NCBI GenBank assembly: GCA_017541025.1
Contig: JAFXZY010000001.1
Span: forward strand, 1-64,000
Origin: Bacteroidaceae bacterium
GTDB taxonomy: Bacteria; Bacteroidota; Bacteroidia; Bacteroidales; Bacteroidaceae
DNA length: 64,000 nucleotides
Direction: 5' to 3'
The translations under genes and the position numbers were made by a program. Shown here in pieces: positions 1-64,000 of the stretch. Within the stretch, counting starts at the first letter, position 1. Each line of letters begins with the position of its first letter. The notes beneath the pieces were generated by a model that did no database searches, had not been told where the DNA came from, and saw only the letters and a program-made list of their open reading frames with translations.

Positions 1-169
1 CACTTAAGAATAAAAAGATATCCACACCTATAAATCCAGGATAAAATGCCCATAACAAACGTATTTCCTTACATGTGGCAAGCAGATGGGAAAGGATTAT
101 CAGTATCATGGCAATTCCCATGAAATATTGCCGATGTGTAATTAATCTATTGAAAAACATATTTGCCAT
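1..169 (-). CDS. Acyltransferase family 3 (OafA-like), 5' part only
   Basis: This leftward frame runs off the left edge, so only about 56 N-terminal residues are visible. They contain the start of a membrane acyltransferase-3 protein: an Arg-(X)n-MGIA segment, a first membrane helix ending in LSH (the family's conserved His) and then GFIGVDIFLFLS, the characteristic G(Y/F)xGVDIFFxLSG motif. The family moves acyl groups, often acetyl or succinyl, onto exported polysaccharides at the cytoplasmic membrane. The start at 169 (MANMFF) lies 11 bases after the stop of the upstream glycosyltransferase gene, so the two are probably co-transcribed; 160 is an alternative start. A role in decorating the surface polysaccharide made by the neighbouring genes is inferred from context. 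Confidence 0.72.
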   Translation of the reverse strand, partial: MANMFFNRLITHRQYFMGIAMILIILSHLLATCKEIRLLWAFYPGFIGVDIFLFLS

Positions 170-180
170 AAGGGCATCTT

Positions 181-2478
181 TTACCTTACGTATCCGTGAA
201 TCTTATCTTTCCACGAATAATGACGTTTTACCATCTCATATCCGTTAATAGCCAGTTGCTGACGCAGATCGGGATGGTTCATGATGCGCAGGCAGGCATC
301 GGCTAGTGTGGCAGCCTCGTCCTGAATAAGGCAGTTCTCCTCATGCTTGAGTTCCGGAATGGCGTTGGAAATAAGACTGGTCATTACAACGGGAATTCCA
401 CAACTCATAGCTACTAGCACTTTGTTTTGGATTCCTGCAGCCACGCGGACTGGAGCTATAGTCAGACAGGCATCACAAATGGTGTCCTCAATATCCTCGA
501 CAAAACCTGTTACAAAAATATTCTCTGAGGCCAACTGCTGTATGCTTTGCGGGGGCTGTGCTCCAACGATATAGAATTCGGACTTGGGCTTCTTTTTGAG
601 AATGCGTGGGAAAATATCTTGGATAAAGCAAAGTACAGCATCCTGATTCTGCAGAGTTCGCATATTGCCCACAAAGACAATCTTGTTAGGATTGTACTTA
701 TGTTTGATGTTCTTACTGCAGATAATACCGTTAGAATGCAATTCCAGGCTCTCGGGGTGGAGGGATTTTGTCTTCAAATAGTCAATGTCGGCCTGAGAGA
801 CTAAAACATTTTTGGGGAAGTGCAACAGGCTGTACTGCTCGGCCCTAAGAATTAGCCTTTGCTCCATACGGTAGACATTCCTAAGGAGCCAATTGCCCTT
901 GCTTTGTGAAGACATAGCGTAGGTCTTGGAAAGGGCATCTGTCATCTCTATAATAGATCGACTGTGAAGCCCCAGCTCATCAAGGTAAGGCATCATACGT
1001 AGCAGATGGGCAATGAATAGGTCCGGGTTCTCTTTTTGGATAATCTCGCGTAACTTTCTTCTATAGGTACCTGACATGTAAAAACCGCATTGCATGGGCT
1101 TTGCCTGTAAAAAGCAAATAAATGCGTGAAGAAGTGACGAAAGATGATGTCTGTGAACAGTATAAACTTTGTGGTATATGCGCTGGGCCTCAAAGATTTG
1201 TGGTTGGCCGTCTTCCTCTAGACTAAGCAAAATAAGTTTGTAGCCTTGCTTTCGCAACTGATGGGCTATATTATTGATTCGAAGCACATCACCACCATTC
1301 TCTGGCACGGGGAAGCGTGGCGTAAGAATGCAAATCTTTCGGGCGTTTGCAGCATTCTCGTCCAGTTCTTTACGCAGGTTTGTCTCCAACGCCAGACGCT
1401 CATCATTTTGGGCAATTGAACGGTCTATCCGTTTTTGCCAAACAACGAATAGTATGACATCCACTAAAACTATCCATGTAATGTTAAGTCCAATAAGGTA
1501 CAACCCAGCGTTCAACAGGGCGAAGATGATATCGGCCACTAGAATTGTCAAAAGCGCCATGTGCATGTAGTGGCCTGTCCGCATGAGCTTGTGATGGATA
1601 TGGGTCTTGTCAGAATGGAATGGATGCTCACCTCGAAGAATACGACTACAGGCAACACGTGTGAGGTCGAAAGTGGGAATCAGCAAAAGCGTGTAAGTCA
1701 GCAATAGACTGAACTCTTCAGGTTCTTTTATGGTGTTATCTGAACAGAATTTCAGTCCTAAATAGCTTAGTGCATAGCCCAGCATCAAACTGCCGGAATC
1801 ACCCATAAATATTTTGGTGCCTTTTGTGTTGTCACCAAAAAGATTATACCAAAGGAATACAATCAGACTACCGGATATGGCAGCTGTAAAGAGGCAGAAT
1901 ATGTGCATACCCCATTCCCAAAAAGCCCATGTAAAGACTATAAAGGCAATGAGTGAAAGACTGCTGGCAAGTCCGTCAATACCATCTATAAGGTTGATGC
2001 TGTTTACCACTAACATCACTAGGAATACCGTTAATGGGTAACTGTAAATCTCTGGAATCTCATAGATGCCACAGAATCCATATAGATTATTTAGGGTAAG
2101 GCCTATAAGGGGGAAGCAAAGTGCTGCTATAAACTGGATGAAGAACTTTAAATGTGCAGAAAGCCCAAAAAGATCATCTAACAAGCCTGTCACGTATATG
2201 GTAAAGATTCCGAATCCAATAAGCAGCGTGCTCGATTTAAGGGGCTCACTCTCTCCGTAGAAGTTGAAGATGATTGCTAAGGTAACGGCAATACCAACAA
2301 TAGTGCTGGGAACAAAAATAACACCTCCTAGACGGGGCGTGCTATTCTTGTGTATCTTGCGGTCATTGGGCCTGTCGAAGTATCCGTTGCGTTTGCACAG
2401 ATTAAGTATCCATGGCATTAATAGCATGGACGTTAGTGCCGAAGCTACGAAGGATATGAAAATGTAGAGCGCAGTCAT
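181..2478 (-). CDS. WecA/TagO-type undecaprenyl-phosphate phosphosugar transferase fused to a GT4-type glycosyltransferase
   Basis: The 765-residue protein is two enzymes in one frame. Residues about 1-350 form a polytopic MraY/WecA-family transferase that places a sugar-1-phosphate on undecaprenyl phosphate: DDLFGL, the NxINLIDGIDGL segment, FMGDSGSL and the cytoplasmic HIHHKL histidines are all present. From about residue 382 (KICILTPRFPVP) a GT-B glycosyltransferase begins, resembling the TIGR03087/PEP-CTERM-associated sugar transferases, with a nucleotide-sugar-binding end around GIQNKVLVAM. The usual Glu of the KVLEAM motif is Val here, so donor binding may differ. WecA-type proteins normally end near 330-380 residues; the fusion suggests one polypeptide starts the lipid-linked glycan and adds the next sugar. 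Wzi-family and lipoprotein genes lie upstream and an acyltransferase downstream. A perfect 8-bp inverted repeat (2484-2502) sits just before the start. Confidence 0.88.
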   Translation of the reverse strand: MTALYIFISFVASALTSMLLMPWILNLCKRNGYFDRPNDRKIHKNSTPRLGGVIFVPSTIVGIAVTLAIIFNFYGESEPLKSSTLLIGFGIFTIYVTGLLDDLFGLSAHLKFFIQFIAALCFPLIGLTLNNLYGFCGIYEIPEIYSYPLTVFLVMLVVNSINLIDGIDGLASSLSLIAFIVFTWAFWEWGMHIFCLFTAAISGSLIVFLWYNLFGDNTKGTKIFMGDSGSLMLGYALSYLGLKFCSDNTIKEPEEFSLLLTYTLLLIPTFDLTRVACSRILRGEHPFHSDKTHIHHKLMRTGHYMHMALLTILVADIIFALLNAGLYLIGLNITWIVLVDVILFVVWQKRIDRSIAQNDERLALETNLRKELDENAANARKICILTPRFPVPENGGDVLRINNIAHQLRKQGYKLILLSLEEDGQPQIFEAQRIYHKVYTVHRHHLSSLLHAFICFLQAKPMQCGFYMSGTYRRKLREIIQKENPDLFIAHLLRMMPYLDELGLHSRSIIEMTDALSKTYAMSSQSKGNWLLRNVYRMEQRLILRAEQYSLLHFPKNVLVSQADIDYLKTKSLHPESLELHSNGIICSKNIKHKYNPNKIVFVGNMRTLQNQDAVLCFIQDIFPRILKKKPKSEFYIVGAQPPQSIQQLASENIFVTGFVEDIEDTICDACLTIAPVRVAAGIQNKVLVAMSCGIPVVMTSLISNAIPELKHEENCLIQDEAATLADACLRIMNHPDLRQQLAINGYEMVKRHYSWKDKIHGYVR

Positions 2479-2575
2479 GTAATCGTTTATATATTATAAA
2501 CGTTCATTTGACTTTTTTTATTGTCCAAAATGCAGGTTTTTCCTGAGAACAAACCGACTTTGATAAAAACTTGCA

Positions 2576-3037
2576 TCAATATTTACGGAAACGTAGCGTT
2601 CCCTCTGCTCCGGAAAGTACCATTTTGTCGGAAGTCAATTCTTCTATCTTCAAGCGTCCGTTGTTGGGAATGCCATATTTCTTCAACTCTTCTATGGGAT
2701 GAGCTACTGAGTCAAGTTCAGAATCTTTAAAGATCTTATCCGTCTGGATAATAATACAGCCTTCTGCCTGTTGATAATATGTCAGGTAGAAGTCTTCCGC
2801 TTCGCCTGGAAGAAATTGCAGCATAAGCAAGTTGTTGCGTACCTTGTAATATATGCTGGCATTAGAATTATCTGGTTTGCTGTAAACAGGTGAACCGTCT
2901 AAAGCCCTCCACTCCAGAAGTTGCCACATACCACCCAAAGTGCCGCTGTCATCTCGTTTATTCTCGCAACTGCTGGATATAGCCAGAAAGAGAATTGATA
3001 CTATGCAGTATAGAAAAAAATGCCTGTTAGTCTTCAT
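2576..3037 (-). CDS. Small lipocalin-like lipoprotein
   Basis: This 153-residue protein has a type II signal peptide (hydrophobic stretch then a lipobox ending SSSC at about residue 24), so it should be lipid-anchored. After the Cys it has a GMWQLLEW start and a series of short beta strands ending in LSGAEGTLRFRKY. That pattern is typical of small lipocalin-like Bacteroidetes lipoproteins of the DUF4847 kind; the family assignment is from memory and moderate. It begins 3 bases after the stop of the Wzi-family gene, so it is almost certainly translated from the same message and may work with that outer-membrane protein. A 97-base gap separates it from the next gene. No catalytic motif is visible and no substrate can be named. 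Confidence 0.7.
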   Translation of the reverse strand: MKTNRHFFLYCIVSILFLAISSSCENKRDDSGTLGGMWQLLEWRALDGSPVYSKPDNSNASIYYKVRNNLLMLQFLPGEAEDFYLTYYQQAEGCIIIQTDKIFKDSELDSVAHPIEELKKYGIPNNGRLKIEELTSDKMVLSGAEGTLRFRKY

Positions 3038-3040
3038 CTG

Positions 3041-4558
3041 TTACTTCGTTATATTAAACAATCCGCTGTATGATACGGAAATCATTCCACCATTGCTTTT
3101 TCCAAGAATCTCACCATCGTTATGCCCGTAGCTGGCTGTAATTCCTAATCCTTTCACTTGGCGAGGTTTGTAAGTAACTTCTGCCATCAGATAGTTGGCC
3201 TTCTCTGGGTTAGGCGTAGGAGTGTTGTAGGAGCCTAAACTCTTTTCGTGGGTATAGAGCAGACGCCAGCCCCATTCTTCTGTCGGCTGGCCGCTAAGAC
3301 CTACGTGATGAGCATTTACGCGACTATGGTAAACCATGAGTCGATTGCTGAATCCAAAACGGTCGTTGTACATGGGTGAGGAGAGTAGCGGGTTACCCAT
3401 AACGAATCCTGAATGCTGCCAGGCTCCGTAAATGTGATTATTGTAATATTGGTCGCATCCGCTTATCTGCTCAGGCATGTTGTCCGTTTTATCATGATAG
3501 ACGGCTCCGCTTTGATCCATTGTACCAATATGCTCGTAAACAATACTGCTTAAGAAAGGATTTTTGGGAAGGTTTACCTCTACGCCCCAAAGCATATCCT
3601 TCCAGCCGTATTGCCAGAACATCTGGCTTTGGTCCTCAAAGAAGTGCTCCAGATATGCTCCTGCACTCCATCCTTTGCCATGATAGTCTGCGCGCAGGTG
3701 CCAACTTCCTACTTGGTTACCTTCACTGTTTCTGTATGGATCACCATCATTACTATCGCTTCCACCGGGAATTAAAGCATGCCAGAAACTTTTGAAACCA
3801 TGCAGCAGATTTTCGTCATAATATTGTGGACCAGGGAATCCTTTTCTTTGAGGGATGTTGTGTCCTGTGCCACCAAACTGGCAGCTCATTTCCAGACCTC
3901 CTGTGACGGTAAGGGGGAATTTCTCTTTATTCCCAATGCGCAGGAACAAAGCCTTGGAATGATAGAGCGAACCGGTGGTGTAAAGGTATGGATTGTTGTC
4001 GTTAAACTCACGCTGCCAAGCATTATCTGTATACCACCCGTATGCAAGATGTGCCTTGACTGCTAGCCATTTCTTGGTACCGGGAATAACCAGAAAGTCA
4101 GGTAACTCTATGCGTATTTGTGGAAGTGGCCTGGCATTAATACCTGAAGTCATACCACCACTACTGAGGGCTTGGTTCTTCAGTTCAAGGGGGCGTTCCT
4201 TCTGGCCTAAACTAAGGCGAAGTGCTTTCCATTGAAAATCGGCATAAAGTTGCTGAACAATAAAGTGTTTGCTTCCCATACCTACTGCTACAGCCAAATC
4301 AGCTCCATATCCTATGCGCCAATTTCGCAAGCTGTCTGTCATCACATCTCTTTGAATGCCACCACGCAGGTAGCCGTAGTTGTTTTTGTGCGAACTTAGG
4401 CCATATCTGTTGTTCGTAAACCAGAATGGGGCATAATCACCATCGCTGAAGGAACCTGTCATAGTACCTTCATAATAAATGTCCTGTCCCAAACGACTGA
4501 TTTGTGCAGCTGCCGTTAAGGGTAGAATCGTTAACAATAATATAACAATACGTTTCAT
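3041..4558 (-). CDS. Wzi-family capsule assembly outer-membrane protein
   Basis: The start is placed at 4558 because MKRIVILLLTILPLTAAAQ is a clean Sec signal peptide; a start six codons upstream (4576) would put MDIGKQ in front of it. The mature protein of about 485 residues alternates short aromatic beta strands and matches the capsule assembly Wzi family (PF14052), an 18-stranded outer-membrane barrel that tethers or organises surface polysaccharide. Recognisable parts are GTMTGSFSDGDYAPFWFTNN near the N terminus, the GQKERPLELKNQALSSGGM segment and the paired-strand C terminus. A -7 box on this strand lies just upstream (4587-4594). It heads a leftward unit with a lipoprotein, the WecA-GT fusion and an acyltransferase, which fits a capsule or exopolysaccharide locus. 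Confidence 0.82.
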   Translation of the reverse strand: MKRIVILLLTILPLTAAAQISRLGQDIYYEGTMTGSFSDGDYAPFWFTNNRYGLSSHKNNYGYLRGGIQRDVMTDSLRNWRIGYGADLAVAVGMGSKHFIVQQLYADFQWKALRLSLGQKERPLELKNQALSSGGMTSGINARPLPQIRIELPDFLVIPGTKKWLAVKAHLAYGWYTDNAWQREFNDNNPYLYTTGSLYHSKALFLRIGNKEKFPLTVTGGLEMSCQFGGTGHNIPQRKGFPGPQYYDENLLHGFKSFWHALIPGGSDSNDGDPYRNSEGNQVGSWHLRADYHGKGWSAGAYLEHFFEDQSQMFWQYGWKDMLWGVEVNLPKNPFLSSIVYEHIGTMDQSGAVYHDKTDNMPEQISGCDQYYNNHIYGAWQHSGFVMGNPLLSSPMYNDRFGFSNRLMVYHSRVNAHHVGLSGQPTEEWGWRLLYTHEKSLGSYNTPTPNPEKANYLMAEVTYKPRQVKGLGITASYGHNDGEILGKSNGGMISVSYSGLFNITK

Positions 4559-4586
4559 TTGTTTCCCAATATCCAAAATTTTCCTG

Positions 4587-4594
4587 CAAAGTTA
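4587..4594 (-). promoter_or_regulatory. Bacteroidetes -7 promoter box for the Wzi-family gene
   Basis: On the minus strand this reads TAACTTTG, matching the TAnnTTTG consensus of the Bacteroidetes primary sigma factor. It lies about 29 bases before the chosen start at 4558. No good -33 TTTG was found at the expected distance, so the call rests on the -7 box and its position. Confidence 0.5.
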
Positions 4595-4688
4595 AAATTT
4601 TTATTTGTACGCGTAAAGTGTTTTGCTACATTTTTTGATTTTTATGATAATTTCGGCATAGACGTTAGCCCAATTGCATAAAATGTTG

Positions 4689-4696
4689 TAACTTTG
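4689..4696 (+). promoter_or_regulatory. Bacteroidetes -7 promoter box for the degenerate sugar-phosphate transferase gene
   Basis: TAACTTTG lies 25 bases before the ATG at 4721. It is divergent from the Wzi-family promoter with about 95 bases between the two -7 boxes, so both polysaccharide-related units read from one intergenic region. The -33 element is weak. Confidence 0.5.
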
Positions 4697-4720
4697 CAAA
4701 AATAGAGCGAAAATTCGATT

Positions 4721-5488
4721 ATGAAGAATTTATATAAGGGGATGCAAGACCCCACCAAAGTTTTTCTTTTGATAGGAACTGACGAGGAGGCAGCTGAAAT
4801 TCAAGCAGAATTGAACGGACAGGGGCTAACTCCCAAAACACATTGCATATTGCCCGAAGTTTTGTCAGACACTTTGCAGGATATGGAAAATGTTGCGGCG
4901 GTCTGCTGTGTTTCAGGTGCTTTACAGAAAACAGATTTGCAGATTCTGTGTCAGTTTTGTCAAGAAAACAAGACGTTGTTATTTTTCTGCACTCCAGGAC
5001 TTAGTGTTCTTCAGAAAAATATGCGAGTGAAGAATGTAGGCTTTATGTCTTTTCTTTCCCCCGTTGAAGAGCCGCTTAGTCATTGGTGGAATAAACTGGT
5101 GAAACGCCTTTTTGATTTATTGGTCAGCGGCATCTTCCTCTTCTTCATTTTTCCTTTTATCTACATCGTTGCAGCTATAATTATAAAGCGTAAAAGTCCA
5201 GGGCCGGTTTTTTCTATAGTTAAGGAAAAGAATGGCAGCGGCAAGTCTTTTGATAAGCTAACATTCAGAACAGAAGGTCTTCCTGAATCGTCATTCCTTC
5301 GGAAACCTGCCTTAAAGAATATGCCACAGCTCCTGAATGTTTTTGGAGGAAATATGTCTATTGTGCCAGGCATGGTGAAATGTCAGTTCTGCAAGAATGC
5401 AGATGTTTGGTATATGGAGAATTGGTCATTGTGGTTGGATATTAAGATACTTGTAAGAGCGATGTTGAATAAAAATAAAATAGAATAA
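4721..5488 (+). CDS. Degenerate polyprenyl-phosphate sugar-1-phosphate transferase (probable pseudoenzyme)
   Basis: Residues about 125-255 follow the bacterial sugar transferase family (PF02397; WcaJ/PglC): a KRLFDLLVSG start, a re-entrant hydrophobic helix, KRKSPGPVFSIV, then LRKPALKNMPQLLNVFGGNMSIVPGM and a final NWSLWLDIKILVRAML. The catalytic Asp-Glu dyad of the normal SLDELPQL motif is replaced by Lys-Asn (ALKNMPQL), and the phosphate-binding VGPRP has become VPGM. The usual KFRTM segment is LTFRTEG and the loop before it is short. The N-terminal 120 residues look like a reduced Rossmann/CoA-binding-like domain with no clear motif. I infer loss of transferase activity with the membrane fold kept. 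The gene is followed 23 bases later by a conserved hypothetical and lies divergent from the polysaccharide unit. Confidence 0.78.
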   Translation: MKNLYKGMQDPTKVFLLIGTDEEAAEIQAELNGQGLTPKTHCILPEVLSDTLQDMENVAAVCCVSGALQKTDLQILCQFCQENKTLLFFCTPGLSVLQKNMRVKNVGFMSFLSPVEEPLSHWWNKLVKRLFDLLVSGIFLFFIFPFIYIVAAIIIKRKSPGPVFSIVKEKNGSGKSFDKLTFRTEGLPESSFLRKPALKNMPQLLNVFGGNMSIVPGMVKCQFCKNADVWYMENWSLWLDIKILVRAMLNKNKIE

Positions 5489-5511
5489 CAATTATAAAAG
5501 AATCAATATTT

Positions 5512-6135
5512 ATGTCAATATTTTCGAAATTATTTGGTCGTAAATCAAACTCTGATACTCGTATTGGCGGCATGGAAGATTTCATGTTGCTTATTAGAGT
5601 ATATTACCAGTCGGCTATGGCAGCTCAGTTGGGAATCAACAATTTGGCTTCATTGCCTGACTTGAGGGTTTTTAAACAAACCTATCATGTTCAGACAGTC
5701 AACAATAAGTTGGGCATTGGCGAAAAGAAACAATGCCGTAAGCTGATGCAGGATATTTACCATATTAGTGACGGTTTCTTTGAGGAAGTGGACAACAGCG
5801 TAAAAAAACGTTGCAAGAAAATACAGGATGTTCAGGGCTATCTTGTTACATTTCAGGGTTTTAGCCAGGATTTGATGATGCTGATGGGCAACTTGATGCA
5901 ATGGAAATTCCGTCTGCCTGGTTTTTTTAAGAGCGCCTTACGTCAGATGGTCGAAAAACAGGTTCATGAAATAATGACCAAGGTAGATTGGAAGGATGAC
6001 GGTGTACGTCGTACCTGCGTAGCTATCAGAAAGTATCAATCGGCCCTTGGGTATACGGAATCATGGATGTCTGAATATGTTTATACCCTTGTTATGCTCG
6101 CAAAAAAGGAGCCAAAGAAAAATAGTGAGGAATAA
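5512..6135 (+). CDS. Conserved hypothetical protein, 207 aa
   Basis: I do not recognise a named family. The protein is soluble and largely helical with no signal peptide or membrane segment. It begins MSIFSKLFGRKSN, a basic amphipathic leader, then has a helical core containing GIGEKKQCRKLMQDIYHISDG, a DLMMLMGNLMQW stretch and a lysine/glutamate-rich end. It follows the degenerate sugar transferase with a 23-base gap and precedes a strong promoter (6137-6168) for the next unit, so it is probably the last gene of its own operon. Unbroken frame and normal codon use support a real gene. It may act in envelope or division functions, but nothing in the sequence proves this. Confidence 0.7.
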   Translation: MSIFSKLFGRKSNSDTRIGGMEDFMLLIRVYYQSAMAAQLGINNLASLPDLRVFKQTYHVQTVNNKLGIGEKKQCRKLMQDIYHISDGFFEEVDNSVKKRCKKIQDVQGYLVTFQGFSQDLMMLMGNLMQWKFRLPGFFKSALRQMVEKQVHEIMTKVDWKDDGVRRTCVAIRKYQSALGYTESWMSEYVYTLVMLAKKEPKKNSEE

Positions 6136-6136
6136 T

Positions 6137-6168
6137 TTTGCATTTCGTAAAAAAAAAAGTTATCTTTG
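6137..6168 (+). promoter_or_regulatory. Bacteroidetes promoter TTTG-N20-TATCTTTG
   Basis: A TTTG -33 box at 6137-6140 and a TATCTTTG -7 box at 6161-6168 are 20 bases apart, the textbook arrangement for the Bacteroidetes housekeeping sigma factor. The box precedes the ATG at 6197 by 28 bases and should drive the ZapB-like/zapA/rny unit. The -33 box begins two bases after the stop of the preceding gene. Confidence 0.8.
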
Positions 6169-6196
6169 TCCTCGAAATATCGGAGTTCGATAGAAA

Positions 6197-6493
6197 ATGG
6201 ATGCTAAACTAACAGAACTAATCATTCAACTAGAGGCCCGTACTCGCCAACTTTTAATGCAGTACAGTAAGTCTCAGGAGGAGAAACAAGATCTCTTGTT
6301 GCGTTTGAAAGAACGTGATGAGGAGATACTGTTGTTGAGGCAGAAAAACGAAGGACTCCAACAACAATATACCCATCTTAAGATGGCAAAGTACATTGAT
6401 ATGGCTGATGATGATGTAAAAGACCTTCGAGGCCGTATCAGAAAGATGGTGCGTGACGTTGACCGGTGTATCTCCATGCTTAAAGTAGAATAA
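6197..6493 (+). CDS. Small coiled-coil protein next to zapA (ZapB-like)
   Basis: The 98-residue product is almost entirely heptad-patterned coiled coil from about residue 5 to 65 (LIIQLEARTRQLLMQY, then EKQDLLLRLKERDEEILLLR), followed by a short basic helix. It has no signal or membrane segment. It is first in a three-gene unit, five bases before zapA. A small coiled-coil gene in front of zapA is common in Bacteroidetes, and a role as a partner of ZapA/FtsZ at the division ring is inferred from position and shape; there is no sequence proof that it is an orthologue of enterobacterial ZapB. Confidence 0.72.
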   Translation: MDAKLTELIIQLEARTRQLLMQYSKSQEEKQDLLLRLKERDEEILLLRQKNEGLQQQYTHLKMAKYIDMADDDVKDLRGRIRKMVRDVDRCISMLKVE

Positions 6494-6498
6494 AAAAT

Positions 6499-6819
6499 AT
6501 GGCAGAGCAAAGTGACACCCTATCAATAACTCTCCGTTTTGGCAGTTGGACGCTGCCAATGACTGTTCGTCGTGAAGAGGAATTTGTCTATCGGCAAGCA
6601 GAGAAGCTTATTAAGGAGAGATTCAACTTTTATACAAACAGCTATCCAGGCCAAAGTACAGAAATGTATCTTGTTATGACAATTTTGGATATAGCTGTCA
6701 AAGTTAAACAGCAAGAATCGTCAATGGATATAGAACCTATAACCAGCCGACTAAAGCCGTTGCTTGCTGAGTTGGAGTCCGCACTCGAGACAAAACAGAG
6801 AGTTAATGACCCCAATTAA
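6499..6819 (+). CDS. zapA: Cell division protein ZapA
   Basis: This 106-residue protein has the ZapA layout: an N-terminal globular part with LSITLRFGSWTLPMTVRREEEFVYRQAEKLI, where beta strands are followed by the helix that begins with EE-x-x-Y-R-x-A, and a C-terminal coiled coil (ELESALETKQRV). ZapA binds FtsZ and bundles its filaments at midcell. Length is normal for the family. It sits between a coiled-coil gene (5 bases upstream) and rny (21 bases downstream), an arrangement seen in many Bacteroidetes, and all three should be transcribed from the promoter at 6137-6168. Confidence 0.85.
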   Translation: MAEQSDTLSITLRFGSWTLPMTVRREEEFVYRQAEKLIKERFNFYTNSYPGQSTEMYLVMTILDIAVKVKQQESSMDIEPITSRLKPLLAELESALETKQRVNDPN

Positions 6820-6840
6820 TAAATCAAACATTAAGAATTC

Positions 6841-8391
6841 ATGATACCTTATATTATTTATGGACTGATCATAGGTATTGCATCCTTTGTGATCTTTTTT
6901 TGCATATGGTATTTTGTTGTATTACCAAGCAAACGTAAAAGAATGACAGAAGAGGCCGAGCAGGAGGCAGAAATTATTAAGCAAAAGAAATTACTAGAGG
7001 TTAAGGAGAAGTTTATCAGCAAGAAGGCCGAGTTGGAAAACGAAGTTCGCCAGCGTAACCAGCAGATTCAGCAAGCAGAGAACAGGGCCAAGCAAAGAGA
7101 GCTTAGTCTTAACCAAAAACAAGATGAACTGACTCGTCGTAAGCAGGAGTCTGATACGATGCGTACGCGTTTGGAGGCCCAGCAGACTGTTCTTCAGAAG
7201 AAAGAAGAAGAGTTAGAACAACGTATGGGATGTTTGATGGAACAGGAACGTACCAAGTTGGAAGAAATTTCTGGACTTAGCGTAGATGAAGCTCGTGAGC
7301 GTCTGATAGAATCTCTTAAGGATGAGGCTAAGACAAGTGCTGCGGCTTACATCAATGAGATAATGGATGATGCCAGAATGACAGCTAATAAGGAGGCAAA
7401 GCGCATTATCATCCAAACTATTCAACGTGTGGCTACAGAAACGGCAGTAGAGAATAGTGTTACTGTATTCCATATTGAAAATGATGAGGTAAAAGGCCGT
7501 ATTATTGGTCGTGAAGGACGTAACATCCGTGCTTTAGAGGCGGCCACAGGAGTGGAAATTGTGGTGGATGATACCCCTGAAGCAATTGTTATCAGTGCAT
7601 TTGACCCCGTTAGACGAGAAATCTGTCGTTTGGCCCTGCACCAGTTGGTCGCTGACGGCCGTATTCATCCTGCTCGTATTGAGGAGGTCGTTGCAAAGGT
7701 TAAGAAGCAGGTCGACGAGGAGATTATTGAAACAGGAAAGCGTACTACCATTGACCTTGGCGTTCATGGCTTGCATCCCGAGCTAATTCGTATTATAGGT
7801 AAGATGAAGTATCGTAGCAGTTATGGCCAGAACCTATTGCAGCACGCCCGTGAGACAGCTAACCTTTGTGCCGTTATGGCTAGCGAATTGGGCTTGAATC
7901 CCAAGAAGGCAAAGCGTGCTGGCCTGTTGCATGATATAGGTAAGGTACCTGATGAAGAACCGGAAATGCCTCATGCATTGTATGGCGCAAAGTTGGCAGA
8001 GAAGTATAAAGAGAAGGCTGATATCTGCAATGCCATAGGTGCCCACCACGATGAGATGGAGATGACGACACTTCTTGCTCCCATTGTTCAGGTTTGTGAT
8101 GCCATCAGTGGTGCCCGTCCTGGTGCCCGTCGTGAGATCGTGGAGGCCTATATCAAGCGTCTAAAGGACTTGGAGGACATCGCTATGAGCTATCCTGGTG
8201 TGGTTAAGACATATGCTATTCAGGCAGGTCGTGAACTCCGTGTTATTGTTGGTGCAGATAAGATTGACGATAAGCAGACAGAACTTCTAAGTACGGATAT
8301 TGCCACAAAGATACAAAACGAGATGACTTATCCAGGGCAAGTTAAGATTACGGTCATCCGTGAAACAAGATCAGTTTCCTATGCAAAATAA
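6841..8391 (+). CDS. rny: Ribonuclease Y
   Basis: The 516-residue protein has the full RNase Y order: a single N-terminal membrane helix (about residues 3-26), a long coiled coil rich in Glu, Lys and Gln (about 35-190), a KH RNA-binding domain with [21 protein letters not shown] near residues 220-245, and an HD hydrolase domain with GLLHDIGK and later HHDE around residues 360-400. RNase Y is the membrane-bound endonuclease that starts mRNA decay in many bacteria lacking RNase E as main enzyme. Length matches the family. It is third in the zapA unit and ends shortly before a strong hairpin terminator. Confidence 0.97.
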
Positions 8392-8412
8392 TCCTTTATA
8401 TATTATATGGTA

Positions 8413-8446
8413 GTAAAAGCCTTGGGTCCCAAGGCTTTTACTTTTT
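8413..8446. terminator. Strong bidirectional hairpin terminator between rny and the HAD gene
   Basis: A perfect 14-bp stem (8413-8426 with 8428-8441) of sequence GTAAAAGCCTTGGG and its complement is flanked by T on the right and A on the left. It lies between two convergent genes and can serve both strands. Confidence 0.88.
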
Positions 8447-8447
8447 A

Positions 8448-8867
8448 TTAGAACTTCCACCATTTCTTTTTAGATTTCTCTGGTTCAGCTTCAAACTGTT
8501 CTGTCAGTACCTGCTCGTATGTCTTGTGTTTCGAGATTATTTCATAGATGGTTCCCCAGTCAGGCAATCCACCCACATTGCGGTCGTCAATCCAAACATC
8601 AGCCTTCAGTTTCCTGCTGAAATGTATATTCTTTTCCACATCCTCCTCAGGGAAATCCTTGTTGATGGCATAGAACTCTACACCTCTTGCTTTACACCAT
8701 TCCACAGCATCGTCCAGAAGTTTACCTTCTCTAACACTCCACAGAATGAGTTTGTGGTGTTCTTTAATAAGCATTCTCAGCGTGTCTGTGGCAAAGGGGA
8801 TTTCTTTGCCAATCTCAGGATATTTATGCTCAACGATTGTACCGTCAAAATCTACTGCAATAGTCAT
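8448..8867 (-). CDS. HAD-superfamily hydrolase, small Bacteroidetes type
   Basis: The 139-residue protein starts MTIAVDFDGTIVEHKYP, the HAD motif I DxDGT with both catalytic aspartates, and has motif II in LILWSVREG and a motif IV-like acidic pair in VWIDDRNVGG. There is almost no cap domain, which fits small nucleotide or sugar-phosphate phosphatases. The C-terminal KKKWWKF tail is unusual and may bind membrane or a partner. Substrate is unknown. It is the last gene of a leftward group with a 47-codon membrane ORF (25 bases upstream) and the BrkB/YihY gene, and ends on the shared terminator. Confidence 0.82.
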   Translation of the reverse strand: MTIAVDFDGTIVEHKYPEIGKEIPFATDTLRMLIKEHHKLILWSVREGKLLDDAVEWCKARGVEFYAINKDFPEEDVEKNIHFSRKLKADVWIDDRNVGGLPDWGTIYEIISKHKTYEQVLTEQFEAEPEKSKKKWWKF

Positions 8868-8892
8868 ACGTTTTATTTATTTACTTGGGACT

Positions 8893-9036
8893 TTATTCTT
8901 CTTCCTCAGTAAAAGCAAGGAGAATCTTGTGGAAGACGGCAGGGAGGTTCTTCTTATAATAAAATGTTTCGAACCACATTATACTGTAAATGACAACGAG
9001 GAAAATAATCCAGCCTAAGAGAATTTTTATAATCAT
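8893..9036 (-). CDS. Small single-span membrane protein, 47 aa
   Basis: A short frame on the minus strand starts with ATG at 9036 and stops at 8893. The peptide begins MIIKILLGWIIFLVVIYSIM, a clear membrane helix, continues WFETFYYKKNLPAVFHK and ends in an acidic run TEEEE. It fills the gap between the BrkB/YihY gene (21 bases upstream) and the HAD gene (25 bases downstream), which leaves little room for another explanation. The positive-inside pattern (KK after the helix) fits insertion with the C terminus in the cytoplasm. No function is known to me; it may be a subunit or regulator of the BrkB-type protein. Conservation in related genomes would confirm it. Confidence 0.6.
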   Translation of the reverse strand: MIIKILLGWIIFLVVIYSIMWFETFYYKKNLPAVFHKILLAFTEEEE

Positions 9037-9057
9037 TATTTAAATATTGGTTAGTTG

Positions 9058-10338
9058 TTAAACATCAATTAGGAGAGTGTCCTTTTCATGATATCTGAGG
9101 GTTCTGAGTCTTTCCCATTCAGGTGCATTCATCTTCCAAGTGTGGGATGTAGCCTCAGAACCGAAACTATCTATCTTTTTTACCACCATCTTAAGTGTCA
9201 TACGATGAATATCGATTGCAGGAAGATACTGTGAAGCGTTATCTGCCTCGTTATGCGTTTCAACAAGGAGTTGCATGTTGGTCAACTCTTCCAATAAGAC
9301 CCTAACTACAGTTTCAGGCAATTGAGTGTCTCTTGCCAAAGTACGAACTGAATAGGCCGTGCTGCCATTGGCAAACCGCTTGCAAATCTTGCTCATAAGG
9401 AGAAGGCAAATGGTATCGCGGTAACGCCGACTCAGGTCGTAGCTCTGTCGCTCAAATGCGTAATTCTCCATACATTGGTTGGCATAACACAATTGTCCGC
9501 CTAACAGACAGATACTCCATGAAATCTGTAACAACAACATAAAAAGGGGTAATGCTGCGAATGAACCGTAAATGGCGTTATAGCTGCTCAGTTTGATCTG
9601 ATAATGAACATAAAGGTATTGAATAACAGAGAATGCTATTCCTGCAACAATTCCAGGTGCTATTACGTTCTTGAACTTAACATGTGTGTTGGGCATCATT
9701 TTGTAAAGCAAGATGAAGGCAATGCAGATAAGAACAATAGGCGACAAGCGAAGGATGATTCCCAGGGTATTGCTTAGGTACAGATAGTCGGGGAGCAGGC
9801 TACGGAAAGTCATTACAGCCATGTTCAGACCACTTAGGATGATGATGACAAAGGGGAGTAGAATAAATACACTGATGTAATCCGTAATCTTTTTGTATAT
9901 GTTACGTGAAGATTTGACAAACCAAATGGTGTTAAATGCTGTTTCTATGTTGGTGGTTAGTGAGAGCAAAGTGTAAAGCAAGAATACCAGGCCAACGCCC
10001 AAGAATACACCACTCTTAGTGTGTTGCAAATAAGAGTCCACAAAGCCCAGTATGGTGTCAAGAATCTCAGGGTTTATCTCAATGGAATTTCTGATTCTAT
10101 CCTCCAGGAATATGTCGAAACCAAATCCTTTGGCAATTGCAAAGATGATGGCCAATACGGGAATGGCTGCCAACATACAGTTGTATGTGAGGGCTGATGC
10201 GTAGCTCATGAGGTTATTCTTCATGATGCATTCCGCTATGATTATGCCTCGCTTAACCATTCTCAGCTTCCATCTTTTGAAGGGAGATAGCTTCTGCTCG
10301 TTTATATTCCAAATATAATCCAGATTCCTCATTGTCAT
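9058..10338 (-). CDS. YihY/virulence factor BrkB family membrane protein
   Basis: The protein of about 426 residues has six predicted membrane helices between residues about 40 and 290 with family-typical segments such as SYASALTYNCMLAAIPVLAII and the gap-filled AIYGSFAALPLFMLLLQISW. A soluble C-terminal part from about residue 300 looks like a winged helix (VRTLARDTQLPETVVRVLLEELTN). BrkB/YihY proteins are polytopic inner-membrane proteins of unsettled function, once misannotated as RNase BN. The ATG at 10338 and another at 10332 are both possible. The start lies only about 15 bases after the end of rnpB, so no separate promoter fits between them. It leads the unit with the 47-aa membrane peptide and the HAD hydrolase. 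Confidence 0.88.
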   Translation of the reverse strand: MTMRNLDYIWNINEQKLSPFKRWKLRMVKRGIIIAECIMKNNLMSYASALTYNCMLAAIPVLAIIFAIAKGFGFDIFLEDRIRNSIEINPEILDTILGFVDSYLQHTKSGVFLGVGLVFLLYTLLSLTTNIETAFNTIWFVKSSRNIYKKITDYISVFILLPFVIIILSGLNMAVMTFRSLLPDYLYLSNTLGIILRLSPIVLICIAFILLYKMMPNTHVKFKNVIAPGIVAGIAFSVIQYLYVHYQIKLSSYNAIYGSFAALPLFMLLLQISWSICLLGGQLCYANQCMENYAFERQSYDLSRRYRDTICLLLMSKICKRFANGSTAYSVRTLARDTQLPETVVRVLLEELTNMQLLVETHNEADNASQYLPAIDIHRMTLKMVVKKIDSFGSEATSHTWKMNAPEWERLRTLRYHEKDTLLIDV

Positions 10339-10353
10339 CTCATTAAAATAGAA

Positions 10354-10733
10354 AAGACAGTAAACTTGTAAGCCGGGTTCTGTAATCTTTTCCTTTTTAA
10401 AGGAGAAAGATGCTTGTCATTTATCTGCGACCTGTGTTGCCACAGGCCTCTATCGTTCTACCCTCCAGCTCAGACGGGCCGCCTTCTCTTTTGTTCGCTG
10501 GTATACATGAACTTTCAACTCCCGGAATGCACAGCATTGATGTCACCACCAATCTGGTAGGCTCTTACCCTGCCTTCTCACCCTTACCATCAATGACGGC
10601 GGTTATTTTCTTCTGCATTTACAGACTCTCGCGAATCTCTTTCCGTTAGGAAGCGGGATACCCTGTGTTGCCCGGACTTTCCTCTCGTTTACCCATTACT
10701 GAAAAAACTAGCGACAAGCCGGTTTACTGTCTT
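10354..10733 (-). ncRNA. rnpB: RNase P RNA
   Basis: The minus strand carries the bacterial type A RNase P RNA. Its ends pair as helix P1: GACAGTAAAC near the 5' end (10722-10731) with GTTTACTGTC near the 3' end (10356-10365). The conserved GAGGAAAGTCCGGGC block (CR-I) lies near the 5' end at about 10670-10685, followed by ACACAGGGT, and the 3' part has ACAGAACCCGGCTTA. Length of about 380 nt is normal. A TATCTTTG -7 box (10744-10751) sits just before the inferred 5' end. The RNA is the catalytic subunit that removes tRNA 5' leaders; the protein subunit RnpA is not in this window. Confidence 0.95.
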
Positions 10734-10743
10734 ATTCTGTCTG

Positions 10744-10751
10744 CAAAGATA
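10744..10751 (-). promoter_or_regulatory. -7 promoter box for rnpB
   Basis: TATCTTTG on the minus strand ends about ten bases before the first paired base of RNase P RNA helix P1, which is where a transcription start would be expected. The -33 box is not clear. Confidence 0.65.
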
Positions 10752-10924
10752 TGAAGAAAACTTCTAAGTGCCTTTGTTTTTCTGAAAAATCTCTCATGTA
10801 ATGTTCGTAAACGAATGTAAATAATCACTATTATAGCATTTAACAACCGTTAATGATATATATATCTGTGTTAAATATTAGCAAAAAAGCGCCTTGGATA
10901 GTATCAGATTAAATAAAAATGATA

Positions 10925-10932
10925 TATCTTTG
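10925..10932 (+). promoter_or_regulatory. -7 promoter box for htrA
   Basis: TATCTTTG lies 54 bases before the HtrA start codon. No convincing TTTG was found 19-21 bases upstream, so the upstream element may be weak or the promoter may be recognised by a stress sigma factor. The rest of the rnpB-htrA gap (10752-10924) is AT-rich and shows no ORF. Confidence 0.5.
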
Positions 10933-10986
10933 CGATGTTTTAGAGATAAAAAACGCGAAAATTAACAAATAAAACATGATATAGTT

Positions 10987-12474
10987 ATGAAACAGACAAC
11001 TAAAATGTGGATTGGGATGACGATTCTTGCATTTGCAAGTAGTGCTGTAACTGGTGCAGTGGTTAAGAAAACAACAACAAACGAAGCGCCTGCACCCATT
11101 TTTGCTCCATCTCCTGTGGCAGCAGCTGCGCCAGGCGGTCTGGTAGATTTGACAGCTGCAGCAGAATCTTCTGTAAATGCTGTAGTATATATAAAGGTAA
11201 CGCAGACCGGGAAGACACAGCGTGTAACGGTCCAGGATCCGTTTAGCGACTTTTTTGGTGATTTCTTCGGTTTCGGCGGTCGTGGTCAGCAACCGCAACA
11301 GCGTGAATACAAGGCACCCGACAGACACGGTGCTGGTAGCGGTGTAATCATCAGTAGTGACGGCTATATTGTAACCAACAATCATGTGGTGGGTGAGGCT
11401 GATCAGATTGAAGTGAAGTTGAATGACAATCGTGAGTTTAAGGGGCGTATTATAGGTTGTGATGCCACTACTGACTTGGCCTTGATTAAAATAGACGGTA
11501 AGGATCTGCCTACCATACCCATCGGTAACAGTGATGAACTGAAATTGGGACAATGGGTGTTGGCTGTAGGTAATCCCTTTAATCTTACCAGTACCGTTAC
11601 AGCTGGTATCGTAAGCGCTAAGGCTCGTACGCTTGGTGCCAATGGTATAGAGAGTTTTATTCAGACTGATGCTGCCATCAATGCTGGTAATAGCGGAGGT
11701 GCTTTGGTGAACGAGAAAGGCGAGTTGGTTGGTATTAACGCTATGCTGTATAGCCAGACTGGCAGCTATAGCGGCTATGGGTTTGCTATTCCTACTTCTA
11801 TTATGAATAAGGTGGTAGCCGACCTTAAGGTTTATGGTACTGTTCAGCGTGCTGTACTTGGAGTTGGCGGGCAGGATGTATCAAATTACATCGATAATGA
11901 AAAGGCCAAGGGTAACGATGTTGATCTGGGTACTGTTACAGGTGTTTATGTTGAAAAGATTTACGACACAAGTGCTGCAGAAGATGCCGGACTGGAGAAA
12001 GGTGATGTGATTACCGAATTTGACGGCAAGCAGGTTAAGAAGATGTCTGAACTGCAAGAGGCTATTGCTCAGCATCGTCCTGGCGACAAGGTTACCATCA
12101 AGTATCTCAGAAACAAGAAATCTCACACAGAAACCGTAACATTGCGCAACTCTCAGGGTACGACAAAGGTTATGGAGGAAGTTGACCTTGACCAGTTAGG
12201 AGTTCAACTGAAACCTGTTTCCGACGAGGAGAAGAAAACTATGAACATCGCTTATGGTCTTACAGTTAATGCTATTCGTAATGGAAAGATGAAGACAGCA
12301 GGAGCTACCAAGGGTACCATCATTCTGCAGGTTAACGACCAAAAGATGAATGCCGTGGAAGACTGGGAAGAGGCTGTCAAGAGCGCTAACCAGAGTACAG
12401 ACCGCACCTTGTGGATCAAGGCTCTTACTCCAAGCGGAAGAAAGGTAAGCTATGTTATTGATTTGAATGAGTAA
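10987..12474 (+). CDS. degP: HtrA/DegP periplasmic serine protease (Do family)
   Basis: The 495-residue protein has a signal peptide or anchor (residues about 8-26), a trypsin-like domain and two PDZ domains. The catalytic triad is visible: His in TNNHVVG, Asp in TTDLALIKI and Ser in NAGNSGGAL. A Gly-rich/Gln-rich LA loop (FGFGGRGQQPQQR) lies before the His. PDZ1 follows at about residues 290-385 and PDZ2 at about 405-490. It should act in the periplasm as protease and chaperone for misfolded envelope proteins. It is transcribed alone: its own -7 box precedes it and a strong hairpin (12501-12539) follows. Confidence 0.96.
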   Translation: MKQTTKMWIGMTILAFASSAVTGAVVKKTTTNEAPAPIFAPSPVAAAAPGGLVDLTAAAESSVNAVVYIKVTQTGKTQRVTVQDPFSDFFGDFFGFGGRGQQPQQREYKAPDRHGAGSGVIISSDGYIVTNNHVVGEADQIEVKLNDNREFKGRIIGCDATTDLALIKIDGKDLPTIPIGNSDELKLGQWVLAVGNPFNLTSTVTAGIVSAKARTLGANGIESFIQTDAAINAGNSGGALVNEKGELVGINAMLYSQTGSYSGYGFAIPTSIMNKVVADLKVYGTVQRAVLGVGGQDVSNYIDNEKAKGNDVDLGTVTGVYVEKIYDTSAAEDAGLEKGDVITEFDGKQVKKMSELQEAIAQHRPGDKVTIKYLRNKKSHTETVTLRNSQGTTKVMEEVDLDQLGVQLKPVSDEEKKTMNIAYGLTVNAIRNGKMKTAGATKGTIILQVNDQKMNAVEDWEEAVKSANQSTDRTLWIKALTPSGRKVSYVIDLNE

Positions 12475-12500
12475 GTTCATTGAACATTTATTATAATTGA

Positions 12501-12539
12501 AAAGTTTCCCCGAAATCTTGTCCATTTCGGGGAAACTTT
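12501..12539 (+). terminator. Hairpin terminator after htrA
   Basis: A perfect 16-bp stem (12501-12516 with 12524-12539) encloses the 7-base loop CTTGTCC. The stem is GC-rich in the middle (TTTCCCCGAAAT). The T-run on the 3' side is short, so termination may rely partly on the stem. The -33 box of the next promoter lies in the loop. Confidence 0.8.
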
Positions 12540-12548
12540 GTACATTTG
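12518..12548 (+). promoter_or_regulatory. Promoter of the HprK-like/PqqD operon, nested in the htrA terminator
   Basis: A TTG at 12518-12520 lies in the terminator loop, followed after exactly 20 bases by TACATTTG at 12541-12548. The ATG of the next gene is at 12578. The spacing is that of Bacteroidetes housekeeping promoters, with a reduced -33 box. Confidence 0.6.
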
Positions 12549-12577
12549 CGCGTTAAATCCAGTAATAAACTACCAGA

Positions 12578-13033
12578 ATGAGGAAAAGCTTGTTTTATGT
12601 TTTGTTTTTCTTGGCCTGCATGATGTTTCAGAATGTAGAAGCTAAGATAAAACAGCAACCAGTATATTTATTTGGTTTCGCAGCGTCGTTTGTAGATTCC
12701 TTGGCATTCATAACAGATGTTCAGTATATTGACTCTGCTTATGTTGACACAAAGACCAAATTCCTGATAGGTAGGAATTTGTATTCTGTCCAGTTGCAAG
12801 ACTTTCTTGAGAAGAACGAAGATTGTAAGCACCCGGTAACGTCTATCTTCTTTGGAAAGAAGAAGGAGAAGGTGGAGAAAAAGATGCTTTCTGTTCGTCG
12901 CAGATTCGAAGGGGATTTTAGACTAAAAACCATTGTCTGCCCTTTTCACGCTGAGAACTACATTGATTCGAAAATTGCGGCCCCCGTTGCAACTGAAGCC
13001 AATAACAAGCCAAGTAAGAAAAACAAGAAATAA
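12578..13033 (+). CDS. Secreted hypothetical protein, 151 aa
   Basis: A Sec signal peptide is clear (MRKSLFYVLFFLACMMFQNVEA). The mature part has about 125 residues, with DSLAFITDVQYIDSAYVDTKT, a VTSIFFGKKKEKVEKK lysine-rich stretch, one Cys pair candidate (C83/C121 region) and a basic tail KKNKK. I do not recognise a family, though the pattern recalls small periplasmic proteins conserved in Prevotella. It is first gene after its own promoter and lies 9 bases before the HprK-like gene, so it is probably in the same operon. It is too large and too well structured to be an obvious RiPP precursor, but it is the only candidate substrate within the cassette. Confidence 0.68.
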   Translation: MRKSLFYVLFFLACMMFQNVEAKIKQQPVYLFGFAASFVDSLAFITDVQYIDSAYVDTKTKFLIGRNLYSVQLQDFLEKNEDCKHPVTSIFFGKKKEKVEKKMLSVRRRFEGDFRLKTIVCPFHAENYIDSKIAAPVATEANNKPSKKNKK

Positions 13034-13042
13034 TAGCGTTTG

Positions 13043-13927
13043 ATGGATGAACGTAGGTTGTTTTATCGTGTTGGTGGTCATGCTTTCTGTGTGGTCTTCA
13101 AGGATGAGTGTAATAACGAATCCCTGATTCCTTCATTTGCCCGATTCAGATTGGATGAACCAGCAGAGTCTTTGCTTTTTACTCTGACAGTAGATGACTC
13201 CTTTCGTTTTGTCACAAAAGGAGAGGAAATTGGGCAGTTCGACTGCGGAGGCTGTAATCATGGTGTTTATTGTACAGACCGCGAAGAGTATCAGTATGAG
13301 ATTTCTGATGTTCAGGGTATGTTGTGCAGCTATATGCAGGCTTCTCCGGATTTTAGGGAATGTGCCGTTGCGATAAAAGGTGAAACATGGAGCCAACGTA
13401 ACTACGGACTCAATAATGCGCTGATGATGGTTTATGCCTTTGCTTCGGCTGACCAGTTGACGATGCTGATGCATGCTTCTGTTATCCGCCATCAGGGAAA
13501 AGGCTATTTGATGACAGCGCCTAGCGGAACAGGCAAGAGCACGCATACCCGACTTTGGTACGATAATATTCCTGGTTGCGACCTGATGAACGATGATAAC
13601 CCCGTTGTAAGGATTGTCAATGAAGAGGCCATTGTTTACGGAAGTCCGTGGAGTGGCAAGACACCTTGTTACCGGAATATCCAGGCTCCTGTTGGTGGAA
13701 TAGTCCGTATTCAGCAACGGCCAAAGAATACCATCCGTAAGCTATCTTCACTCGAAGCTTTTAGCAATCTGCTTCCTGCTATCAGTAATATGAAGTGGGA
13801 CAAACGTGTGTATAATGGTGTTTGCGACGGAATATCTGAGCTGATTCGTTTGTGTGGAATGTATGAATTGGGTTGTCTCCCTGATGCAGCAGCTGCCCAT
13901 CTCTGTCATGATACTATTGTAAAATGA
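13043..13927 (+). CDS. HprK-like P-loop kinase associated with a PqqD-like protein
   Basis: The ATG at 13043 is preferred over an in-frame TTG at 13040. The 294-residue protein has an N-terminal beta-rich half and a C-terminal kinase half with Walker A TAPSGTGKSTHTRLW (about residues 158-172) and the acidic pair LMNDDNPVV about 25 residues later, the layout of HPr kinase/PEP carboxykinase-fold enzymes. A GSPWSGKTPC loop and a final helical domain follow. It overlaps the next gene by four bases (ATGA). HprK-like kinases next to PqqD-type proteins are known from some lasso-peptide clusters where they modify the peptide. Here no radical SAM enzyme or precursor is seen, so the substrate is unknown. 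HPr phosphorylation is unlikely because neighbours are unrelated to the PTS. Confidence 0.8.
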   Translation: MDERRLFYRVGGHAFCVVFKDECNNESLIPSFARFRLDEPAESLLFTLTVDDSFRFVTKGEEIGQFDCGGCNHGVYCTDREEYQYEISDVQGMLCSYMQASPDFRECAVAIKGETWSQRNYGLNNALMMVYAFASADQLTMLMHASVIRHQGKGYLMTAPSGTGKSTHTRLWYDNIPGCDLMNDDNPVVRIVNEEAIVYGSPWSGKTPCYRNIQAPVGGIVRIQQRPKNTIRKLSSLEAFSNLLPAISNMKWDKRVYNGVCDGISELIRLCGMYELGCLPDAAAAHLCHDTIVK

Positions 13928-14460
13928 GTGTTCTAAAGTCCATTATACACTTCCTGTTAAAGGTCTTGTTGACTCCGTTCCGCTATTTCAACAAACGCAG
14001 AAACGGGGTTACTTCCTCTGAGGTAAGGCACGAGTTGCCCAATGATGCTTTCTTAGGGCTTGTTTCCGAGACGCTGACCGAGGGGCATACGGCAGTAATA
14101 TGGGTTAAGGGATATAGTATGCGACCTTTCATAGAGTTTGGCAGAGACAAGGTTAAATTGGTCTCGGCTGCAACCTATCAGGTGGGTGATGCCGTATTGG
14201 CTGAGATAGCCAAGGGCCATTATGTGCTGCATCGTATCATTAAGACGGAGGGTAACAAGCTGACTCTCCAGGGCGACGGAAACGTAAAAGGTGTTGAATA
14301 TTGTACTATGGCTGACGTTAGGGGCGTAGTTACAGAATATATCCGCCCCAACAGAACCCTTTCGGCCGATGATGCCAGTTTAAAGAGGAAAATCCGTCTA
14401 TGGCGAATGCTACGTCCCATAAGAAGAGAATTGTTATTTATTTACAAAGTACTGATATAG
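13924..14460 (+). CDS. S24/S26-type signal-peptidase-like protein
   Basis: The 178-residue protein has an N-terminal hydrophobic/basic segment (FLLKVLLTPFRYFNKRRNG) and then the S24/S26 fold: VKGYSMRPFI, where the Ser is the catalytic position of the SMxP motif, and a later strand GHYVLHRIIK with GDGNVKG. The usual catalytic Lys of signal peptidases would sit in the VLHRI region, where I see His-Arg-Ile instead, so it may use a different base or be non-catalytic. It overlaps the HprK-like gene by four bases and is followed after three bases by the PqqD-like gene. Tight coupling suggests one pathway that processes a peptide or protein. Confidence 0.8.
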   Translation: MSVLKSIIHFLLKVLLTPFRYFNKRRNGVTSSEVRHELPNDAFLGLVSETLTEGHTAVIWVKGYSMRPFIEFGRDKVKLVSAATYQVGDAVLAEIAKGHYVLHRIIKTEGNKLTLQGDGNVKGVEYCTMADVRGVVTEYIRPNRTLSADDASLKRKIRLWRMLRPIRRELLFIYKVLI

Positions 14461-14463
14461 AAT

Positions 14464-14733
14464 ATGAAGATTAACGAAGGTTTTGAACTCCGTACCGTTT
14501 GCGACGATAATGTTATTGTTGCCTATGGTCGTAAAAATATTGATTTCAGCAAAGTAATTAGCCTGAACGAATCAGCTGCCTTCATGTGGAATGCTGTCAT
14601 AGACAAGGATTTTACATGTCAAGAACTGGCCGATTTGCTTTGTAAGGAGTATGAGATTGATAAGCAGACCGCATTAGAGGATGCAAATCAGATTGTAGCT
14701 AAGTGGAAAGAATTGGGATTGGTATCTGACTGA
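14464..14733 (+). CDS. PqqD-like peptide-binding protein (RRE fold)
   Basis: The 89-residue protein matches the PqqD family: an N-terminal three-strand sheet (FELRTVCDDNVIVAYG, IDFSKVISLNESAAFMWNAV) followed by three helices ending in ANQIVAKWKELGLV. The LNESAAFMWNAV segment is the most typical part. PqqD domains are RiPP recognition elements that bind leader peptides for modifying enzymes. Here the gene follows the S24/S26-type gene by three bases and overlaps the TRIC gene by one base (TGATG). No precursor peptide was found between 12.5 and 15.4 kb. The pairing with HprK-like and peptidase genes suggests a peptide- or protein-modification system whose substrate may be encoded elsewhere. Confidence 0.85.
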   Translation: MKINEGFELRTVCDDNVIVAYGRKNIDFSKVISLNESAAFMWNAVIDKDFTCQELADLLCKEYEIDKQTALEDANQIVAKWKELGLVSD

Positions 14734-15401
14734 TGGAGTGGTTATTGGACATCTTGCAGGAGATGGGAACCACGCTCAGGCTTCCCACATCCTTCGTTGT
14801 AATAGAGTTTATCGGAACCTTTGCCTTCGCTATTTCCGGTATCCGTTTGGCATCGGCCAAACAATTCGATGTTTTCGGAGCTTGGATTGTAGGTATGGCC
14901 ACGGCGATTGGAGGAGGAACCATACGCGATCTGATGTTAGGCGTGAACCCATTCTGGATGACCAACAGCATCTATTTTATCTGCTGTGGCTTGGCTGTCC
15001 TATGGGTGATGGCATACGGGAAATACCTGATTCGTCAGAAGAATACCCTGTTCATCTTCGATACCATCGGCTTGGCGTTGTTTAACGTCATTGGCATAGA
15101 AAAGACACTAAACCTGGGCTTCCCTTATTGGACAGCTATCACCATGGGAACCATTACAGGTGCTGCAGGTGGTGTAATCCGTGATGTCTTTATCAACGAG
15201 GTGCCGCTTATTTTCCGTAAGGAAATTTATGCTTTGGCTTGCGTGGCTGGTGGCTTGGTATATATGCTGTGTAACCGATTGGGAATGTCTGTCGAGGTGA
15301 ACGCTCTTCTGAGTAGCTTTACCGTTATAGTTATAAGGGTGTTTGCCGTCAAATATCATTGGATTCTGCCTAGACTAAAGGGCGAAGATGACTTAACTTA
15401 A
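14733..15401 (+). CDS. TRIC cation channel family protein (YadS/UPF0126)
   Basis: Six to seven membrane helices form two copies of the TRIC (UPF0126) repeat, each with the motif GGGTIRDLMLG or its second-repeat relative GAAGGVIRDVFINEVP. The repeat has FAISGIRLASAKQFDVFG before it. Bacterial TRIC proteins form monovalent cation channels in trimers. Length of 222 residues is slightly above the usual 205. Its start overlaps the stop of the PqqD-like gene (TGATG), so it is translationally coupled to the cassette, but a functional link is not proven. It precedes the T9SS plug gene by 15 bases. Confidence 0.9.
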   Translation: MEWLLDILQEMGTTLRLPTSFVVIEFIGTFAFAISGIRLASAKQFDVFGAWIVGMATAIGGGTIRDLMLGVNPFWMTNSIYFICCGLAVLWVMAYGKYLIRQKNTLFIFDTIGLALFNVIGIEKTLNLGFPYWTAITMGTITGAAGGVIRDVFINEVPLIFRKEIYALACVAGGLVYMLCNRLGMSVEVNALLSSFTVIVIRVFAVKYHWILPRLKGEDDLT

Positions 15402-15416
15402 AAAAAGAAAAAGACC

Positions 15417-16652
15417 ATGAAACAAGTATTTTGGGTACTTCTGTTCCTCCCATACCTGACAATGGCTCAGGTGCAGCGTATTTATGACGAAAACGTAAAA
15501 ACGCTTACTGTTGTCGTGGATGATGACCCCACCTTGCCACCTATCCTTTCATTACGGAAAAGGCACGTCTTGTCTATCGAATGGGACGAGATGAGTCATG
15601 ACTACCAACGGTACGTCTATCATCTGCAGCATTGTAATGCCGATTGGGAACCGTCTGACGAGATTTTCGAAAGTGATTTCATGGCGGGCCTGAATAACCA
15701 GTTGGTCGAGGAGAACGAGAAGAGCTTCAATACTACCCAGATTTATACGCACTACCGGTTGCGTCTGCCTTCCCAGCAGCTCCGTCCCCTGTTGAGCGGC
15801 AACTATTGCCTGCAGATATTCCATGAGGACGATAATATGAATGAAGATACGCCAGTCCTGGAAGCCCAGTTCTGCCTGTATGAAAGTGTAGCAAATATCA
15901 GAACGCAAGTTAGTAGCAATACCGATGTGGATTTCAATCGCGACCACCAGCAGGTTACGCTCGCCGTGGGATACGGAACACTTAACGTAATAGACCCTCA
16001 GCGCGAGCTGAAGGTTGTTGTGTTCCAGAACCGTCGTTGGGACAATCGCGTAACGGGTCTCGTTCCCAACATCCGTAATAATGCCGGCATAGAGTTTACA
16101 CATAACAAGAACCTTATCTTCCCTGCCGGAAGCGAGTTCCATAGGTTCGAAATACTGGATATACATCGTACCGCCATGGGCGTGGAGCGTATAGAGTGGT
16201 TCGACCCCTACTATCACGCCACTCTTTTTGCCGACCAGCCCCAGCACAATTACACTTTTGTTAAGGACCAGAACGGCGTGTTTGTGCTCAGGAGTTCAGA
16301 TGACGAGGCCGATGCCATCACAGCAGAGTATGTGGTTGTCCACTTCTTCCTGCAGGCACCCAGGCTTCAGGGTGGAGACGTTTATGTCTGCGGACTTTGG
16401 ACTGGCGAGGCCTTTAATCCTGAGTGCAAGATGGAATATGACGAAATCCACAAGCAATACCATGCTTCGCTATTGTTAAAGCAGGGATATTACAGCTACC
16501 AGTATAGACAGGAAGATGGTGCCACGGCACGCACCGAAGGCGATTTCTATCAGACGGAGAACGAATATAGCGTGCTGGTGTATTATCGCGGGCAGGGGGC
16601 TAGATATGACCGTCTGGTAGGTTATTCAGTAACAAATACAGGTCAGCCATGA
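15417..16652 (+). CDS. T9SS plug protein (DUF5103)
   Basis: The 411-residue protein has a signal peptide (MKQVFWVLLFLPYLTMAQ) and then long beta-rich domains rich in aromatic and acidic residues. It matches DUF5103, which has been identified as the plug that closes the type IX secretion translocon Sov/SprA from the periplasmic side (PF17116-type N-terminal domain). Recognisable parts are IYDENVKTLTV, SIEWDEMSHDYQRYVYHLQHC and YRGQGARYDRLVGY at the end. It overlaps the next gene by four bases (ATGA-type, 16649-16652). The window shows no other T9SS component apart from a possible T9SS-type C-terminal domain on the CotH protein. The match is from memory and was not searched. Confidence 0.82.
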   Translation: MKQVFWVLLFLPYLTMAQVQRIYDENVKTLTVVVDDDPTLPPILSLRKRHVLSIEWDEMSHDYQRYVYHLQHCNADWEPSDEIFESDFMAGLNNQLVEENEKSFNTTQIYTHYRLRLPSQQLRPLLSGNYCLQIFHEDDNMNEDTPVLEAQFCLYESVANIRTQVSSNTDVDFNRDHQQVTLAVGYGTLNVIDPQRELKVVVFQNRRWDNRVTGLVPNIRNNAGIEFTHNKNLIFPAGSEFHRFEILDIHRTAMGVERIEWFDPYYHATLFADQPQHNYTFVKDQNGVFVLRSSDDEADAITAEYVVVHFFLQAPRLQGGDVYVCGLWTGEAFNPECKMEYDEIHKQYHASLLLKQGYYSYQYRQEDGATARTEGDFYQTENEYSVLVYYRGQGARYDRLVGYSVTNTGQP

Positions 16653-17527
16653 AGCATTCCCCGTTCCCGTTAATGTCTTTGTTTTTGTTATCGTTGACGT
16701 TCACGTTACCAATCCATGCTATTACATACGAGTGGGAAGATAGTACTCGCGTGACCAATATGCTGCAAGATGCCAGGCAGCATGCCGAGGGTAAGAACAC
16801 TATATTATATTTTGCCCATCAGTTTCTGGGTATTCCGTATGTGGGACATACCTTAGAGGTGAATGCTGAGGAGGAGTTGGTGGTCAACCTCCGCCAGTTG
16901 GATTGCACCACTTTTGTCGAGACTACAACAGCTCTTGCCTTAACCTTCCAGCATGGCGGGTTGGGATGGGACGATTACCTATATTGGCTCCAAACCATCC
17001 GTTATAATAATGGTAAACTGGACGGTTATTGCAGCCGCAACCATTATTTCAGCCAATGGATAACGAGCAATTCCCGTTTGGGGCTGGTAGAAGAGCAGAC
17101 AGGCGAGGCTTCAGGAAATCATTACCCGTTCACCGCCACCCAGCAGTTGCAACTCAACTTCATGAGCACACATCCCGAGTATTACGCCATGCTGAAGGAC
17201 CATCCCGAGCGGATTAAGACGATGGCATCGTTAGAGAAGGAAATGTTTGGTACCGAAGTTCGATACATCCCCGCCAGTTTTCTGAACGAATCTGAGAAGA
17301 CACTCAAATACGTTAAGGATGGAGATATCCTGGCCCTTGTCACCAACAAAAGCGGACTCGATGTCAGCCACGTGGGCTTTGCCGAGTGGGGCAAGGATGG
17401 AAAACTTCACCTGCTGAACGCCAGCAGCATCCATAAGAAAGTAGTCTTAGAGCCTATGACGCTCTACCAATATATGAAGAAACATCCCTCCGTATTAGGG
17501 GTTAGGGTGGTTAGGATTAGACTTTAG
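16649..17527 (+). CDS. DUF1460 amidase-like peptidoglycan hydrolase
   Basis: The 292-residue protein has a signal peptide (FLLSLTFTLPIHA) and the NlpC/P60-related DUF1460 fold. The likely catalytic Cys is in LDCTTFVETT, followed by YCSRNHYFSQWI, and the His is in LDVSHVGFAEWG. Family members act in the periplasm or outer membrane as amidases on peptidoglycan fragments. It overlaps the T9SS plug gene by four bases and is followed 25 bases later by an AmpG-like permease, so cleavage of cell-wall fragments and uptake of the product are likely coupled. Length is normal for the family. Confidence 0.87.
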   Translation: MKHSPFPLMSLFLLSLTFTLPIHAITYEWEDSTRVTNMLQDARQHAEGKNTILYFAHQFLGIPYVGHTLEVNAEEELVVNLRQLDCTTFVETTTALALTFQHGGLGWDDYLYWLQTIRYNNGKLDGYCSRNHYFSQWITSNSRLGLVEEQTGEASGNHYPFTATQQLQLNFMSTHPEYYAMLKDHPERIKTMASLEKEMFGTEVRYIPASFLNESEKTLKYVKDGDILALVTNKSGLDVSHVGFAEWGKDGKLHLLNASSIHKKVVLEPMTLYQYMKKHPSVLGVRVVRIRL

Positions 17528-17538
17528 ACCTTAGTAAA

Positions 17539-17555
17539 TTGTTCAATGTTCAATG
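17539..17555. repeat. Heptamer repeat TTCAATG spanning the ampG-like start
   Basis: Tandem units TTGTTCA and ATGTTCA are followed by ATG of the next gene, so the start codon is the beginning of a third unit. The same heptamer occurs in the CotH-protein gene at 23377-23404. Confidence 0.6.
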
Positions 17556-18800
17556 AAAAATAAAGCTGCACTTTGGGTTCCGACCCTTTATTTTGCCGAA
17601 GCATTGCCCTACATGGCAGTAATGACCTTGTCTGTAATCATGTACACTAACTTGGGCCTTTCCAACTCCGAGTTGGGCCTCTATACCTCATGGCTCTACC
17701 TCCCGTGGGTTATCAAGCCCATCTGGAGCCCCATCGTGGACGCCCTCAAGACCAAGCGCTGGTGGATTCTTACTATGCAGATTCTTATCGGAGGCGCTCT
17801 GGCGGGAGTTGCCCTCACGCTTGATACCGCTTGGTGGCTACGGGGATCGCTGGCCTTCTTCTGGCTGATGGCATTCAGTAGTGCCACGCACGATATTGCT
17901 GCCGACGGGTTTTATATCCTTGGCCTAACGGAACGGCAGCAGGCGCTCTACGTTGGTGTCCGAAGCACCTTTTACAGGATAGGAAGTATCTTCTGTCAGG
18001 GTGTTATCGTTATTCTGGCTGGATGGTTGCAGGATTCGTTCTCCATCCCCGTAGCCTGGAGCATCACGCTTCTGCTTATGGCTGCCATTATGATACTCCT
18101 CGCCCTATGGCATAGTCGCATTCTCCCCAAGGTGGAAGATGACGATAAAGACTTTCCCTCCCCCATAGGGGGAGTTGGGGGGGGCTTTATGTCTACCCTT
18201 CGCGTTTTCTTCTCCAAACCTGGTATCGTCTTTGCCCTTCTTTTCATGCTCTTCTTCCGTTTCCCCGAGGCACAATTGGCCAAGATGGCACAGCCCTTTA
18301 TGCTTAGGACGGCTGGAGAGGGCGGGCTGGAGCTCAGTACCGCCACTGTGGGGTTTGCATACGGAACGATAGGTGTCTGCGGCCTCTTGGCAGGTGGTCT
18401 GATAGGTGGTTGGCTGGTCAGCAAGCACGGCTTGCGTCGCTGGTGGTGGCCCATGATATTAGCTATCTCCTTGCCCGATTTGGTCTACGTCTATCTGGCC
18501 TACGTGCAACCCACCAATATGTTCGTCATCAACGCCTGCGTAGCTATCGAGCAGTTAGGTTACGGCTTTGGCTTTACCGCCTATTCTCTGTTTCTGGTTT
18601 ACCTTGCCAAGGGCGAGAAGAGTACTTCAGTCTTCAGCATCTGTACGGCCTTCCAAGCCCTGGGTATGATGATTCCCGGCATGTTCGCTGGCTATTTGGC
18701 CGACCTGTGGGGCTTCCCCATCTTCTTCTCCTTCGTCTGCCTTTGCTGCCTTGTCACCTTTATTGTCAGCGCTCTGGTAAAGATTCCTTTAACGGAATAA
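17553..18800 (+). CDS. ampG: AmpG-like muropeptide permease (MFS, PAT family)
   Basis: The 415-residue protein has twelve predicted membrane helices. It opens with LWVPTLYFAEALPYMAVM, the AmpG-type first helix, followed by WVIKPIWSPIVDALKTKRW and a DGFYILGLTERQQALYVGVRSTFYR-like loop with acid-basic pair. AmpG imports GlcNAc-anhydro-muropeptides into the cytoplasm for cell-wall recycling. It follows a DUF1460 gene, which fits recycling. In the central cytoplasmic loop (about residue 200) an in-frame G-rich stretch FPSPIGGVGGGF is encoded by a copy of the palindromic G-rich repeat (18155-18190), which is unusual. The gene ends 120 bases before the CotH-protein start. Confidence 0.87.
   Translation: MKNKAALWVPTLYFAEALPYMAVMTLSVIMYTNLGLSNSELGLYTSWLYLPWVIKPIWSPIVDALKTKRWWILTMQILIGGALAGVALTLDTAWWLRGSLAFFWLMAFSSATHDIAADGFYILGLTERQQALYVGVRSTFYRIGSIFCQGVIVILAGWLQDSFSIPVAWSITLLLMAAIMILLALWHSRILPKVEDDDKDFPSPIGGVGGGFMSTLRVFFSKPGIVFALLFMLFFRFPEAQLAKMAQPFMLRTAGEGGLELSTATVGFAYGTIGVCGLLAGGLIGGWLVSKHGLRRWWWPMILAISLPDLVYVYLAYVQPTNMFVINACVAIEQLGYGFGFTAYSLFLVYLAKGEKSTSVFSICTAFQALGMMIPGMFAGYLADLWGFPIFFSFVCLCCLVTFIVSALVKIPLTE
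18158..18188. repeat. G-rich palindromic repeat inside the ampG-like gene
   Basis: The stretch CTCCCCCATAGGGGGAGTTG followed by a G-run matches the intergenic copies upstream of nifJ (62168-62200) in reverse orientation. It reads in frame through the central cytoplasmic loop of the permease. Confidence 0.6.
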
Positions 18801-18811
18801 CTTTGAAACTT

Positions 18812-18890
18812 CGTCTCGAAGATACTTCCGCTCGGAAAAGAAAATAAATCTTTATTTATTTTGTATTGTTCTCACTTAATCGTATCTTTG
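18812..18890 (+). promoter_or_regulatory. 79-bp promoter repeat, copy A (CotH gene)
   Basis: The block contains two small hairpin-forming motifs (CTTCGTCTCGAAG, TTCCGCTCGGAA) and a promoter with TTTG at 18860-18863 and TATCTTTG at 18883-18890 (19-base spacer). It aligns without gaps to 42547-42625, with about 64 of 79 positions identical by hand count. The spacer shares CTCACTTAATCG with that copy. Confidence 0.75.
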
Positions 18891-18921
18891 CGTCCTAAAA
18901 TAGCTATTTACGATAAAAGCC

Positions 18922-21900
18922 ATGATAAAATTTATGAGTTGCAGACTTCTGATATTATGCTGCTTATTGTCTGCCTCGAACTTGCTACATGCATTTGACT
19001 CGTCTGTTGACCACCTTCTCGAAGGTGCTATCATGTGTTCCGGTTCTGAGGAAAAGGCTGCTTTGGCCTTTGACGGCGACCCTGCGACATACTATAGCAC
19101 TACAGCTAGTGAGATGCAATGGGTGGGTTTCGATTTGGGCGAGCCCTATGTTATCACACGCATTGGTTACACGCCGACTCCAGGCAGTCAGGGGGCCGAC
19201 CGTGTGCTATTGAGCCTATTTGAGGGGGCAAACAGTCCTGATTTTATGGATGCTATGCCGCTTTATTTCATTAGTTCGGCGCCAGACAAAAAAACTGTTA
19301 CTGCTGATGTGAACGTGAGCAGGGGCTTCCGTTACGTTCGTTATGTGGGCGCTTCGGGCTCTTATTGTAACATTGCCGAGCTTCAGTTCTATGGTCATGC
19401 CGGAGAGGGTGATGATAGTCAGTTCTACCAGATTACTAATCTGCCTACGCTGAGCATTCATGTGAAGGATAATATCACCCCAGTTAATCGCGGCGAGGAC
19501 TTTGAGTCGCAGTCGGTACTTATATATGATGGTGGAACGCTTACTCAGGAATATCCAATCCTGTTCCGTGTGCGTGGCAACTACTCTGCAACCCACGAGA
19601 ACAAGGCTTTCCGTATGAAGTACAATGACGGCAAGAGTCACCATGTGATGAAGGGCGGACGCAATGAGTCGCCCGCAAAGGCAAAGAAATGGGTCCTTAT
19701 CAACAGCTATCGCGACAAGACGCTGATGCGTAACCCTGTGGCTTGGGCTATGTCGAAACGAGCAGAAAAGGAATGGACGCCTTGGAGCCAGATTGTAGAC
19801 CTGGTAGTCAACGGCGACTATCGCGGAACCTATACCTTAGCAGATCATGTAGATTTAGACAAAGACCGCATAGATATAACAGAAATGTCTGAGACGGACA
19901 TCGACGAGGAAACCATTACTGGCGGCTATTATGTGGAGGTGGATAACAATGCCACACGCGAGCCTTATTATTTCTGGTCTTCTCGTGGTAATCCGATTAC
20001 CGTACACGACCCCGATGATGATGTCATTCAGCCCGAACAGTTCCAATATATTCAGGATACCTGGAATAATATGGAGAATACTATCTTTGGCGCAGACTAT
20101 ACCGATGAGGAGAACGGCATACGCTCTGTGCTGGATATGGAATCGTTCCTGAAGTGGTTTATTGCCAGCGAGTTCAACGGTAATACCGATATGATATGTC
20201 AGGTATTTATGTTCAAGGAACGTGGCGATGACCATTTCTATACCGGACCTATATGGGATGCAGACCTTGCACTGGAGAACGACCAGACCACTTATCCTGC
20301 CAATGAACGTTATGACTGGACTTATAAGGTTCGTCAGACAGGCAACTGGGGACAGTTTGTCAGTCGTGTCCTTTCCGACCCATCTGTCTTCGCCCAACTC
20401 GAGGAGATGTGGGCTAAGCTCCGTAAAGCCGGAGCTTTCAATCCTGAAGATGTGGCTGCTGATGTGGACTCGCTCAGGGAAGAGGTTCGTGCTTCTGCTA
20501 ATCTCAACTTCATCCGTTGGCCTTATCTAAACCAGTATATCTCGCTTAACCCCGAGGTGCCAGGTTCATGGGAGAAGGAGGTAGATCGTGTTCGCGATTT
20601 CGTGCGAGACCGTGTGGAATGGATGGACTATATGCTGTCCTATGGTCTGCATAAGAAGAATGGCATATACCAACTTGCTACGGCCTATGACTTGATAGAA
20701 TTCTGCAAGCTGGTGAACGAAAATGGTGAAACGGATGCCAAGGCTGCCCTTCTCAATGACATAGATATGAGAGATTACAACGAGGAGTTCCAACCCATCG
20801 GTACATCACAGAATATTTTTGCCGGAAGCTTCGACGGCAAGGGACACACTATTCGTAACCTGTTCATTAGTGGTGGCGAAGGTGTTGGCTTCTTCGGACA
20901 TATAGGCAATTGTACGCTTAGCAATATTGTCTTTGATGCAGCGTGCAAGGTTGAGGGTAAAAATTACGTGGGTATGCTGGCAGGTTATGCACATGATAAT
21001 GCTGCCACAATCCTCGGCATTGAGAATAACGGCTCTGTAACAGCATCAGACAATGGGGCAGGTGCACTTGTTGGCTACGGAAATGAGTTAGTTGTCTTTA
21101 ACGTAGCCAACTGTAGCAATACAGGTAGCATTGCGGCACAATCTAATGCTGCTGCTCTCATAGGTCCCTCGGCAGGCAAGATAAATGTGCTTAACAGTTA
21201 CAACATTGGAATTGTTACGGGTGCAACAGAGGGCAAAGAGTTTGCTTTTGCTACCAAGAGCCTTTCTGTTGAAAACTGTTGGGACTATACTTCTACCCAG
21301 GCTAATAACATGACGCCTGAGCAGGTGGATAACGGCTATCTGTGCTATCAGCTCAACTATAACGATATCACAGGCAGTAACAATTGGAGGCAAAACCTGG
21401 ACAACGGACGCCAACATGATCCATGGCCTGTGCTGCACAGAACCAGCGGAAGGGTTTACGAAGGGGTAGAAGGCTACACCAACCATAATGCTGATGCCAC
21501 CACATATCGCTATTATAACCTTGTCATTACAGGAATCAACGATGGCAATAATGGTACCATTCAGTTCTCAGAGTTTGATATTCTGGATGATACATCGAAC
21601 GAGGTGGAAGACCTTTACATCTATGACGGAGGGCCAGAAGGCTATGGCGATGAGAGTTGGGATAATGCAGCCGACAATAAAGTTAATACCAAGTACTGTG
21701 CCAGTTTCCATGGCAATGCATACTTCCTTTTCGATGCGATGGATGATGTAGAGCCTTGCGGATATCGCATCTATACAGCTAACGATACGGGAAATTATCC
21801 TGAACGTAATCCCTGCTCATGGAAACTATATGGTAGTGATACGCAACTGACCGACCCCAATGATCCTGAATGGATTCTATTGGATGAGCGTAAGAACGAT

Positions 21901-23475
21901 AAATCGATGCCTGCCTCCAACTATACACCAGTTGACTTCTTTGTCACGCCACCAACACCATCCATGGAACTTAGTAGGCATTCTGCAACCCTCTTGCCAA
22001 AAGAGACGCTACAACTGGAGATTAAAACTGAGAATGTTAACCCACAAAGTCTGACGCTCCAGTGGATAAGTAGCAATGAGGCTGTTGCAACAGTTAGCGA
22101 AGAAGGTCTGGTTGTGGCTACAGGGCTTGGGAAAACAGATATTATTGTCTTTGCCCTCGAGAATAAGGCATTGTGCGATACTTGTACCATAACCGTCATT
22201 AAGGAACGAGTAGGATACCGTTACTATCAGTTTGCCATTGATGAGGTAAAGGGAAACTCTGCGATTCAACTTTCCGAGATTGACCTTATCAACAAGGATG
22301 GCGAGGAAATAAAGCCGCTTGAACTTTACGCCTATACCGGTTCTTATTACAGTAACGAAGTGCAGGAGAATCTCTTTGACGACAATGTATATACCAAGTA
22401 TTGTGGTCCCTTCAACTCTACCTTATATCTATTTATAGATGCAGGTGAAGAGGTCGCCCTTTCCGGCTATAGGTTCACCACAGCCAATGATACCCAAGCG
22501 AATCCGGGTCGTAACCCTGTAACTTGGTCGTTGTATGCCAACAATACCATGAGCGAGGAGCCTGACGATGCAGGGTGGATTCTCCTTGATCACCGCGAAA
22601 TCGATGAGACACTGGGTGCCGCCAATTATGAGCCTTATGATTTTTCCATTTCATCTTCGCCAATAGATATTACATGTATTGTCTCATACGAAATATTGTA
22701 TGATGGCATGGTTGTGGCTACAGATACAGCAGAAGTAACCTATGACAGTGTTTTGCCTGCACCGTCAGCATCTTTGACAAACGACTTCATTACTCTGTCG
22801 GAAATAGGAACACATCCCATAAAAGTTACCAGTGACGTGACGGTAAGGTTCGAAGTTAACTGGAACGGCCCGTTTGAGTTCTCTACGGATGAGTCCACAG
22901 CCCGATGGTATAATATGCACATCAATAATGGCTGGTACGTAGGTAAACTGAGGGGTGAACCTTACAACCCAAAGAAGAACGATGGTAAGATAACCCAGAC
23001 GGCAGAATACCTGTGGGCCTTCGGCGGCGACCCTTACCATGTAAAGGTGTATAATTACACAACGGGGTTTGCTGAGACGTTGACAAAGGATGGCAAGAAA
23101 GCTGTGATGCGTAAAGGTGATTATTCATGGGATTTGTTGCCGAACAGCGGAGGCTTTGTGCTTCGCGAAACGGGAACAGACTATAACTGCGTTAACCAGT
23201 TAGGTGGAGCAGGTGGTTCGCTGAAGTTCCTGAATAGCGAAAGTAGTCTTACGGATGAAAGCTCTACTTTCCGTGTGGAAGATGCAATGGATGTTGTGGA
23301 CGGCATCAGTACAATTGATAATGGACAATTGATAATTGATAATTCGACTAGTGTTTATGACCTTTCAGGAAGAAAAATGTTCAATGTTCAATCTTCCATG
23401 TTCAATGGACGAAAGAAGGGTGTCTATATCATTCGCACGAAGGATGGCACAACCAAAAAGACAATGATAAAGTAG
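18922..23475 (+). CDS. Giant CotH-kinase surface protein with discoidin and Ig-like domains
   Basis: The 1517-residue protein has a signal peptide, then an F5/8C-like region (about 40-160, GEPYVITRIGYTPTPG). From about 170 to 560 comes a CotH kinase domain (LFRVRGNYSATHENKAFRMK, DLVVNGDYRGTYTLADHVDL), the family known from spore coat CotH and from Bacteroidetes surface proteins. A beta-helix-like part with GLUG-type FDGKGHTIRNLFI (about 640-800) is followed by two more discoidin-like modules, a bacterial Ig-like (BID_2) domain near 1015-1090 and a T9SS/Por-type C-terminal tail (VYDLSGRKM ... GVYIIRTKDG). Kinase residues were not verified. The tail is interrupted by heptamer repeats. It is transcribed alone from the promoter repeat and ends at a shared terminator. 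Confidence 0.88.
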   Translation: MIKFMSCRLLILCCLLSASNLLHAFDSSVDHLLEGAIMCSGSEEKAALAFDGDPATYYSTTASEMQWVGFDLGEPYVITRIGYTPTPGSQGADRVLLSLFEGANSPDFMDAMPLYFISSAPDKKTVTADVNVSRGFRYVRYVGASGSYCNIAELQFYGHAGEGDDSQFYQITNLPTLSIHVKDNITPVNRGEDFESQSVLIYDGGTLTQEYPILFRVRGNYSATHENKAFRMKYNDGKSHHVMKGGRNESPAKAKKWVLINSYRDKTLMRNPVAWAMSKRAEKEWTPWSQIVDLVVNGDYRGTYTLADHVDLDKDRIDITEMSETDIDEETITGGYYVEVDNNATREPYYFWSSRGNPITVHDPDDDVIQPEQFQYIQDTWNNMENTIFGADYTDEENGIRSVLDMESFLKWFIASEFNGNTDMICQVFMFKERGDDHFYTGPIWDADLALENDQTTYPANERYDWTYKVRQTGNWGQFVSRVLSDPSVFAQLEEMWAKLRKAGAFNPEDVAADVDSLREEVRASANLNFIRWPYLNQYISLNPEVPGSWEKEVDRVRDFVRDRVEWMDYMLSYGLHKKNGIYQLATAYDLIEFCKLVNENGETDAKAALLNDIDMRDYNEEFQPIGTSQNIFAGSFDGKGHTIRNLFISGGEGVGFFGHIGNCTLSNIVFDAACKVEGKNYVGMLAGYAHDNAATILGIENNGSVTASDNGAGALVGYGNELVVFNVANCSNTGSIAAQSNAAALIGPSAGKINVLNSYNIGIVTGATEGKEFAFATKSLSVENCWDYTSTQANNMTPEQVDNGYLCYQLNYNDITGSNNWRQNLDNGRQHDPWPVLHRTSGRVYEGVEGYTNHNADATTYRYYNLVITGINDGNNGTIQFSEFDILDDTSNEVEDLYIYDGGPEGYGDESWDNAADNKVNTKYCASFHGNAYFLFDAMDDVEPCGYRIYTANDTGNYPERNPCSWKLYGSDTQLTDPNDPEWILLDERKNDKSMPASNYTPVDFFVTPPTPSMELSRHSATLLPKETLQLEIKTENVNPQSLTLQWISSNEAVATVSEEGLVVATGLGKTDIIVFALENKALCDTCTITVIKERVGYRYYQFAIDEVKGNSAIQLSEIDLINKDGEEIKPLELYAYTGSYYSNEVQENLFDDNVYTKYCGPFNSTLYLFIDAGEEVALSGYRFTTANDTQANPGRNPVTWSLYANNTMSEEPDDAGWILLDHREIDETLGAANYEPYDFSISSSPIDITCIVSYEILYDGMVVATDTAEVTYDSVLPAPSASLTNDFITLSEIGTHPIKVTSDVTVRFEVNWNGPFEFSTDESTARWYNMHINNGWYVGKLRGEPYNPKKNDGKITQTAEYLWAFGGDPYHVKVYNYTTGFAETLTKDGKKAVMRKGDYSWDLLPNSGGFVLRETGTDYNCVNQLGGAGGSLKFLNSESSLTDESSTFRVEDAMDVVDGISTIDNGQLIIDNSTSVYDLSGRKMFNVQSSMFNGRKKGVYIIRTKDGTTKKTMIK
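23314..23344. repeat. Heptamer array ATTGATA, inside the CotH gene
   Basis: Four tandem heptamers (ATTGATA, ATGGACA, ATTGATA, ATTGATA) plus ATT lie in the coding sequence just before the VYDLSGRK motif. A change in copy number by one would shift the frame of the last 50 codons. Confidence 0.6.
23377..23407. repeat. Heptamer array ATGTTCA, inside the CotH gene
   Basis: Four tandem heptamers (ATGTTCA, ATGTTCA, ATCTTCC, ATGTTCA) interrupt the C-terminal sorting-tail sequence between SGRK and GVYII. The same unit occurs at the ampG-like start codon at 17539-17555. Confidence 0.6.
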
Positions 23476-23490
23476 GTTGTAGCTATAATA

Positions 23491-23530
23491 AAGAAAGATG
23501 TGCAGGGGCTAGCCCTTGCACATCTTTCTT
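23491..23530. terminator. Bidirectional hairpin terminator between CotH and ROK genes
   Basis: An 18-bp stem with a GAT-free 2-4 base loop (GCTAGC core) joins 23491-23508 and 23513-23530; the outer part is AAGAAAGATGTGCA with AT-rich flanks on both sides. It lies between convergent genes. Confidence 0.82.
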
Positions 23531-23553
23531 ATTATATTAAAGAGGTCTGGTTG

Positions 23554-24525
23554 TTAATCTTCCCAACCTAAAGCGCTGGCACCAAGAACTGCGGCGTTTG
23601 CGTTCATGAGTCCAGAAACCAGGAACTTAGCCTTGCCCTTGAAAATCTTCAGTACGGCATTGTCGTAGGCTTCCTTAATGGGGTTCATAATCAAATCGCC
23701 AGCTTTGCATAGACCACCAAAGAAGATGAATGCCTCAGGACTTGAGAAAGCTGCGAAGTCGGCACAAGCCTCACCCAGCATCTTGCCTGTGAACTGGAAA
23801 ATCTCGTTGGCAACCTCATCGCCCTTGCTGGCTGCAATACTTACATCCAGAGATTCAATTTCCTCAAGGGGCTTCTCGCGCAAGAGAGAAGGACGGTCTG
23901 TTGTGCTCAGAATCTCACGGGCAGTACGGGCAACACCTGTTGCAGAGCAGTAAGCCTCCAAGCAACCGGTACGTCCGCAACCACAGGGACGACCGTTAGC
24001 CGTACGGTCCATGATAACATGACCCAGTTCGCCAGCGAAACCATCGCTACCATAAACCAACTGGCCATTGATAACGATACCACTACCAACACCAGTACCT
24101 AAGGTGATGACGATGAAGTTCTTCATACCACGAGCAGCACCGTAAGCCATTTCGCCCATTGCAGCGGCATTAGCATCGTTAGTCAGCTTAACAGGGATGC
24201 CGGTCTTTTCTTTGAACATGTTTGCCAAGGGAACTACGCCGTCATGAGCCCAAGGAAGATTGGGAGCAAACTCAATGGTACCATTGTAGTAGTTACCATT
24301 GGGAGCACCAATACCCATACCCTGAACCTGTTCTGTACCGCCAATCTGTGCAAGCAGAGGCTTCAGACACTCAACGCCAGCCTCTACAAACTCTTCGGCA
24401 GTCTTGTACTGCTGAGTCTTGATAGAGTTCTCGCCTACAACTTCGCCGCGAGCGTTAACGACTCCGAACACGGTGTTTGTTCCACCCAGGTCAACACCAA
24501 TAACATAAGGTTTTACTTTGTCCAT
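23554..24525 (-). CDS. glk: ROK-family glucokinase
   Basis: The 323-residue protein has the ROK signature: ATP-binding VDLGGTNTVFGV near the N terminus, a DANAAAMGEM segment with the catalytic Asp, GTGVGSGIVINGQL, and the zinc-binding cluster CGCGRTGCLEAYCS about residue 180. These features fit bacterial glucokinases of the ROK family that phosphorylate glucose to glucose-6-phosphate in the cytoplasm; sequence alone cannot exclude other hexoses. It stands alone with its own -7 box at 24568-24575 and ends at the terminator shared with the CotH gene. Confidence 0.88.
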   Translation of the reverse strand: MDKVKPYVIGVDLGGTNTVFGVVNARGEVVGENSIKTQQYKTAEEFVEAGVECLKPLLAQIGGTEQVQGMGIGAPNGNYYNGTIEFAPNLPWAHDGVVPLANMFKEKTGIPVKLTNDANAAAMGEMAYGAARGMKNFIVITLGTGVGSGIVINGQLVYGSDGFAGELGHVIMDRTANGRPCGCGRTGCLEAYCSATGVARTAREILSTTDRPSLLREKPLEEIESLDVSIAASKGDEVANEIFQFTGKMLGEACADFAAFSSPEAFIFFGGLCKAGDLIMNPIKEAYDNAVLKIFKGKAKFLVSGLMNANAAVLGASALGWED

Positions 24526-24567
24526 AAGGTTGTTTGTTTATTAGTTTAAAAGTTTGTAACTTTCCGA

Positions 24568-24575
24568 CAAAGGTA
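24568..24575 (-). promoter_or_regulatory. -7 promoter box for the ROK kinase gene
   Basis: TACCTTTG on the minus strand lies 42 bases before the start at 24525, with a TTG about 21 bases farther upstream (24597-24599). Confidence 0.6.
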
Positions 24576-24655
24576 GGCATTTTCTGTCGAGAAACACAAT
24601 TTTTACAGCGAAAATCTATGAAAAGTCAATAAAATGTACGAAATTTGCAGCGTTT

Positions 24656-25309
24656 ATGATGTTCGTACGTTCAGTAGATGTTATTGACCTGATACTAAAG
24701 GGCCTCATGATAGGAATAATAGCAAGTGCTCCGATGGGTCCGATTGGCATTCTGGTTGTGCAGCGTACCTTGAAAAAAGGACGCTGGTATGGTTTCGCAA
24801 CGGGTGTTGGAGCCGCATTGAGTGATATAGTCTATGCTGTTATCACAGGCTTGGGTATGAGTTTGGTGCTGGATTTTATTGAGAAACCTTCTACCTTGCT
24901 GTATCTGCGCCTCGGTGGCAGTATTATGCTATTCTTTTTTGGTCTATGGATGTTCAATTCCAGGCCACCTGCACCACATACACCAAGTGGTAAATTAGGC
25001 TCTTTCACACATAATGGCTTAACGGGTTTTCTGCTGACACTTAGCAATCCCTTGATTGTGTTCCTGTTTATTGCACTCTATGCCCGACTGAATTTTGTGG
25101 TGCCTAATCATTTGTGGGAGCAGACTTTGGGATATGCTGCAATTTTCTGCGGAGCCTTGTTGTGGTGGACATGTCTGACAGGTGCTTTGAAGAGTATGAA
25201 GGCTCGCTTACAAATGGAGACAATACAATTCTTTAACCGTCTCTTGGGTGCTTTGGTGATGGGCGTTTCTGGTATTATGTTTGTTTTGACGCTTATTGAT
25301 AGATTATGA
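24656..25309 (+). CDS. LysE-family amino acid exporter
   Basis: The 217-residue protein has six membrane helices and the LysE/RhtB pattern: an N-terminal helix with IASAPMGPIGILVVQRTLKKG, where GPxG is the typical signature, then a second helix with VGAALSDIVYA. LysE proteins export amino acids or similar solutes. The start at 24656 (MM) is uncertain; 24659 is equally likely. It overlaps the next gene by four bases. Substrate is not predictable from sequence. Confidence 0.85.
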   Translation: MMFVRSVDVIDLILKGLMIGIIASAPMGPIGILVVQRTLKKGRWYGFATGVGAALSDIVYAVITGLGMSLVLDFIEKPSTLLYLRLGGSIMLFFFGLWMFNSRPPAPHTPSGKLGSFTHNGLTGFLLTLSNPLIVFLFIALYARLNFVVPNHLWEQTLGYAAIFCGALLWWTCLTGALKSMKARLQMETIQFFNRLLGALVMGVSGIMFVLTLIDRL

Positions 25310-25833
25310 TAGTAGCTCAGAAACTCAGGAAGCAGAACATCTCGGCCTACATTATATATATGTTTCAGGTAGAGGATATCATCCGCGCCTATGGACTGGA
25401 TGTGGACCGTATCTGCAACGAGTATCTGCCAAGGTTCCAATATACAAAGGAGCAAATTGCCGACCAGCGCGACTGGTATGCAGGTCTTATCAGGATGATG
25501 CAGGAGGAGGGTGTTCAGGAGTGCGGACATGTGCAAGTAGTTAAGAATACCTTAATGCTAATGTTCGACCGCCATCGGGAACTGCTGGCCGACCCCAAGC
25601 AACCCTTCTATAGCGCTGCCTATTACAAGGCATTGCCTTTCATTGTGGAGCTAAGGAGCAAGGGCATGAACAAGGAAAAAAACGAGATAGAAAACTGTGT
25701 GGATGCCCTCTATGGTGCTACTGTGCTGAAGATGCAGGGGCGTGAACTCACCGATGAGACCAAGCAGGCTCTTCAGCCTATCAGTCATCTGCTGGAGATG
25801 CTGAGTAAACTCTATAATGAAGATAAAAATTAA
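25306..25833 (+). CDS. DUF4924 protein
   Basis: The 175-residue cytoplasmic helical protein matches the Bacteroidetes-specific DUF4924 family by its start IVAQKLRKQNISAYIIYMFQVEDIIRA and by DWYAGLIRMMQEEGV in the middle. No enzyme motif is seen and its function is unknown. Its ATG overlaps the stop of the LysE gene (ATGA), so translation is coupled. A direct repeat and a heptamer array (25862-25889) separate it from prfC. Confidence 0.75.
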   Translation: MIVAQKLRKQNISAYIIYMFQVEDIIRAYGLDVDRICNEYLPRFQYTKEQIADQRDWYAGLIRMMQEEGVQECGHVQVVKNTLMLMFDRHRELLADPKQPFYSAAYYKALPFIVELRSKGMNKEKNEIENCVDALYGATVLKMQGRELTDETKQALQPISHLLEMLSKLYNEDKN

Positions 25834-25861
25834 AAGAGAAAAGATAAAAATTAAAGGATAA

Positions 25862-25889
25862 CTGTCAACTATCAACTGTCAACTATCAA
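25862..25889. repeat. Heptamer array CTGTCAA/CTATCAA before prfC
   Basis: Four alternating heptamers (CTGTCAA, CTATCAA, CTGTCAA, CTATCAA) lie 9 bases before the prfC start. A 13-bp direct repeat (GATAAAAATTAAA) precedes it at about 25823 and 25844. Confidence 0.65.
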
Positions 25890-25897
25890 CTAGATAA

Positions 25898-27499
25898 ATG
25901 AACGCAGAAATAGAAAGAAGAAGAACGTTTGCCATTATCTCGCATCCTGATGCGGGTAAGACTACACTAACGGAGAAACTGCTACTCTTTGGAGGACAGA
26001 TTCAGGTGGCAGGCGCTGTAAAAAGCAATAAGATTAAGAAAACAGCTACTAGCGACTGGATGGAGATAGAGAAACAACGTGGTATCTCTGTAACAACCAG
26101 CGTGATGGAGTTTGACTACGAAGGATATAAGGTAAATATCCTTGATACGCCTGGTCACCAGGACTTTGCCGAAGATACGTTTCGTACGCTGACAGCTGTA
26201 GATAGTGCCATCATAGTAGTAGATGGAGCCAAGGGCGTTGAGGCCCAGACGCGTAAGTTGATGACGGTTTGCCGTATGCGCAAGACACCCGTTATCATCT
26301 TTGTGAACAAGATGGATCGTGAAGGAAAAGATCCCTTCGACTTGCTGGATGAATTAGAAGAGGAACTGAAGATTAAGGTCCGTCCATTGAGCTGGCCCAT
26401 CAATCAGGGCATGCGTTTCAAGGGTGTTTATAATATATATGAACAGAATCTTAACCTGTTCCGTCCAGACAAGCAGAAGGTTACAGAAAAAATCAGTGTT
26501 GAGCTTAATTCCGTTGAGCTCGACGAAAACGTGGGTGAAGAGGATGCAGCTAAGTTGCGTGAGGACTTAGAGATGATAGAGGGCGTATATCCAACAATAG
26601 AGGAGGTGATTGGAACTAATGAAGAAGGAACATCGGCTTATCTGGACGCTGAGGTGGCTCCCGTATTCTTTGGCTCTGCCCTAAATAACTTTGGTGTTCA
26701 GGAGTTGCTGGATTGTTTTGTGAAGATAGCTCCTTGTCCACGTCCCACTACAGCTGAGGAGCGCGAGGTAAGGCCAGAGGAAGATAAGTTCACAGGTTTT
26801 ATTTTTAAGATAACAGCCAACATCGACCCCAACCATCGCAGTTGTATTGCTTTCTGCAAGGTTTGTTCCGGTAAGTTTGTCCGTAATGCGCCTTATTTGC
26901 ATGTTCGTAACGGAAAGACGGTACGTTTCAGTAGTCCTACCCAGTTTATGGCTCAACGCAAGGAAACCATTGATGAGGCTTGGCCTGGAGATATTGTTGG
27001 TTTGCCTGACAATGGCATCTTTAAGATTGGAGATACACTGACAGAGGGAGAACTATTGCATTTCCGCGGACTGCCTTCTTTCTCGCCTGAGATGTTTAAA
27101 TACATTGAGAATGCTGACCCCATGAAGACCAAACAGTTGGAGAAGGGTATCAGTCAGCTAATGGATGAGGGTGTGGCCCAGCTTTTTGTCAACCAGTTTA
27201 ACAATCGCAAGATTATTGGTACCGTTGGTCAGTTGCAGTTCGAGGTTATCCAATACCGACTGGAGAATGAGTATAATGCCAAGTGCCGTTGGGAACCAGT
27301 AAGCCTGTATAAGGCTTGTTGGATAGAGTGTCAACCAGGTTATGAGGCAGAACTGGAGCAGTTCAAAAAGCGCAAGTACCAGTATCTGGCTAAAGACCGC
27401 GAGGATAGGGATGTGTTTCTTGCCGACAGCGGGTATGTGCTCAGTATGGCTCAGCAAGACTTTGAACATATAAAGTTCCATTTTACCAGCGAGTTTTAA
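25898..27499 (+). CDS. prfC: Peptide chain release factor 3
   Basis: The 533-residue GTPase has G1 in [19 protein letters not shown], switch II in [20 protein letters not shown] for guanine recognition ([10 protein letters not shown]) and an RF3-type C-terminal domain ending in the [15 protein letters not shown] segment. The [29 protein letters not shown] loop is typical of RF3. RF3 recycles RF1 and RF2 after termination. Length is normal. It is separated from the DUF4924 gene by a repeat tract and from the downstream tsaC by another (27503-27542). No independent promoter is apparent. Confidence 0.96.
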
Positions 27500-27502
27500 T
27501 AA

Positions 27503-27542
27503 GGTTAAAATGTTAAAGGGTTAAAATGTTAAAAAGTTAAAG
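27503..27542. repeat. Octamer array NGTTAAAR between prfC and tsaC
   Basis: Five tandem octamers (GGTTAAAA, TGTTAAAG, GGTTAAAA, TGTTAAAA, AGTTAAAG) fill most of the 65-base gap before tsaC. Confidence 0.65.
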
Positions 27543-27564
27543 GGTGACTTGAAGGAACCAAGAT

Positions 27565-28134
27565 ATGAATTGCGAATTAGATATAAAGAATGCTGTAGAG
27601 GTACTGCGTAAGGGCGGTGTTATCCTCTATCCCACAGACACTATCTGGGGTATAGGGTGTGATGCTACAAATGCTGATGCAGTACGCCGTGTGTACGAGA
27701 TAAAGAAACGCGAGGACAGCAAGGCGCTTATTTGTCTGGTAGATAGTGCCGACCGTATGCAACGCTATTTCCGCAACGTACCTGACGTAGCTTGGGACTT
27801 GGTAGATTATGCCACCAAACCTTTGACGCTGATTCTGGATGACGCCGTAAACATTGCTCCCAACCTTTTGGCTGAAGATGGAAGTTTAGGCATCAGGGTA
27901 ACGCATGAAGAGTTCAGCAGACAGATGTGTTACAGGTTCCAGAAGGCAATTGTCAGTACCAGTGCCAATATCAGTGGTGAGCCTTCGCCCCAGAACTTCT
28001 ATGATATTTCTGAAGAGATAAAGAGTCAGGTGGATTATATTGTCAACTTCCGACGAGGAGAAAAGTCTAAGGCCCAACCCAGTCAGATTATTAAGTTGAC
28101 AAAGGACGGAGAGGTGAAGATCATTAGAGGATAA
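27565..28134 (+). CDS. tsaC: L-threonylcarbamoyladenylate synthase (Sua5/YrdC family)
   Basis: The 189-residue protein has the YrdC fold with LRKGGVILYPTDTIWGIGCDA, the KxR-like motif EIKKREDSKALICLV and a STSANISGEPSP segment. It makes threonylcarbamoyl-AMP for t6A modification of tRNA. It is the short single-domain form without the C-terminal Sua5 domain. It is followed by a ClC gene after two bases. Confidence 0.94.
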   Translation: MNCELDIKNAVEVLRKGGVILYPTDTIWGIGCDATNADAVRRVYEIKKREDSKALICLVDSADRMQRYFRNVPDVAWDLVDYATKPLTLILDDAVNIAPNLLAEDGSLGIRVTHEEFSRQMCYRFQKAIVSTSANISGEPSPQNFYDISEEIKSQVDYIVNFRRGEKSKAQPSQIIKLTKDGEVKIIRG

Positions 28135-28136
28135 GG

Positions 28137-29927
28137 ATGAGAAAGAGAGGCAGGAATATACTGGCCTATGTGCTACGTTGGCGTCGCAGACACTTGAACG
28201 ACAATCAGTTTGTACTTGTTGTCAGTTTTTTTGTCGGCATCTTTACTGCTTGTGCGGGATTGCTGCTAAAGTGGCTGATTAGTCAGATTGAACACCTTCT
28301 GACTCAGAGTTTTGTGGAATCAACAGCCAACTGGCTATATCTTGTATATCCTGTTCTTGGTATCTGGCTTACCATGCTCTTTATCCGTTATGTGGTGCGT
28401 GATGATATCAGTCATGGAGTTACCAAGATTCTTTTTGCTCTTGCCAGAAAGCAGAGTCAGATAAAGCCTCATAACACATGGACGTCAGTTGTGGCCAGTG
28501 CCATAACCATCGGCTTTGGAGGTAGTGTGGGAGCAGAGGCCCCTATTGTGTTGACGGGTAGTGCCATAGGTAGTACCTTTGGCCAGATATTTAGGTTGAG
28601 TAGTAAGCAGATGATGTTGCTAGTAGGATGTGGTGCTGCAGGTGCTGTGGCAGGTATCTTTAAGGCGCCTATAGCGGGACTTGTATTTGTGCTGGAGGTA
28701 CTGATGATAGACCTTACCATGACCAGTCTTCTGCCGTTGCTGGTAAGTTGTGTCACAGCAGCAGCTTTAACTTTTGCAGTTTCAGGTATTAATCCTATTT
28801 TCGAGTTTCATCTTCAGGATGCTTTTACGGTAGAAAGACTTCCTGCATATCTGGCTTTAGGCGGAGTCTGCGGCTTGGTTGCACTGTACTTCACCAGAAC
28901 CATGAATATGCTGGAAGGCATTTTCAGAAAGCTCCAGGGACGGTATAAGAAGTTTGTTTTTGGAGCCATAATGCTGAGTTTGCTCATTTACCTGTTCCCC
29001 TCGCTTTATGGCGAAGGTTATGATTTAATTACGTTATTGCTGAATGGCACAGGAGAAGCTGATTGGAATACGGCTATGGACCGCTCTCTATTCTATGGCA
29101 GTAACCATCTGTTGGTTTACCTGTTCCTGATAATTATCTTTAAGGTATTTGCCTCTACAGCTACCAATGGAGGTGGTGGTTGTGGTGGCATCTTTGCTCC
29201 CAGTCTGTTCTTGGGGTGTATATGTGGTTTTATCTTCTGTCGTTTGTGGAATATATATGACTTGTTGGGTTTCCAGATTCCAGAACGTAACTTTGCCATG
29301 TTGGGAATGTGTGGCCTCATGAGTGGTGTTATGCATGCTCCACTTACAGGTATCTTCCTAATTGCTGAGCTGACGGGGGGCTATCAGCTTTTCATGCCAC
29401 TGATGGTGGTTTCGGTTATGGCATATATGACCATAAAGGCATTCGAACCTCATAGTATTTATACTATGCGTTTGGCTCAACGTGGTGAGTTGCTTACCCA
29501 TCATACAGACAAATCTATCCTCACCCTTATGAGTATGGATAGTGTGATTCAGCATTATGACCAAGTGCTGTATCCAGATATGACGTTGGGTGATGTGGCC
29601 GTTCAGGTTAGCAACAGCAAAAATCATGTTTTCCCTGTAGTAAATAAGCAGATGCAGTTTGTGGCGGCTGTGTATCTGGATGATATCCGTCATCTTATCT
29701 TCCGTTCTGAGTTATACAGACAGTTTACTGTTGCTCAGTTGATGAAGCAACCCGAGGGAATCCTTACGGTTAACGACTCTATGGATGTAGTGGTAGCAAC
29801 GTTCGACAGAACGCACGCCTGGACGCTGCCCGTTGTAGATGACGAGGGAGTATTCGTTGGTTTTATCCGTAAAAGTGCCGTCCTTACTGTTTACAGGCAG
29901 ATGTTAGCGGACCTTTCTACAGATTAA
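28137..29927 (+). CDS. ClC-type chloride channel/transporter with CBS domains
   Basis: The 596-residue protein has the ClC core of about ten membrane helices up to residue 430 and two CBS-like domains at the C terminus. The GSVGAEAPIV segment contains the gating glutamate, and GGGCGGIFAPSLFLG is the later conserved loop. A Glu in the gating position supports proton-coupled Cl- exchange or a gated channel. The C-terminal region VIQHYDQVLYPDMTLGDVAVQVSNSK-NHVFPVV fits CBS pair architecture. It is translated just after tsaC and its end overlaps the convergent comEC-like gene by 11 bases. Confidence 0.9.
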   Translation: MRKRGRNILAYVLRWRRRHLNDNQFVLVVSFFVGIFTACAGLLLKWLISQIEHLLTQSFVESTANWLYLVYPVLGIWLTMLFIRYVVRDDISHGVTKILFALARKQSQIKPHNTWTSVVASAITIGFGGSVGAEAPIVLTGSAIGSTFGQIFRLSSKQMMLLVGCGAAGAVAGIFKAPIAGLVFVLEVLMIDLTMTSLLPLLVSCVTAAALTFAVSGINPIFEFHLQDAFTVERLPAYLALGGVCGLVALYFTRTMNMLEGIFRKLQGRYKKFVFGAIMLSLLIYLFPSLYGEGYDLITLLLNGTGEADWNTAMDRSLFYGSNHLLVYLFLIIIFKVFASTATNGGGGCGGIFAPSLFLGCICGFIFCRLWNIYDLLGFQIPERNFAMLGMCGLMSGVMHAPLTGIFLIAELTGGYQLFMPLMVVSVMAYMTIKAFEPHSIYTMRLAQRGELLTHHTDKSILTLMSMDSVIQHYDQVLYPDMTLGDVAVQVSNSKNHVFPVVNKQMQFVAAVYLDDIRHLIFRSELYRQFTVAQLMKQPEGILTVNDSMDVVVATFDRTHAWTLPVVDDEGVFVGFIRKSAVLTVYRQMLADLSTD

Positions 29928-31065
29928 AATCCTCACGACTCCATTGGATATGGCTTTTTGCTATTATGCACAGCAATAGCAGATATACCAGCAAAACTTG
30001 CCACCAGCTAGGGTAAAGATCTGTTATGGTGGTATACGGAATACTTGCCAAAGACTCTATAATCCGGTCTTGTATCTTTATGGCGATGGTTAGCAACCAT
30101 GCAATACATTTTATAGGGATAAGCAATGTGAGTAGTCCCAGATAGATGATAATGGTGGTGAGAGGAATCAGTATAACGCTGACAATGGCACCTGTTAGGG
30201 GCAGCGTGTGAAAATAGTAGATGCTTAGTGGTGCTGTTCCTAACTGGGCAACGACAGATAACATTAACGTGTCCGTTATGACATTGCGCAGTCTTATTAT
30301 CTCTCTTAAGGGCTGATATAAAACAATAATGAAGAACACAGCCAGAAAGGAAAGTTGAAAGCTTATTCCGAAGAGGGCGCTGGGCTTAAATAGTAATATC
30401 GTCAGAGCGCTCAATGCCAGAATGTGTAATGGGGGCGTGTCGTTTTGTGCAAAGGTGGCAATGGTAGCTAAGGAGAACATAATGCTGGCTCTTACTAATG
30501 ATATGGGCATTCCTGCAATGAAAGCATAGCCCCAGATGGTAAGAAGTATGGGCGGTAGCCAAAACCACTTCCATTCGCTGAATCGGATACGTCTGATAAA
30601 GAGCATGTACAGGATTCCGTATATAATGCCCAAATGCATACCGCTTAAGGCTAAGAGATGCGATGCACCCACTTGGGCGTATTTCTTTCGTGTTTCTTTG
30701 GCCAATCCTGATTTTTGTCCCAAAAGTAAAGCCGAACTGATAGATAAAGATTCTTCGTCAAGACCTGCATCACGCAACCGTTCCGTCATCGCTTCCTGCT
30801 GTTGTCGAGCCTTTAGGCATACAACCTTATAAAGCTGGTTCTCGGATGGCATCTCCTTCTCCATTCCTATGCGTGCCATTCCCAGCGTTATCCAGAAGGC
30901 AAAGAGCAGGGCATCTGCCACAAATGTTTTCTTCCTTAGCAGCATACCCGCTACCAGTATGGCAACGGAAGCGTATAAAAAGAAAATGCTGGAGAGCAAA
31001 TTCCCCAGCAGTATACCTGTTATATATAAGGGCGTTACCCAAAGAAGGGGCTGTCTTATTATCAT
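29917..31065 (-). CDS. Compact ComEC/Rec2-family DNA-uptake channel core
   Basis: The 382-residue membrane protein carries the Competence domain with HLLALSGMHLGIIYGILY and SFQLSFLAVFFIIVLYQPL. It is much shorter than usual ComEC (about 700 residues): the OB-fold/DUF4131 region is reduced to a short segment between the first helices and residue about 100, and the C-terminal metallo-beta-lactamase domain is missing. It overlaps the Rpe gene by four bases. It may be a reduced channel in DNA uptake or an inactive remnant; the unbroken frame and clean helices favour a functional protein. Confidence 0.82.
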   Translation of the reverse strand: MIIRQPLLWVTPLYITGILLGNLLSSIFFLYASVAILVAGMLLRKKTFVADALLFAFWITLGMARIGMEKEMPSENQLYKVVCLKARQQQEAMTERLRDAGLDEESLSISSALLLGQKSGLAKETRKKYAQVGASHLLALSGMHLGIIYGILYMLFIRRIRFSEWKWFWLPPILLTIWGYAFIAGMPISLVRASIMFSLATIATFAQNDTPPLHILALSALTILLFKPSALFGISFQLSFLAVFFIIVLYQPLREIIRLRNVITDTLMLSVVAQLGTAPLSIYYFHTLPLTGAIVSVILIPLTTIIIYLGLLTLLIPIKCIAWLLTIAIKIQDRIIESLASIPYTTITDLYPSWWQVLLVYLLLLCIIAKSHIQWSREDFNL

Positions 31066-31706
31066 AAAGCGCTTAGTTGAGCACAGGCATCGGATGGATT
31101 GGGAGCCTTGAAGATGAAGTTCCCAGCTACCAGCACGTCTGCACCTGCTTCTTTCAGCAATTTCCCGGTTTCTTTGTTCACGCCGCCGTCAATCTCTATA
31201 AGAGCATTGCTGCCTGTTTGGTCTATCAGTTTACGTAACTCCTTTACTTTCTCTGTAGTGTGAGGGATAAACTTCTGACCGCCAAAGCCAGGATTAACGC
31301 TCATCAGCAGTACCAGATCCACATCTTTTATGATATCCTGCAACACACCTACAGGTGTGGCAGGGTTCAGCGTAACACCAGCTTTCATGCCAGCCTCATG
31401 AATCTGACCAATCACACGATGCAGATGAGGGCAGGCCTCATAGTGTACGTTCATAAGGTAAGCACCCAAATCTTTCACCTCCTGCACAAACTTCTCGGGT
31501 TGTACAATCATCAGGTGAACATCAAGCGGTTTCTCGCACAATCTTGCCACATGTTTTAGGACAGGAAAACCAAATGATATGTTGGGAACGAAAACGCCAT
31601 CCATAATATCAAGGTGCAACCAGTCGGCTGTACTTTGGTTGAACCATTCCATTTCGCTCTTCAGGTCGGAAAAGTTGGCCGACAATAGCGAGGGTGACAC
31701 TATCAT
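31062..31706 (-). CDS. rpe: Ribulose-phosphate 3-epimerase
   Basis: The 214-residue TIM barrel has the complete family pattern: SPSLLSANFSDL at the start, LHLDIMDGVFVPNISFG with metal-binding His and Asp, HLMIVQPEKFV, MSVNPGFGGQKF with the Gly-rich phosphate loop and EIDGGVNKETG. It interconverts ribulose-5-phosphate and xylulose-5-phosphate in the pentose-phosphate pathway. It overlaps comEC by four bases and is preceded by a 38-codon ORF that ends one base before its start. Confidence 0.97.
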   Translation of the reverse strand: MIVSPSLLSANFSDLKSEMEWFNQSTADWLHLDIMDGVFVPNISFGFPVLKHVARLCEKPLDVHLMIVQPEKFVQEVKDLGAYLMNVHYEACPHLHRVIGQIHEAGMKAGVTLNPATPVGVLQDIIKDVDLVLLMSVNPGFGGQKFIPHTTEKVKELRKLIDQTGSNALIEIDGGVNKETGKLLKEAGADVLVAGNFIFKAPNPSDACAQLSAL

Positions 31707-31707
31707 G

Positions 31708-31824
31708 TCAGCAGAACTTTATGCTTGTTGTAAACTGGGGGCGATATGTTCGCGCAAATTGGCGTATACGTGCCAAAACGGCAACGCTGGGCTGAATGTA
31801 GGGTAGAGGTAAAACTTGTTCCAT
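31708..31824 (-). CDS. Possible 38-aa small protein or leader peptide upstream of rpe
   Basis: A short frame starts with ATG at 31824, ends with TGA at 31708 and is followed one base later by the rpe ATG. The peptide begins MEQVLPLPYIQPSVAVLARI and continues with basic residues (RQFARTYRPQF). It could form an amphipathic helix. Close coupling to rpe and a hairpin upstream (31830-31884) make it a candidate leader or small protein. Conservation is not tested, so confidence is modest. Confidence 0.45.
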   Translation of the reverse strand: MEQVLPLPYIQPSVAVLARIRQFARTYRPQFTTSIKFC

Positions 31825-31829
31825 AGGCA

Positions 31830-31884
31830 CGATTCGGTATTATTTATTTGCTTACTGTCTTTACAAATAAAACGTACCGAATCG
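31830..31884 (-). other. Long imperfect hairpin between the ECF sigma gene and the rpe leader
   Basis: A perfect 10-bp outer stem (CGATTCGGTA with TACCGAATCG) and an inner AT-rich 8-bp stem surround a 13-base loop. No T-run follows on the minus strand, so it is not a classic terminator; it lies just upstream of the 38-codon ORF. Confidence 0.6.
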
Positions 31885-31912
31885 GCAAAATATTGTGTAA
31901 AAAGTGAAAATT

Positions 31913-32503
31913 TTATCCTACCAGTGCAATATTATGCTTCAGTACCAGTTTCCTGAGATTAATGAGTGCATATCTCATACGGCCCAATGACGTATTGATG
32001 CTAACGCCTGTTTTCTCTGCAATCTCCTTAAAGCTCAGGTCTTCATAAAAGCGTAGAAGAACAACCTCACGTTGAACATCAGGCAAGTAGTCCAGCAACT
32101 TCCGTAACTGGTCGGCTTTTTGCTGTTCAATGATGTTTGTTTCTATTCCACCTTCACTCAGACGAATGTCGTTAAGAATGATAGGGGAGAATTTCTCTTG
32201 GGTAACCAGCATTCCAGATTCCGTTTCACGTGTAGAATCAATTATCAGATTGTGTGCTATGCGAATAAGCCAGGCACTGAATTTTCCTGTTGTCTGATAT
32301 TTATGACTACGTATGGCCATAATGGCACGAGTAAAGGTCTCTTGGAAGATATCATCAGCCACACCCTCTTCTTTTACAAGGAAGAGAATATAGGAATATA
32401 CATAACTTTGATGACGCTGTAACAACTCGTCAAAAGCATTATCATTACCATTCTCATACAATTCTACCAACTCATAGTCGGTACTTGTACTCAGATTCTT
32501 CAT
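31913..32503 (-). CDS. ECF-type RNA polymerase sigma factor
   Basis: The 196-residue protein has region 2 (AFDELLQRHQSYVYSYILFLV, DIFQETFTRAI) and region 4 (YLPDVQREVVLLRFYEDLSFKEIAEKTGVS) of group 4 sigma factors. The spacer between them is about 70 residues and contains no extra domain. The C terminus is short. No anti-sigma gene is next to it: upstream is fmt and downstream is the rpe leader. Its regulon cannot be named from the sequence. Confidence 0.92.
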   Translation of the reverse strand: MKNLSTSTDYELVELYENGNDNAFDELLQRHQSYVYSYILFLVKEEGVADDIFQETFTRAIMAIRSHKYQTTGKFSAWLIRIAHNLIIDSTRETESGMLVTQEKFSPIILNDIRLSEGGIETNIIEQQKADQLRKLLDYLPDVQREVVLLRFYEDLSFKEIAEKTGVSINTSLGRMRYALINLRKLVLKHNIALVG

Positions 32504-32637
32504 TACGCTTGTTTTAAATGTTTCGGTGTAATGTTTTCTCTATAGGCAATGATGTTTAAAATAGTTTTTTTACGAGTTTACTTGTGCAAAGGAAACACTT
32601 TTTAAGCAATCTTCCAAATTTTATGTCATTTTTTTTG

Positions 32638-33597
32638 TTATAATGTCCATCCTTCAGTATGTGCACCACGCAGAAAGTCCTCAATTTGCATACGTTTTTT
32701 GCCGGAAATCTGCACTTCTGTCAGATAAAGGTACCCATCGGGCAAAGCTACGCGCAGGTATGTTTTGCCGTCTGTCTGGAGGTTGGGGGCTTTAACATTT
32801 GTCAATGCTGTTTCTTTCCTAGTCTTGAAGATTTTCATCACCAATTCTTTCCCATCCTGAGTATGTAGTGTTGTCCAGGCAGCAGGGTAGGGGCTCAGAC
32901 CTCTTACAAAGTTGTATGCTTTCTGGGTGCTTGTCCACTTTATCTCACAGGTTTCCTTGAAGATTTTGGGTGCAGGGCGGAGCGGCTCATCTGTCATAAA
33001 CTGTTCCTGGTCAATAGCCTCAGCTTTACCTTCAGCTATCAGGTCTACAGTCTTCTGTACCAGGTCGGCCCCTTGCATCATCATGCGGTCGTGTATGACC
33101 TCCAGGCAATCCTCTTCTCCTATGGGGATACGTTCCTGGAGGATAATACGGCCTGTATCTATGTTCTCGTCCAGAAAGAATGTAGTGATACCCGTCTCCT
33201 TGTCACCATTGATGATAGCCCAGTTAATGGGAGCAGCACCTCGATATTGTGGTAGCAGAGCTGCATGCAGGTTAAAGGTACCTAAGCGAGGCATTCCCCA
33301 AACCACTTGAGGCAGCATCCTGAAAGCAACTACAATCTGTAGGTCAGCCTTAAGATTGTGCAACGCCGACAGGAATTCTTCGTCTTTCAGTTTCTCTGGT
33401 TGAAGCACGGGAATATTATGGGTGGCGGCATATTGTTTTACGGGGCTTGACTGCAGGACATCATGATGTCTTCCAATGGCTTTGTCAGGCATCGTAACAA
33501 CCCCCACCACATTATACCCGTTATCTACCAGTTTGGCTAATGAGGGGACAGCAAAGTCTGGTGTCCCCATAAATACGATTCTTATGTCTTTTTTCAT
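32638..33597 (-). CDS. fmt: Methionyl-tRNA formyltransferase
   Basis: The 319-residue protein has the formyltransferase core: RIVFMGTPDFAVPSLAK, RMLPQVVWGMPRLGTFNLHAALLPQYRGAAPINWAI with the catalytic Asn-His, TGITTFFLDENIDTG with the catalytic Asp, and a C-terminal OB domain. It formylates initiator Met-tRNA. Length is normal. It lies 47 bases downstream of the NRPS gene on the same strand and may be transcribed with it; the link is positional. Confidence 0.97.
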   Translation of the reverse strand: MKKDIRIVFMGTPDFAVPSLAKLVDNGYNVVGVVTMPDKAIGRHHDVLQSSPVKQYAATHNIPVLQPEKLKDEEFLSALHNLKADLQIVVAFRMLPQVVWGMPRLGTFNLHAALLPQYRGAAPINWAIINGDKETGITTFFLDENIDTGRIILQERIPIGEEDCLEVIHDRMMMQGADLVQKTVDLIAEGKAEAIDQEQFMTDEPLRPAPKIFKETCEIKWTSTQKAYNFVRGLSPYPAAWTTLHTQDGKELVMKIFKTRKETALTNVKAPNLQTDGKTYLRVALPDGYLYLTEVQISGKKRMQIEDFLRGAHTEGWTL

Positions 33598-33644
33598 CCA
33601 ATTCTTGGTTCTCGAACGCGAATAATAATTTCAAGATTTACGAG

Positions 33645-36600
33645 TTAATTATCAAAGAAGCCAAAGCCTGCAATCGTCTGGAAGAAGCGGTCAACATAGT
33701 CCCATGACGTTGGAGACCAGAAGAAGCCCTGACGGTAAAGCACCTGCATGGTGAAGTCGTTAACTTCCTGTACGGGAATAGCCTCTTGGCCGTGAGTGAC
33801 ATCACTATATGCCACCAGACTCTGTAGACGCTCTACCTTCTGCGGGTCGGACTTCACCTGATCCAGCCTCTTCCGGAACTCCTCCTGCTCAACCATGTAC
33901 ACGGGGGTACCTACAGAATCCAGTTCACGGAGTACGTCACCAAGGAACACACTGTGGTTGTTGTAAGGATGGAATATACAACACTCGCGTGGTGTGGTAG
34001 TCAGCAGACAAATGGCATGTGCCACCTCGTTGATGGGAGAGAACTCAACAGGGTCTTTGAAACTCTCATAAGGACAGCAACCAATTAAGCTGAAGGCGCG
34101 CATTCTGTTTGCGAAGCTGTTGGTTTGGAAGTTCACCTGGAACTCACCGTCTGTAGAACGGGCTGCGAGGTTGCCTACACGCATAACCTTTCCAACGAGT
34201 CCCTTGGTAGCAACGGCATCGAGAACGATACGCTCAGAAAGGAATTTCGAAAGGGTATACTGGTTGCCGAAATATTGGTTCATAAACAGATGTTGCTCGT
34301 CCAGGAAGGCTTTGTCTGCCGTCTCACCATGCGTAAGGAAACCGCCCACGCTAACCGTGGAAACCTGAATAAGCTTAGCTCCTGTCTTCAGGCAGAAATC
34401 TACGCAGCGTTGGGTACCTTCTACGTTGACTCGTTCGATGTCGCCGTCCTTGGAGAAGTGTTTCACGATGGCAGCACAATTGAATACGGTATCGTAGCTT
34501 GTTGCTGCGTCATCACAACAGATTGAACAGAGGTCGTCCGTCACATCACCCTTGATGACCCGAAGTCGTCCGTTTTCAAAGAACTCGCGATAGGCTGATG
34601 CAAAATAGTAGTACAGAAGCGTCTGCAAGCGCTGCTGGGCATCTGATTGAGTCTTGGCACGTACAAGGCAGGTAATCGTCTCAGCCTCGGAATTGATGAG
34701 CTCGTGGAGCAGGTGAATGCCCAGGTATCCTGTAGCTCCCGTCAGGAAAACATTCCCTAACGTGAGTGGAGTGCCTTTACGGAAAGCGTCTATTGTGCTA
34801 CCAGCCAGTACTTTTTCAATGGCGGTATAGTCGAAGTCCTTAACTTCAGACTCCAATCCACCACTCTCTTCAGAATTCTCACCTTTCAATAGAGCAGCAA
34901 TCTGTCGGGGTGTAGAATTGTCAAAGACATCTCCATATACCAGATGGTGCCCTATTTTATCTACATCTATAATCAAACGTGTTACGACGAGTGAAGTACC
35001 ACCCAGTTCAAAGAAGTCATCGGTGGCTCCTACGCGTTCTACCTGTAGGATATCAGCGAAGATGTCGCAGAGCTGTTTCTCCAGATCATTTGCCGGTGCC
35101 ACATATTCTGTTGTTACGGAAAGCACAGGCTCAGGCAGTGCCTTCACGTCGGTCTTGCCACTGGGCGAGGTGGGCATTTTGTCGAGTTGCAGGTAGGCGG
35201 TAGGAACCATGTATTGGGTCAGGCTCTTGCTTATCTCAACTTTCAGTTCATCGATGTCCACTGGATGATTGGCAGTGAAGTAGGCACAGAGGTGTTCCTT
35301 GCCGTTAATCTTGCGAATCATCACAACCACTTGACCGATACCCTCCTGTTGGGCTATCACGCTTTCTATCTCACCCAGTTCAATGCGTAGTCCACGCAGT
35401 TTCACCTGATTGTCTGTACGTCCTAAGATACTAACGTAGCCGCGTTCGTCCCAACGGGCATAGTCGCCAGAACGGTACAATGTTTTGTCAATGGGGTCGT
35501 CAGGGAAGAACGGGTTGGGGATGAAAGCTTCGCGTGTCTTCTCTGGCAGGTTGTTATAACCTAAACCTACCTGTGCACCACCTATCAGCAGTTCACCTGT
35601 AACCCCTAAGGGAACGCGGTTCATGTCGGCATCCACTATGTATTCGGTAACGTTCACCAGTGGACGACCGATGGTGATGTGTTCGTCGTTCGTCACCTCG
35701 TGACTGTTGCTCTCCACCGTTATCTCGGTGGGGCCGTAACTGTTGAAGAGATGGGCTTTGGTGGTCTTTTGCAGTTCATACAGTTGGCTGTCAGAGAATT
35801 TCTCACCACCCAGTTCTATGATGCGGCAACCTGCCAGTGCCTGACGGAAGATGTCTGATTCGTATAGCTGCATCAGTCGTGAGGGCGTGCCTTGGAACAT
35901 GCCCACGTTGTTCTCCAACATAAACTCTGCCAAACGGATAGGATCATTGGTAATCTCATCGTTGGCTAATGCCAAGGTAAGACCATTGTACAGTGGAATA
36001 CCGATTTCCTCGACAGAGGCATCGAAGGATATGGTGGCCAGTCCGAGAATACACTTCACCTCCTGCGTCACCGTCCAGTTGCGGAAGTTGAGCGGATGGG
36101 CAAAGAGTTCGTTGCAGATGCCTTTGTGGTGAAGCATCACACCCTTTGGACGACCCGTAGAACCTGACGTATAAATAATGTACGCGAGGTCGCTGCCTTC
36201 CTGTGGAATACCGGGATTAGCCGTGTTCTGGCATTGCAACAAATCTACTACGTTCAGGGCTTTCTCCAATACCTTGAGACTTCCCTCACCTGCCTGTGTC
36301 TTCAGATTTGCAAGGTTTTCTTCATCTGTAACGATATAGGTAGCCTCACTGTCCTCAAGAATCAGCTTAATGCGGTCTGCAGGATAATGCGGATCGCAAG
36401 GAATATATGCTGCACCAGCCTTCATGATACCGAACATGGTAAAGATGAGGCGGCTGGTACGCGGTAGCAACATAGCCACACGATCGCCGCGCTTTACACC
36501 GTGCTCTATGAGCGCATTGGCCACACGGTTCATCTCTGCATTTAATTGGCTGAAGGTAAAGGTACCATCGCATGCCACCAGGGCCTTTGCGTCAGGCTTC

Positions 36601-39600
36601 TGCTCGGCATTTGCCTCAACGGCTTGATGGAACAGGCGGGTAGGCACTTCTGCTGTGCCAGCCATACGGAACGAATTAATCAAACGTTCCTGCTCCTCAC
36701 TGAGCATCGACACCTTGAGAAGACTGCCTTTGGGTGCTTCCATGAAATGCTCCACAACGCTTATGTAGGACTCTGCCAGCCCTGCTATCGTCTTCTCACT
36801 ATAGAAGGCATCGTCATACTCAAGGCAGACCACAGGCTGCCCGTTCTGTTCTATAATGATGATATCAAGTTTCTGTTTTGGTACATCTACTTCAATCGAC
36901 TTGACATCTATATTCTTGCCACCAACGGTATGTTTTTCAAACACTCCCAACTGATAAGTGTAGGTTGTGTTAGCCGAGAAATCATAATCGGCAGCAATAC
37001 GTGCGAAGGGGTATTGCTCGTGTCGCATCGTCTGTTCGAAATCCTGGCTTGTACGGCGGATGAACTCCTCTACGGTCTGATCTGTAATGTGTCCCGCCAA
37101 TGGAAGGGTATTGACAAACATACCTGTTGTGTCAGCCAGACGTAAGTCGGAACGGCCATTGCTGATTGTGGAGATATATACATGACGATTGTTTGTGTAT
37201 CGCGATAGTGTGTAGTAAGCTGCGGCAAGCATCAGGCTGGCAGGCGTTACATTCAGCTTCCTGCAGAACTGCTCCACTTTGTTGTAATCGAAGGTTCTTG
37301 CTACCTGGGCAACATGACCGTGAGGCTCACTGGGCGAGAAATCGTCAGTTATCTCTGTACACCCCTCGCACTCCTTCATTACTTCAGCAAAGTAGGCCTT
37401 GGCCTCCTGATACTCTTGACCATTCTCCGCTTGGCGCTGCTCCTGCGAGAACTGCAGATAGCCTATCTGTTCGCGATCTATGGTACCTCCGTCGAGGAGA
37501 GTGCATAACTGACGTAGCATCAGGTCTGTCGAAGCTCCGTCAGAGATGAGATGGTGAACGTCCATCAGAATGACAACGCGCTTTTCCGTTTGCACGATTT
37601 CCATGCGGTAGAGCGGACCACGCTCTAAGTGGAAAGGCAGTGTAAATTGATGTTGATAGTCGGCCAGTTCCTCTTCTGTCATCTCGTTACGGGTTACCAG
37701 CGGTTCCTGGTCAGGATCGTACACCTGGACAACGTCGTCACCCTGTGTCTCGAAATGGATGTTGAAGGCAGGATGTGCCTGGATAATCTGTATCAGGGTT
37801 TCTTCCACCTTGTCAGCATCAACGCCAGAGGGAAGTGTGATGGCAATGGGAAGATTATAGGTGACATCAAGCGGATGCTTCATGCACTCGTAATATACAC
37901 CCAACTGGGCGTAGTTGAGCGGAGCAGAGGTAAGATTAAGGTGAGTTTCCGTCTCTCCCTTCTTACTTCTTCCACCATCCATCAGACTTTTGATAATCTC
38001 GTTCTCGATACTCTGAATAGTCACTTCTTTCGCCATCGACTTAGCGTCAAGCTCTATGCCGTAGCGCTTATTGACCTCTACCGCCAGTTTCATGGCCGTA
38101 ATGGATGTAAGGCCAGTGTAGCCCAGCACCGTTGTGATGCCAAAGTCGCTGTTGCCCACTAGCTTCGAAATAATCTCGTGGAGCTCCTTCTCCAGCACAT
38201 TCATTGGGGCCTGTGCTGTTTGTTGCGACTGAACTGCAGCAGACCGAACAGGCTTGGGAAGTGCCCGCTTGTCAACTTTCTGGTTTTGGTTCATCGGGAT
38301 GGCATCAATCTGCATCGTCACCTCAGGCACCATATATGGTGGCTTTTTTTCATGAATGAATTTGTTTAGTGCTTCAATGTCGACAGGAGAATCGCTCACC
38401 ACGTAGGCGGCGATGTACTTACCAGCTCCTTCTCCTTCCGTATCGAAAGCATGAACTGTGGCGTCCTTGATACCTGGGAAGTCACGTATCACGGCCTCCA
38501 CTTCTTTCAGTTCAACACGAAAACCGCGAATCTTCACCATACCGTCACGACGGCCTACGAATACCAGTTCACCGTCTTTACGCTGCCTGACGATGTCGCC
38601 CGTCTTGAAAATCCGGCCGTATGTGTCGTCTTCCATTATTTTCTGGGCAGACAACTCAGGAGCATTCAGATAGCCCCGGCATACCTGAGGTCCCCTCACC
38701 CATAGCTCACCCTCTTCGCCAGGTGCAGCAGGTTGACCATTATCGGCCATAATAACCAATGTTGTTTCACCCAGAGGGGTGCCTAGTATAGACTGCTCTT
38801 CACGCTCTATCAGATTATGTCCGGCAATACTCGTACACTCAGAACTACCGTAGAAGTTAACCATTCGGATATGCTTCGGTGGGGTTAAAGGCGGTAGTGC
38901 CTCACCACCGCAACTAAGCACCTCCAGCGTGGTGTCTTCATCCATACTGCCGGCAAACTGATAAGCCATCATGGTAGTCATGAAAATATGTGTGATACTT
39001 TCCTTACGGATGTACGCTTTCAGTCGTCCCATATCAAAGCGCTCGGCATTGTCCAGAATGTGCAGGGTGGCACCTAAAGAAAGGGCTCCCCATGTCTCAA
39101 CAACAGTGGGTACAAAACCGAAGCTGGCGTAGTTAGCTACACGGCTACCGACCTTCATGCCCAGGAACTTTCCAAATGGAACAGAAGATGAGGCTACGTT
39201 GCGCTGTTCCAGCATAACGCCCTTGGGTTGTCCTGTGGTTCCTGAAGTATAAACAAGCATCACCAGACCTGTTGGGTCAGGGTCTTTCAACGGCTCGGTG
39301 ACAGGCGGCAACTGGCTGATATCCTTAGTCAGAAGGAGTGGCGTAGTAACGTCGCCTAACAGCGGCAGCAACTCCTCGTCGGCAATCAGCAACTTGGCGT
39401 GGGCATCCTGAATCATGTATCTCAGACGCTCCTGGGGGTATGTGGGGTCCAGGGGCTGATAAGCGCAGCCAGCTTTCAATACGCCGAGCGGTGCAATGGG
39501 CATCCACTCGCAACGTGGAATCAAAATGGCAACGACATCCTCTTTGCCCAGCCCTTTCGAGGCTACAAATGCTGCTATGCGGTCGCTGATTTCATCCACT

Positions 39601-39710
39601 TCGGCATAAGTGTACCGCTTATCTTTATAAACCACGGCGACATTTTGTGGAGTCGCCTTCGCCTGCTGACGGAACAGCGCGGCAATCGTCTGTGTCTGAG
39701 TCATATTCAT
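33645..39710 (-). CDS. Two-module nonribosomal peptide synthetase with terminal reductase (A-T-C-A-T-R)
   Basis: From the chosen start at 39710 the protein has 2021 residues. Order: A1 (about 10-500, A3 VYTSGTTGQPKGVML, A10 NQKVDKRALP); T1 with Ser in GLTSI (about 532); C domain with HHLISDG (about 717); A2 (about 1050-1545, YTSGSTGRPKGVML, SFDASVEE, NSYGPTE, PSGKTDVKALP); T2 with Ser in FFELGGTSL (about 1572); NAD(P)H-type thioester reductase (about 1655 to end, TGATGYLG, YTLSK). The product is predicted as a dipeptide released as an aldehyde or alcohol. A1 lacks the FDxS Asp235 (reads SFGFVPT) and the GPTE motif (NFYGSSE), so its substrate may be unusual. The start at 39764 lies upstream of the promoter and is rejected; 39704 is also possible. 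Confidence 0.95.
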   Translation of the reverse strand: MNMTQTQTIAALFRQQAKATPQNVAVVYKDKRYTYAEVDEISDRIAAFVASKGLGKEDVVAILIPRCEWMPIAPLGVLKAGCAYQPLDPTYPQERLRYMIQDAHAKLLIADEELLPLLGDVTTPLLLTKDISQLPPVTEPLKDPDPTGLVMLVYTSGTTGQPKGVMLEQRNVASSSVPFGKFLGMKVGSRVANYASFGFVPTVVETWGALSLGATLHILDNAERFDMGRLKAYIRKESITHIFMTTMMAYQFAGSMDEDTTLEVLSCGGEALPPLTPPKHIRMVNFYGSSECTSIAGHNLIEREEQSILGTPLGETTLVIMADNGQPAAPGEEGELWVRGPQVCRGYLNAPELSAQKIMEDDTYGRIFKTGDIVRQRKDGELVFVGRRDGMVKIRGFRVELKEVEAVIRDFPGIKDATVHAFDTEGEGAGKYIAAYVVSDSPVDIEALNKFIHEKKPPYMVPEVTMQIDAIPMNQNQKVDKRALPKPVRSAAVQSQQTAQAPMNVLEKELHEIISKLVGNSDFGITTVLGYTGLTSITAMKLAVEVNKRYGIELDAKSMAKEVTIQSIENEIIKSLMDGGRSKKGETETHLNLTSAPLNYAQLGVYYECMKHPLDVTYNLPIAITLPSGVDADKVEETLIQIIQAHPAFNIHFETQGDDVVQVYDPDQEPLVTRNEMTEEELADYQHQFTLPFHLERGPLYRMEIVQTEKRVVILMDVHHLISDGASTDLMLRQLCTLLDGGTIDREQIGYLQFSQEQRQAENGQEYQEAKAYFAEVMKECEGCTEITDDFSPSEPHGHVAQVARTFDYNKVEQFCRKLNVTPASLMLAAAYYTLSRYTNNRHVYISTISNGRSDLRLADTTGMFVNTLPLAGHITDQTVEEFIRRTSQDFEQTMRHEQYPFARIAADYDFSANTTYTYQLGVFEKHTVGGKNIDVKSIEVDVPKQKLDIIIIEQNGQPVVCLEYDDAFYSEKTIAGLAESYISVVEHFMEAPKGSLLKVSMLSEEQERLINSFRMAGTAEVPTRLFHQAVEANAEQKPDAKALVACDGTFTFSQLNAEMNRVANALIEHGVKRGDRVAMLLPRTSRLIFTMFGIMKAGAAYIPCDPHYPADRIKLILEDSEATYIVTDEENLANLKTQAGEGSLKVLEKALNVVDLLQCQNTANPGIPQEGSDLAYIIYTSGSTGRPKGVMLHHKGICNELFAHPLNFRNWTVTQEVKCILGLATISFDASVEEIGIPLYNGLTLALANDEITNDPIRLAEFMLENNVGMFQGTPSRLMQLYESDIFRQALAGCRIIELGGEKFSDSQLYELQKTTKAHLFNSYGPTEITVESNSHEVTNDEHITIGRPLVNVTEYIVDADMNRVPLGVTGELLIGGAQVGLGYNNLPEKTREAFIPNPFFPDDPIDKTLYRSGDYARWDERGYVSILGRTDNQVKLRGLRIELGEIESVIAQQEGIGQVVVMIRKINGKEHLCAYFTANHPVDIDELKVEISKSLTQYMVPTAYLQLDKMPTSPSGKTDVKALPEPVLSVTTEYVAPANDLEKQLCDIFADILQVERVGATDDFFELGGTSLVVTRLIIDVDKIGHHLVYGDVFDNSTPRQIAALLKGENSEESGGLESEVKDFDYTAIEKVLAGSTIDAFRKGTPLTLGNVFLTGATGYLGIHLLHELINSEAETITCLVRAKTQSDAQQRLQTLLYYYFASAYREFFENGRLRVIKGDVTDDLCSICCDDAATSYDTVFNCAAIVKHFSKDGDIERVNVEGTQRCVDFCLKTGAKLIQVSTVSVGGFLTHGETADKAFLDEQHLFMNQYFGNQYTLSKFLSERIVLDAVATKGLVGKVMRVGNLAARSTDGEFQVNFQTNSFANRMRAFSLIGCCPYESFKDPVEFSPINEVAHAICLLTTTPRECCIFHPYNNHSVFLGDVLRELDSVGTPVYMVEQEEFRKRLDQVKSDPQKVERLQSLVAYSDVTHGQEAIPVQEVNDFTMQVLYRQGFFWSPTSWDYVDRFFQTIAGFGFFDN

Positions 39711-39733
39711 GGTGTTAATATAAAATTTATTGG

Positions 39734-39765
39734 CAAAGATACTAGTAAGTGAGGAATTCTCCAAA
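39734..39765 (-). promoter_or_regulatory. Promoter of the NRPS gene, TTTG-N20-TATCTTTG
   Basis: On the minus strand TTTG lies at 39762-39765 and TATCTTTG at 39734-39741 with a 20-base spacer. The start at 39710 lies about 24 bases downstream, which excludes the longer start at 39764. Confidence 0.8.
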
Positions 39766-39902
39766 CATTTTCGAGAATTTTTGAAGTACAGCCGATCTTC
39801 AAGGCTGTCTACACAGTCTCAAAGATATGACTAAAACCCAATTCTCGCCTTTGACCTTGGTATCTCAATAGGGCAGATATCCTCTAGTAAAAAAGCATTA
39901 AA

Positions 39903-40985
39903 TTAATCTTTTTCCAGCAGGATGTTAAGCATTTGGTGGTCTAATTTGTGGCCATGGAAATACTTGTAATCTACATCGCTGCGGTGACTGTCTAATATGC
40001 CGAAGGAGCCTCGCAGGTTCCACAGAGCCCATCCCAGTCCCATCTGATGGAAGACACTCAGGTTATCCTGGAGCCACTTGAGGGCTACTTTATGTGGTGT
40101 CTGGTTGTGGCATCCGAACTCACCAATAAAGGCTCTTCCGCCCTGATGGAATAAGGGTGCCCAACTGCGCTGCTGCATGTCCAGTAACCATTGACGGTCA
40201 TAGTGTCTGCCGTCAGCATCCAGAGGCCACATTAGCTTTTCCTTAGGGAATGGCATGGGACCGTTGCCATAAACCCACGAGGCACCGTAATGCGAAACAA
40301 GCATGGGCTGATAGCCGCGTCCGCACTGGATGATTTGGGGAAGGTCTTCTATGGTCAGCAGGGGACGTCCGCCCCATTCCAGTCCGTCGATGAGAATAAG
40401 ACGGTGTGGAGAGTGACTGCGTATCTCGCTTACCAGGCAACGCACTACTCGCTCATAGTCCTCGTCCTTAATCTTCGCTACCTCGTTCAGCAGATTGAAA
40501 CTCAGGTGCTTGCTCTTTATCCCTTTGTATCGCTGAGCCAGAACGCCCCATTGGTAGGCACAGCCGTCTAATGCCTCTTGGTCACGGAAGATATCTTGTG
40601 GTTCGGCTGGTGGGTTAACGCAATAGCCTGGGGCACGATGTAGGTTCAGACAGACATGAATGTGGTATTTCTGTCCCCATTTCACGGCATTGTCTAAATC
40701 CTCCAGTATACGTTCGTCTATCTCATAGTATTCGCCAGGCTTGCTCCAGTTCCAGTAGCTAAGCGGCAATCGCACGAAATTGAAGCCCCAGTCAGTTATC
40801 CATTGGAATTCCTCTTCACGGAAGGGTTCCGGGTGGTCTGCAGTGAAGTAATTCAGCAGATTGAATCCGCGCCACCGCTCAGGATGAACGTTTCTGACAC
40901 GGGCCAAAGCATCGGATGCCAGACCAGGCATCATAAGGATACTGGCTGTCGCACCCAAGGTTAGAAGAAAATCTCGTCTTTGCAT
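39903..40985 (-). CDS. GH5-family glycoside hydrolase, Tat- or Sec-exported
   Basis: The 360-residue protein begins MQRRDFLLTLGATASILMM, a twin-arginine-like signal peptide with RRDF. The catalytic domain is GH5-like: RGFNLLNYF, FVRLPLSYWNW, LHRAPGYCVN, FNLLNEVAKI with the acid/base Glu and IGEFGCHNQ with the nucleophile Glu. It should be a periplasmic or surface endo-glycanase (cellulase/mannanase-type). No SusC/D genes are adjacent, so it is not in a clear polysaccharide utilisation locus. It is transcribed toward the NRPS gene and has a weak -7 box at 41008-41015. Confidence 0.87.
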   Translation of the reverse strand: MQRRDFLLTLGATASILMMPGLASDALARVRNVHPERWRGFNLLNYFTADHPEPFREEEFQWITDWGFNFVRLPLSYWNWSKPGEYYEIDERILEDLDNAVKWGQKYHIHVCLNLHRAPGYCVNPPAEPQDIFRDQEALDGCAYQWGVLAQRYKGIKSKHLSFNLLNEVAKIKDEDYERVVRCLVSEIRSHSPHRLILIDGLEWGGRPLLTIEDLPQIIQCGRGYQPMLVSHYGASWVYGNGPMPFPKEKLMWPLDADGRHYDRQWLLDMQQRSWAPLFHQGGRAFIGEFGCHNQTPHKVALKWLQDNLSVFHQMGLGWALWNLRGSFGILDSHRSDVDYKYFHGHKLDHQMLNILLEKD

Positions 40986-41007
40986 GATAACTTATTTTTT
41001 TTCAGTG

Positions 41008-41015
41008 CAAATATA
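41008..41015 (-). promoter_or_regulatory. -7-like box upstream of GH5 gene
   Basis: TATATTTG on the minus strand lies 23 bases upstream of the start at 40985. The -33 is not clear, so the call is tentative. Confidence 0.4.
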
Positions 41016-41126
41016 TATATATGTGTTTTTCTCAATAACTGCCAAATAGTGTTTTATTTGTCAAATAATAAGAATGATTCGAAATATGTCTTCAGAAGCA
41101 ACCCAAAAACAGGGACTTAACTCGAT

Positions 41127-41166
41127 ACATGCATTGAGTTAACTAATTACATGTTTTGAGTTAACT
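41127..41166. repeat. 22-bp tandem repeat with AGTTAACT palindromes
   Basis: Two copies of ACATG(C/T)(A/T)TTGAGTTAACT start at 41127 and 41149 (period 22), after a partial third TTAACTC near 41118. The rest of the 40986-41289 gap has no supported ORF. Confidence 0.6.
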
Positions 41167-41289
41167 CACCGCATTTAGTGCGTTTATATCATCTATGATC
41201 AACGGTCAAAAATACGATATTCCTGTGCATAATTCACAATGTGGCGTAGAAGTAGGCTATCCCGCACTTTTGTTTGGTGTGCAACGGCT

Positions 41290-42417
41290 TTATTTCTCTA
41301 TCACCATTTCAAACTGGCAACAGGGGTCTGTTCGGTTGGCTAAGTGTTTGGTGATTGGCGAACAGCCCAATAGCACGCTGTAGGTGCTGGCCTTTATGGT
41401 CTTGCCGTCGGGTAGGAATTCCAGCAGACGTAGCCATCCATCGCCACCGCTTCCACCAGCACCGCCAGAGAGGTACTGCACGTTGAACATCATCTGGTGG
41501 ACACTCAGGCCTGAAGCATTCTTATCACATCGGTAAGCCATATTGCTCAAGAAGTCGTAATCGCTGCCAGGCTCTTTTCCGTCATCGGAAGCAGGGTGCC
41601 CTGTGTGGCCGCAAATGGCCAGACGGATGTTCTTGCAGGGATAGAGCAGTTTATCCCAAATCTGTTGCCCCCAGTTAGGGTCTGAAACCTTGTAGTTGCT
41701 ATTGGTGTATTTGGGCGTTCCACCACCTTTAATCTCCTTGAGCAGGTTGTGAGTCAGGAAGATAACCGTATGGTCCTTATAGCGGTTGCTTTCGCAAAGT
41801 TCACGAGCCCAACAGAGGACCGTATCTCTGGGTGCCCATTCGGTACCTATTATCAGTAGCTTGCCCCAATGTTGCGTTTCGAACTCCCATGCTGCATTTT
41901 CCAGCGATGCTTGTCCCATACGGTTGGGTAGAGTTGCCACCAAGTGTTCGGCCGTTTTGCTATTGCGTTCAGGTGTGCAATATTCGGGGTAATGTGTAAA
42001 GTCCTCGTCGCCGCGCATGTAGCCATATTCGTGGTTGCCACCTGCAATAATATATGGTACACGATTATCCAAGCGTTCCAGACAATGACTGACCCACTGC
42101 CACTGCTGGCGGCTGGTCTGGTTGTGGTTCTTTTTGCCTTTCACTACTAGATTGTCATTTGTCTGAACCACATCGCCTGTAAAGAGTACGGCTTGTAAAT
42201 TCAGTTTTTCGGCATTGCCCGCCATCCATGCCGTGCAGAGTTCCAGGACGGGTTGGTTCTGGTCGAACCGTGTATAACTTTGTGCATCGCCAAAGACAAT
42301 CATCGAGAAAGATTCCTGATTGCTCATCTGCACCTCTGCCCTTTGTGCCCTGATTGCGAACGTAATACATAGCGTAAGTAATAGAACGAAGAATTGTTTC
42401 TTTAACCTATAGTCCAT
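41290..42417 (-). CDS. Calcineurin-like metallophosphoesterase, secreted
   Basis: The 375-residue protein has a signal peptide (FFVLLLTLCITFAIRAQ) and the metallophosphoesterase motifs: MIVFGDAQ, LFTGDVVQ, AGGNHEYG, a long loop and later FLTHN and AICGHTGHP. These bind two metals. Targets may include phosphoesters of nucleotides or lipids; sequence does not tell. A -7 box TATATTTG lies at 42456-42463 on this strand. The neighbouring GH5 gene follows downstream after 304 bases. Confidence 0.84.
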   Translation of the reverse strand: MDYRLKKQFFVLLLTLCITFAIRAQRAEVQMSNQESFSMIVFGDAQSYTRFDQNQPVLELCTAWMAGNAEKLNLQAVLFTGDVVQTNDNLVVKGKKNHNQTSRQQWQWVSHCLERLDNRVPYIIAGGNHEYGYMRGDEDFTHYPEYCTPERNSKTAEHLVATLPNRMGQASLENAAWEFETQHWGKLLIIGTEWAPRDTVLCWARELCESNRYKDHTVIFLTHNLLKEIKGGGTPKYTNSNYKVSDPNWGQQIWDKLLYPCKNIRLAICGHTGHPASDDGKEPGSDYDFLSNMAYRCDKNASGLSVHQMMFNVQYLSGGAGGSGGDGWLRLLEFLPDGKTIKASTYSVLLGCSPITKHLANRTDPCCQFEMVIEK

Positions 42418-42455
42418 AACCTTGTCTGTTTTCCTTAACTATTACTAATTCGCCA

Positions 42456-42463
42456 CAAATATA
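42456..42463 (-). promoter_or_regulatory. -7 box for the metallophosphoesterase gene
   Basis: TATATTTG on the minus strand with a TTG (42484-42486) 20 bases upstream; start codon at 42417 lies 39 bases downstream. Confidence 0.5.
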
Positions 42464-42546
42464 TATAAATAATGTCTTGCAAGCAAGAAACTCTTGCAAA
42501 AAGAATGGACTTCGTATGAGAACCGTTCGAGTTATCGGTTTGACTA

Positions 42547-42625
42547 CGTCTCGAACACACTTTCGTTCGGATAAAAAAATATATTCTGATTTATTTTGTT
42601 TATCTCTCACTTAATCGTAACTTTG
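42547..42625 (+). promoter_or_regulatory. 79-bp promoter repeat, copy B (nrnA)
   Basis: It aligns without gaps to 18812-18890. The promoter has TTTG at 42595-42598 and TAACTTTG at 42618-42625 with a 19-base spacer ending CTCACTTAATCG. The start codon of nrnA at 42635 is only nine bases past the -7 box. Confidence 0.75.
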
Positions 42626-42634
42626 CAAACTATT

Positions 42635-43666
42635 ATGGAGAAGATACTGACAGAAGAAGAGCAGAGTAGGTTTTCTGGCTTGATAGATAATGCCAGGAAA
42701 GTGGTGATTTGTGCCCATGTGTCACCTGATGGTGATGCTGTAGGCTCTACTTTAGCACTAAAGCATTGGCTGACCCGTAAGGGTAAGCAAGTAACAGTGG
42801 TAGTTCCTAACATCTTTCCTGATTTCCTGCACTGGATGCCTGGAGCTAAGGATATAATGGTTTACTTAAAGCAGGAAGAAACGGTTGAGTCCATTGTGGC
42901 CGAAGCTAATTTGTTCATTATTACAGACCTGAATGATTCTACCAGGATGCAAGAGTTGGAAGCCTGTGTAATGGCGAATCCTGCACCCAAGATTATGATA
43001 GACCACCATCTTAATCCTACGGATTTCTGTCAGTTGGTGATATCCCGTCCGGATATGTGCGCTTCTGCTGAGGTGATATGCCACTTGCTGTATCAGTTGG
43101 GAGAGATGGAACAGATTACACCTGATGAGGCCACCTGTATTTATGCTGCCATGATGTGTGATACGGGTGCTTTTACCTTTAACTCGAACAGGGCTGTGGT
43201 GTATGAATGTATCTCGCATCTGCTGAATCGTGGCATCGACAAGGATAAGATATACAGGAATGTTTTCTGGACGTATTCCATTGCACGGATGCGACTTACG
43301 GGTTATCTGCTATATGTTAAGATGGAGACCCTTCCTGAAATGCATGCCAGTATTATCACGCTTACCAACCAAGAACGAAAGATGCTATGTGTTAAGAACG
43401 GTGATACGGAGGGCATTGTTAATATGCCTTTGCAGATATCTGGCATGAGGCTGAGTGTTTTCCTCAGCGAGGATACGGAGCATGATGGTGTGGTAAAGGT
43501 TAGTCTGCGCAGCGTTGATGACTTCCCCTGTAACGATATGTCGGCTCAGTTCTTTAACGGAGGAGGTCATAAGAATGCCAGTGGCGGAAAACTTTATTGC
43601 AGCATGGAAGAGGCTATTGAGAAAGTTCGCAAAGCCATAAAATCCTATGCTCATTTGTTAAAATAG
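42635..43666 (+). CDS. nrnA: NrnA-like DHH-family oligoribonuclease/pAp phosphatase
   Basis: The ATG at 42635 is preferred because the upstream alternative (42596) overlaps the promoter. The 343-residue protein has the DHH domain motifs: HVSPDGDAVGSTLAL, LFIITDLND, MIDHHLNPT, CDTGAFTFNS, and the DHHA1 end with GGGHKNASGGKL. NrnA degrades short RNA and pAp. The transcript would have almost no leader. It is followed by a promoter for a DUF4827 lipoprotein. Confidence 0.88.
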   Translation: MEKILTEEEQSRFSGLIDNARKVVICAHVSPDGDAVGSTLALKHWLTRKGKQVTVVVPNIFPDFLHWMPGAKDIMVYLKQEETVESIVAEANLFIITDLNDSTRMQELEACVMANPAPKIMIDHHLNPTDFCQLVISRPDMCASAEVICHLLYQLGEMEQITPDEATCIYAAMMCDTGAFTFNSNRAVVYECISHLLNRGIDKDKIYRNVFWTYSIARMRLTGYLLYVKMETLPEMHASIITLTNQERKMLCVKNGDTEGIVNMPLQISGMRLSVFLSEDTEHDGVVKVSLRSVDDFPCNDMSAQFFNGGGHKNASGGKLYCSMEEAIEKVRKAIKSYAHLLK

Positions 43667-43686
43667 ATTATGTGAGTGACAATTAT

Positions 43687-43717
43687 TTTGTATTGTTATC
43701 ACTTATTCGTACCTTTG
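43687..43717 (+). promoter_or_regulatory. Promoter of DUF4827-hemW unit, TTTG-N19-TACCTTTG
   Basis: TTTG lies at 43687-43690 and TACCTTTG at 43710-43717. The spacer ends TCACTTATTCG, nearly the same as in the two 79-bp promoter repeats, but the upstream half of the repeat is absent because it lies inside nrnA. Confidence 0.75.
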
Positions 43718-43748
43718 TGCACAAAAAAGTGCGCAAAATAGATAGAAT

Positions 43749-44444
43749 ATGAAAAAGCTTCTTTATACAGCCCTAAGTTTAATGATAGCCTTTGCTGGTT
43801 TTATCTCTTGTTCTGATGATCAGACTTACGCTGAGCAGAAAGACAAAGAACGTAAGGCAGTAGATGCATTCTTAAAGCGTGATGTGACAATTGTTGGCCC
43901 ATCTGGTGATACCATCTGCAACGTTGGCGTTATTAATGTAATTACCGAGCAGGAGTTTATAAATCAGGATTCTACCACTAATCTTGAGAATAACGAGTAT
44001 GTACTCTTTGCCAATAATGGTATATATATGCAGATTGTCAGGAGGGGTGTTGGTGAGAAAATTTCCAAAGGGCAGACGCGCCAGGTAGCCTGCCGATTTG
44101 TCGAATATAATATATTAGGTGACAGCTTGCAGTTACGTAATGATGTCAGCTATTGGCATACAAATCCAGACATCATTGCTGTAACCAACACATCTGGCAC
44201 ATTCTCTGGCAAATTTGTTATAGGCGATATGGCTGGTGCCATGTATCAGACTTACGGCGAAGAGAAGGTTCTGGAGGGTTGGTTAGCTCCTTTTCCTTAT
44301 ATCCGCGTTGGAAGGCAAACAACAGCAGATGGTGAAATAGCCAAAGTAAGACTGATTGTGCCCCATACTGCAGGTCAGAGCAATGCCGCTACTAATGTCT
44401 ATCCCTGTTTTTACGAAATCCTTTATCAGGAATGTCGTGACTAA
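43749..44444 (+). CDS. DUF4827 lipoprotein
   Basis: The 231-residue protein has a type II signal peptide (LMIAFAGFISC with Cys at about 22), then a charged linker and a beta-rich domain with LENNEYVLFANNGIYMQIV and RRGVGEKISKGQTRQV, which resembles the FKBP-like DUF4827 family. No catalytic residues are identifiable. It overlaps HemW by eight bases if the GTG start at 44437 is used. Confidence 0.75.
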   Translation: MKKLLYTALSLMIAFAGFISCSDDQTYAEQKDKERKAVDAFLKRDVTIVGPSGDTICNVGVINVITEQEFINQDSTTNLENNEYVLFANNGIYMQIVRRGVGEKISKGQTRQVACRFVEYNILGDSLQLRNDVSYWHTNPDIIAVTNTSGTFSGKFVIGDMAGAMYQTYGEEKVLEGWLAPFPYIRVGRQTTADGEIAKVRLIVPHTAGQSNAATNVYPCFYEILYQECRD

Positions 44445-45558
44445 GGTAGGCGGCGTATACATTCATGTACCTTTTTGTAAGAAACGTTGCATTTATTGTG
44501 ACTTCTATTCTACAACCAGTGGTTTTGAGTGGAAGCGTTCTTATATCTCCGCCCTTAAGCGTGAGATGCGCTTGAGGCGTTCCGAAATAGACTTCTCGCG
44601 CGTACCTTCTTTATATATAGGAGGCGGAACCCCCAGTCAGTTACCTTCAGATTTACTGATAGAGTTGTTTCAGACTGCAAAGGACAACTTTACGCTTTCT
44701 GAAGGCGCAGAGGTTACCATTGAGGTTAATCCTGATGATGTAACGCCCAGCTTGATTGATGCTTTGCGCCAAACACCTGTGAACCGTATAAGTATGGGTG
44801 TGCAGACCTTCAGGGATGAAATGCTGCGATTCCTAAACCGTAGGCATACCTCCGAACAGGCTTTGCAAGCTGTGCAACTATTTAGGGATGCAGGTTATGG
44901 CAATATCAGCCTTGACTTGATATATGGTCTGCCCAGTCAGACATTTGAAGCTTGGACTTGTGATGTTCAGCAATTGCTGAAACTTAGTGTTCCCCATCTG
45001 AGTGCCTACGCGCTGTCATACGAGAATGGTACTCCCTTATATAAGATGCTTCAGGGAGGCGAAGTCTCAGAGGCTTCCGATGAACTGTCGTGGAGGATGT
45101 ATGAATATCTAATGGATGAAACAAAAGCCTCAGGATATGAACATTATGAAATTTCCAACTTTGCTAAACCTGGTATGCGTGCCAGGCATAACAGCAGTTA
45201 TTGGGATGGCTCCCCATATCTTGGCTTGGGGCCGGGAGCACATTCTTATGATGGCGATAATGTCCGTAGGTCGAACAATACGTCGTTAGAGGAATATGTA
45301 TCTGCAATAGCGGATGTTCCTCATCAGTTGGAGGTTCTTTCTCGCGAGGAACAATATGATGAGCTGATTATGACACGTTTGCGTACAGCTTCAGGACTTT
45401 ATCTGCGTGCTCTTACTCCTGAGCAAGAATCCTATTGCCTGCAGATGGCGGAACAGCATTTATGCTGGGGAAATCTGATAAGAGAAGGCGATATCCTGCG
45501 TCTTTCAAGGAAAGGTATTTTTATTTCCAACAGTGTTATCAGTGACCTGATGTGTTAG
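44437..45558 (+). CDS. hemW: HemW-type radical SAM protein
   Basis: The start is placed at GTG 44437, giving 373 residues, the usual HemW size; the frame extends further upstream (44356) but that part would overlap the DUF4827 gene. The radical SAM cluster CKKRCIYCDF has the CX3CX2C pattern, followed by YIGGGTPSQL, SMGVQTFRDEMLRFLNR, DLIYGLPSQT and NSSYWDGSPYLGLGPGAHS. HemW is a haem chaperone related to HemN. It is co-transcribed with the lipoprotein. Confidence 0.88.
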   Translation: MTKVGGVYIHVPFCKKRCIYCDFYSTTSGFEWKRSYISALKREMRLRRSEIDFSRVPSLYIGGGTPSQLPSDLLIELFQTAKDNFTLSEGAEVTIEVNPDDVTPSLIDALRQTPVNRISMGVQTFRDEMLRFLNRRHTSEQALQAVQLFRDAGYGNISLDLIYGLPSQTFEAWTCDVQQLLKLSVPHLSAYALSYENGTPLYKMLQGGEVSEASDELSWRMYEYLMDETKASGYEHYEISNFAKPGMRARHNSSYWDGSPYLGLGPGAHSYDGDNVRRSNNTSLEEYVSAIADVPHQLEVLSREEQYDELIMTRLRTASGLYLRALTPEQESYCLQMAEQHLCWGNLIREGDILRLSRKGIFISNSVISDLMC

Positions 45559-45703
45559 CGTCTTTCTTCAATTCTCTTTTTCCTGTTCCCCCTTTTATTG
45601 AAAAATATGTTTTTTAACATGCAAACTTTCTATTGTCAGTTCAAATATTATTTCTAATTTTAACCCCTGAAAATTAAAACTAATAGCATTAATAACAAAA
45701 AAT

Positions 45704-47863
45704 ATGAAGGTTTACAAAACAAATGAGATTAAAAACATTGCTCTGATGGGCAATGATGGTGCGGGTAAGACAACCCTTACTGAGGCCTTGCTTTATGAGG
45801 CAGGCATTATCAAAAGAAGAGGTCGTATTACCCAGAAGAATACCGTTAGTGATTATTTCCCAGTAGAGCAAGAATACGGTTATTCCGTTTTCTCTACTGT
45901 TTTCCATACAGAGTGGAATGGCAAGAAGCTGAATTTTATTGATTGCCCTGGTAGTGATGACTTTGTCGGTTCTGCTATTACAGCATTGAACGTTACGGAT
46001 ACAACTGTTATCCTTATTAAAGGAGGCGCAGGTGTAGAGGTTGGTACCCAGAACCATTTCCGTTATACTGAAAAGTTAGGCAAGCCCGTTATATTCCTCG
46101 TTAATCAGCTGGATGACGAGAATTGCGATTATGATAATCTTCTGGAGCAACTGAAAACCATCTATGGCCCAAAGGTAGTTCCTGTTCAGTATCCTATTGC
46201 AACTGGTCCGGACTTCAATGCACTGATTGACGTGCTGCTTATGAAGAAGTACTCATGGGGTCCAGAAGGTGGCGCTCCTACTATCGAGGATGTTCCTGCT
46301 GACCAGATGGATAAGGCTATGGAACTGCACAAGGCATTGATAGAAGCTGCTGCCGAGCATGATGAGAGCCTGATGGAGAAGTTCTTTGAAAGCGAAGACC
46401 TAACTGAGGATGAAATGCGCGAAGGTATCCGCAAGGGTTTGGCTTCACGTGGTATGTTCCCGGTATTCTGCGTAGATGCCGTTAAGGATATGGGTGTTCG
46501 TCGTTTGATGGAATTTTTAGGTAATGTAGTTCCTTTCGTAGACGAGATGCCTAAGGTCTTCAATACTCGTGGTGAAGAAATTACTCCTGATCCTGCAGGT
46601 CCTACCAGCCTGTTCTTCTTCAAGACTGCTGTTGAACCCCATATTGGTGAGGTTCAGTATTTCAAGGTGATGAGCGGTTCTGTAAAGGAAGGTGATGACC
46701 TTACAAATGCTGACCGTGGCAGTAAGGAGCGTATGGCACAGCTCTTCGTTTGTGCTGGTGCCAACCGTATTAAGGTGGAAGAACTGGTAGCCGGTGATAT
46801 AGGTTGTACCGTTAAGCTTAAGGACGTTAAGACGGGCAATACTCTGAATGGAAAGGATTGCGACAACCGTTTCAACTTTATCAAGTATCCTAATTCTAAG
46901 TATAGTCGTGCTATTCGTGCAGTCAACGAGAGCGAGACTGAGAAGATGATGAATGCCCTCCAGAAGATGCGCGAGGAAGATCCCACATGGGTTGTCGAGC
47001 AGAGTAAGGAGTTGCGACAGATTCTTGTGCATGGTCAAGGCGAATTCCACCTGCGCACCCTCAAATGGCGTATGGAGAACAACGAGAAGATTCAGATTGT
47101 TTTCGACGAGCCCAAGATTCCCTATCGTGAGACTATTACCAAGGCAGCCCGTGCCGACTATCGTCACAAGAAGCAATCTGGTGGTGCAGGTCAGTTTGGT
47201 GAGGTTCATCTCATTGTAGAGCCTTATTATGAAGGCATGCCGGATCCGGATGTTTATACATTCGGCGGTCAGGAATATCGTATCAATGTTAAGGGCACTG
47301 AGATCATCGACTTGGAATGGGGCGGTAAGCTCGTGTTTATAAACAGTATTGTTGGTGGTTCTATCGATGCACGTTTTATGCCTGCTATCCTTAAGGGTGT
47401 TATGCAGCGTATGGAGCAGGGACCTTTGACAGGATGCTATGCCCGTGACGTTCGCGTAATTGTATATGATGGCAAGATGCATCCGGTAGATAGCAATGAA
47501 CTTTCATTCATGTTGGCAGGACGTCAGGCCTTTGCTTTGGCCTTCAAGGAGGCAGGTCCCAAGATTCTTGAGCCAATCAATGATGTGGAAGTCTTTGTTC
47601 CCAGTGATAAGATGGGTGATGTGATGAGTGACTTACAGGGACGCCGTGCTATGATTACGGGTATGACCAGTGAAAATGGTTATGAGAAACTCACAGCTAA
47701 GGCTCCTCAGAAGGAAATGTCTAACTATAGTACAGCACTCAGTAGCCTTACAGGCGGACGTGCCAGCTTCATCACCAAGTTCGCTTCTTACGAACTGGTT
47801 CCTGGCGATGTTCAGTCTAAGTTGATTGCTGCTTATCAAGCAACCTTATCAGAAGAGAAATAG
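45704..47863 (+). CDS. EF-G2, translation-factor paralogue with altered GTPase motifs
   Basis: The 719-residue protein has the EF-G domain order. The G-domain motifs differ from normal EF-G: P-loop GNDGAGKTT, switch II DCPGSDDF in place of DTPGHVDF so that the catalytic His is Ser, and NQLD in place of NKMD. Domain IV and V are intact (QSGGAGQFGEVHLIVEP, LQGRRAMITGM). This pattern fits Bacteroides EF-G2, which has been reported to act in translation without GTP hydrolysis and to support gut colonisation. The 45559-45703 gap before it is AT-rich and has no clear -7 box. A terminator follows at 47911-47940. Confidence 0.9.
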   Translation: MKVYKTNEIKNIALMGNDGAGKTTLTEALLYEAGIIKRRGRITQKNTVSDYFPVEQEYGYSVFSTVFHTEWNGKKLNFIDCPGSDDFVGSAITALNVTDTTVILIKGGAGVEVGTQNHFRYTEKLGKPVIFLVNQLDDENCDYDNLLEQLKTIYGPKVVPVQYPIATGPDFNALIDVLLMKKYSWGPEGGAPTIEDVPADQMDKAMELHKALIEAAAEHDESLMEKFFESEDLTEDEMREGIRKGLASRGMFPVFCVDAVKDMGVRRLMEFLGNVVPFVDEMPKVFNTRGEEITPDPAGPTSLFFFKTAVEPHIGEVQYFKVMSGSVKEGDDLTNADRGSKERMAQLFVCAGANRIKVEELVAGDIGCTVKLKDVKTGNTLNGKDCDNRFNFIKYPNSKYSRAIRAVNESETEKMMNALQKMREEDPTWVVEQSKELRQILVHGQGEFHLRTLKWRMENNEKIQIVFDEPKIPYRETITKAARADYRHKKQSGGAGQFGEVHLIVEPYYEGMPDPDVYTFGGQEYRINVKGTEIIDLEWGGKLVFINSIVGGSIDARFMPAILKGVMQRMEQGPLTGCYARDVRVIVYDGKMHPVDSNELSFMLAGRQAFALAFKEAGPKILEPINDVEVFVPSDKMGDVMSDLQGRRAMITGMTSENGYEKLTAKAPQKEMSNYSTALSSLTGGRASFITKFASYELVPGDVQSKLIAAYQATLSEEK

Positions 47864-47910
47864 TTGCTATTTTGGCAATTATAATCATTTGGTGTTGTTA
47901 AATATACTAA

Positions 47911-47940
47911 AAACTGGTACGTTTTGTACCAGTTTTTTTT
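47911..47940 (+). terminator. Terminator after EF-G2
   Basis: A perfect 10-bp stem AAACTGGTAC/GTACCAGTTT with GTTTT loop is followed by a T-run to 47940. The final Ts and G form the -33 box of the next promoter. Confidence 0.9.
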
Positions 47941-47969
47941 GTTTTCTTTAAGAAAAGCATTTACCTTTG
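47938..47969 (+). promoter_or_regulatory. Promoter of the RprXY-like operon, overlapping the EF-G2 terminator
   Basis: TTTG at 47938-47941 and TACCTTTG at 47962-47969 have a 20-base spacer. The ATG at 47975 lies only five bases past the -7 box, so the message is probably leaderless. Confidence 0.8.
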
Positions 47970-47974
47970 CCATT

Positions 47975-49504
47975 ATGAAAAGGGTTTATAGTCTAATTAT
48001 CTGTTTGCTGGTTGGAATTTCCTTCCTTGTCTTGCTTTACCTGCAGGGAATGTATGCTACGGCGATGGTGAGAATGCGTGAGGAGCAATTCGACGAGAAT
48101 GTTAGGCGTAGCATTGACCAAGCTTCTCGCGATATGGAGCGGTCTGAGACCTACCATTATCTGGAAACCGTCATAAACCATCGTGAGCAAGAGAAACAAA
48201 AGAGGTCTTCCTTGAATCCTAATCATTCTTATTCTGAACCTATAATTGTTGATTCAACGGAATTGAAAAAAAAAGGAAACATGCAAATGGTAGGGCGTCA
48301 TCTTGGTCAGTTGCCTAATTCTTTAACCATGCCACGTCCTAATCGGACAGAGTCCATTAAACAATTTAGCAAACAAGTGCAAGATGCCTATATGTACGAG
48401 CGCGGTGTGCTTGATGAGGTTATCTTTGGCGTTATGCGTTCGGCCAGCACTCTCCGTTTCCAGGATCGAATTATTCAGGCAGAACTTGACAACTTTCTGC
48501 GTGGAGCCTTGCTGAGTAATGGTATCAACCTCAACTTTCATTATATAGTTTATACGGCTGATGGTAGAGAAGTGTACAGGTGTGAGGACTACACAGAAGA
48601 GGGGACGGGGCACGTTTATCAGCAGTTGCTTTTCCGTAGTGACCCTACAGAACAGAAGGGAATTGTCTGCGTTCATTTTCCTGATCGCCAAAAGTATATT
48701 CGTGGCGTGGCCAACTATGTGCTGCCTGCTATGATTTTTACTTTCATCCTATTTGTCACTTTTTTGGTAACGGTATATCTTATAATACGACAGAGGAAGA
48801 TAAGTGAGATGAAGAATGATTTTATTCATAACATGACGCATGAATTTAAAACGCCAATCTCTACCATTTCCATTGCTGCACAGATGCTTACAGACAAGAG
48901 TGTAAATAAGGATGCTGGTACCTATGAGCGTTTGGGAGATGTTATCAACAATGAGACACGTCGTCTCCGCTTCCAAGTGGAGAAGGTATTGCAGATGAGC
49001 CTCTTTGACCATAATAATATTGCGCTTAAACTTCAGGAACTAGATGCTAATGAGCTGATAGATAATGTAATTCAAACGTTCTCTCTCAAGGTAAGTCAGA
49101 ACGGTGGCACTTTAGATACCAGGTTAGAGGCATATAATCCCTTTGTGAATGTTGATGAGATGCATTTCACAAATATCATCTTCAACCTTCTCGACAATGC
49201 AGTTAAGTACCGTCGTGAGGATGAGCCACTTCACTTAGAGGTGGTTACATGGAATCAGGGTGAGGATTACCTCTGCATAAGCATCAAGGATAATGGCATT
49301 GGTATTCAAAAGGATGATTTAAAACGTATTTTCGAGAAGTTCTACCGTGTACACACAGGTAACAAGCATAATGTCAAAGGGTTTGGCTTAGGGCTCACCT
49401 ACGTGAAGAAAATGGTAGATATGCATCATGGTACCATTAAAGCAACTAGCGAGGTAGGACAAGGAACAAAATTTATAATAACATTACCAATAGTAAAAGA
49501 TTAA
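47975..49504 (+). CDS. rprX: Sensor histidine kinase, RprX-like
   Basis: The start at 47975 (MKRVY) avoids the promoter and gives 509 residues. A first membrane helix at about 5-27 (LIICLLVGISFLVLLYL) and a second near 248-270 enclose a periplasmic sensor domain. The HisKA helix has FIHNMTHEFKTPISTIS with the phospho-acceptor His. The ATPase has NIIFNLLDNAVKY (N box), SIKDNGIGI (G1) and KGFGLGLTYVKK (G2). The gene is followed three bases later by the cognate regulator. The resemblance to Bacteroides RprX is from memory of sequence and gene order. Confidence 0.85.
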   Translation: MKRVYSLIICLLVGISFLVLLYLQGMYATAMVRMREEQFDENVRRSIDQASRDMERSETYHYLETVINHREQEKQKRSSLNPNHSYSEPIIVDSTELKKKGNMQMVGRHLGQLPNSLTMPRPNRTESIKQFSKQVQDAYMYERGVLDEVIFGVMRSASTLRFQDRIIQAELDNFLRGALLSNGINLNFHYIVYTADGREVYRCEDYTEEGTGHVYQQLLFRSDPTEQKGIVCVHFPDRQKYIRGVANYVLPAMIFTFILFVTFLVTVYLIIRQRKISEMKNDFIHNMTHEFKTPISTISIAAQMLTDKSVNKDAGTYERLGDVINNETRRLRFQVEKVLQMSLFDHNNIALKLQELDANELIDNVIQTFSLKVSQNGGTLDTRLEAYNPFVNVDEMHFTNIIFNLLDNAVKYRREDEPLHLEVVTWNQGEDYLCISIKDNGIGIQKDDLKRIFEKFYRVHTGNKHNVKGFGLGLTYVKKMVDMHHGTIKATSEVGQGTKFIITLPIVKD

Positions 49505-49507
49505 GTT

Positions 49508-50212
49508 ATGGAGAACAAATTGCACATTCTATTATGCGAGGACGAGGAGAGTCTGGGCATGTTGGTTCGTGAGTATTTGCAGGCGAAAGGTTATGATGCC
49601 GAGTTATATCTTGATGGAGAGGCAGGCTATAAGGCTTTCATGAGAACAAAATTCGATATGTGTCTGCTGGATGTGATGATGCCTAAAATGGATGGTTTTA
49701 CATTGGCACGCGAGATCCGAATGGTGAATGCTGAGGTTCCCATCATTTTCCTTACTGCCAAGAATCTTAAGGATGATATCTTGGAAGGCTTTAAATTAGG
49801 AGCTGACGATTATCTGACCAAGCCCTTCTCTATGGATGAACTGGTATATCGTATGGAGGCTATCTTACGTCGTGTGAAAGTAAAGTCAACACGTAATGTC
49901 ACCCAGTATCAGTTGGGTAAGTTCCTGTTTGACACCCAGCGTCAGATTCTTTCTCTTGGTGACAAGCAGACCAAACTTACCACCAAGGAATGCGAGTTGC
50001 TTACCATGCTATGCGCACATTCCAATGATGTGCTTGAGCGTGAACTCGCTCTTAAGACTATCTGGATTGACGACAATTACTTTAATGCGCGCAGCATGGA
50101 TGTTTATATTACCAAGTTACGTAAGCATCTTAAGGATGATCCTTCAATAGAAATAAATAATGTTCATGGTAAGGGGTACCGTTTGATAGTTCCCAATCTA
50201 ATGGCAGATTAA
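49508..50212 (+). CDS. rprY: OmpR-type response regulator, RprY-like
   Basis: The 234-residue regulator has a receiver domain with LLCEDEESLG (acidic pocket), DMCLLDVMMPKMDGF (phospho-acceptor Asp) and PIIFLTAKN/ADDYLTKPFS (Thr and Lys). The C-terminal winged helix has LTTKECELLTMLC and ARSMDVYITKLRKHLK. It should bind DNA as a phosphorylated dimer. It follows its kinase by three bases and ends before a strong terminator. Confidence 0.9.
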   Translation: MENKLHILLCEDEESLGMLVREYLQAKGYDAELYLDGEAGYKAFMRTKFDMCLLDVMMPKMDGFTLAREIRMVNAEVPIIFLTAKNLKDDILEGFKLGADDYLTKPFSMDELVYRMEAILRRVKVKSTRNVTQYQLGKFLFDTQRQILSLGDKQTKLTTKECELLTMLCAHSNDVLERELALKTIWIDDNYFNARSMDVYITKLRKHLKDDPSIEINNVHGKGYRLIVPNLMAD

Positions 50213-50217
50213 ACAAT

Positions 50218-50258
50218 AAAAAGAGCGGGACTTCCATTTCGGAGGTCCCGTTCTTTTT
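50218..50258. terminator. Bidirectional hairpin terminator after the response regulator
   Basis: An 18-bp stem with one or two mismatches (AAAAAGAGCGGGACTTCC and its partner) and ATTTC loop is followed by a T-run. It lies between convergent genes. Confidence 0.88.
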
Positions 50259-50280
50259 ATTATCTTTCTTCTTGTTTAAC

Positions 50281-50892
50281 TTAGAAACAATAGCCTATGT
50301 GAACGCTGCTTTCACGCACATGGGGAATTTTTGTTTCTCCAGGGAAATCACGGGCGTAGGAGATTCCCAAAAATACCTTATTATAATAGAACCTGAGTCC
50401 TGTTTGCCATCCGACCTGGAAACTTTTCCAATCATTCCTTTTTCCTGCGGCTATGGCGCGAATATGAACACCTGCATACGGAGCCAAAGCAATATCCTTA
50501 GTCTTGGAAAGGTAGAACTTGTAAACTGCATTTACAGGAAGCCTGAATGTGAGCAAATCATAATTCACCCCCCTCTCATTGGCATGTGAGTATTTGATAT
50601 TGGCTCCCACTTCTACAAAATAGGGCATGTCTTCCATCACTTGAATGGAACGGGCATATCCAACAGAATACTCGTTAAACTTCATTGTCTCATCATCAGT
50701 AAGGTATCTGCTGGGCGAATACTGAAAATAGAAGAAGTTCTTGTACTCCTTATGCTGAGGCTTGGGAGTTTCTTCTTCTACATCCTCCAAAGTCCAATCG
50801 TCAACGGTATCATAATTGTCATACTGTGCATAAGTAATGGAACTAATGCACAACAAAAACATTGTCCCGATGCTTCTTCGGAATGATTTCAT
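50281..50892 (-). CDS. Outer-membrane beta-barrel protein, 203 aa
   Basis: A signal peptide (MFLLCISSITYAQ) is followed by an acidic linker (TVDDWTLEDVEEETPK) and about eight amphipathic strands with alternating aromatic and polar residues, ending HIGYCF. This is the small OmpA/OmpW-like barrel shape common in Bacteroidetes. No function can be named. A terminal Phe fits BAM recognition. It is transcribed after a 63-aa membrane protein gene (27 bases upstream). Confidence 0.78.
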   Translation of the reverse strand: MKSFRRSIGTMFLLCISSITYAQYDNYDTVDDWTLEDVEEETPKPQHKEYKNFFYFQYSPSRYLTDDETMKFNEYSVGYARSIQVMEDMPYFVEVGANIKYSHANERGVNYDLLTFRLPVNAVYKFYLSKTKDIALAPYAGVHIRAIAAGKRNDWKSFQVGWQTGLRFYYNKVFLGISYARDFPGETKIPHVRESSVHIGYCF

Positions 50893-50919
50893 TAGGCGTA
50901 GGAAAAAAGGTGGTTAATG

Positions 50920-51111
50920 TCAGGAACGCTTGGCAATAACAATGTGAGTAACAATACCAGCGATAATCAAAAGAAGTGAAATCATCTGATACCAGTTGTA
51001 GTCAACCAAGTCAGCAAAAAAACCAAGGTTAAATTTGGCACCGAAATAACTAATTATAAGCAGTACTGCGCCTAAAACAATCAGGATAATACCTAAATTC
51101 TGTTTCTTCAT
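50920..51111 (-). CDS. Small two-helix membrane protein, 63 aa
   Basis: The peptide has two clear membrane helices: LGIILIVLGAVLLIISYF and MISLLLIIAGIVTHIVI, with a short loop and a basic end (KRS). It is a typical two-TM mini-protein of Bacteroidetes with unknown role. It lies upstream of the beta-barrel gene on the same strand. Confidence 0.72.
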   Translation of the reverse strand: MKKQNLGIILIVLGAVLLIISYFGAKFNLGFFADLVDYNWYQMISLLLIIAGIVTHIVIAKRS

Positions 51112-51224
51112 AAGATTATTGTCTTTATTTTACATGTTTATATTTTTTCCAAATACAAAGTAAGTGATTTTTCTTGAAGTGGCGAAATGTTTTTGGATAA
51201 AAATTGCAAAAATGATGCAAATCC

Positions 51225-51255
51225 TTGGCAGTTTCATTAAAAAGCTGTACCTTTG
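51225..51255 (+). promoter_or_regulatory. Promoter of the rpsF operon, TTGG-N19-TACCTTTG
   Basis: TTGG at 51225-51228 and TACCTTTG at 51248-51255 have a 19-base spacer. The ATG of rpsF is 46 bases past the -7 box. Confidence 0.78.
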
Positions 51256-51301
51256 CACCGCAATTTTGCAAAATAGTATTAATTAACTTATTTAACGTAT
51301 T

Positions 51302-51643
51302 ATGAATCAATACGAAACCGTTTTCATTTTAACTCCCGTTTTGTCTGATGATCAGATGAAGGAAGCGGTAAACAAGTTCAAAGACGTTCTTGTAAAAGCT
51401 GGTGCAGAAATTATCAGCGAGGAGAACTGGGGCTTGAAGAAACTGGCTTATCCCATCGAGAAGAAGAGTACGGGTTTCTATGAACTAGTAGAGTTCAAGG
51501 CAGCACCTGAGACCATTAAGAAGTTGGAGGTTGCTTACCGTCGTGATGAGAGAGTACTTCGCTACCTGACAGTAAAGATGGAGAAGTACGCAGCAGAGTA
51601 TGCTGAGAAGAGAAGAAACAACAAATCAAGTAAGGAGGCTTAA
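51302..51643 (+). CDS. rpsF: 30S ribosomal protein S6
   Basis: The 113-residue protein begins [18 protein letters not shown] and has the S6 ferredoxin-like fold with [21 protein letters not shown] and a basic C terminus. S6 pairs with S18 on the 30S platform. It is first in the rpsF-rpsR-rplI operon, with S18 three bases downstream. Confidence 0.97.
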
Positions 51644-51646
51644 TCT

Positions 51647-51913
51647 ATGACACAGCAATCAGAAATCCGTTATTTGACCGCTCCCGCTATTGATGTCAAA
51701 AAGAAGAAGTATTGCCGTTTCAAGAAAAGCGGTATCAAGTACATTGACTATAAGGATCCTGAATTCCTGAAGAAGTTCCTGAACGAGCAGGGTAAGATTC
51801 TTCCCCGTCGTATCACCGGTACTTCTTTGAAGTATCAGCGTCGTGTGGCTCAGGCTGTTAAGCGTGCTCGCCATTTGGCTTTGCTGCCTTTCGTAACTGA
51901 CTTGATGAAGTAA
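51647..51913 (+). CDS. rpsR: 30S ribosomal protein S18
   Basis: The 88-residue protein has the S18 core [20 protein letters not shown], then [28 protein letters not shown], typical of the family, where the basic helices bind 16S rRNA. Some N-terminal Cys residues vary; one Cys is present ([11 protein letters not shown]). It lies between rpsF and rplI. Confidence 0.97.
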
Positions 51914-51929
51914 AAAAGGAGGAATAGAT

Positions 51930-52466
51930 ATGGAAATTATACTGAAAGAAGACGTTATTGGCTTGGGTTACAAGAATGATATTGTAAACGTAAAGTCTGG
52001 TTACGGTCGTAACTATCTCATTCCTTACGGAAAAGGCGTTATCGCCAGTGAGAGTGCTAAGAAGCAGTTGGCTGAGACACTGAAGCAGAAGGCTGTTAAG
52101 TCGGCTAAGATTAAGGCTGAGGCTGAGGCTAAGGCCGAGAAGCTGAACGCAGTATCTCTGGTTATCGCTACTAAGGTTAGCAGTTCTGGTGTTATCTATG
52201 GTAGTGTAAACAGCTTGCAGATTGCTGACGAGTTGCAGAAACTTGGTTTCGACGTTGATCGCAAGATTATCGTTGTAAAGGATGTTAAGAGCGTTGGCGA
52301 CTATGTTGCTACCATAAAGCTCCACAAGGAGGTTTCTGCTCTGGTTCCCTTCAAGGTAATTGCTGAGGGTGAACCAGTTGTTGAGACACCTGCAGAAGTT
52401 CCTGTAGTTGAAGTCCCTGTAGTTGAAGCTCCTGTTGAAGAGGATGATTTCGAAGAAGAGGCATAA
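51930..52466 (+). CDS. rplI: 50S ribosomal protein L9 with acidic C-terminal extension
   Basis: The first 150 residues are ordinary L9: MEIILKEDVIGLGYKNDIVNVK, GYGRNYLIPYGKG, the connecting helix and the C-terminal domain ending VPFKVIAEGE. About 28 extra residues follow with Pro-Val-Glu repeats (VPVVEVPVVEAPVEE) and an acidic end. L9 binds 23S rRNA near L1. Such extensions are seen in other Bacteroidetes but vary. It ends the operon at a terminator. Confidence 0.96.
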   Translation: MEIILKEDVIGLGYKNDIVNVKSGYGRNYLIPYGKGVIASESAKKQLAETLKQKAVKSAKIKAEAEAKAEKLNAVSLVIATKVSSSGVIYGSVNSLQIADELQKLGFDVDRKIIVVKDVKSVGDYVATIKLHKEVSALVPFKVIAEGEPVVETPAEVPVVEVPVVEAPVEEDDFEEEA

Positions 52467-52487
52467 TAATTGCACTTCAGCATAAAG

Positions 52488-52522
52488 AAAAGCGTAACTC
52501 TGTCGGAGTTGCGCTTTTTTTT
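52488..52522 (+). terminator. Terminator of the rpsF operon
   Basis: A 13-bp stem (AAAAGCGTAACTC with one G-T pair) with loop TGTCG and a run of eight T. Confidence 0.9.
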
Positions 52523-52555
52523 CATTTTTTGTAGTTAAGTTTCAGAAATTATTGC

Positions 52556-52563
52556 TATCTTTG
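52556..52563 (+). promoter_or_regulatory. -7 box for the MscS-type channel gene
   Basis: TATCTTTG lies 18 bases before the ATG at 52581 and 30 before that at 52593. A TTTG at 52528-52531 would need a 24-base spacer, longer than usual. Confidence 0.5.
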
Positions 52564-52592
52564 GCTTTTGTTAGAACAGAATGATACCATTT

Positions 52593-54362
52593 ATGAAGAT
52601 TTTTTTTACCATCTTTTTATTCCTCGCAGGAGGTCTGTTTGTTCCTTTTTCCGCACAAGAGCATAATAATAATCCGTCTGACTCCCTGACTGTTGTTTCC
52701 GATTCTATGATACGTGAACTGACATCTCAGGTGCAGGAGTTGCAGTTACAGCGTATTATGCTGCAAGAGCAGTTGGAGATTTCGGGCCAGAGTGCCCGTA
52801 TGGACTCCATAGCAAAAGTGCAACGTCAGCAGCGTATAGATTCGCTCCGAAAGGTTACAACAGGCTCTCCTCTCATTGTCGAAGATGATACGCTGCTTGT
52901 TCTCTATGCCCGCAGGGGTGGCATGCTGCCAGAAGCAAGAGTAAAGGCAACCAGAGAAATTATAGAGTCGCTGGCACATAAGTTGGTCTTTAAAGTAGAT
53001 ACACTCTATACCTTCGAAGGCGAGTTTACCACGGATATCATGGCTGGCAATACCGTTGTGATGAGTGTTACGGATACCGATGGTCTCTGGCAAGGTAAAC
53101 CGCGTTCGCAACTGGCCAATGAGTATATGGCTGTTATTCAGCAGAAAATTATTGAACTGCACGAAACCTATGGTTTACAGAAGAAATTGCTGAGGCTTTT
53201 CTTTGCTGTTCTGTTGATTGTCGTGCAAGTGATACTCATCAAGCTAACCATTTGGCTGTTTGCCAGATGGCGTTCCAAGGTAATGCACAGGGTCTTGGAC
53301 TGGCTAAAGCCTATCAATATTAAGGACTATGAACTTTTTGATGTACATCGTCAAGGGCGTGTCTTTATGTTCTTCTATAGGGTGCTGCGCATACTTTTCA
53401 TTCTCTTCCAGTTGCTCATCTCTGTTCCCCTCTTATTTTCTATCTTTCCGGAGACCAAAACCTTTGTTGACACCATCATTGGATATATCTTGGATCCCGT
53501 GAAGGACATTCTTTCTTCTGTTTTGGGTTTTCTTCCCAATTTATTCAAGATTGTCATCATCATTATCTGTTTCCGATACTTGGTGCGTGTCCTGAAGTAT
53601 TTCTCTGTCGAGATTGCCTCGGGCCGACTTAAGATAAACGGTTTCTATCCCGACTGGGCACCACCTACTTTTGTTATCCTCAGGGTGTTGTGCTATGCAC
53701 TTATGCTGGTGATGATCTGGCCTTTGCTGCCCAGTTCCAACTCGGCAGTCTTTCAGGGCGTCTCTGTTTTCATGGGTCTTATCGTTTCGTTGGGTTCCAC
53801 CTCTATAATAGGTAATGTTATGGCAGGCATGGTAATGACCTACATGCGTCCCTTCCGTATTGGCGACTACATAAAGGTAGGCGATATCGTTGGGGAAGTT
53901 ATCGAGAAAAATGTCCTTGTTACTCGCATCCGTACCCGCAAGAACGAAATAGTCACTATTCAGAACTCTAACATGCTCAGCGCGCAGACGTCCAACTACA
54001 CAGAGGCTGCCAAAGAATTTGGCATTATAGTTCATACCAAGGTGACCATCGGCTATGATGTTCCCTGGCAGCAGATTAAGGATATTATGGAGAACGCAGC
54101 ACTTGATACCCAGGGCATCAAGAAGAATCCCAAGCCCTTCATGTTGATAACGGCTTTGGATGATTTCTACGTAGAGTACGAGATTAATGCCTATACAGAC
54201 AATTCAGCAACGATGCCTCGCGTCTATTCTGAGCTGCACCAAAATCTTCTGAAGCGGTTCTTCGAGTCTGGCGTTGAGATTATGTCACCTCACATTTTTG
54301 CACGTCGTGACGGCATAGATACCCAAATGCCGGCCGACTATCTTTATCCGGAGAAATCTTAA
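52593..54362 (+). CDS. MscS-family mechanosensitive channel with periplasmic N-terminal part
   Basis: The start at 52593 (MKIFFTIFLFLAGG) gives a normal signal peptide; 52581 would add four residues. After a coiled-coil periplasmic region (residues about 40-190, LTSQVQELQLQRIMLQEQLEI) come four or five membrane helices and the MscS core: STSIIGNVMAGMVMTYMRPFRIGDYIKVGDIVGEVIE around residue 410-440. The TM3 pore lining region is present. It protects against hypo-osmotic stress. Its stop overlaps the convergent phosphoesterase gene by four bases. Confidence 0.88.
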   Translation: MKIFFTIFLFLAGGLFVPFSAQEHNNNPSDSLTVVSDSMIRELTSQVQELQLQRIMLQEQLEISGQSARMDSIAKVQRQQRIDSLRKVTTGSPLIVEDDTLLVLYARRGGMLPEARVKATREIIESLAHKLVFKVDTLYTFEGEFTTDIMAGNTVVMSVTDTDGLWQGKPRSQLANEYMAVIQQKIIELHETYGLQKKLLRLFFAVLLIVVQVILIKLTIWLFARWRSKVMHRVLDWLKPINIKDYELFDVHRQGRVFMFFYRVLRILFILFQLLISVPLLFSIFPETKTFVDTIIGYILDPVKDILSSVLGFLPNLFKIVIIIICFRYLVRVLKYFSVEIASGRLKINGFYPDWAPPTFVILRVLCYALMLVMIWPLLPSSNSAVFQGVSVFMGLIVSLGSTSIIGNVMAGMVMTYMRPFRIGDYIKVGDIVGEVIEKNVLVTRIRTRKNEIVTIQNSNMLSAQTSNYTEAAKEFGIIVHTKVTIGYDVPWQQIKDIMENAALDTQGIKKNPKPFMLITALDDFYVEYEINAYTDNSATMPRVYSELHQNLLKRFFESGVEIMSPHIFARRDGIDTQMPADYLYPEKS

Positions 54363-55396
54363 AACTCGTCGGGCAAAGTCAGCGTTTGTTCTATACGACC
54401 TCCTTTAAGACGTATCCATGTCTTGAAGGAGGAACTTCCTTCTGTAAACTCAAAGATGCGTGCTCCGTTGGGTTTTAGGTCGTTGTAAACGGTGTCTCCT
54501 CCGCTATACCTGCCGTACATCATGTAAAGACCTCGCCACTTCATCACATAGTCATCATTATGGTCGTGTCCGCAAACAACGGCTTTTATATCATCCTGTT
54601 CACGCATGGCCACAAAGGCGCCGCTGTTGATGGTAGGTGAGCATGGATTCTCTCCTAAGTTGCCACGTATCTGTCGGCGTGAGTCGGAAAGCCCATCCAG
54701 ATATTCCGTAATAGGAATATGCATGAAAGCCAAAGACGGAACGGGCGTACCCTGGTTTCCTTCTTTTAGTTTTATGCTTATCTGGCGATACCAATCCAAT
54801 TGGTCTGCATGAATGTAATCGTATGATTTTAGTTCTGGGAATTCTTTGGCCCTGTTACCTGTATCAAACAGGTAGAATGCCCATTGTTTCTTGCCATCAG
54901 CACTGTTAAGGGTAATCACATCATTAGAAGCACCATGCATAGGTTTTACTGGCGTGTTCAGGCAACCAGGCATTTGGCGTATGTGTTCCAAGACCTCCGC
55001 ACGTGAAAGTCCGAACTCTTCATCATGATTCCCTAAAGCAACAGCAAAGGGGATGTGGCGTTCTGTGATTAGCGACAGAATCTGTGTAAAGTTCTCCTTG
55101 GCAGGCTTGGCAAAGATAATATCGCCTGTGTGTATCACCAAATCCGGTTTCTCAGCATCCAGCACCTCTGCCACATTGTCAAGTGCTCTCTGTGAACGTT
55201 CGTCACCACCAATAAAGTGAGTGTCAGTAAGTTGTAATAGTTTAAACTTGCCGTTACGGAATAGCATGGAAGGTGATTCCTCCTCTTTTGGCTTCTGTGT
55301 TTCTGTTACTTTAGGTTTAGGTGCTGCTGCAATGTTGGCAGTAGCAATAGCAGGAACGGCAATAGCAGCAGTGCGGATAAAATCTCTTCTTTTCAT
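54359..55396 (-). CDS. Metallophosphoesterase with Tat-like signal
   Basis: The 345-residue protein starts MKRRDFIRTAAIAVPAIATA, a twin-arginine signal. It has KLLQLTDTHF, VIHTGDIIFAK, ALGNHDEEFG, VVCGHDHNDDY, the metal-binding set of calcineurin-like phosphoesterases. It is distinct from the 41290-42417 enzyme. It is likely periplasmic. The gene ends on the convergent channel gene. Confidence 0.88.
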   Translation of the reverse strand: MKRRDFIRTAAIAVPAIATANIAAAPKPKVTETQKPKEEESPSMLFRNGKFKLLQLTDTHFIGGDERSQRALDNVAEVLDAEKPDLVIHTGDIIFAKPAKENFTQILSLITERHIPFAVALGNHDEEFGLSRAEVLEHIRQMPGCLNTPVKPMHGASNDVITLNSADGKKQWAFYLFDTGNRAKEFPELKSYDYIHADQLDWYRQISIKLKEGNQGTPVPSLAFMHIPITEYLDGLSDSRRQIRGNLGENPCSPTINSGAFVAMREQDDIKAVVCGHDHNDDYVMKWRGLYMMYGRYSGGDTVYNDLKPNGARIFEFTEGSSSFKTWIRLKGGRIEQTLTLPDEF

Positions 55397-55426
55397 AAGT
55401 ATATTATGTTTTGATGTTTTTGTTAT

Positions 55427-56665
55427 TCACGAACGGAATACTTTTTGCAGTATCCAAATTAGCAACCAGCAAATGGGGGCTGTGAGGGTGTTTACGAGGA
55501 AGAACTGGTGGTAACCCAGCCATGATAAAAGGAGTCCACTGGCTATCATGGGGATGAGCATGCACAAAGCAACAAGTGGAACACTAAGCAGATTGGCACA
55601 GTTGCGGTAACGTTCGCCGGAAATCATGGCCAGAGGTAAACGGCAGATACAAATGCCTATGCCAAAGAGTAGTTGGGCATGGAAAGTGGCAACGCATAGG
55701 GCCCCAAGGTCGGTAGGCGTTTCTATGGTCATAAAAAAATAAACAGCCGGAGAAAGTCCCAGTACAAGGGTCAGGGGCCAGGACAGTTTCTCGGAAGGAA
55801 TCCATCGCATCAGGCTCCGACCGATGGTCAGCCCTAAGGTAAAGGCTATCACGCCAACGGTTCCCTGAGCAAAACCTATCTCCTGAATGGAACAACCCAG
55901 TCCGCTGTTTGAAGTCTTGTCAAATAAATAATGTACACGTGCGAAAAACATTAGGCTTTGGGGCGCTAACATCAGAAACATGCACAATACATATTTCCAC
56001 CAATGGGGCTGTCTTCTGATACGCTCTATCACATGAACTTCAGCCATTACAGATGCTCCCATGCTGTATTTGCGTGTCTGGTTACCTATCTGTGGATTTC
56101 TGAGAACCAACATGTGCAGCACGGTGAAGAACATGAATACGCCTGCCGTCATATAGCAGCCCATTGCCCACGAATGCCTTATCTGACGGAAAAAGACTTC
56201 CAGATTTCCTACCAGAATGATGAGTACACCATAGGTAAGAATGACTGCCAACTGGGCTGAGGCAATCTTCAGGTTGGTATAGTATTTTTGCTGGCGCGGA
56301 TAGAGCAACCGCTCGTAATACATACGGGCAGCCAACTCGTGCCAGGCAACCAGAAAACTTGTGAGCATCAGGGCGCCGAAAACATACCATATCCCTTGCG
56401 TGAATGCTCCTGCAAGGGCAAAAAGGCTAATACAGATAAGTCCCTCTACAAGTAGTAGCATATCCCTAAAATGACCAACCCTGCGTATCCATGTCCGCAT
56501 GAAGGACTTGAGTATGCAGGGCAGGAACAATAGAGCTGCCAATGTGGTGGATAGGGTAATGGATGCTCCTATCTGCAGGAACATCAGCAAAGCCACAAAG
56601 GTAACGATGGCAGAGGGAATCTCCTCGGCTGCAAAGAGCGTGCTTATCCAGATTCCTTGCCTCAT
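55427..56665 (-). CDS. MFS transporter, divergent AmpG-like
   Basis: The 412-residue protein has 12 membrane helices. The N-terminal WISTLFAAEEIPSAIVTF corresponds to the AmpG opening WVPTLYFAEALPYMAVM, and LPCILKSFMRTWIRR to the LPWVIKPIWSPIVD loop, so it appears to be a distant paralogue. The charged loop residues differ, so substrate is likely different from muropeptide. It begins four bases after the ProRS stop and is therefore translated with proS. Confidence 0.8.
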   Translation of the reverse strand: MRQGIWISTLFAAEEIPSAIVTFVALLMFLQIGASITLSTTLAALLFLPCILKSFMRTWIRRVGHFRDMLLLVEGLICISLFALAGAFTQGIWYVFGALMLTSFLVAWHELAARMYYERLLYPRQQKYYTNLKIASAQLAVILTYGVLIILVGNLEVFFRQIRHSWAMGCYMTAGVFMFFTVLHMLVLRNPQIGNQTRKYSMGASVMAEVHVIERIRRQPHWWKYVLCMFLMLAPQSLMFFARVHYLFDKTSNSGLGCSIQEIGFAQGTVGVIAFTLGLTIGRSLMRWIPSEKLSWPLTLVLGLSPAVYFFMTIETPTDLGALCVATFHAQLLFGIGICICRLPLAMISGERYRNCANLLSVPLVALCMLIPMIASGLLLSWLGYHQFFLVNTLTAPICWLLIWILQKVFRS

Positions 56666-56669
56666 GTGC

Positions 56670-58148
56670 TTAGTAGCTTCTTGCTATCAGAACGCGAGCC
56701 TTGGCGGGTTTGCCGCTGACCATATCCGTGCCGGGAGTCTGCTCTACGCCGAAAGGCACGCAACGTATGGTGGCCTGTGTCTCTTCCTTGATCTGAGCCT
56801 CCGTCTCGGCTGTGCCGTCCCAATGGCAGAGGAAGAAGCCGCCGTCCTTAACGCGCTCCTTGAACTCCTCGTAGTTCTCGCACTCGTAGATATGAGCGTC
56901 GCGGAAAGCTTTTGCCTTCAGGAAGATGTTCTGCTGAATATCGTCCAACAGGTTCTTGATGTACTGCTCAATGCCTTCGATGCTGACGTTCTCCTTCTCC
57001 AGGGTGTCACGACGCATAATCTCAACAAGTCCCTGTTCCAAATCACGAGCACCCAGTACCAGACGAACGGGAACGCCCTTCAGCTCATAGTCGGCAAACT
57101 TAAAGCCAGGACGCTTGTTGTCGGCATTGTCATACTTAACGCTAACGCCCAGGGCCTTCAGATTCTTAACAATCTCTTCAGCCTTAGCATCCAGCTGTTC
57201 CATCTGAGCAGGCTTGCCGATGGGGATAATAACCACTTGAGTGGGAGCCAAAGCGGGAGGCAGCACCAGACCATTATCGTCGGAATGGGTCATAATGAGG
57301 GCACCCATCAGACGTGTGCTCACACCCCAACTGGTAGCCCAAGCATATTCGGGTTTGTTGTCCTTATTCAAGAACTGAACATCGAATGCCTTACCGAAGT
57401 TCTGACCCAGAAAGTGGCTTGTTCCACTCTGCAGCGCCTTGCCGTCCTGCATCATTGCCTCGATGGTATATGTGTCAAGGGCACCGGCAAAACGCTCGGT
57501 CTCACTCTTAACACCCTGAACGACGGGAACTGCCATGTAGTTTTCGGCAAAGTCGGCATACACCTTCAGCATCTGCTGGGCGCGTGCCTCTGCCTCTTCG
57601 CGAGTGGCGTGTGCCGTATGGCCTTCCTGCCACAGGAATTCGCTGGTACGCAGGAAAAGACGGGTACGCATCTCCCAACGCATAACATTACACCATTGGT
57701 TAACGAGCAAGGGAAGGTCTCGGTAACTCTGTATCCAGTTCTTAAAAGTATTCCAGATAATTGTCTCAGAAGTGGGACGGATGATAAGCTCCTCCTCCAG
57801 GCGGGCTGCAGGGTCAACTACCACGCCGTCATGGGTATCGTTGGTCTTCAGACGATAATGAGTTACCACAGCACACTCCTTGGCAAACCCTTCTACGTGC
57901 TCGGCCTCCTTAGAGAGGAAGCTTTTGGGAATAAGCAGGGGGAAATAAGCGTTCTGGACGCCCGTCTCCTTAAACATATCATCTAACACACGTTGCATCT
58001 TTTCCCAGATGGCATAACCATATGGTTTGATGACCATACAACCACGAACATCAGACTGCTCAGCCAGGTCGGCTTTAACCACCAATTCGTTATACCATTT
58101 GCTATAGTCCTCACTACGTTTTGTGAGAAATTCCAATTCTTTTGCCAT
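56670..58148 (-). CDS. proS: Prolyl-tRNA synthetase (archaeal/eukaryotic-type)
   Basis: The 492-residue protein belongs to the short ProRS class without the editing insert, as in archaea and many Bacteroidetes: [20 protein letters not shown] start, motif 2-like region [66 protein letters not shown] (motif 3) and the anticodon domain. It charges tRNA-Pro. A long opposite-strand open frame (56499-57986) is a codon-bias shadow. A -7 box is at 58214-58221. Confidence 0.97.
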
Positions 58149-58213
58149 TATATTTTTCCTTTTTATTTATCTAAAATATGGTTTTTTGTCCTTCCTTTAT
58201 GTTAAAACCGCTG

Positions 58214-58221
58214 CAAAAATA
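58214..58221 (-). promoter_or_regulatory. -7 box for proS
   Basis: TATTTTTG on the minus strand lies 65 bases upstream of the proS start (58148). It is divergent from the OmpA-lipoprotein promoter. Confidence 0.45.
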
Positions 58222-58237
58222 CTAAAAAAACGTGGAT

Positions 58238-58271
58238 TTTGTATGCTTCTTTTCAAAAATGTGTAACTTTG
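58238..58271 (+). promoter_or_regulatory. Promoter of OmpA-type lipoprotein gene
   Basis: TTTG at 58238-58241 and TAACTTTG at 58264-58271 have a 22-base spacer, slightly long. The start lies at 58322. Confidence 0.6.
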
Positions 58272-58321
58272 CGGTGAGATTTTAACAATGAAAATGTTTA
58301 ACTATTAAAATAAAGAATTAT

Positions 58322-59047
58322 ATGAAAGGTACGAAAGGATTTATTGGGGCTCTCTCTGTAGCTCTTCTGGTTTCTGGTTGTAATATGAACAATACCACTA
58401 AGGGCGGTCTTATCGGTGGTGCCGGCGGTGGTGCCTTAGGTGCAGGTTTAGGTGCTGCTATAGGTGCTTTGGCCGGTGGTTCAAGTGGTGCCAAGCTGGG
58501 TGCTGCCATTGGCGCAGGCGTTGGTGTTGCCGGAGGTACCACAGCAGGTATCCTGATTGGTAAGAAGATGGATAAGGCTAAGGCTGCTGCTGAGGCAGTA
58601 GATAATGCCGAGGTTTCTACTGTTACCGACAAGAATGGTCTGGAAGCCGTTAAGGTAACCTTCGACAATGGCATCCTTTTTAAGGTAGGTAAGAGCGATT
58701 TGCAGGCTAAGGCACAAAACTCTCTTCGCCAGTTTGCCAACAATGTGCTGAATGTCTATACCGACTGTGACGTAGCCATCTATGGTTTTGCCAGCAGCGA
58801 CGGTTCAGACGAAACCAACCTGACATTGAGCCAGAGTCGTGCGAACTCAGTTCGCGGTTTCTTGACAAATAGTTGTGGCGTAAGCGCTTCTCAGATTAAG
58901 AGTGCTACTGGCTATGGCGAGGATCCTCAGTATCTTGTTTACGATGCCAACGGCAAGGAGGACAGAAATGCCAGCCGCCGTGTAGAGGTTTATCTGTATG
59001 CCAGCGATGCAATGGTAAAAGCTGCTAACGCAGGTACCTTGCAGTAA
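58322..59047 (+). CDS. OmpA-family lipoprotein with glycine-zipper segment
   Basis: The 241-residue protein has a lipoprotein signal (LSVALLVSGC with Cys at about 20), then a glycine-zipper domain (GGLIGGAGGGALGAGLGAAIG and a second zipper) and a C-terminal OmpA peptidoglycan-binding domain: ILFKVGKSDLQ, IYGFASSDGSDETNLTLSQSRANSVRGFL, GYGEDPQY, ASRRVEVYL. It should tie the outer membrane to the cell wall. It is followed by a hairpin-rich spacer and mtgA. Confidence 0.9.
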   Translation: MKGTKGFIGALSVALLVSGCNMNNTTKGGLIGGAGGGALGAGLGAAIGALAGGSSGAKLGAAIGAGVGVAGGTTAGILIGKKMDKAKAAAEAVDNAEVSTVTDKNGLEAVKVTFDNGILFKVGKSDLQAKAQNSLRQFANNVLNVYTDCDVAIYGFASSDGSDETNLTLSQSRANSVRGFLTNSCGVSASQIKSATGYGEDPQYLVYDANGKEDRNASRRVEVYLYASDAMVKAANAGTLQ

Positions 59048-59253
59048 GGCTCTCTCTAACCCTTCGAACCCCTCCGTCGCGAATGGGGATTCCCCTTCGG
59101 GCCTCCGTCAGAATCAAAGATTCTTCCCCTCATTAGGCACAGAAAGACATTCAGTCTTTCTTCCGAAGGGCCTTCTTCGCCCCTTTGTGGGGCCGCAGCC
59201 ACATTCGGTGGCTACTCTAAAGACCCCAGTCGCCCTTAGGAGGGTGCTTTGTT
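59048..59253. other. Hairpin-dense spacer between OmpA-lipoprotein and mtgA genes
   Basis: The 206-base spacer holds at least four small perfect hairpins: AGAATC/GATTCT (59110-59124), AGAAAGAC/GTCTTTCT with loop ATTCA (59141-59161), GCCCC/GGGGC (59179-59193) and AGCCAC/GTGGCT with loop ATTCG (59197-59213), plus GC-rich palindromic parts (59085-59100 and 59163-59172). No ORF is supported and no promoter box is clear. It may be a composite of interspersed repeats that also terminates or stabilises the transcript. Confidence 0.7.
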
Positions 59254-59937
59254 ATGCTCAAGAAAATTCAGAAAATAATGCAATGGATTGTGCTTCTGTT
59301 CTTCGGAAGCACAATCCTTGCTGTTATAGCCTATCGTTGGGTGCCTGTTTATGTTACCCCCCTGATGGTAATCCGTTGCTGTCAGCAGGTAGCGCATGGT
59401 GAGAAGATCAGGCTTCGCCATCATTGGGTGCCGCTCGACGAGATGTCCATATACATGCCCGTTGCAGTTATAGCCAGCGAGGACCAGTTGTATCTGAAAC
59501 ATCACGGTTTCGACTTCAAAGCCATCGATGCAGCTATCGAAGAGAGTAGAGTGGGCAAGCGACACAGAGGCGGCAGCACCATTTCCCAACAGACGGCCAA
59601 GAACGTTTTCCTTTGGCCTGCCCACAGTTGGGTACGTAAAGGGTTGGAAGTTTATTTCACGTGCCTCATTGAGCTTATTTGGAGCAAGCATAGGATAATG
59701 GAGGTTTACCTCAATTCCATCGAGATGGGAGATGGTATTTACGGAGCCGAAGCAGTGGCGCAGCAACACTTCGGACGTTCCTCTTCCGAGCTAACCCGTG
59801 CCAACTGTGCCCTTATTGCTGCAACATTGCCTAATCCGCTGAAGTTCAGCAGTAAGACCCCATCGGCTTATATGTTAAAACGTCAGACTGCCATTATGAA
59901 ACAGATGCGTCATATCGATGTATTCCCTAAAGAATAA
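59254..59937 (+). CDS. mtgA: Monofunctional peptidoglycan glycosyltransferase MtgA
   Basis: The 227-residue protein has one N-terminal membrane helix (residues 8-27) and the GT51 motifs: ASEDQLYLKHHGFDFKAI with catalytic Glu, RGGSTISQQTAKNVFL, ELIWSKHRIMEVYLNSIEMG and YGAEAVAQQHFGRSSSELT. It polymerises lipid II without transpeptidase. It is followed after 13 bases by the DUF3667 gene. Confidence 0.95.
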   Translation: MLKKIQKIMQWIVLLFFGSTILAVIAYRWVPVYVTPLMVIRCCQQVAHGEKIRLRHHWVPLDEMSIYMPVAVIASEDQLYLKHHGFDFKAIDAAIEESRVGKRHRGGSTISQQTAKNVFLWPAHSWVRKGLEVYFTCLIELIWSKHRIMEVYLNSIEMGDGIYGAEAVAQQHFGRSSSELTRANCALIAATLPNPLKFSSKTPSAYMLKRQTAIMKQMRHIDVFPKE

Positions 59938-59950
59938 AACCTTAACAGCC

Positions 59951-60844
59951 ATGATAGAAATAATAAAGGAGAAATACAGACAGTTCCAGAAATGGCAGCA
60001 ACAGCCGTATCAGGTTGCTCCCATGTCTGAAGAGACACACCAGTGCGCAACGTGTGGAACCCAATTTCAGGGTAATTTCTGTCCCCGTTGTGGACAGTCG
60101 TCCAAGATAGGCCGTTACTCCTTCAAAAATGCATTTCTGCTTTTCCTCGATGTATGGGGTTTAGGCAATCGCGGTATGTTCCGTACCATACGCGATCTCA
60201 TCCTGCGTCCTGGTTACATGATTCGCGACTACCTGCAAGGTATGCAGATGGCCTATTATCCGCCATTCAAGATGTTCTTCCTGTTTATAGCCCTTTCTCT
60301 GCTTGTGGAGACAGGCGTGAACATCAGGATGGAAGACCGCCTACAGGTAGCTCAGGAACAGTTCCGTGAAGGTATGAGTGATAGCCACGCAAAAGAACAA
60401 GAAGAAACCTCGGATAGGGATGAAGAAAAAAAAGAATTAGTGACAAAGGTAGATAATCTGACAAACAGGGTATATGATTGGACTATGAAACACATAGGCT
60501 TGGTAAGCATATTGGGCCTGCTGTTATTTTCGGGGCCGCTCTACCTGTTCTTCCGCAAGAGTCCCGCCTATCCTGGTATCCGGTTCTCCGAGTTCTTTGT
60601 CGCGATGGTTTATTCCATGAATATGGTAGAATTTTATTCTATTCTCTCCGAATTCTTCTGTTTGAGCATGGTACTCGAGGGTTGTTTCTTACTGCTCATT
60701 GTCATTCCCATTAAGCAATTGTCAGGCTACGGTTACTGGCGCACCCTACTGAACTTCTTCCTTGCCATGATAGTCTTTTTCGTGTTTATTCTCGCGGCCA
60801 TTATCGCCGTTTTTTTCCTTATCTCGCTCTTCTATACCAGTTAA
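59951..60844 (+). CDS. DUF3667 membrane protein with zinc-ribbon
   Basis: The start at 59951 (MIEIIKEKYR) is preferred over 59918, which overlaps mtgA. A zinc ribbon CATCGTQFQGNFCPRCGQ lies near residue 32, then the DUF3667 core (GMFRTIRDLILRPGYMIRDYLQG) and several membrane helices. A charged linker near residue 140 (EQEETSDRDEEKKE) separates them. Function unknown. Confidence 0.85.
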   Translation: MIEIIKEKYRQFQKWQQQPYQVAPMSEETHQCATCGTQFQGNFCPRCGQSSKIGRYSFKNAFLLFLDVWGLGNRGMFRTIRDLILRPGYMIRDYLQGMQMAYYPPFKMFFLFIALSLLVETGVNIRMEDRLQVAQEQFREGMSDSHAKEQEETSDRDEEKKELVTKVDNLTNRVYDWTMKHIGLVSILGLLLFSGPLYLFFRKSPAYPGIRFSEFFVAMVYSMNMVEFYSILSEFFCLSMVLEGCFLLLIVIPIKQLSGYGYWRTLLNFFLAMIVFFVFILAAIIAVFFLISLFYTS

Positions 60845-60929
60845 GGCCATACAGCACACTGGTATGCACACCCCTATAACCTTATTATTATAAAAAAATG
60901 GTCTAAAATGCACTTTTTGTTATGTAGAG

Positions 60930-60960
60930 TTTGCAATTTGCAAAAAAAAGAGTATCTTTG
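60930..60960 (+). promoter_or_regulatory. Promoter of AAA ATPase gene, TTTG-N19-TATCTTTG
   Basis: TTTG at 60930-60933 and TATCTTTG at 60953-60960 with 19-base spacing. The ATG is at 60986. Confidence 0.8.
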
Positions 60961-60985
60961 CACCGAAAAATAATCTATTTCGGGT

Positions 60986-62167
60986 ATGTTAGAGACATTC
61001 TTTCGGATTCATCAGTTTCTTGTAGAACATACAGAGGCTCCTGTAAGGAGAGCTTTGATGGATGAAATTGACTGGAAACAGCGTTTGATAGGAATTAAGG
61101 GTAGTCGGGGCGTAGGAAAGACAACGTTCCTGCTTCAGTATGCCAAGGAGCATTTCACGCCACGGGATAAAAGGTGTTTGTATATCAATATGAACAACTT
61201 CTATTTCCAAGGAAAGACATTGTTCCAGTTCGCGCAGGAGTTTCAGCAGGCAGGCGGACAGGTTTTGCTTATAGACCAGGTGTTCAAGCAGCCGGATTGG
61301 AGTCATGAGCTACGACTGATTTATAATCGTATTCCTCGCTTGCGTGTCGTGTTTACGGGTAGTAGCGTTATGCGCCTAAAGGAAGAGAATCCTGAACTGA
61401 ACGGCATCGTGGACAGCTACAACCTGAGGGGGTTCTCTTTCCGTGAGTACCTGAATATGATGACGGGCGAGAATTTTAAGTCTTACAGCATCCGCGAGAT
61501 TCAGAATCGTCATGAGCGTATCGCTCAGGAGGTACTGGCAAAGGTGGATCCCTTGGAGCATTTCCGCAACTACCTGCATCATGGTTATTATCCATTCTTC
61601 CTGGAGAACAGCAATTTCAGCGAGAATCTGCTTAAGACCATGAACATGATGATTGAGGTGGATATCCTTCTCATCAAGCAAATTGACCTTAAGTATCTGA
61701 GTAAGATAAAGAAACTCCTTTATCTGCTTGCTATAAGTGGAACAGGTGCCCCCAACGTAAGCCAATTGGCCTGCGATATGCAGACAAGCCGTGCTACGGT
61801 AATGAATTATATCAAGTACTTGAGCGATGCCCGATTGCTCAATATGATTTATCGTCATGGCGATGAATTCCCCAAGAAGCCTTCTGGCCTGTATCTGCAT
61901 AACACAAACTTGATGTATGCGATGTCTCCCGGTAAGATTGAGGAGGAGACACTTATGGAGACTTTCTTCCAGAATGCTCTTTGGGGGCGTCATAAGGTGG
62001 AGGCCGGCGACCGTAGCAGTACGTTTATTGTTGACGGTAAGCAGCGTTTCCGCATTTGCCTGGAGCACCCCAAGCGTAAGAATACCGATGTGCTGTATGC
62101 ACTTTCCGGCATTGCTGAAGGGGCTGAGCAGGAGATTCCTATCTGGGTTTACGGATTCCTGTATTAA
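60986..62167 (+). CDS. AAA-type ATPase with DUF4143-like C terminus
   Basis: The 393-residue protein has Walker A GSRGVGKTTFLL and an acidic LLIDQV segment (normally Walker B D/E-E). A sensor FTGSSVMRL follows, then RGFSFREYLNMMTG, the typical AAA_14/DUF4143 sequence, and a C-terminal winged-helix-like part (NVSQLACDMQTSRATVMNYIKYLSDARLL) with a nuclease-like end. This family is common in Bacteroidales, often considered genome housekeeping or toxin-like; its role is not established. It stands alone with its own promoter. Confidence 0.85.
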   Translation: MLETFFRIHQFLVEHTEAPVRRALMDEIDWKQRLIGIKGSRGVGKTTFLLQYAKEHFTPRDKRCLYINMNNFYFQGKTLFQFAQEFQQAGGQVLLIDQVFKQPDWSHELRLIYNRIPRLRVVFTGSSVMRLKEENPELNGIVDSYNLRGFSFREYLNMMTGENFKSYSIREIQNRHERIAQEVLAKVDPLEHFRNYLHHGYYPFFLENSNFSENLLKTMNMMIEVDILLIKQIDLKYLSKIKKLLYLLAISGTGAPNVSQLACDMQTSRATVMNYIKYLSDARLLNMIYRHGDEFPKKPSGLYLHNTNLMYAMSPGKIEEETLMETFFQNALWGRHKVEAGDRSSTFIVDGKQRFRICLEHPKRKNTDVLYALSGIAEGAEQEIPIWVYGFLY

Positions 62168-62202
62168 CCCCCCTCTAACTCCCCCTGTATGGGGAGAATA
62201 AC
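62166..62202. repeat. G/C-rich palindromic repeat, intergenic copy 1
   Basis: AACCCCCCTCTAACTCCCCC followed by TGTATGGGGAGAA is, in reverse complement, the same consensus as the copy inside the ampG-like gene at 18158-18188. Confidence 0.65.
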
Positions 62203-62262
62203 CTGAATGAAATAAATCGGAATAAATATAAAAATTAACTGCCCATGACCCTGTTTAGCAGT

Positions 62263-62300
62263 TCCCTCCCCAAAGAGGGGGAGGGGTAGGGAGAGGGTCT
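62263..62300. repeat. G/C-rich palindromic repeat, intergenic copy 2
   Basis: CCCTCCCC then AAAGA then GGGGGAGGGG form a hairpin followed by TAGGGAGAGGG. It lies 11 bases before the nifJ start codon. Confidence 0.65.
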
Positions 62301-62310
62301 CTATTTTGTT

Positions 62311-64000
<1,690 letters not shown>

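Follow-up and report, generated by a model that had tools for sequence, protein, structure and literature searches.

The window analysed here, a stretch of 64,000 nucleotides from a Bacteroidaceae bacterium, carries the gene of a nonribosomal peptide synthetase (NRPS). The open reading frame 33645-39764 (-) holds the complete gene. Translation likely starts at ATG 39710, because the earlier TTG 39764 falls within a promoter match of the type TTTG-20-TATCTTTG, which we take to be the Bacteroidota consensus. This consensus occurs 9 times in the window, where chance would give 0.91 matches, and a sigma-70 promoter scan of 32400-41300 showed no excess (12 matches vs 11.6 expected). A match to the consensus promoter of the original prediction is present. 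A GH5 enzyme and a metallophosphoesterase are encoded upstream of the NRPS gene; fmt, a sigma-70-family factor, rpe and a competence gene follow downstream. The features are listed in Table 1.

Table 1. Features of the NRPS gene and transporter or channel genes of the window
Feature	Position	Strand	Remarks
NRPS gene, A-T-C-A-T-R	33645..39710	-	2021 aa from ATG 39710
Bacteroidota-type promoter match	39734..39765	-	TTTG-20-TATCTTTG
A1 domain	38250..39701	-	code VPVFLCFSIK, without Asp235
A1 core segment	38511..39410	-	42-45% identity to L025, L026, L003 and L005; flanks 68-77%
Val codon at the Asp235 position	39111..39113	-	aa 218 of the open reading frame
T1 carrier domain	37965..38207	-	Ser in GLTS
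C domain	36675..37931	-	HHLISDG
A2 domain	35130..36635	-	code DAEQILSVEK, Asp235 present
T2 carrier domain	34875..35087	-	Ser in GGTS
R domain (NAD_binding_4)	33651..34817	-	GATGYLG and YxxxK
Gly_transporter gene	14733-15401		not adjacent to NRPS
MFS gene	17553-18800		not adjacent to NRPS
LysE gene	24656-25309		not adjacent to NRPS
CLC channel gene	28137-29927		not adjacent to NRPS

Pfam detected two AMP-binding stretches, two PP-binding domains, one Condensation domain and one NAD_binding_4 domain in the protein (E 2.9e-14 to 1.5e-154), and a scan with the window's own domains fixed the order A-T-C-A-T-R. The predicted two-module NRPS with terminal reductase was confirmed in this way: A, T, C and R domains are in order, and their catalytic motifs are present. 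The R domain carries GATGYLG, an ST site and YTLSK. All inspected motifs are kept in the window protein and in six A-T-C-A-T-R relatives (loci L022, L023, L024, L027, L028 and L029); in all seven the T1 motif reads GLTS instead of the usual GGxS. The carrier and reductase residues, where the original prediction had suggested looking for inactivity, are intact in T1, T2 and R. The T2-R part (33648-35120) matches PDB 6VTJ, presumably an archaeal NRPS, with E 1.4e-89 and the AusA reductase 4F6L with E 4e-49, and the motifs together with these matches support a putative R domain of the aldehyde-releasing type, as had been proposed. By E-value, T2-R is nearer to 6VTJ than to the AusA reductase.

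Comparison of the NRPS gene with L023, L027 and L028 gives a dN/dS ratio of 0.08 in each case; with L022, to which it is 99% identical, the ratio is 0.03. No single domain exceeds 0.12. Low ratios and the presence of the motifs indicate that the enzyme is maintained. Judged by its sequence, the NRPS is under purifying selection and is a real enzyme with predicted activity.

Apart from the NRPS, 36 proteins of the window, a subset of its open reading frames, were screened with Pfam. The window had been said to hold neither a transporter nor a phosphopantetheinyl transferase (PPTase) gene, which stands for the PPTase and fails for transporters, since four transporter or channel genes are present, none of them next to the NRPS gene. 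The suggested search for a PPTase elsewhere was successful: the assembly (completeness 84%) has a single PF01648 match, a protein of 205 aa encoded on another contig, C80, and PF22624, a second PPTase-related model, has no match in the whole assembly. The LysE-type exporter gene lies about 8 kb from the NRPS gene, with no sign of a connection.

The gene stands alone, as described. Among 12 loci compared (three of them repeats of others), no gene constantly accompanies the NRPS. L022 has its downstream genes in common with the window and a different upstream gene; there a nucleoside-hydrolase-like gene (L022:999-2117, below the Pfam cut-off) takes the place of the GH5 gene (39903-40985) of the window. 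In L023 and L025 genes for an EF-G-like protein and a HemN-like radical SAM protein adjoin the NRPS gene; their window relatives (78% and 45% identity) are at 44356-47863, about 4.6 kb off the NRPS gene and in different orientation. A MATE gene follows downstream in L025 (by Pfam) and L026, the two being 78% identical; no MATE gene was found beside the NRPS gene of the window.

Related NRPS genes occur in 60 of 139 genus genomes at 1e-150, and four of the 139 carry a full-length gene of the window type, at 67-100% identity, namely the window genome, G318, G370 and G309. A wider family sample gave matches in 61 of 301 genomes at 1e-60. Among the 20 loci fetched from this sample the intact ones besides the window are mostly C-A-T-C-A-T-R; the best-matching relatives of this order are about 52-55% identical to the window protein over full length. 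The host is a Prevotella-like bacterium, probably of the ruminant forestomach, a habitat suggested by a 99% identical gene in a goat reticulum record. Of eight fetched Bacteroidota records two give goat and yak reticulum as their source, four bear RUG names, presumably from a rumen genome series, and two are without source. NRPS clusters are common in rumen Bacteroidaceae, with 934 reported in the part of PMC8241843 available.

The first A domain departs from the usual pattern. Codes of A domains were read by motif-anchored alignment, with the column order given in the available text of PMC11355689, according to which Asp235 binds the alpha-amino group of the substrate. Aligned with LgrA, the A1 stretch SFGFVPTVVE stands opposite SFSFDGSALD, so that Val faces Asp, whereas A2 has Asp. 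A1 also has YGSSE where YGPTE is expected; it keeps SGTTGQPKG and the A10 Lys motif, and its binding pocket residues are mostly hydrophobic. The window, L022, L023, L027 and L028 have identical A1 codes, and L024 and L029 share VPHILVIGMK. An aliphatic residue at position 235 is typical of keto-acid A domains in the sections available of PMC10949194, and A1 has one. The KR domain usual in depsipeptide modules is absent: with a threshold of E 0.001, Pfam detected no KR family in the stretch from A1 to T1, and in this respect module 1 is unlike typical keto-acid modules. Without a KR domain a keto acid, if loaded, would remain unreduced, and a simple hydrophobic acid could equally be the predicted substrate.

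The position of Asp235 was surveyed in A domains collected by similarity to the window protein. A first set (n=128) had Asp in 120, Val in 7 and Ile in 1. Addition of ten further regions and removal of copies and of domains below 430 aa gave 125, and merging of four duplicates from twice-fetched regions left 121 distinct domains, with unchanged odds. The count omits, besides domains below 430 aa, the loci L001, L002, L017, L032-L034, L050 and L058-L087, which are copies, short slices or stretches superseded by longer ones. All 103 A domains preceded by a C domain keep Asp235, as do two whose N-terminal side is ambiguous (L021, L030). Fourteen A domains open an NRPS, nine with Val or Ile and five with Asp (L025, L026, L090, L091 and L092, all trimodular). 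The association of Asp235 with position has a Fisher value of 2e-10, or 0.004 if the nine are counted as two, both values being descriptive for a set of related rows. An A domain preceded by a C domain has to provide an amine, and Asp is present throughout this group; only openers are without it, as expected of a loading module for an amine-less acid. Since the five trimodular relatives start with an A domain and keep Asp235, the absence of a starter C domain does not force the change. Asp235 is also missing from two pieces (A or A-T, in L092 and L093) that are truncated where the fetched stretch ends; they sit near NRPS genes and are possibly acyl-AMP ligases feeding starter units.

From these codes the A1 module probably loads an acid without an amine, which would make the product an N-acyl amino aldehyde that does not close to a pyrazinone. 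The A1-T1 module would adenylate a hydrophobic carboxylic acid lacking an alpha-amine (an alpha-keto acid or a simple aliphatic or aryl-alkyl acid), the C domain would couple the acyl group to one amino acid supplied by A2-T2, and the R domain would free the N-acyl amino acid as aldehyde through NADPH reduction. For chemical reasons the ring of a dihydropyrazinone can close only with an N-terminal amine; the A1 unit would have none, so that a pyrazinone is not expected and the product would stay an aldehyde. Ring closure of the AusA type to a dihydropyrazinone is described in the available parts of PMC12153313 and PMC8210680. The R domain could in principle reduce through to the alcohol. A persistent aldehyde would fit an inhibitor of serine or cysteine proteases, a possible role that we infer along with the substrate classes and the aldehyde product. 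An N-acyl tail is named in the part of PMC8210680 available as a feature possibly stabilizing gut dipeptide aldehydes.

The amino acid supplied by A2 is the weakest guess. Glu occupies positions 239 and 331 of A2, a feature reminiscent of Lys/Orn codes, and a basic residue (Lys, Orn or Arg) is tentatively suggested. In the literature searched, where subscription journals are mostly not covered, no paper was found on Prevotella NRPS aldehyde protease inhibitors or on Bacteroidetes gut peptide aldehyde NRPS; a search on a Lys code likewise returned none.

The dipeptide aldehyde closing to a pyrazinone, as originally predicted, presumes that both A domains load amino acids and that the free-amine dipeptide aldehyde closes to dihydropyrazinone and pyrazinone. 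The aureusimine synthetase AusA is similar in architecture: in the available text of PMC12153313 it is also a one-protein A-T-C-A-T-R enzyme with reductive release that needs a separate PPTase, and its model NF047350 is the top NCBIfam match of the window protein. The 964 bits of this match are far below the equivalog cut-off of 2500. The A1 domain of AusA loads Val, and its product closes to pyrazinones; the window A1, its substrate predicted from the code, has Val in place of the Asp235 of pyrazinone-type enzymes, and the window differs further in having no PPTase gene beside the NRPS gene. This product is therefore unlikely, and the N-acyl amino aldehyde is favoured.

Some beta-amino-acid A domains are without Asp235, so the rule on this residue has exceptions; A1 might accordingly load a beta-amino acid or another amine-bearing acid, and an aldehyde with a displaced free amine could form a larger imine ring. 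Of the nine residues that precede Lys in the code (VPVFLCFSI) most are hydrophobic and none could serve an amine as acidic partner, and the same applies to VPHILVIGM and IPPILVVGL, which makes this alternative rather improbable. A second exception would be an A domain with Asp235 that PMC10949194, in the part available, proposes to activate a keto acid. Degeneration of A1, leaving module 1 dead or loaded in trans, would explain the missing canonical residue and YGPTE motif; yet the A1 core has dN/dS of 0.07-0.11 against L023, L027 and L028, the closest members, five in number (window, L022, L023, L027, L028), have one and the same code, and SGTTGQPKG and the A10 Lys are retained, so that decay is very improbable. 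If A1 instead loads an amine-less acid, the predicted product is no longer a pyrazinone; it becomes a capped aldehyde that persists and in this form would be expected to act as a protease inhibitor, and domain order by itself would be a poor predictor of the product.

Aryl- and keto-acid loading A domains with R-terminated partners are known from the tilivalline/PBD type and from MxcG, where an amine-less acid is joined to an amino acid and released by an R domain. The window NRPS differs from these in being a single protein with Val at 235, and it scores 658 bits with the MxcG model, below the cut-off of 2300. In gut dipeptide-aldehyde NRPSs the N-acyl tail would derive from a starter C domain; unlike these, the window NRPS would have its cap loaded by the first A domain itself. 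Products of such commensal systems are released as aldehydes (Guo et al. 2017, as reported in the available part of PMC8210680).

The architecture is already known and the predicted product class changes; the interesting part is the exchange of front modules. The last A code, DAEQILSVEK, is shared by all nine members found, including the trimodular L025 and L026, and their fronts vary between two predicted amine-less A types and two amino-acid modules. Identity of the window protein to modules 2-3 of L025 is 76% ahead of the A1 core, drops to 42% at aa 119-418 and rises again to 77% in Asub-T1, 81% in the C domain and 89-97% from A2 to T2. The C-A-T-C-A-T-R relative L003 gives a similar A1 dip (73-45-73), which is smaller or absent in Asp-type pairs (L003/L005 82-82-91; L025/L003 83-64-79). 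L024 and L029 diverge from the window across the entire A1 and also across R. The window A1 core shows the pattern of an Acore exchange; natural Acore swaps in the available text of PMC8097286 likewise show divergence limited to Acore with the Asub-T part retained. The difference is that here an amino-acid module would have been converted by the exchange to one that loads amine-less acids.

A relative provides the clearest case. Within assembly G370 the proteins of the dimodular L024/L033 and the trimodular L089 share 84-100% identity at aa 151-500 of A1. Their DNA is 87-100% identical over aa 160-499 (third positions 70-100%), with a drop to 47-57% beginning at aa 500. On the left the boundary is less distinct, with 58-60% at aa 120-159 and 83-85% at aa 80-119. 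A near-identical, putatively amine-less A1 segment with a sharp right edge in two NRPS genes is a sign of copying between genes.

In trees of 36 rows the seven predicted amine-less A1 cores form a single clade (100/100), which the flanks do not (topologies compared by eye). AU tests with 29 rows did not reject the alternative topologies (p 0.361 and 0.164), and a single core origin by transfer is therefore not claimed from the trees. An outside donor of the window A1 core was not found at 1e-45 among 399 family genomes (best non-self match 47% identical) or among 395 phylum genomes (the window itself the sole match), so that fast local divergence is a possible origin for the window gene.

Possibly, these synthetases form an aldehyde family with constant warhead and variable cap, in which the last A code is fixed, recombination swaps the fronts, including a mobile amine-less A segment, and a lineage would make free peptide aldehydes or stable, capped aldehyde inhibitors by turns. 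If A1 does load an amine-less acid, such natural A-domain exchanges, by which amino-acid modules become acyl-loading ones, would be useful templates for NRPS engineering. The dimodular gene of L023 (7361-13495) and the trimodular gene of L025 (4941-14132) occupy one chromosomal site, where one outer neighbour on each side is 98% identical, the HemN-like upstream gene is 77% identical and the adjoining downstream gene differs.
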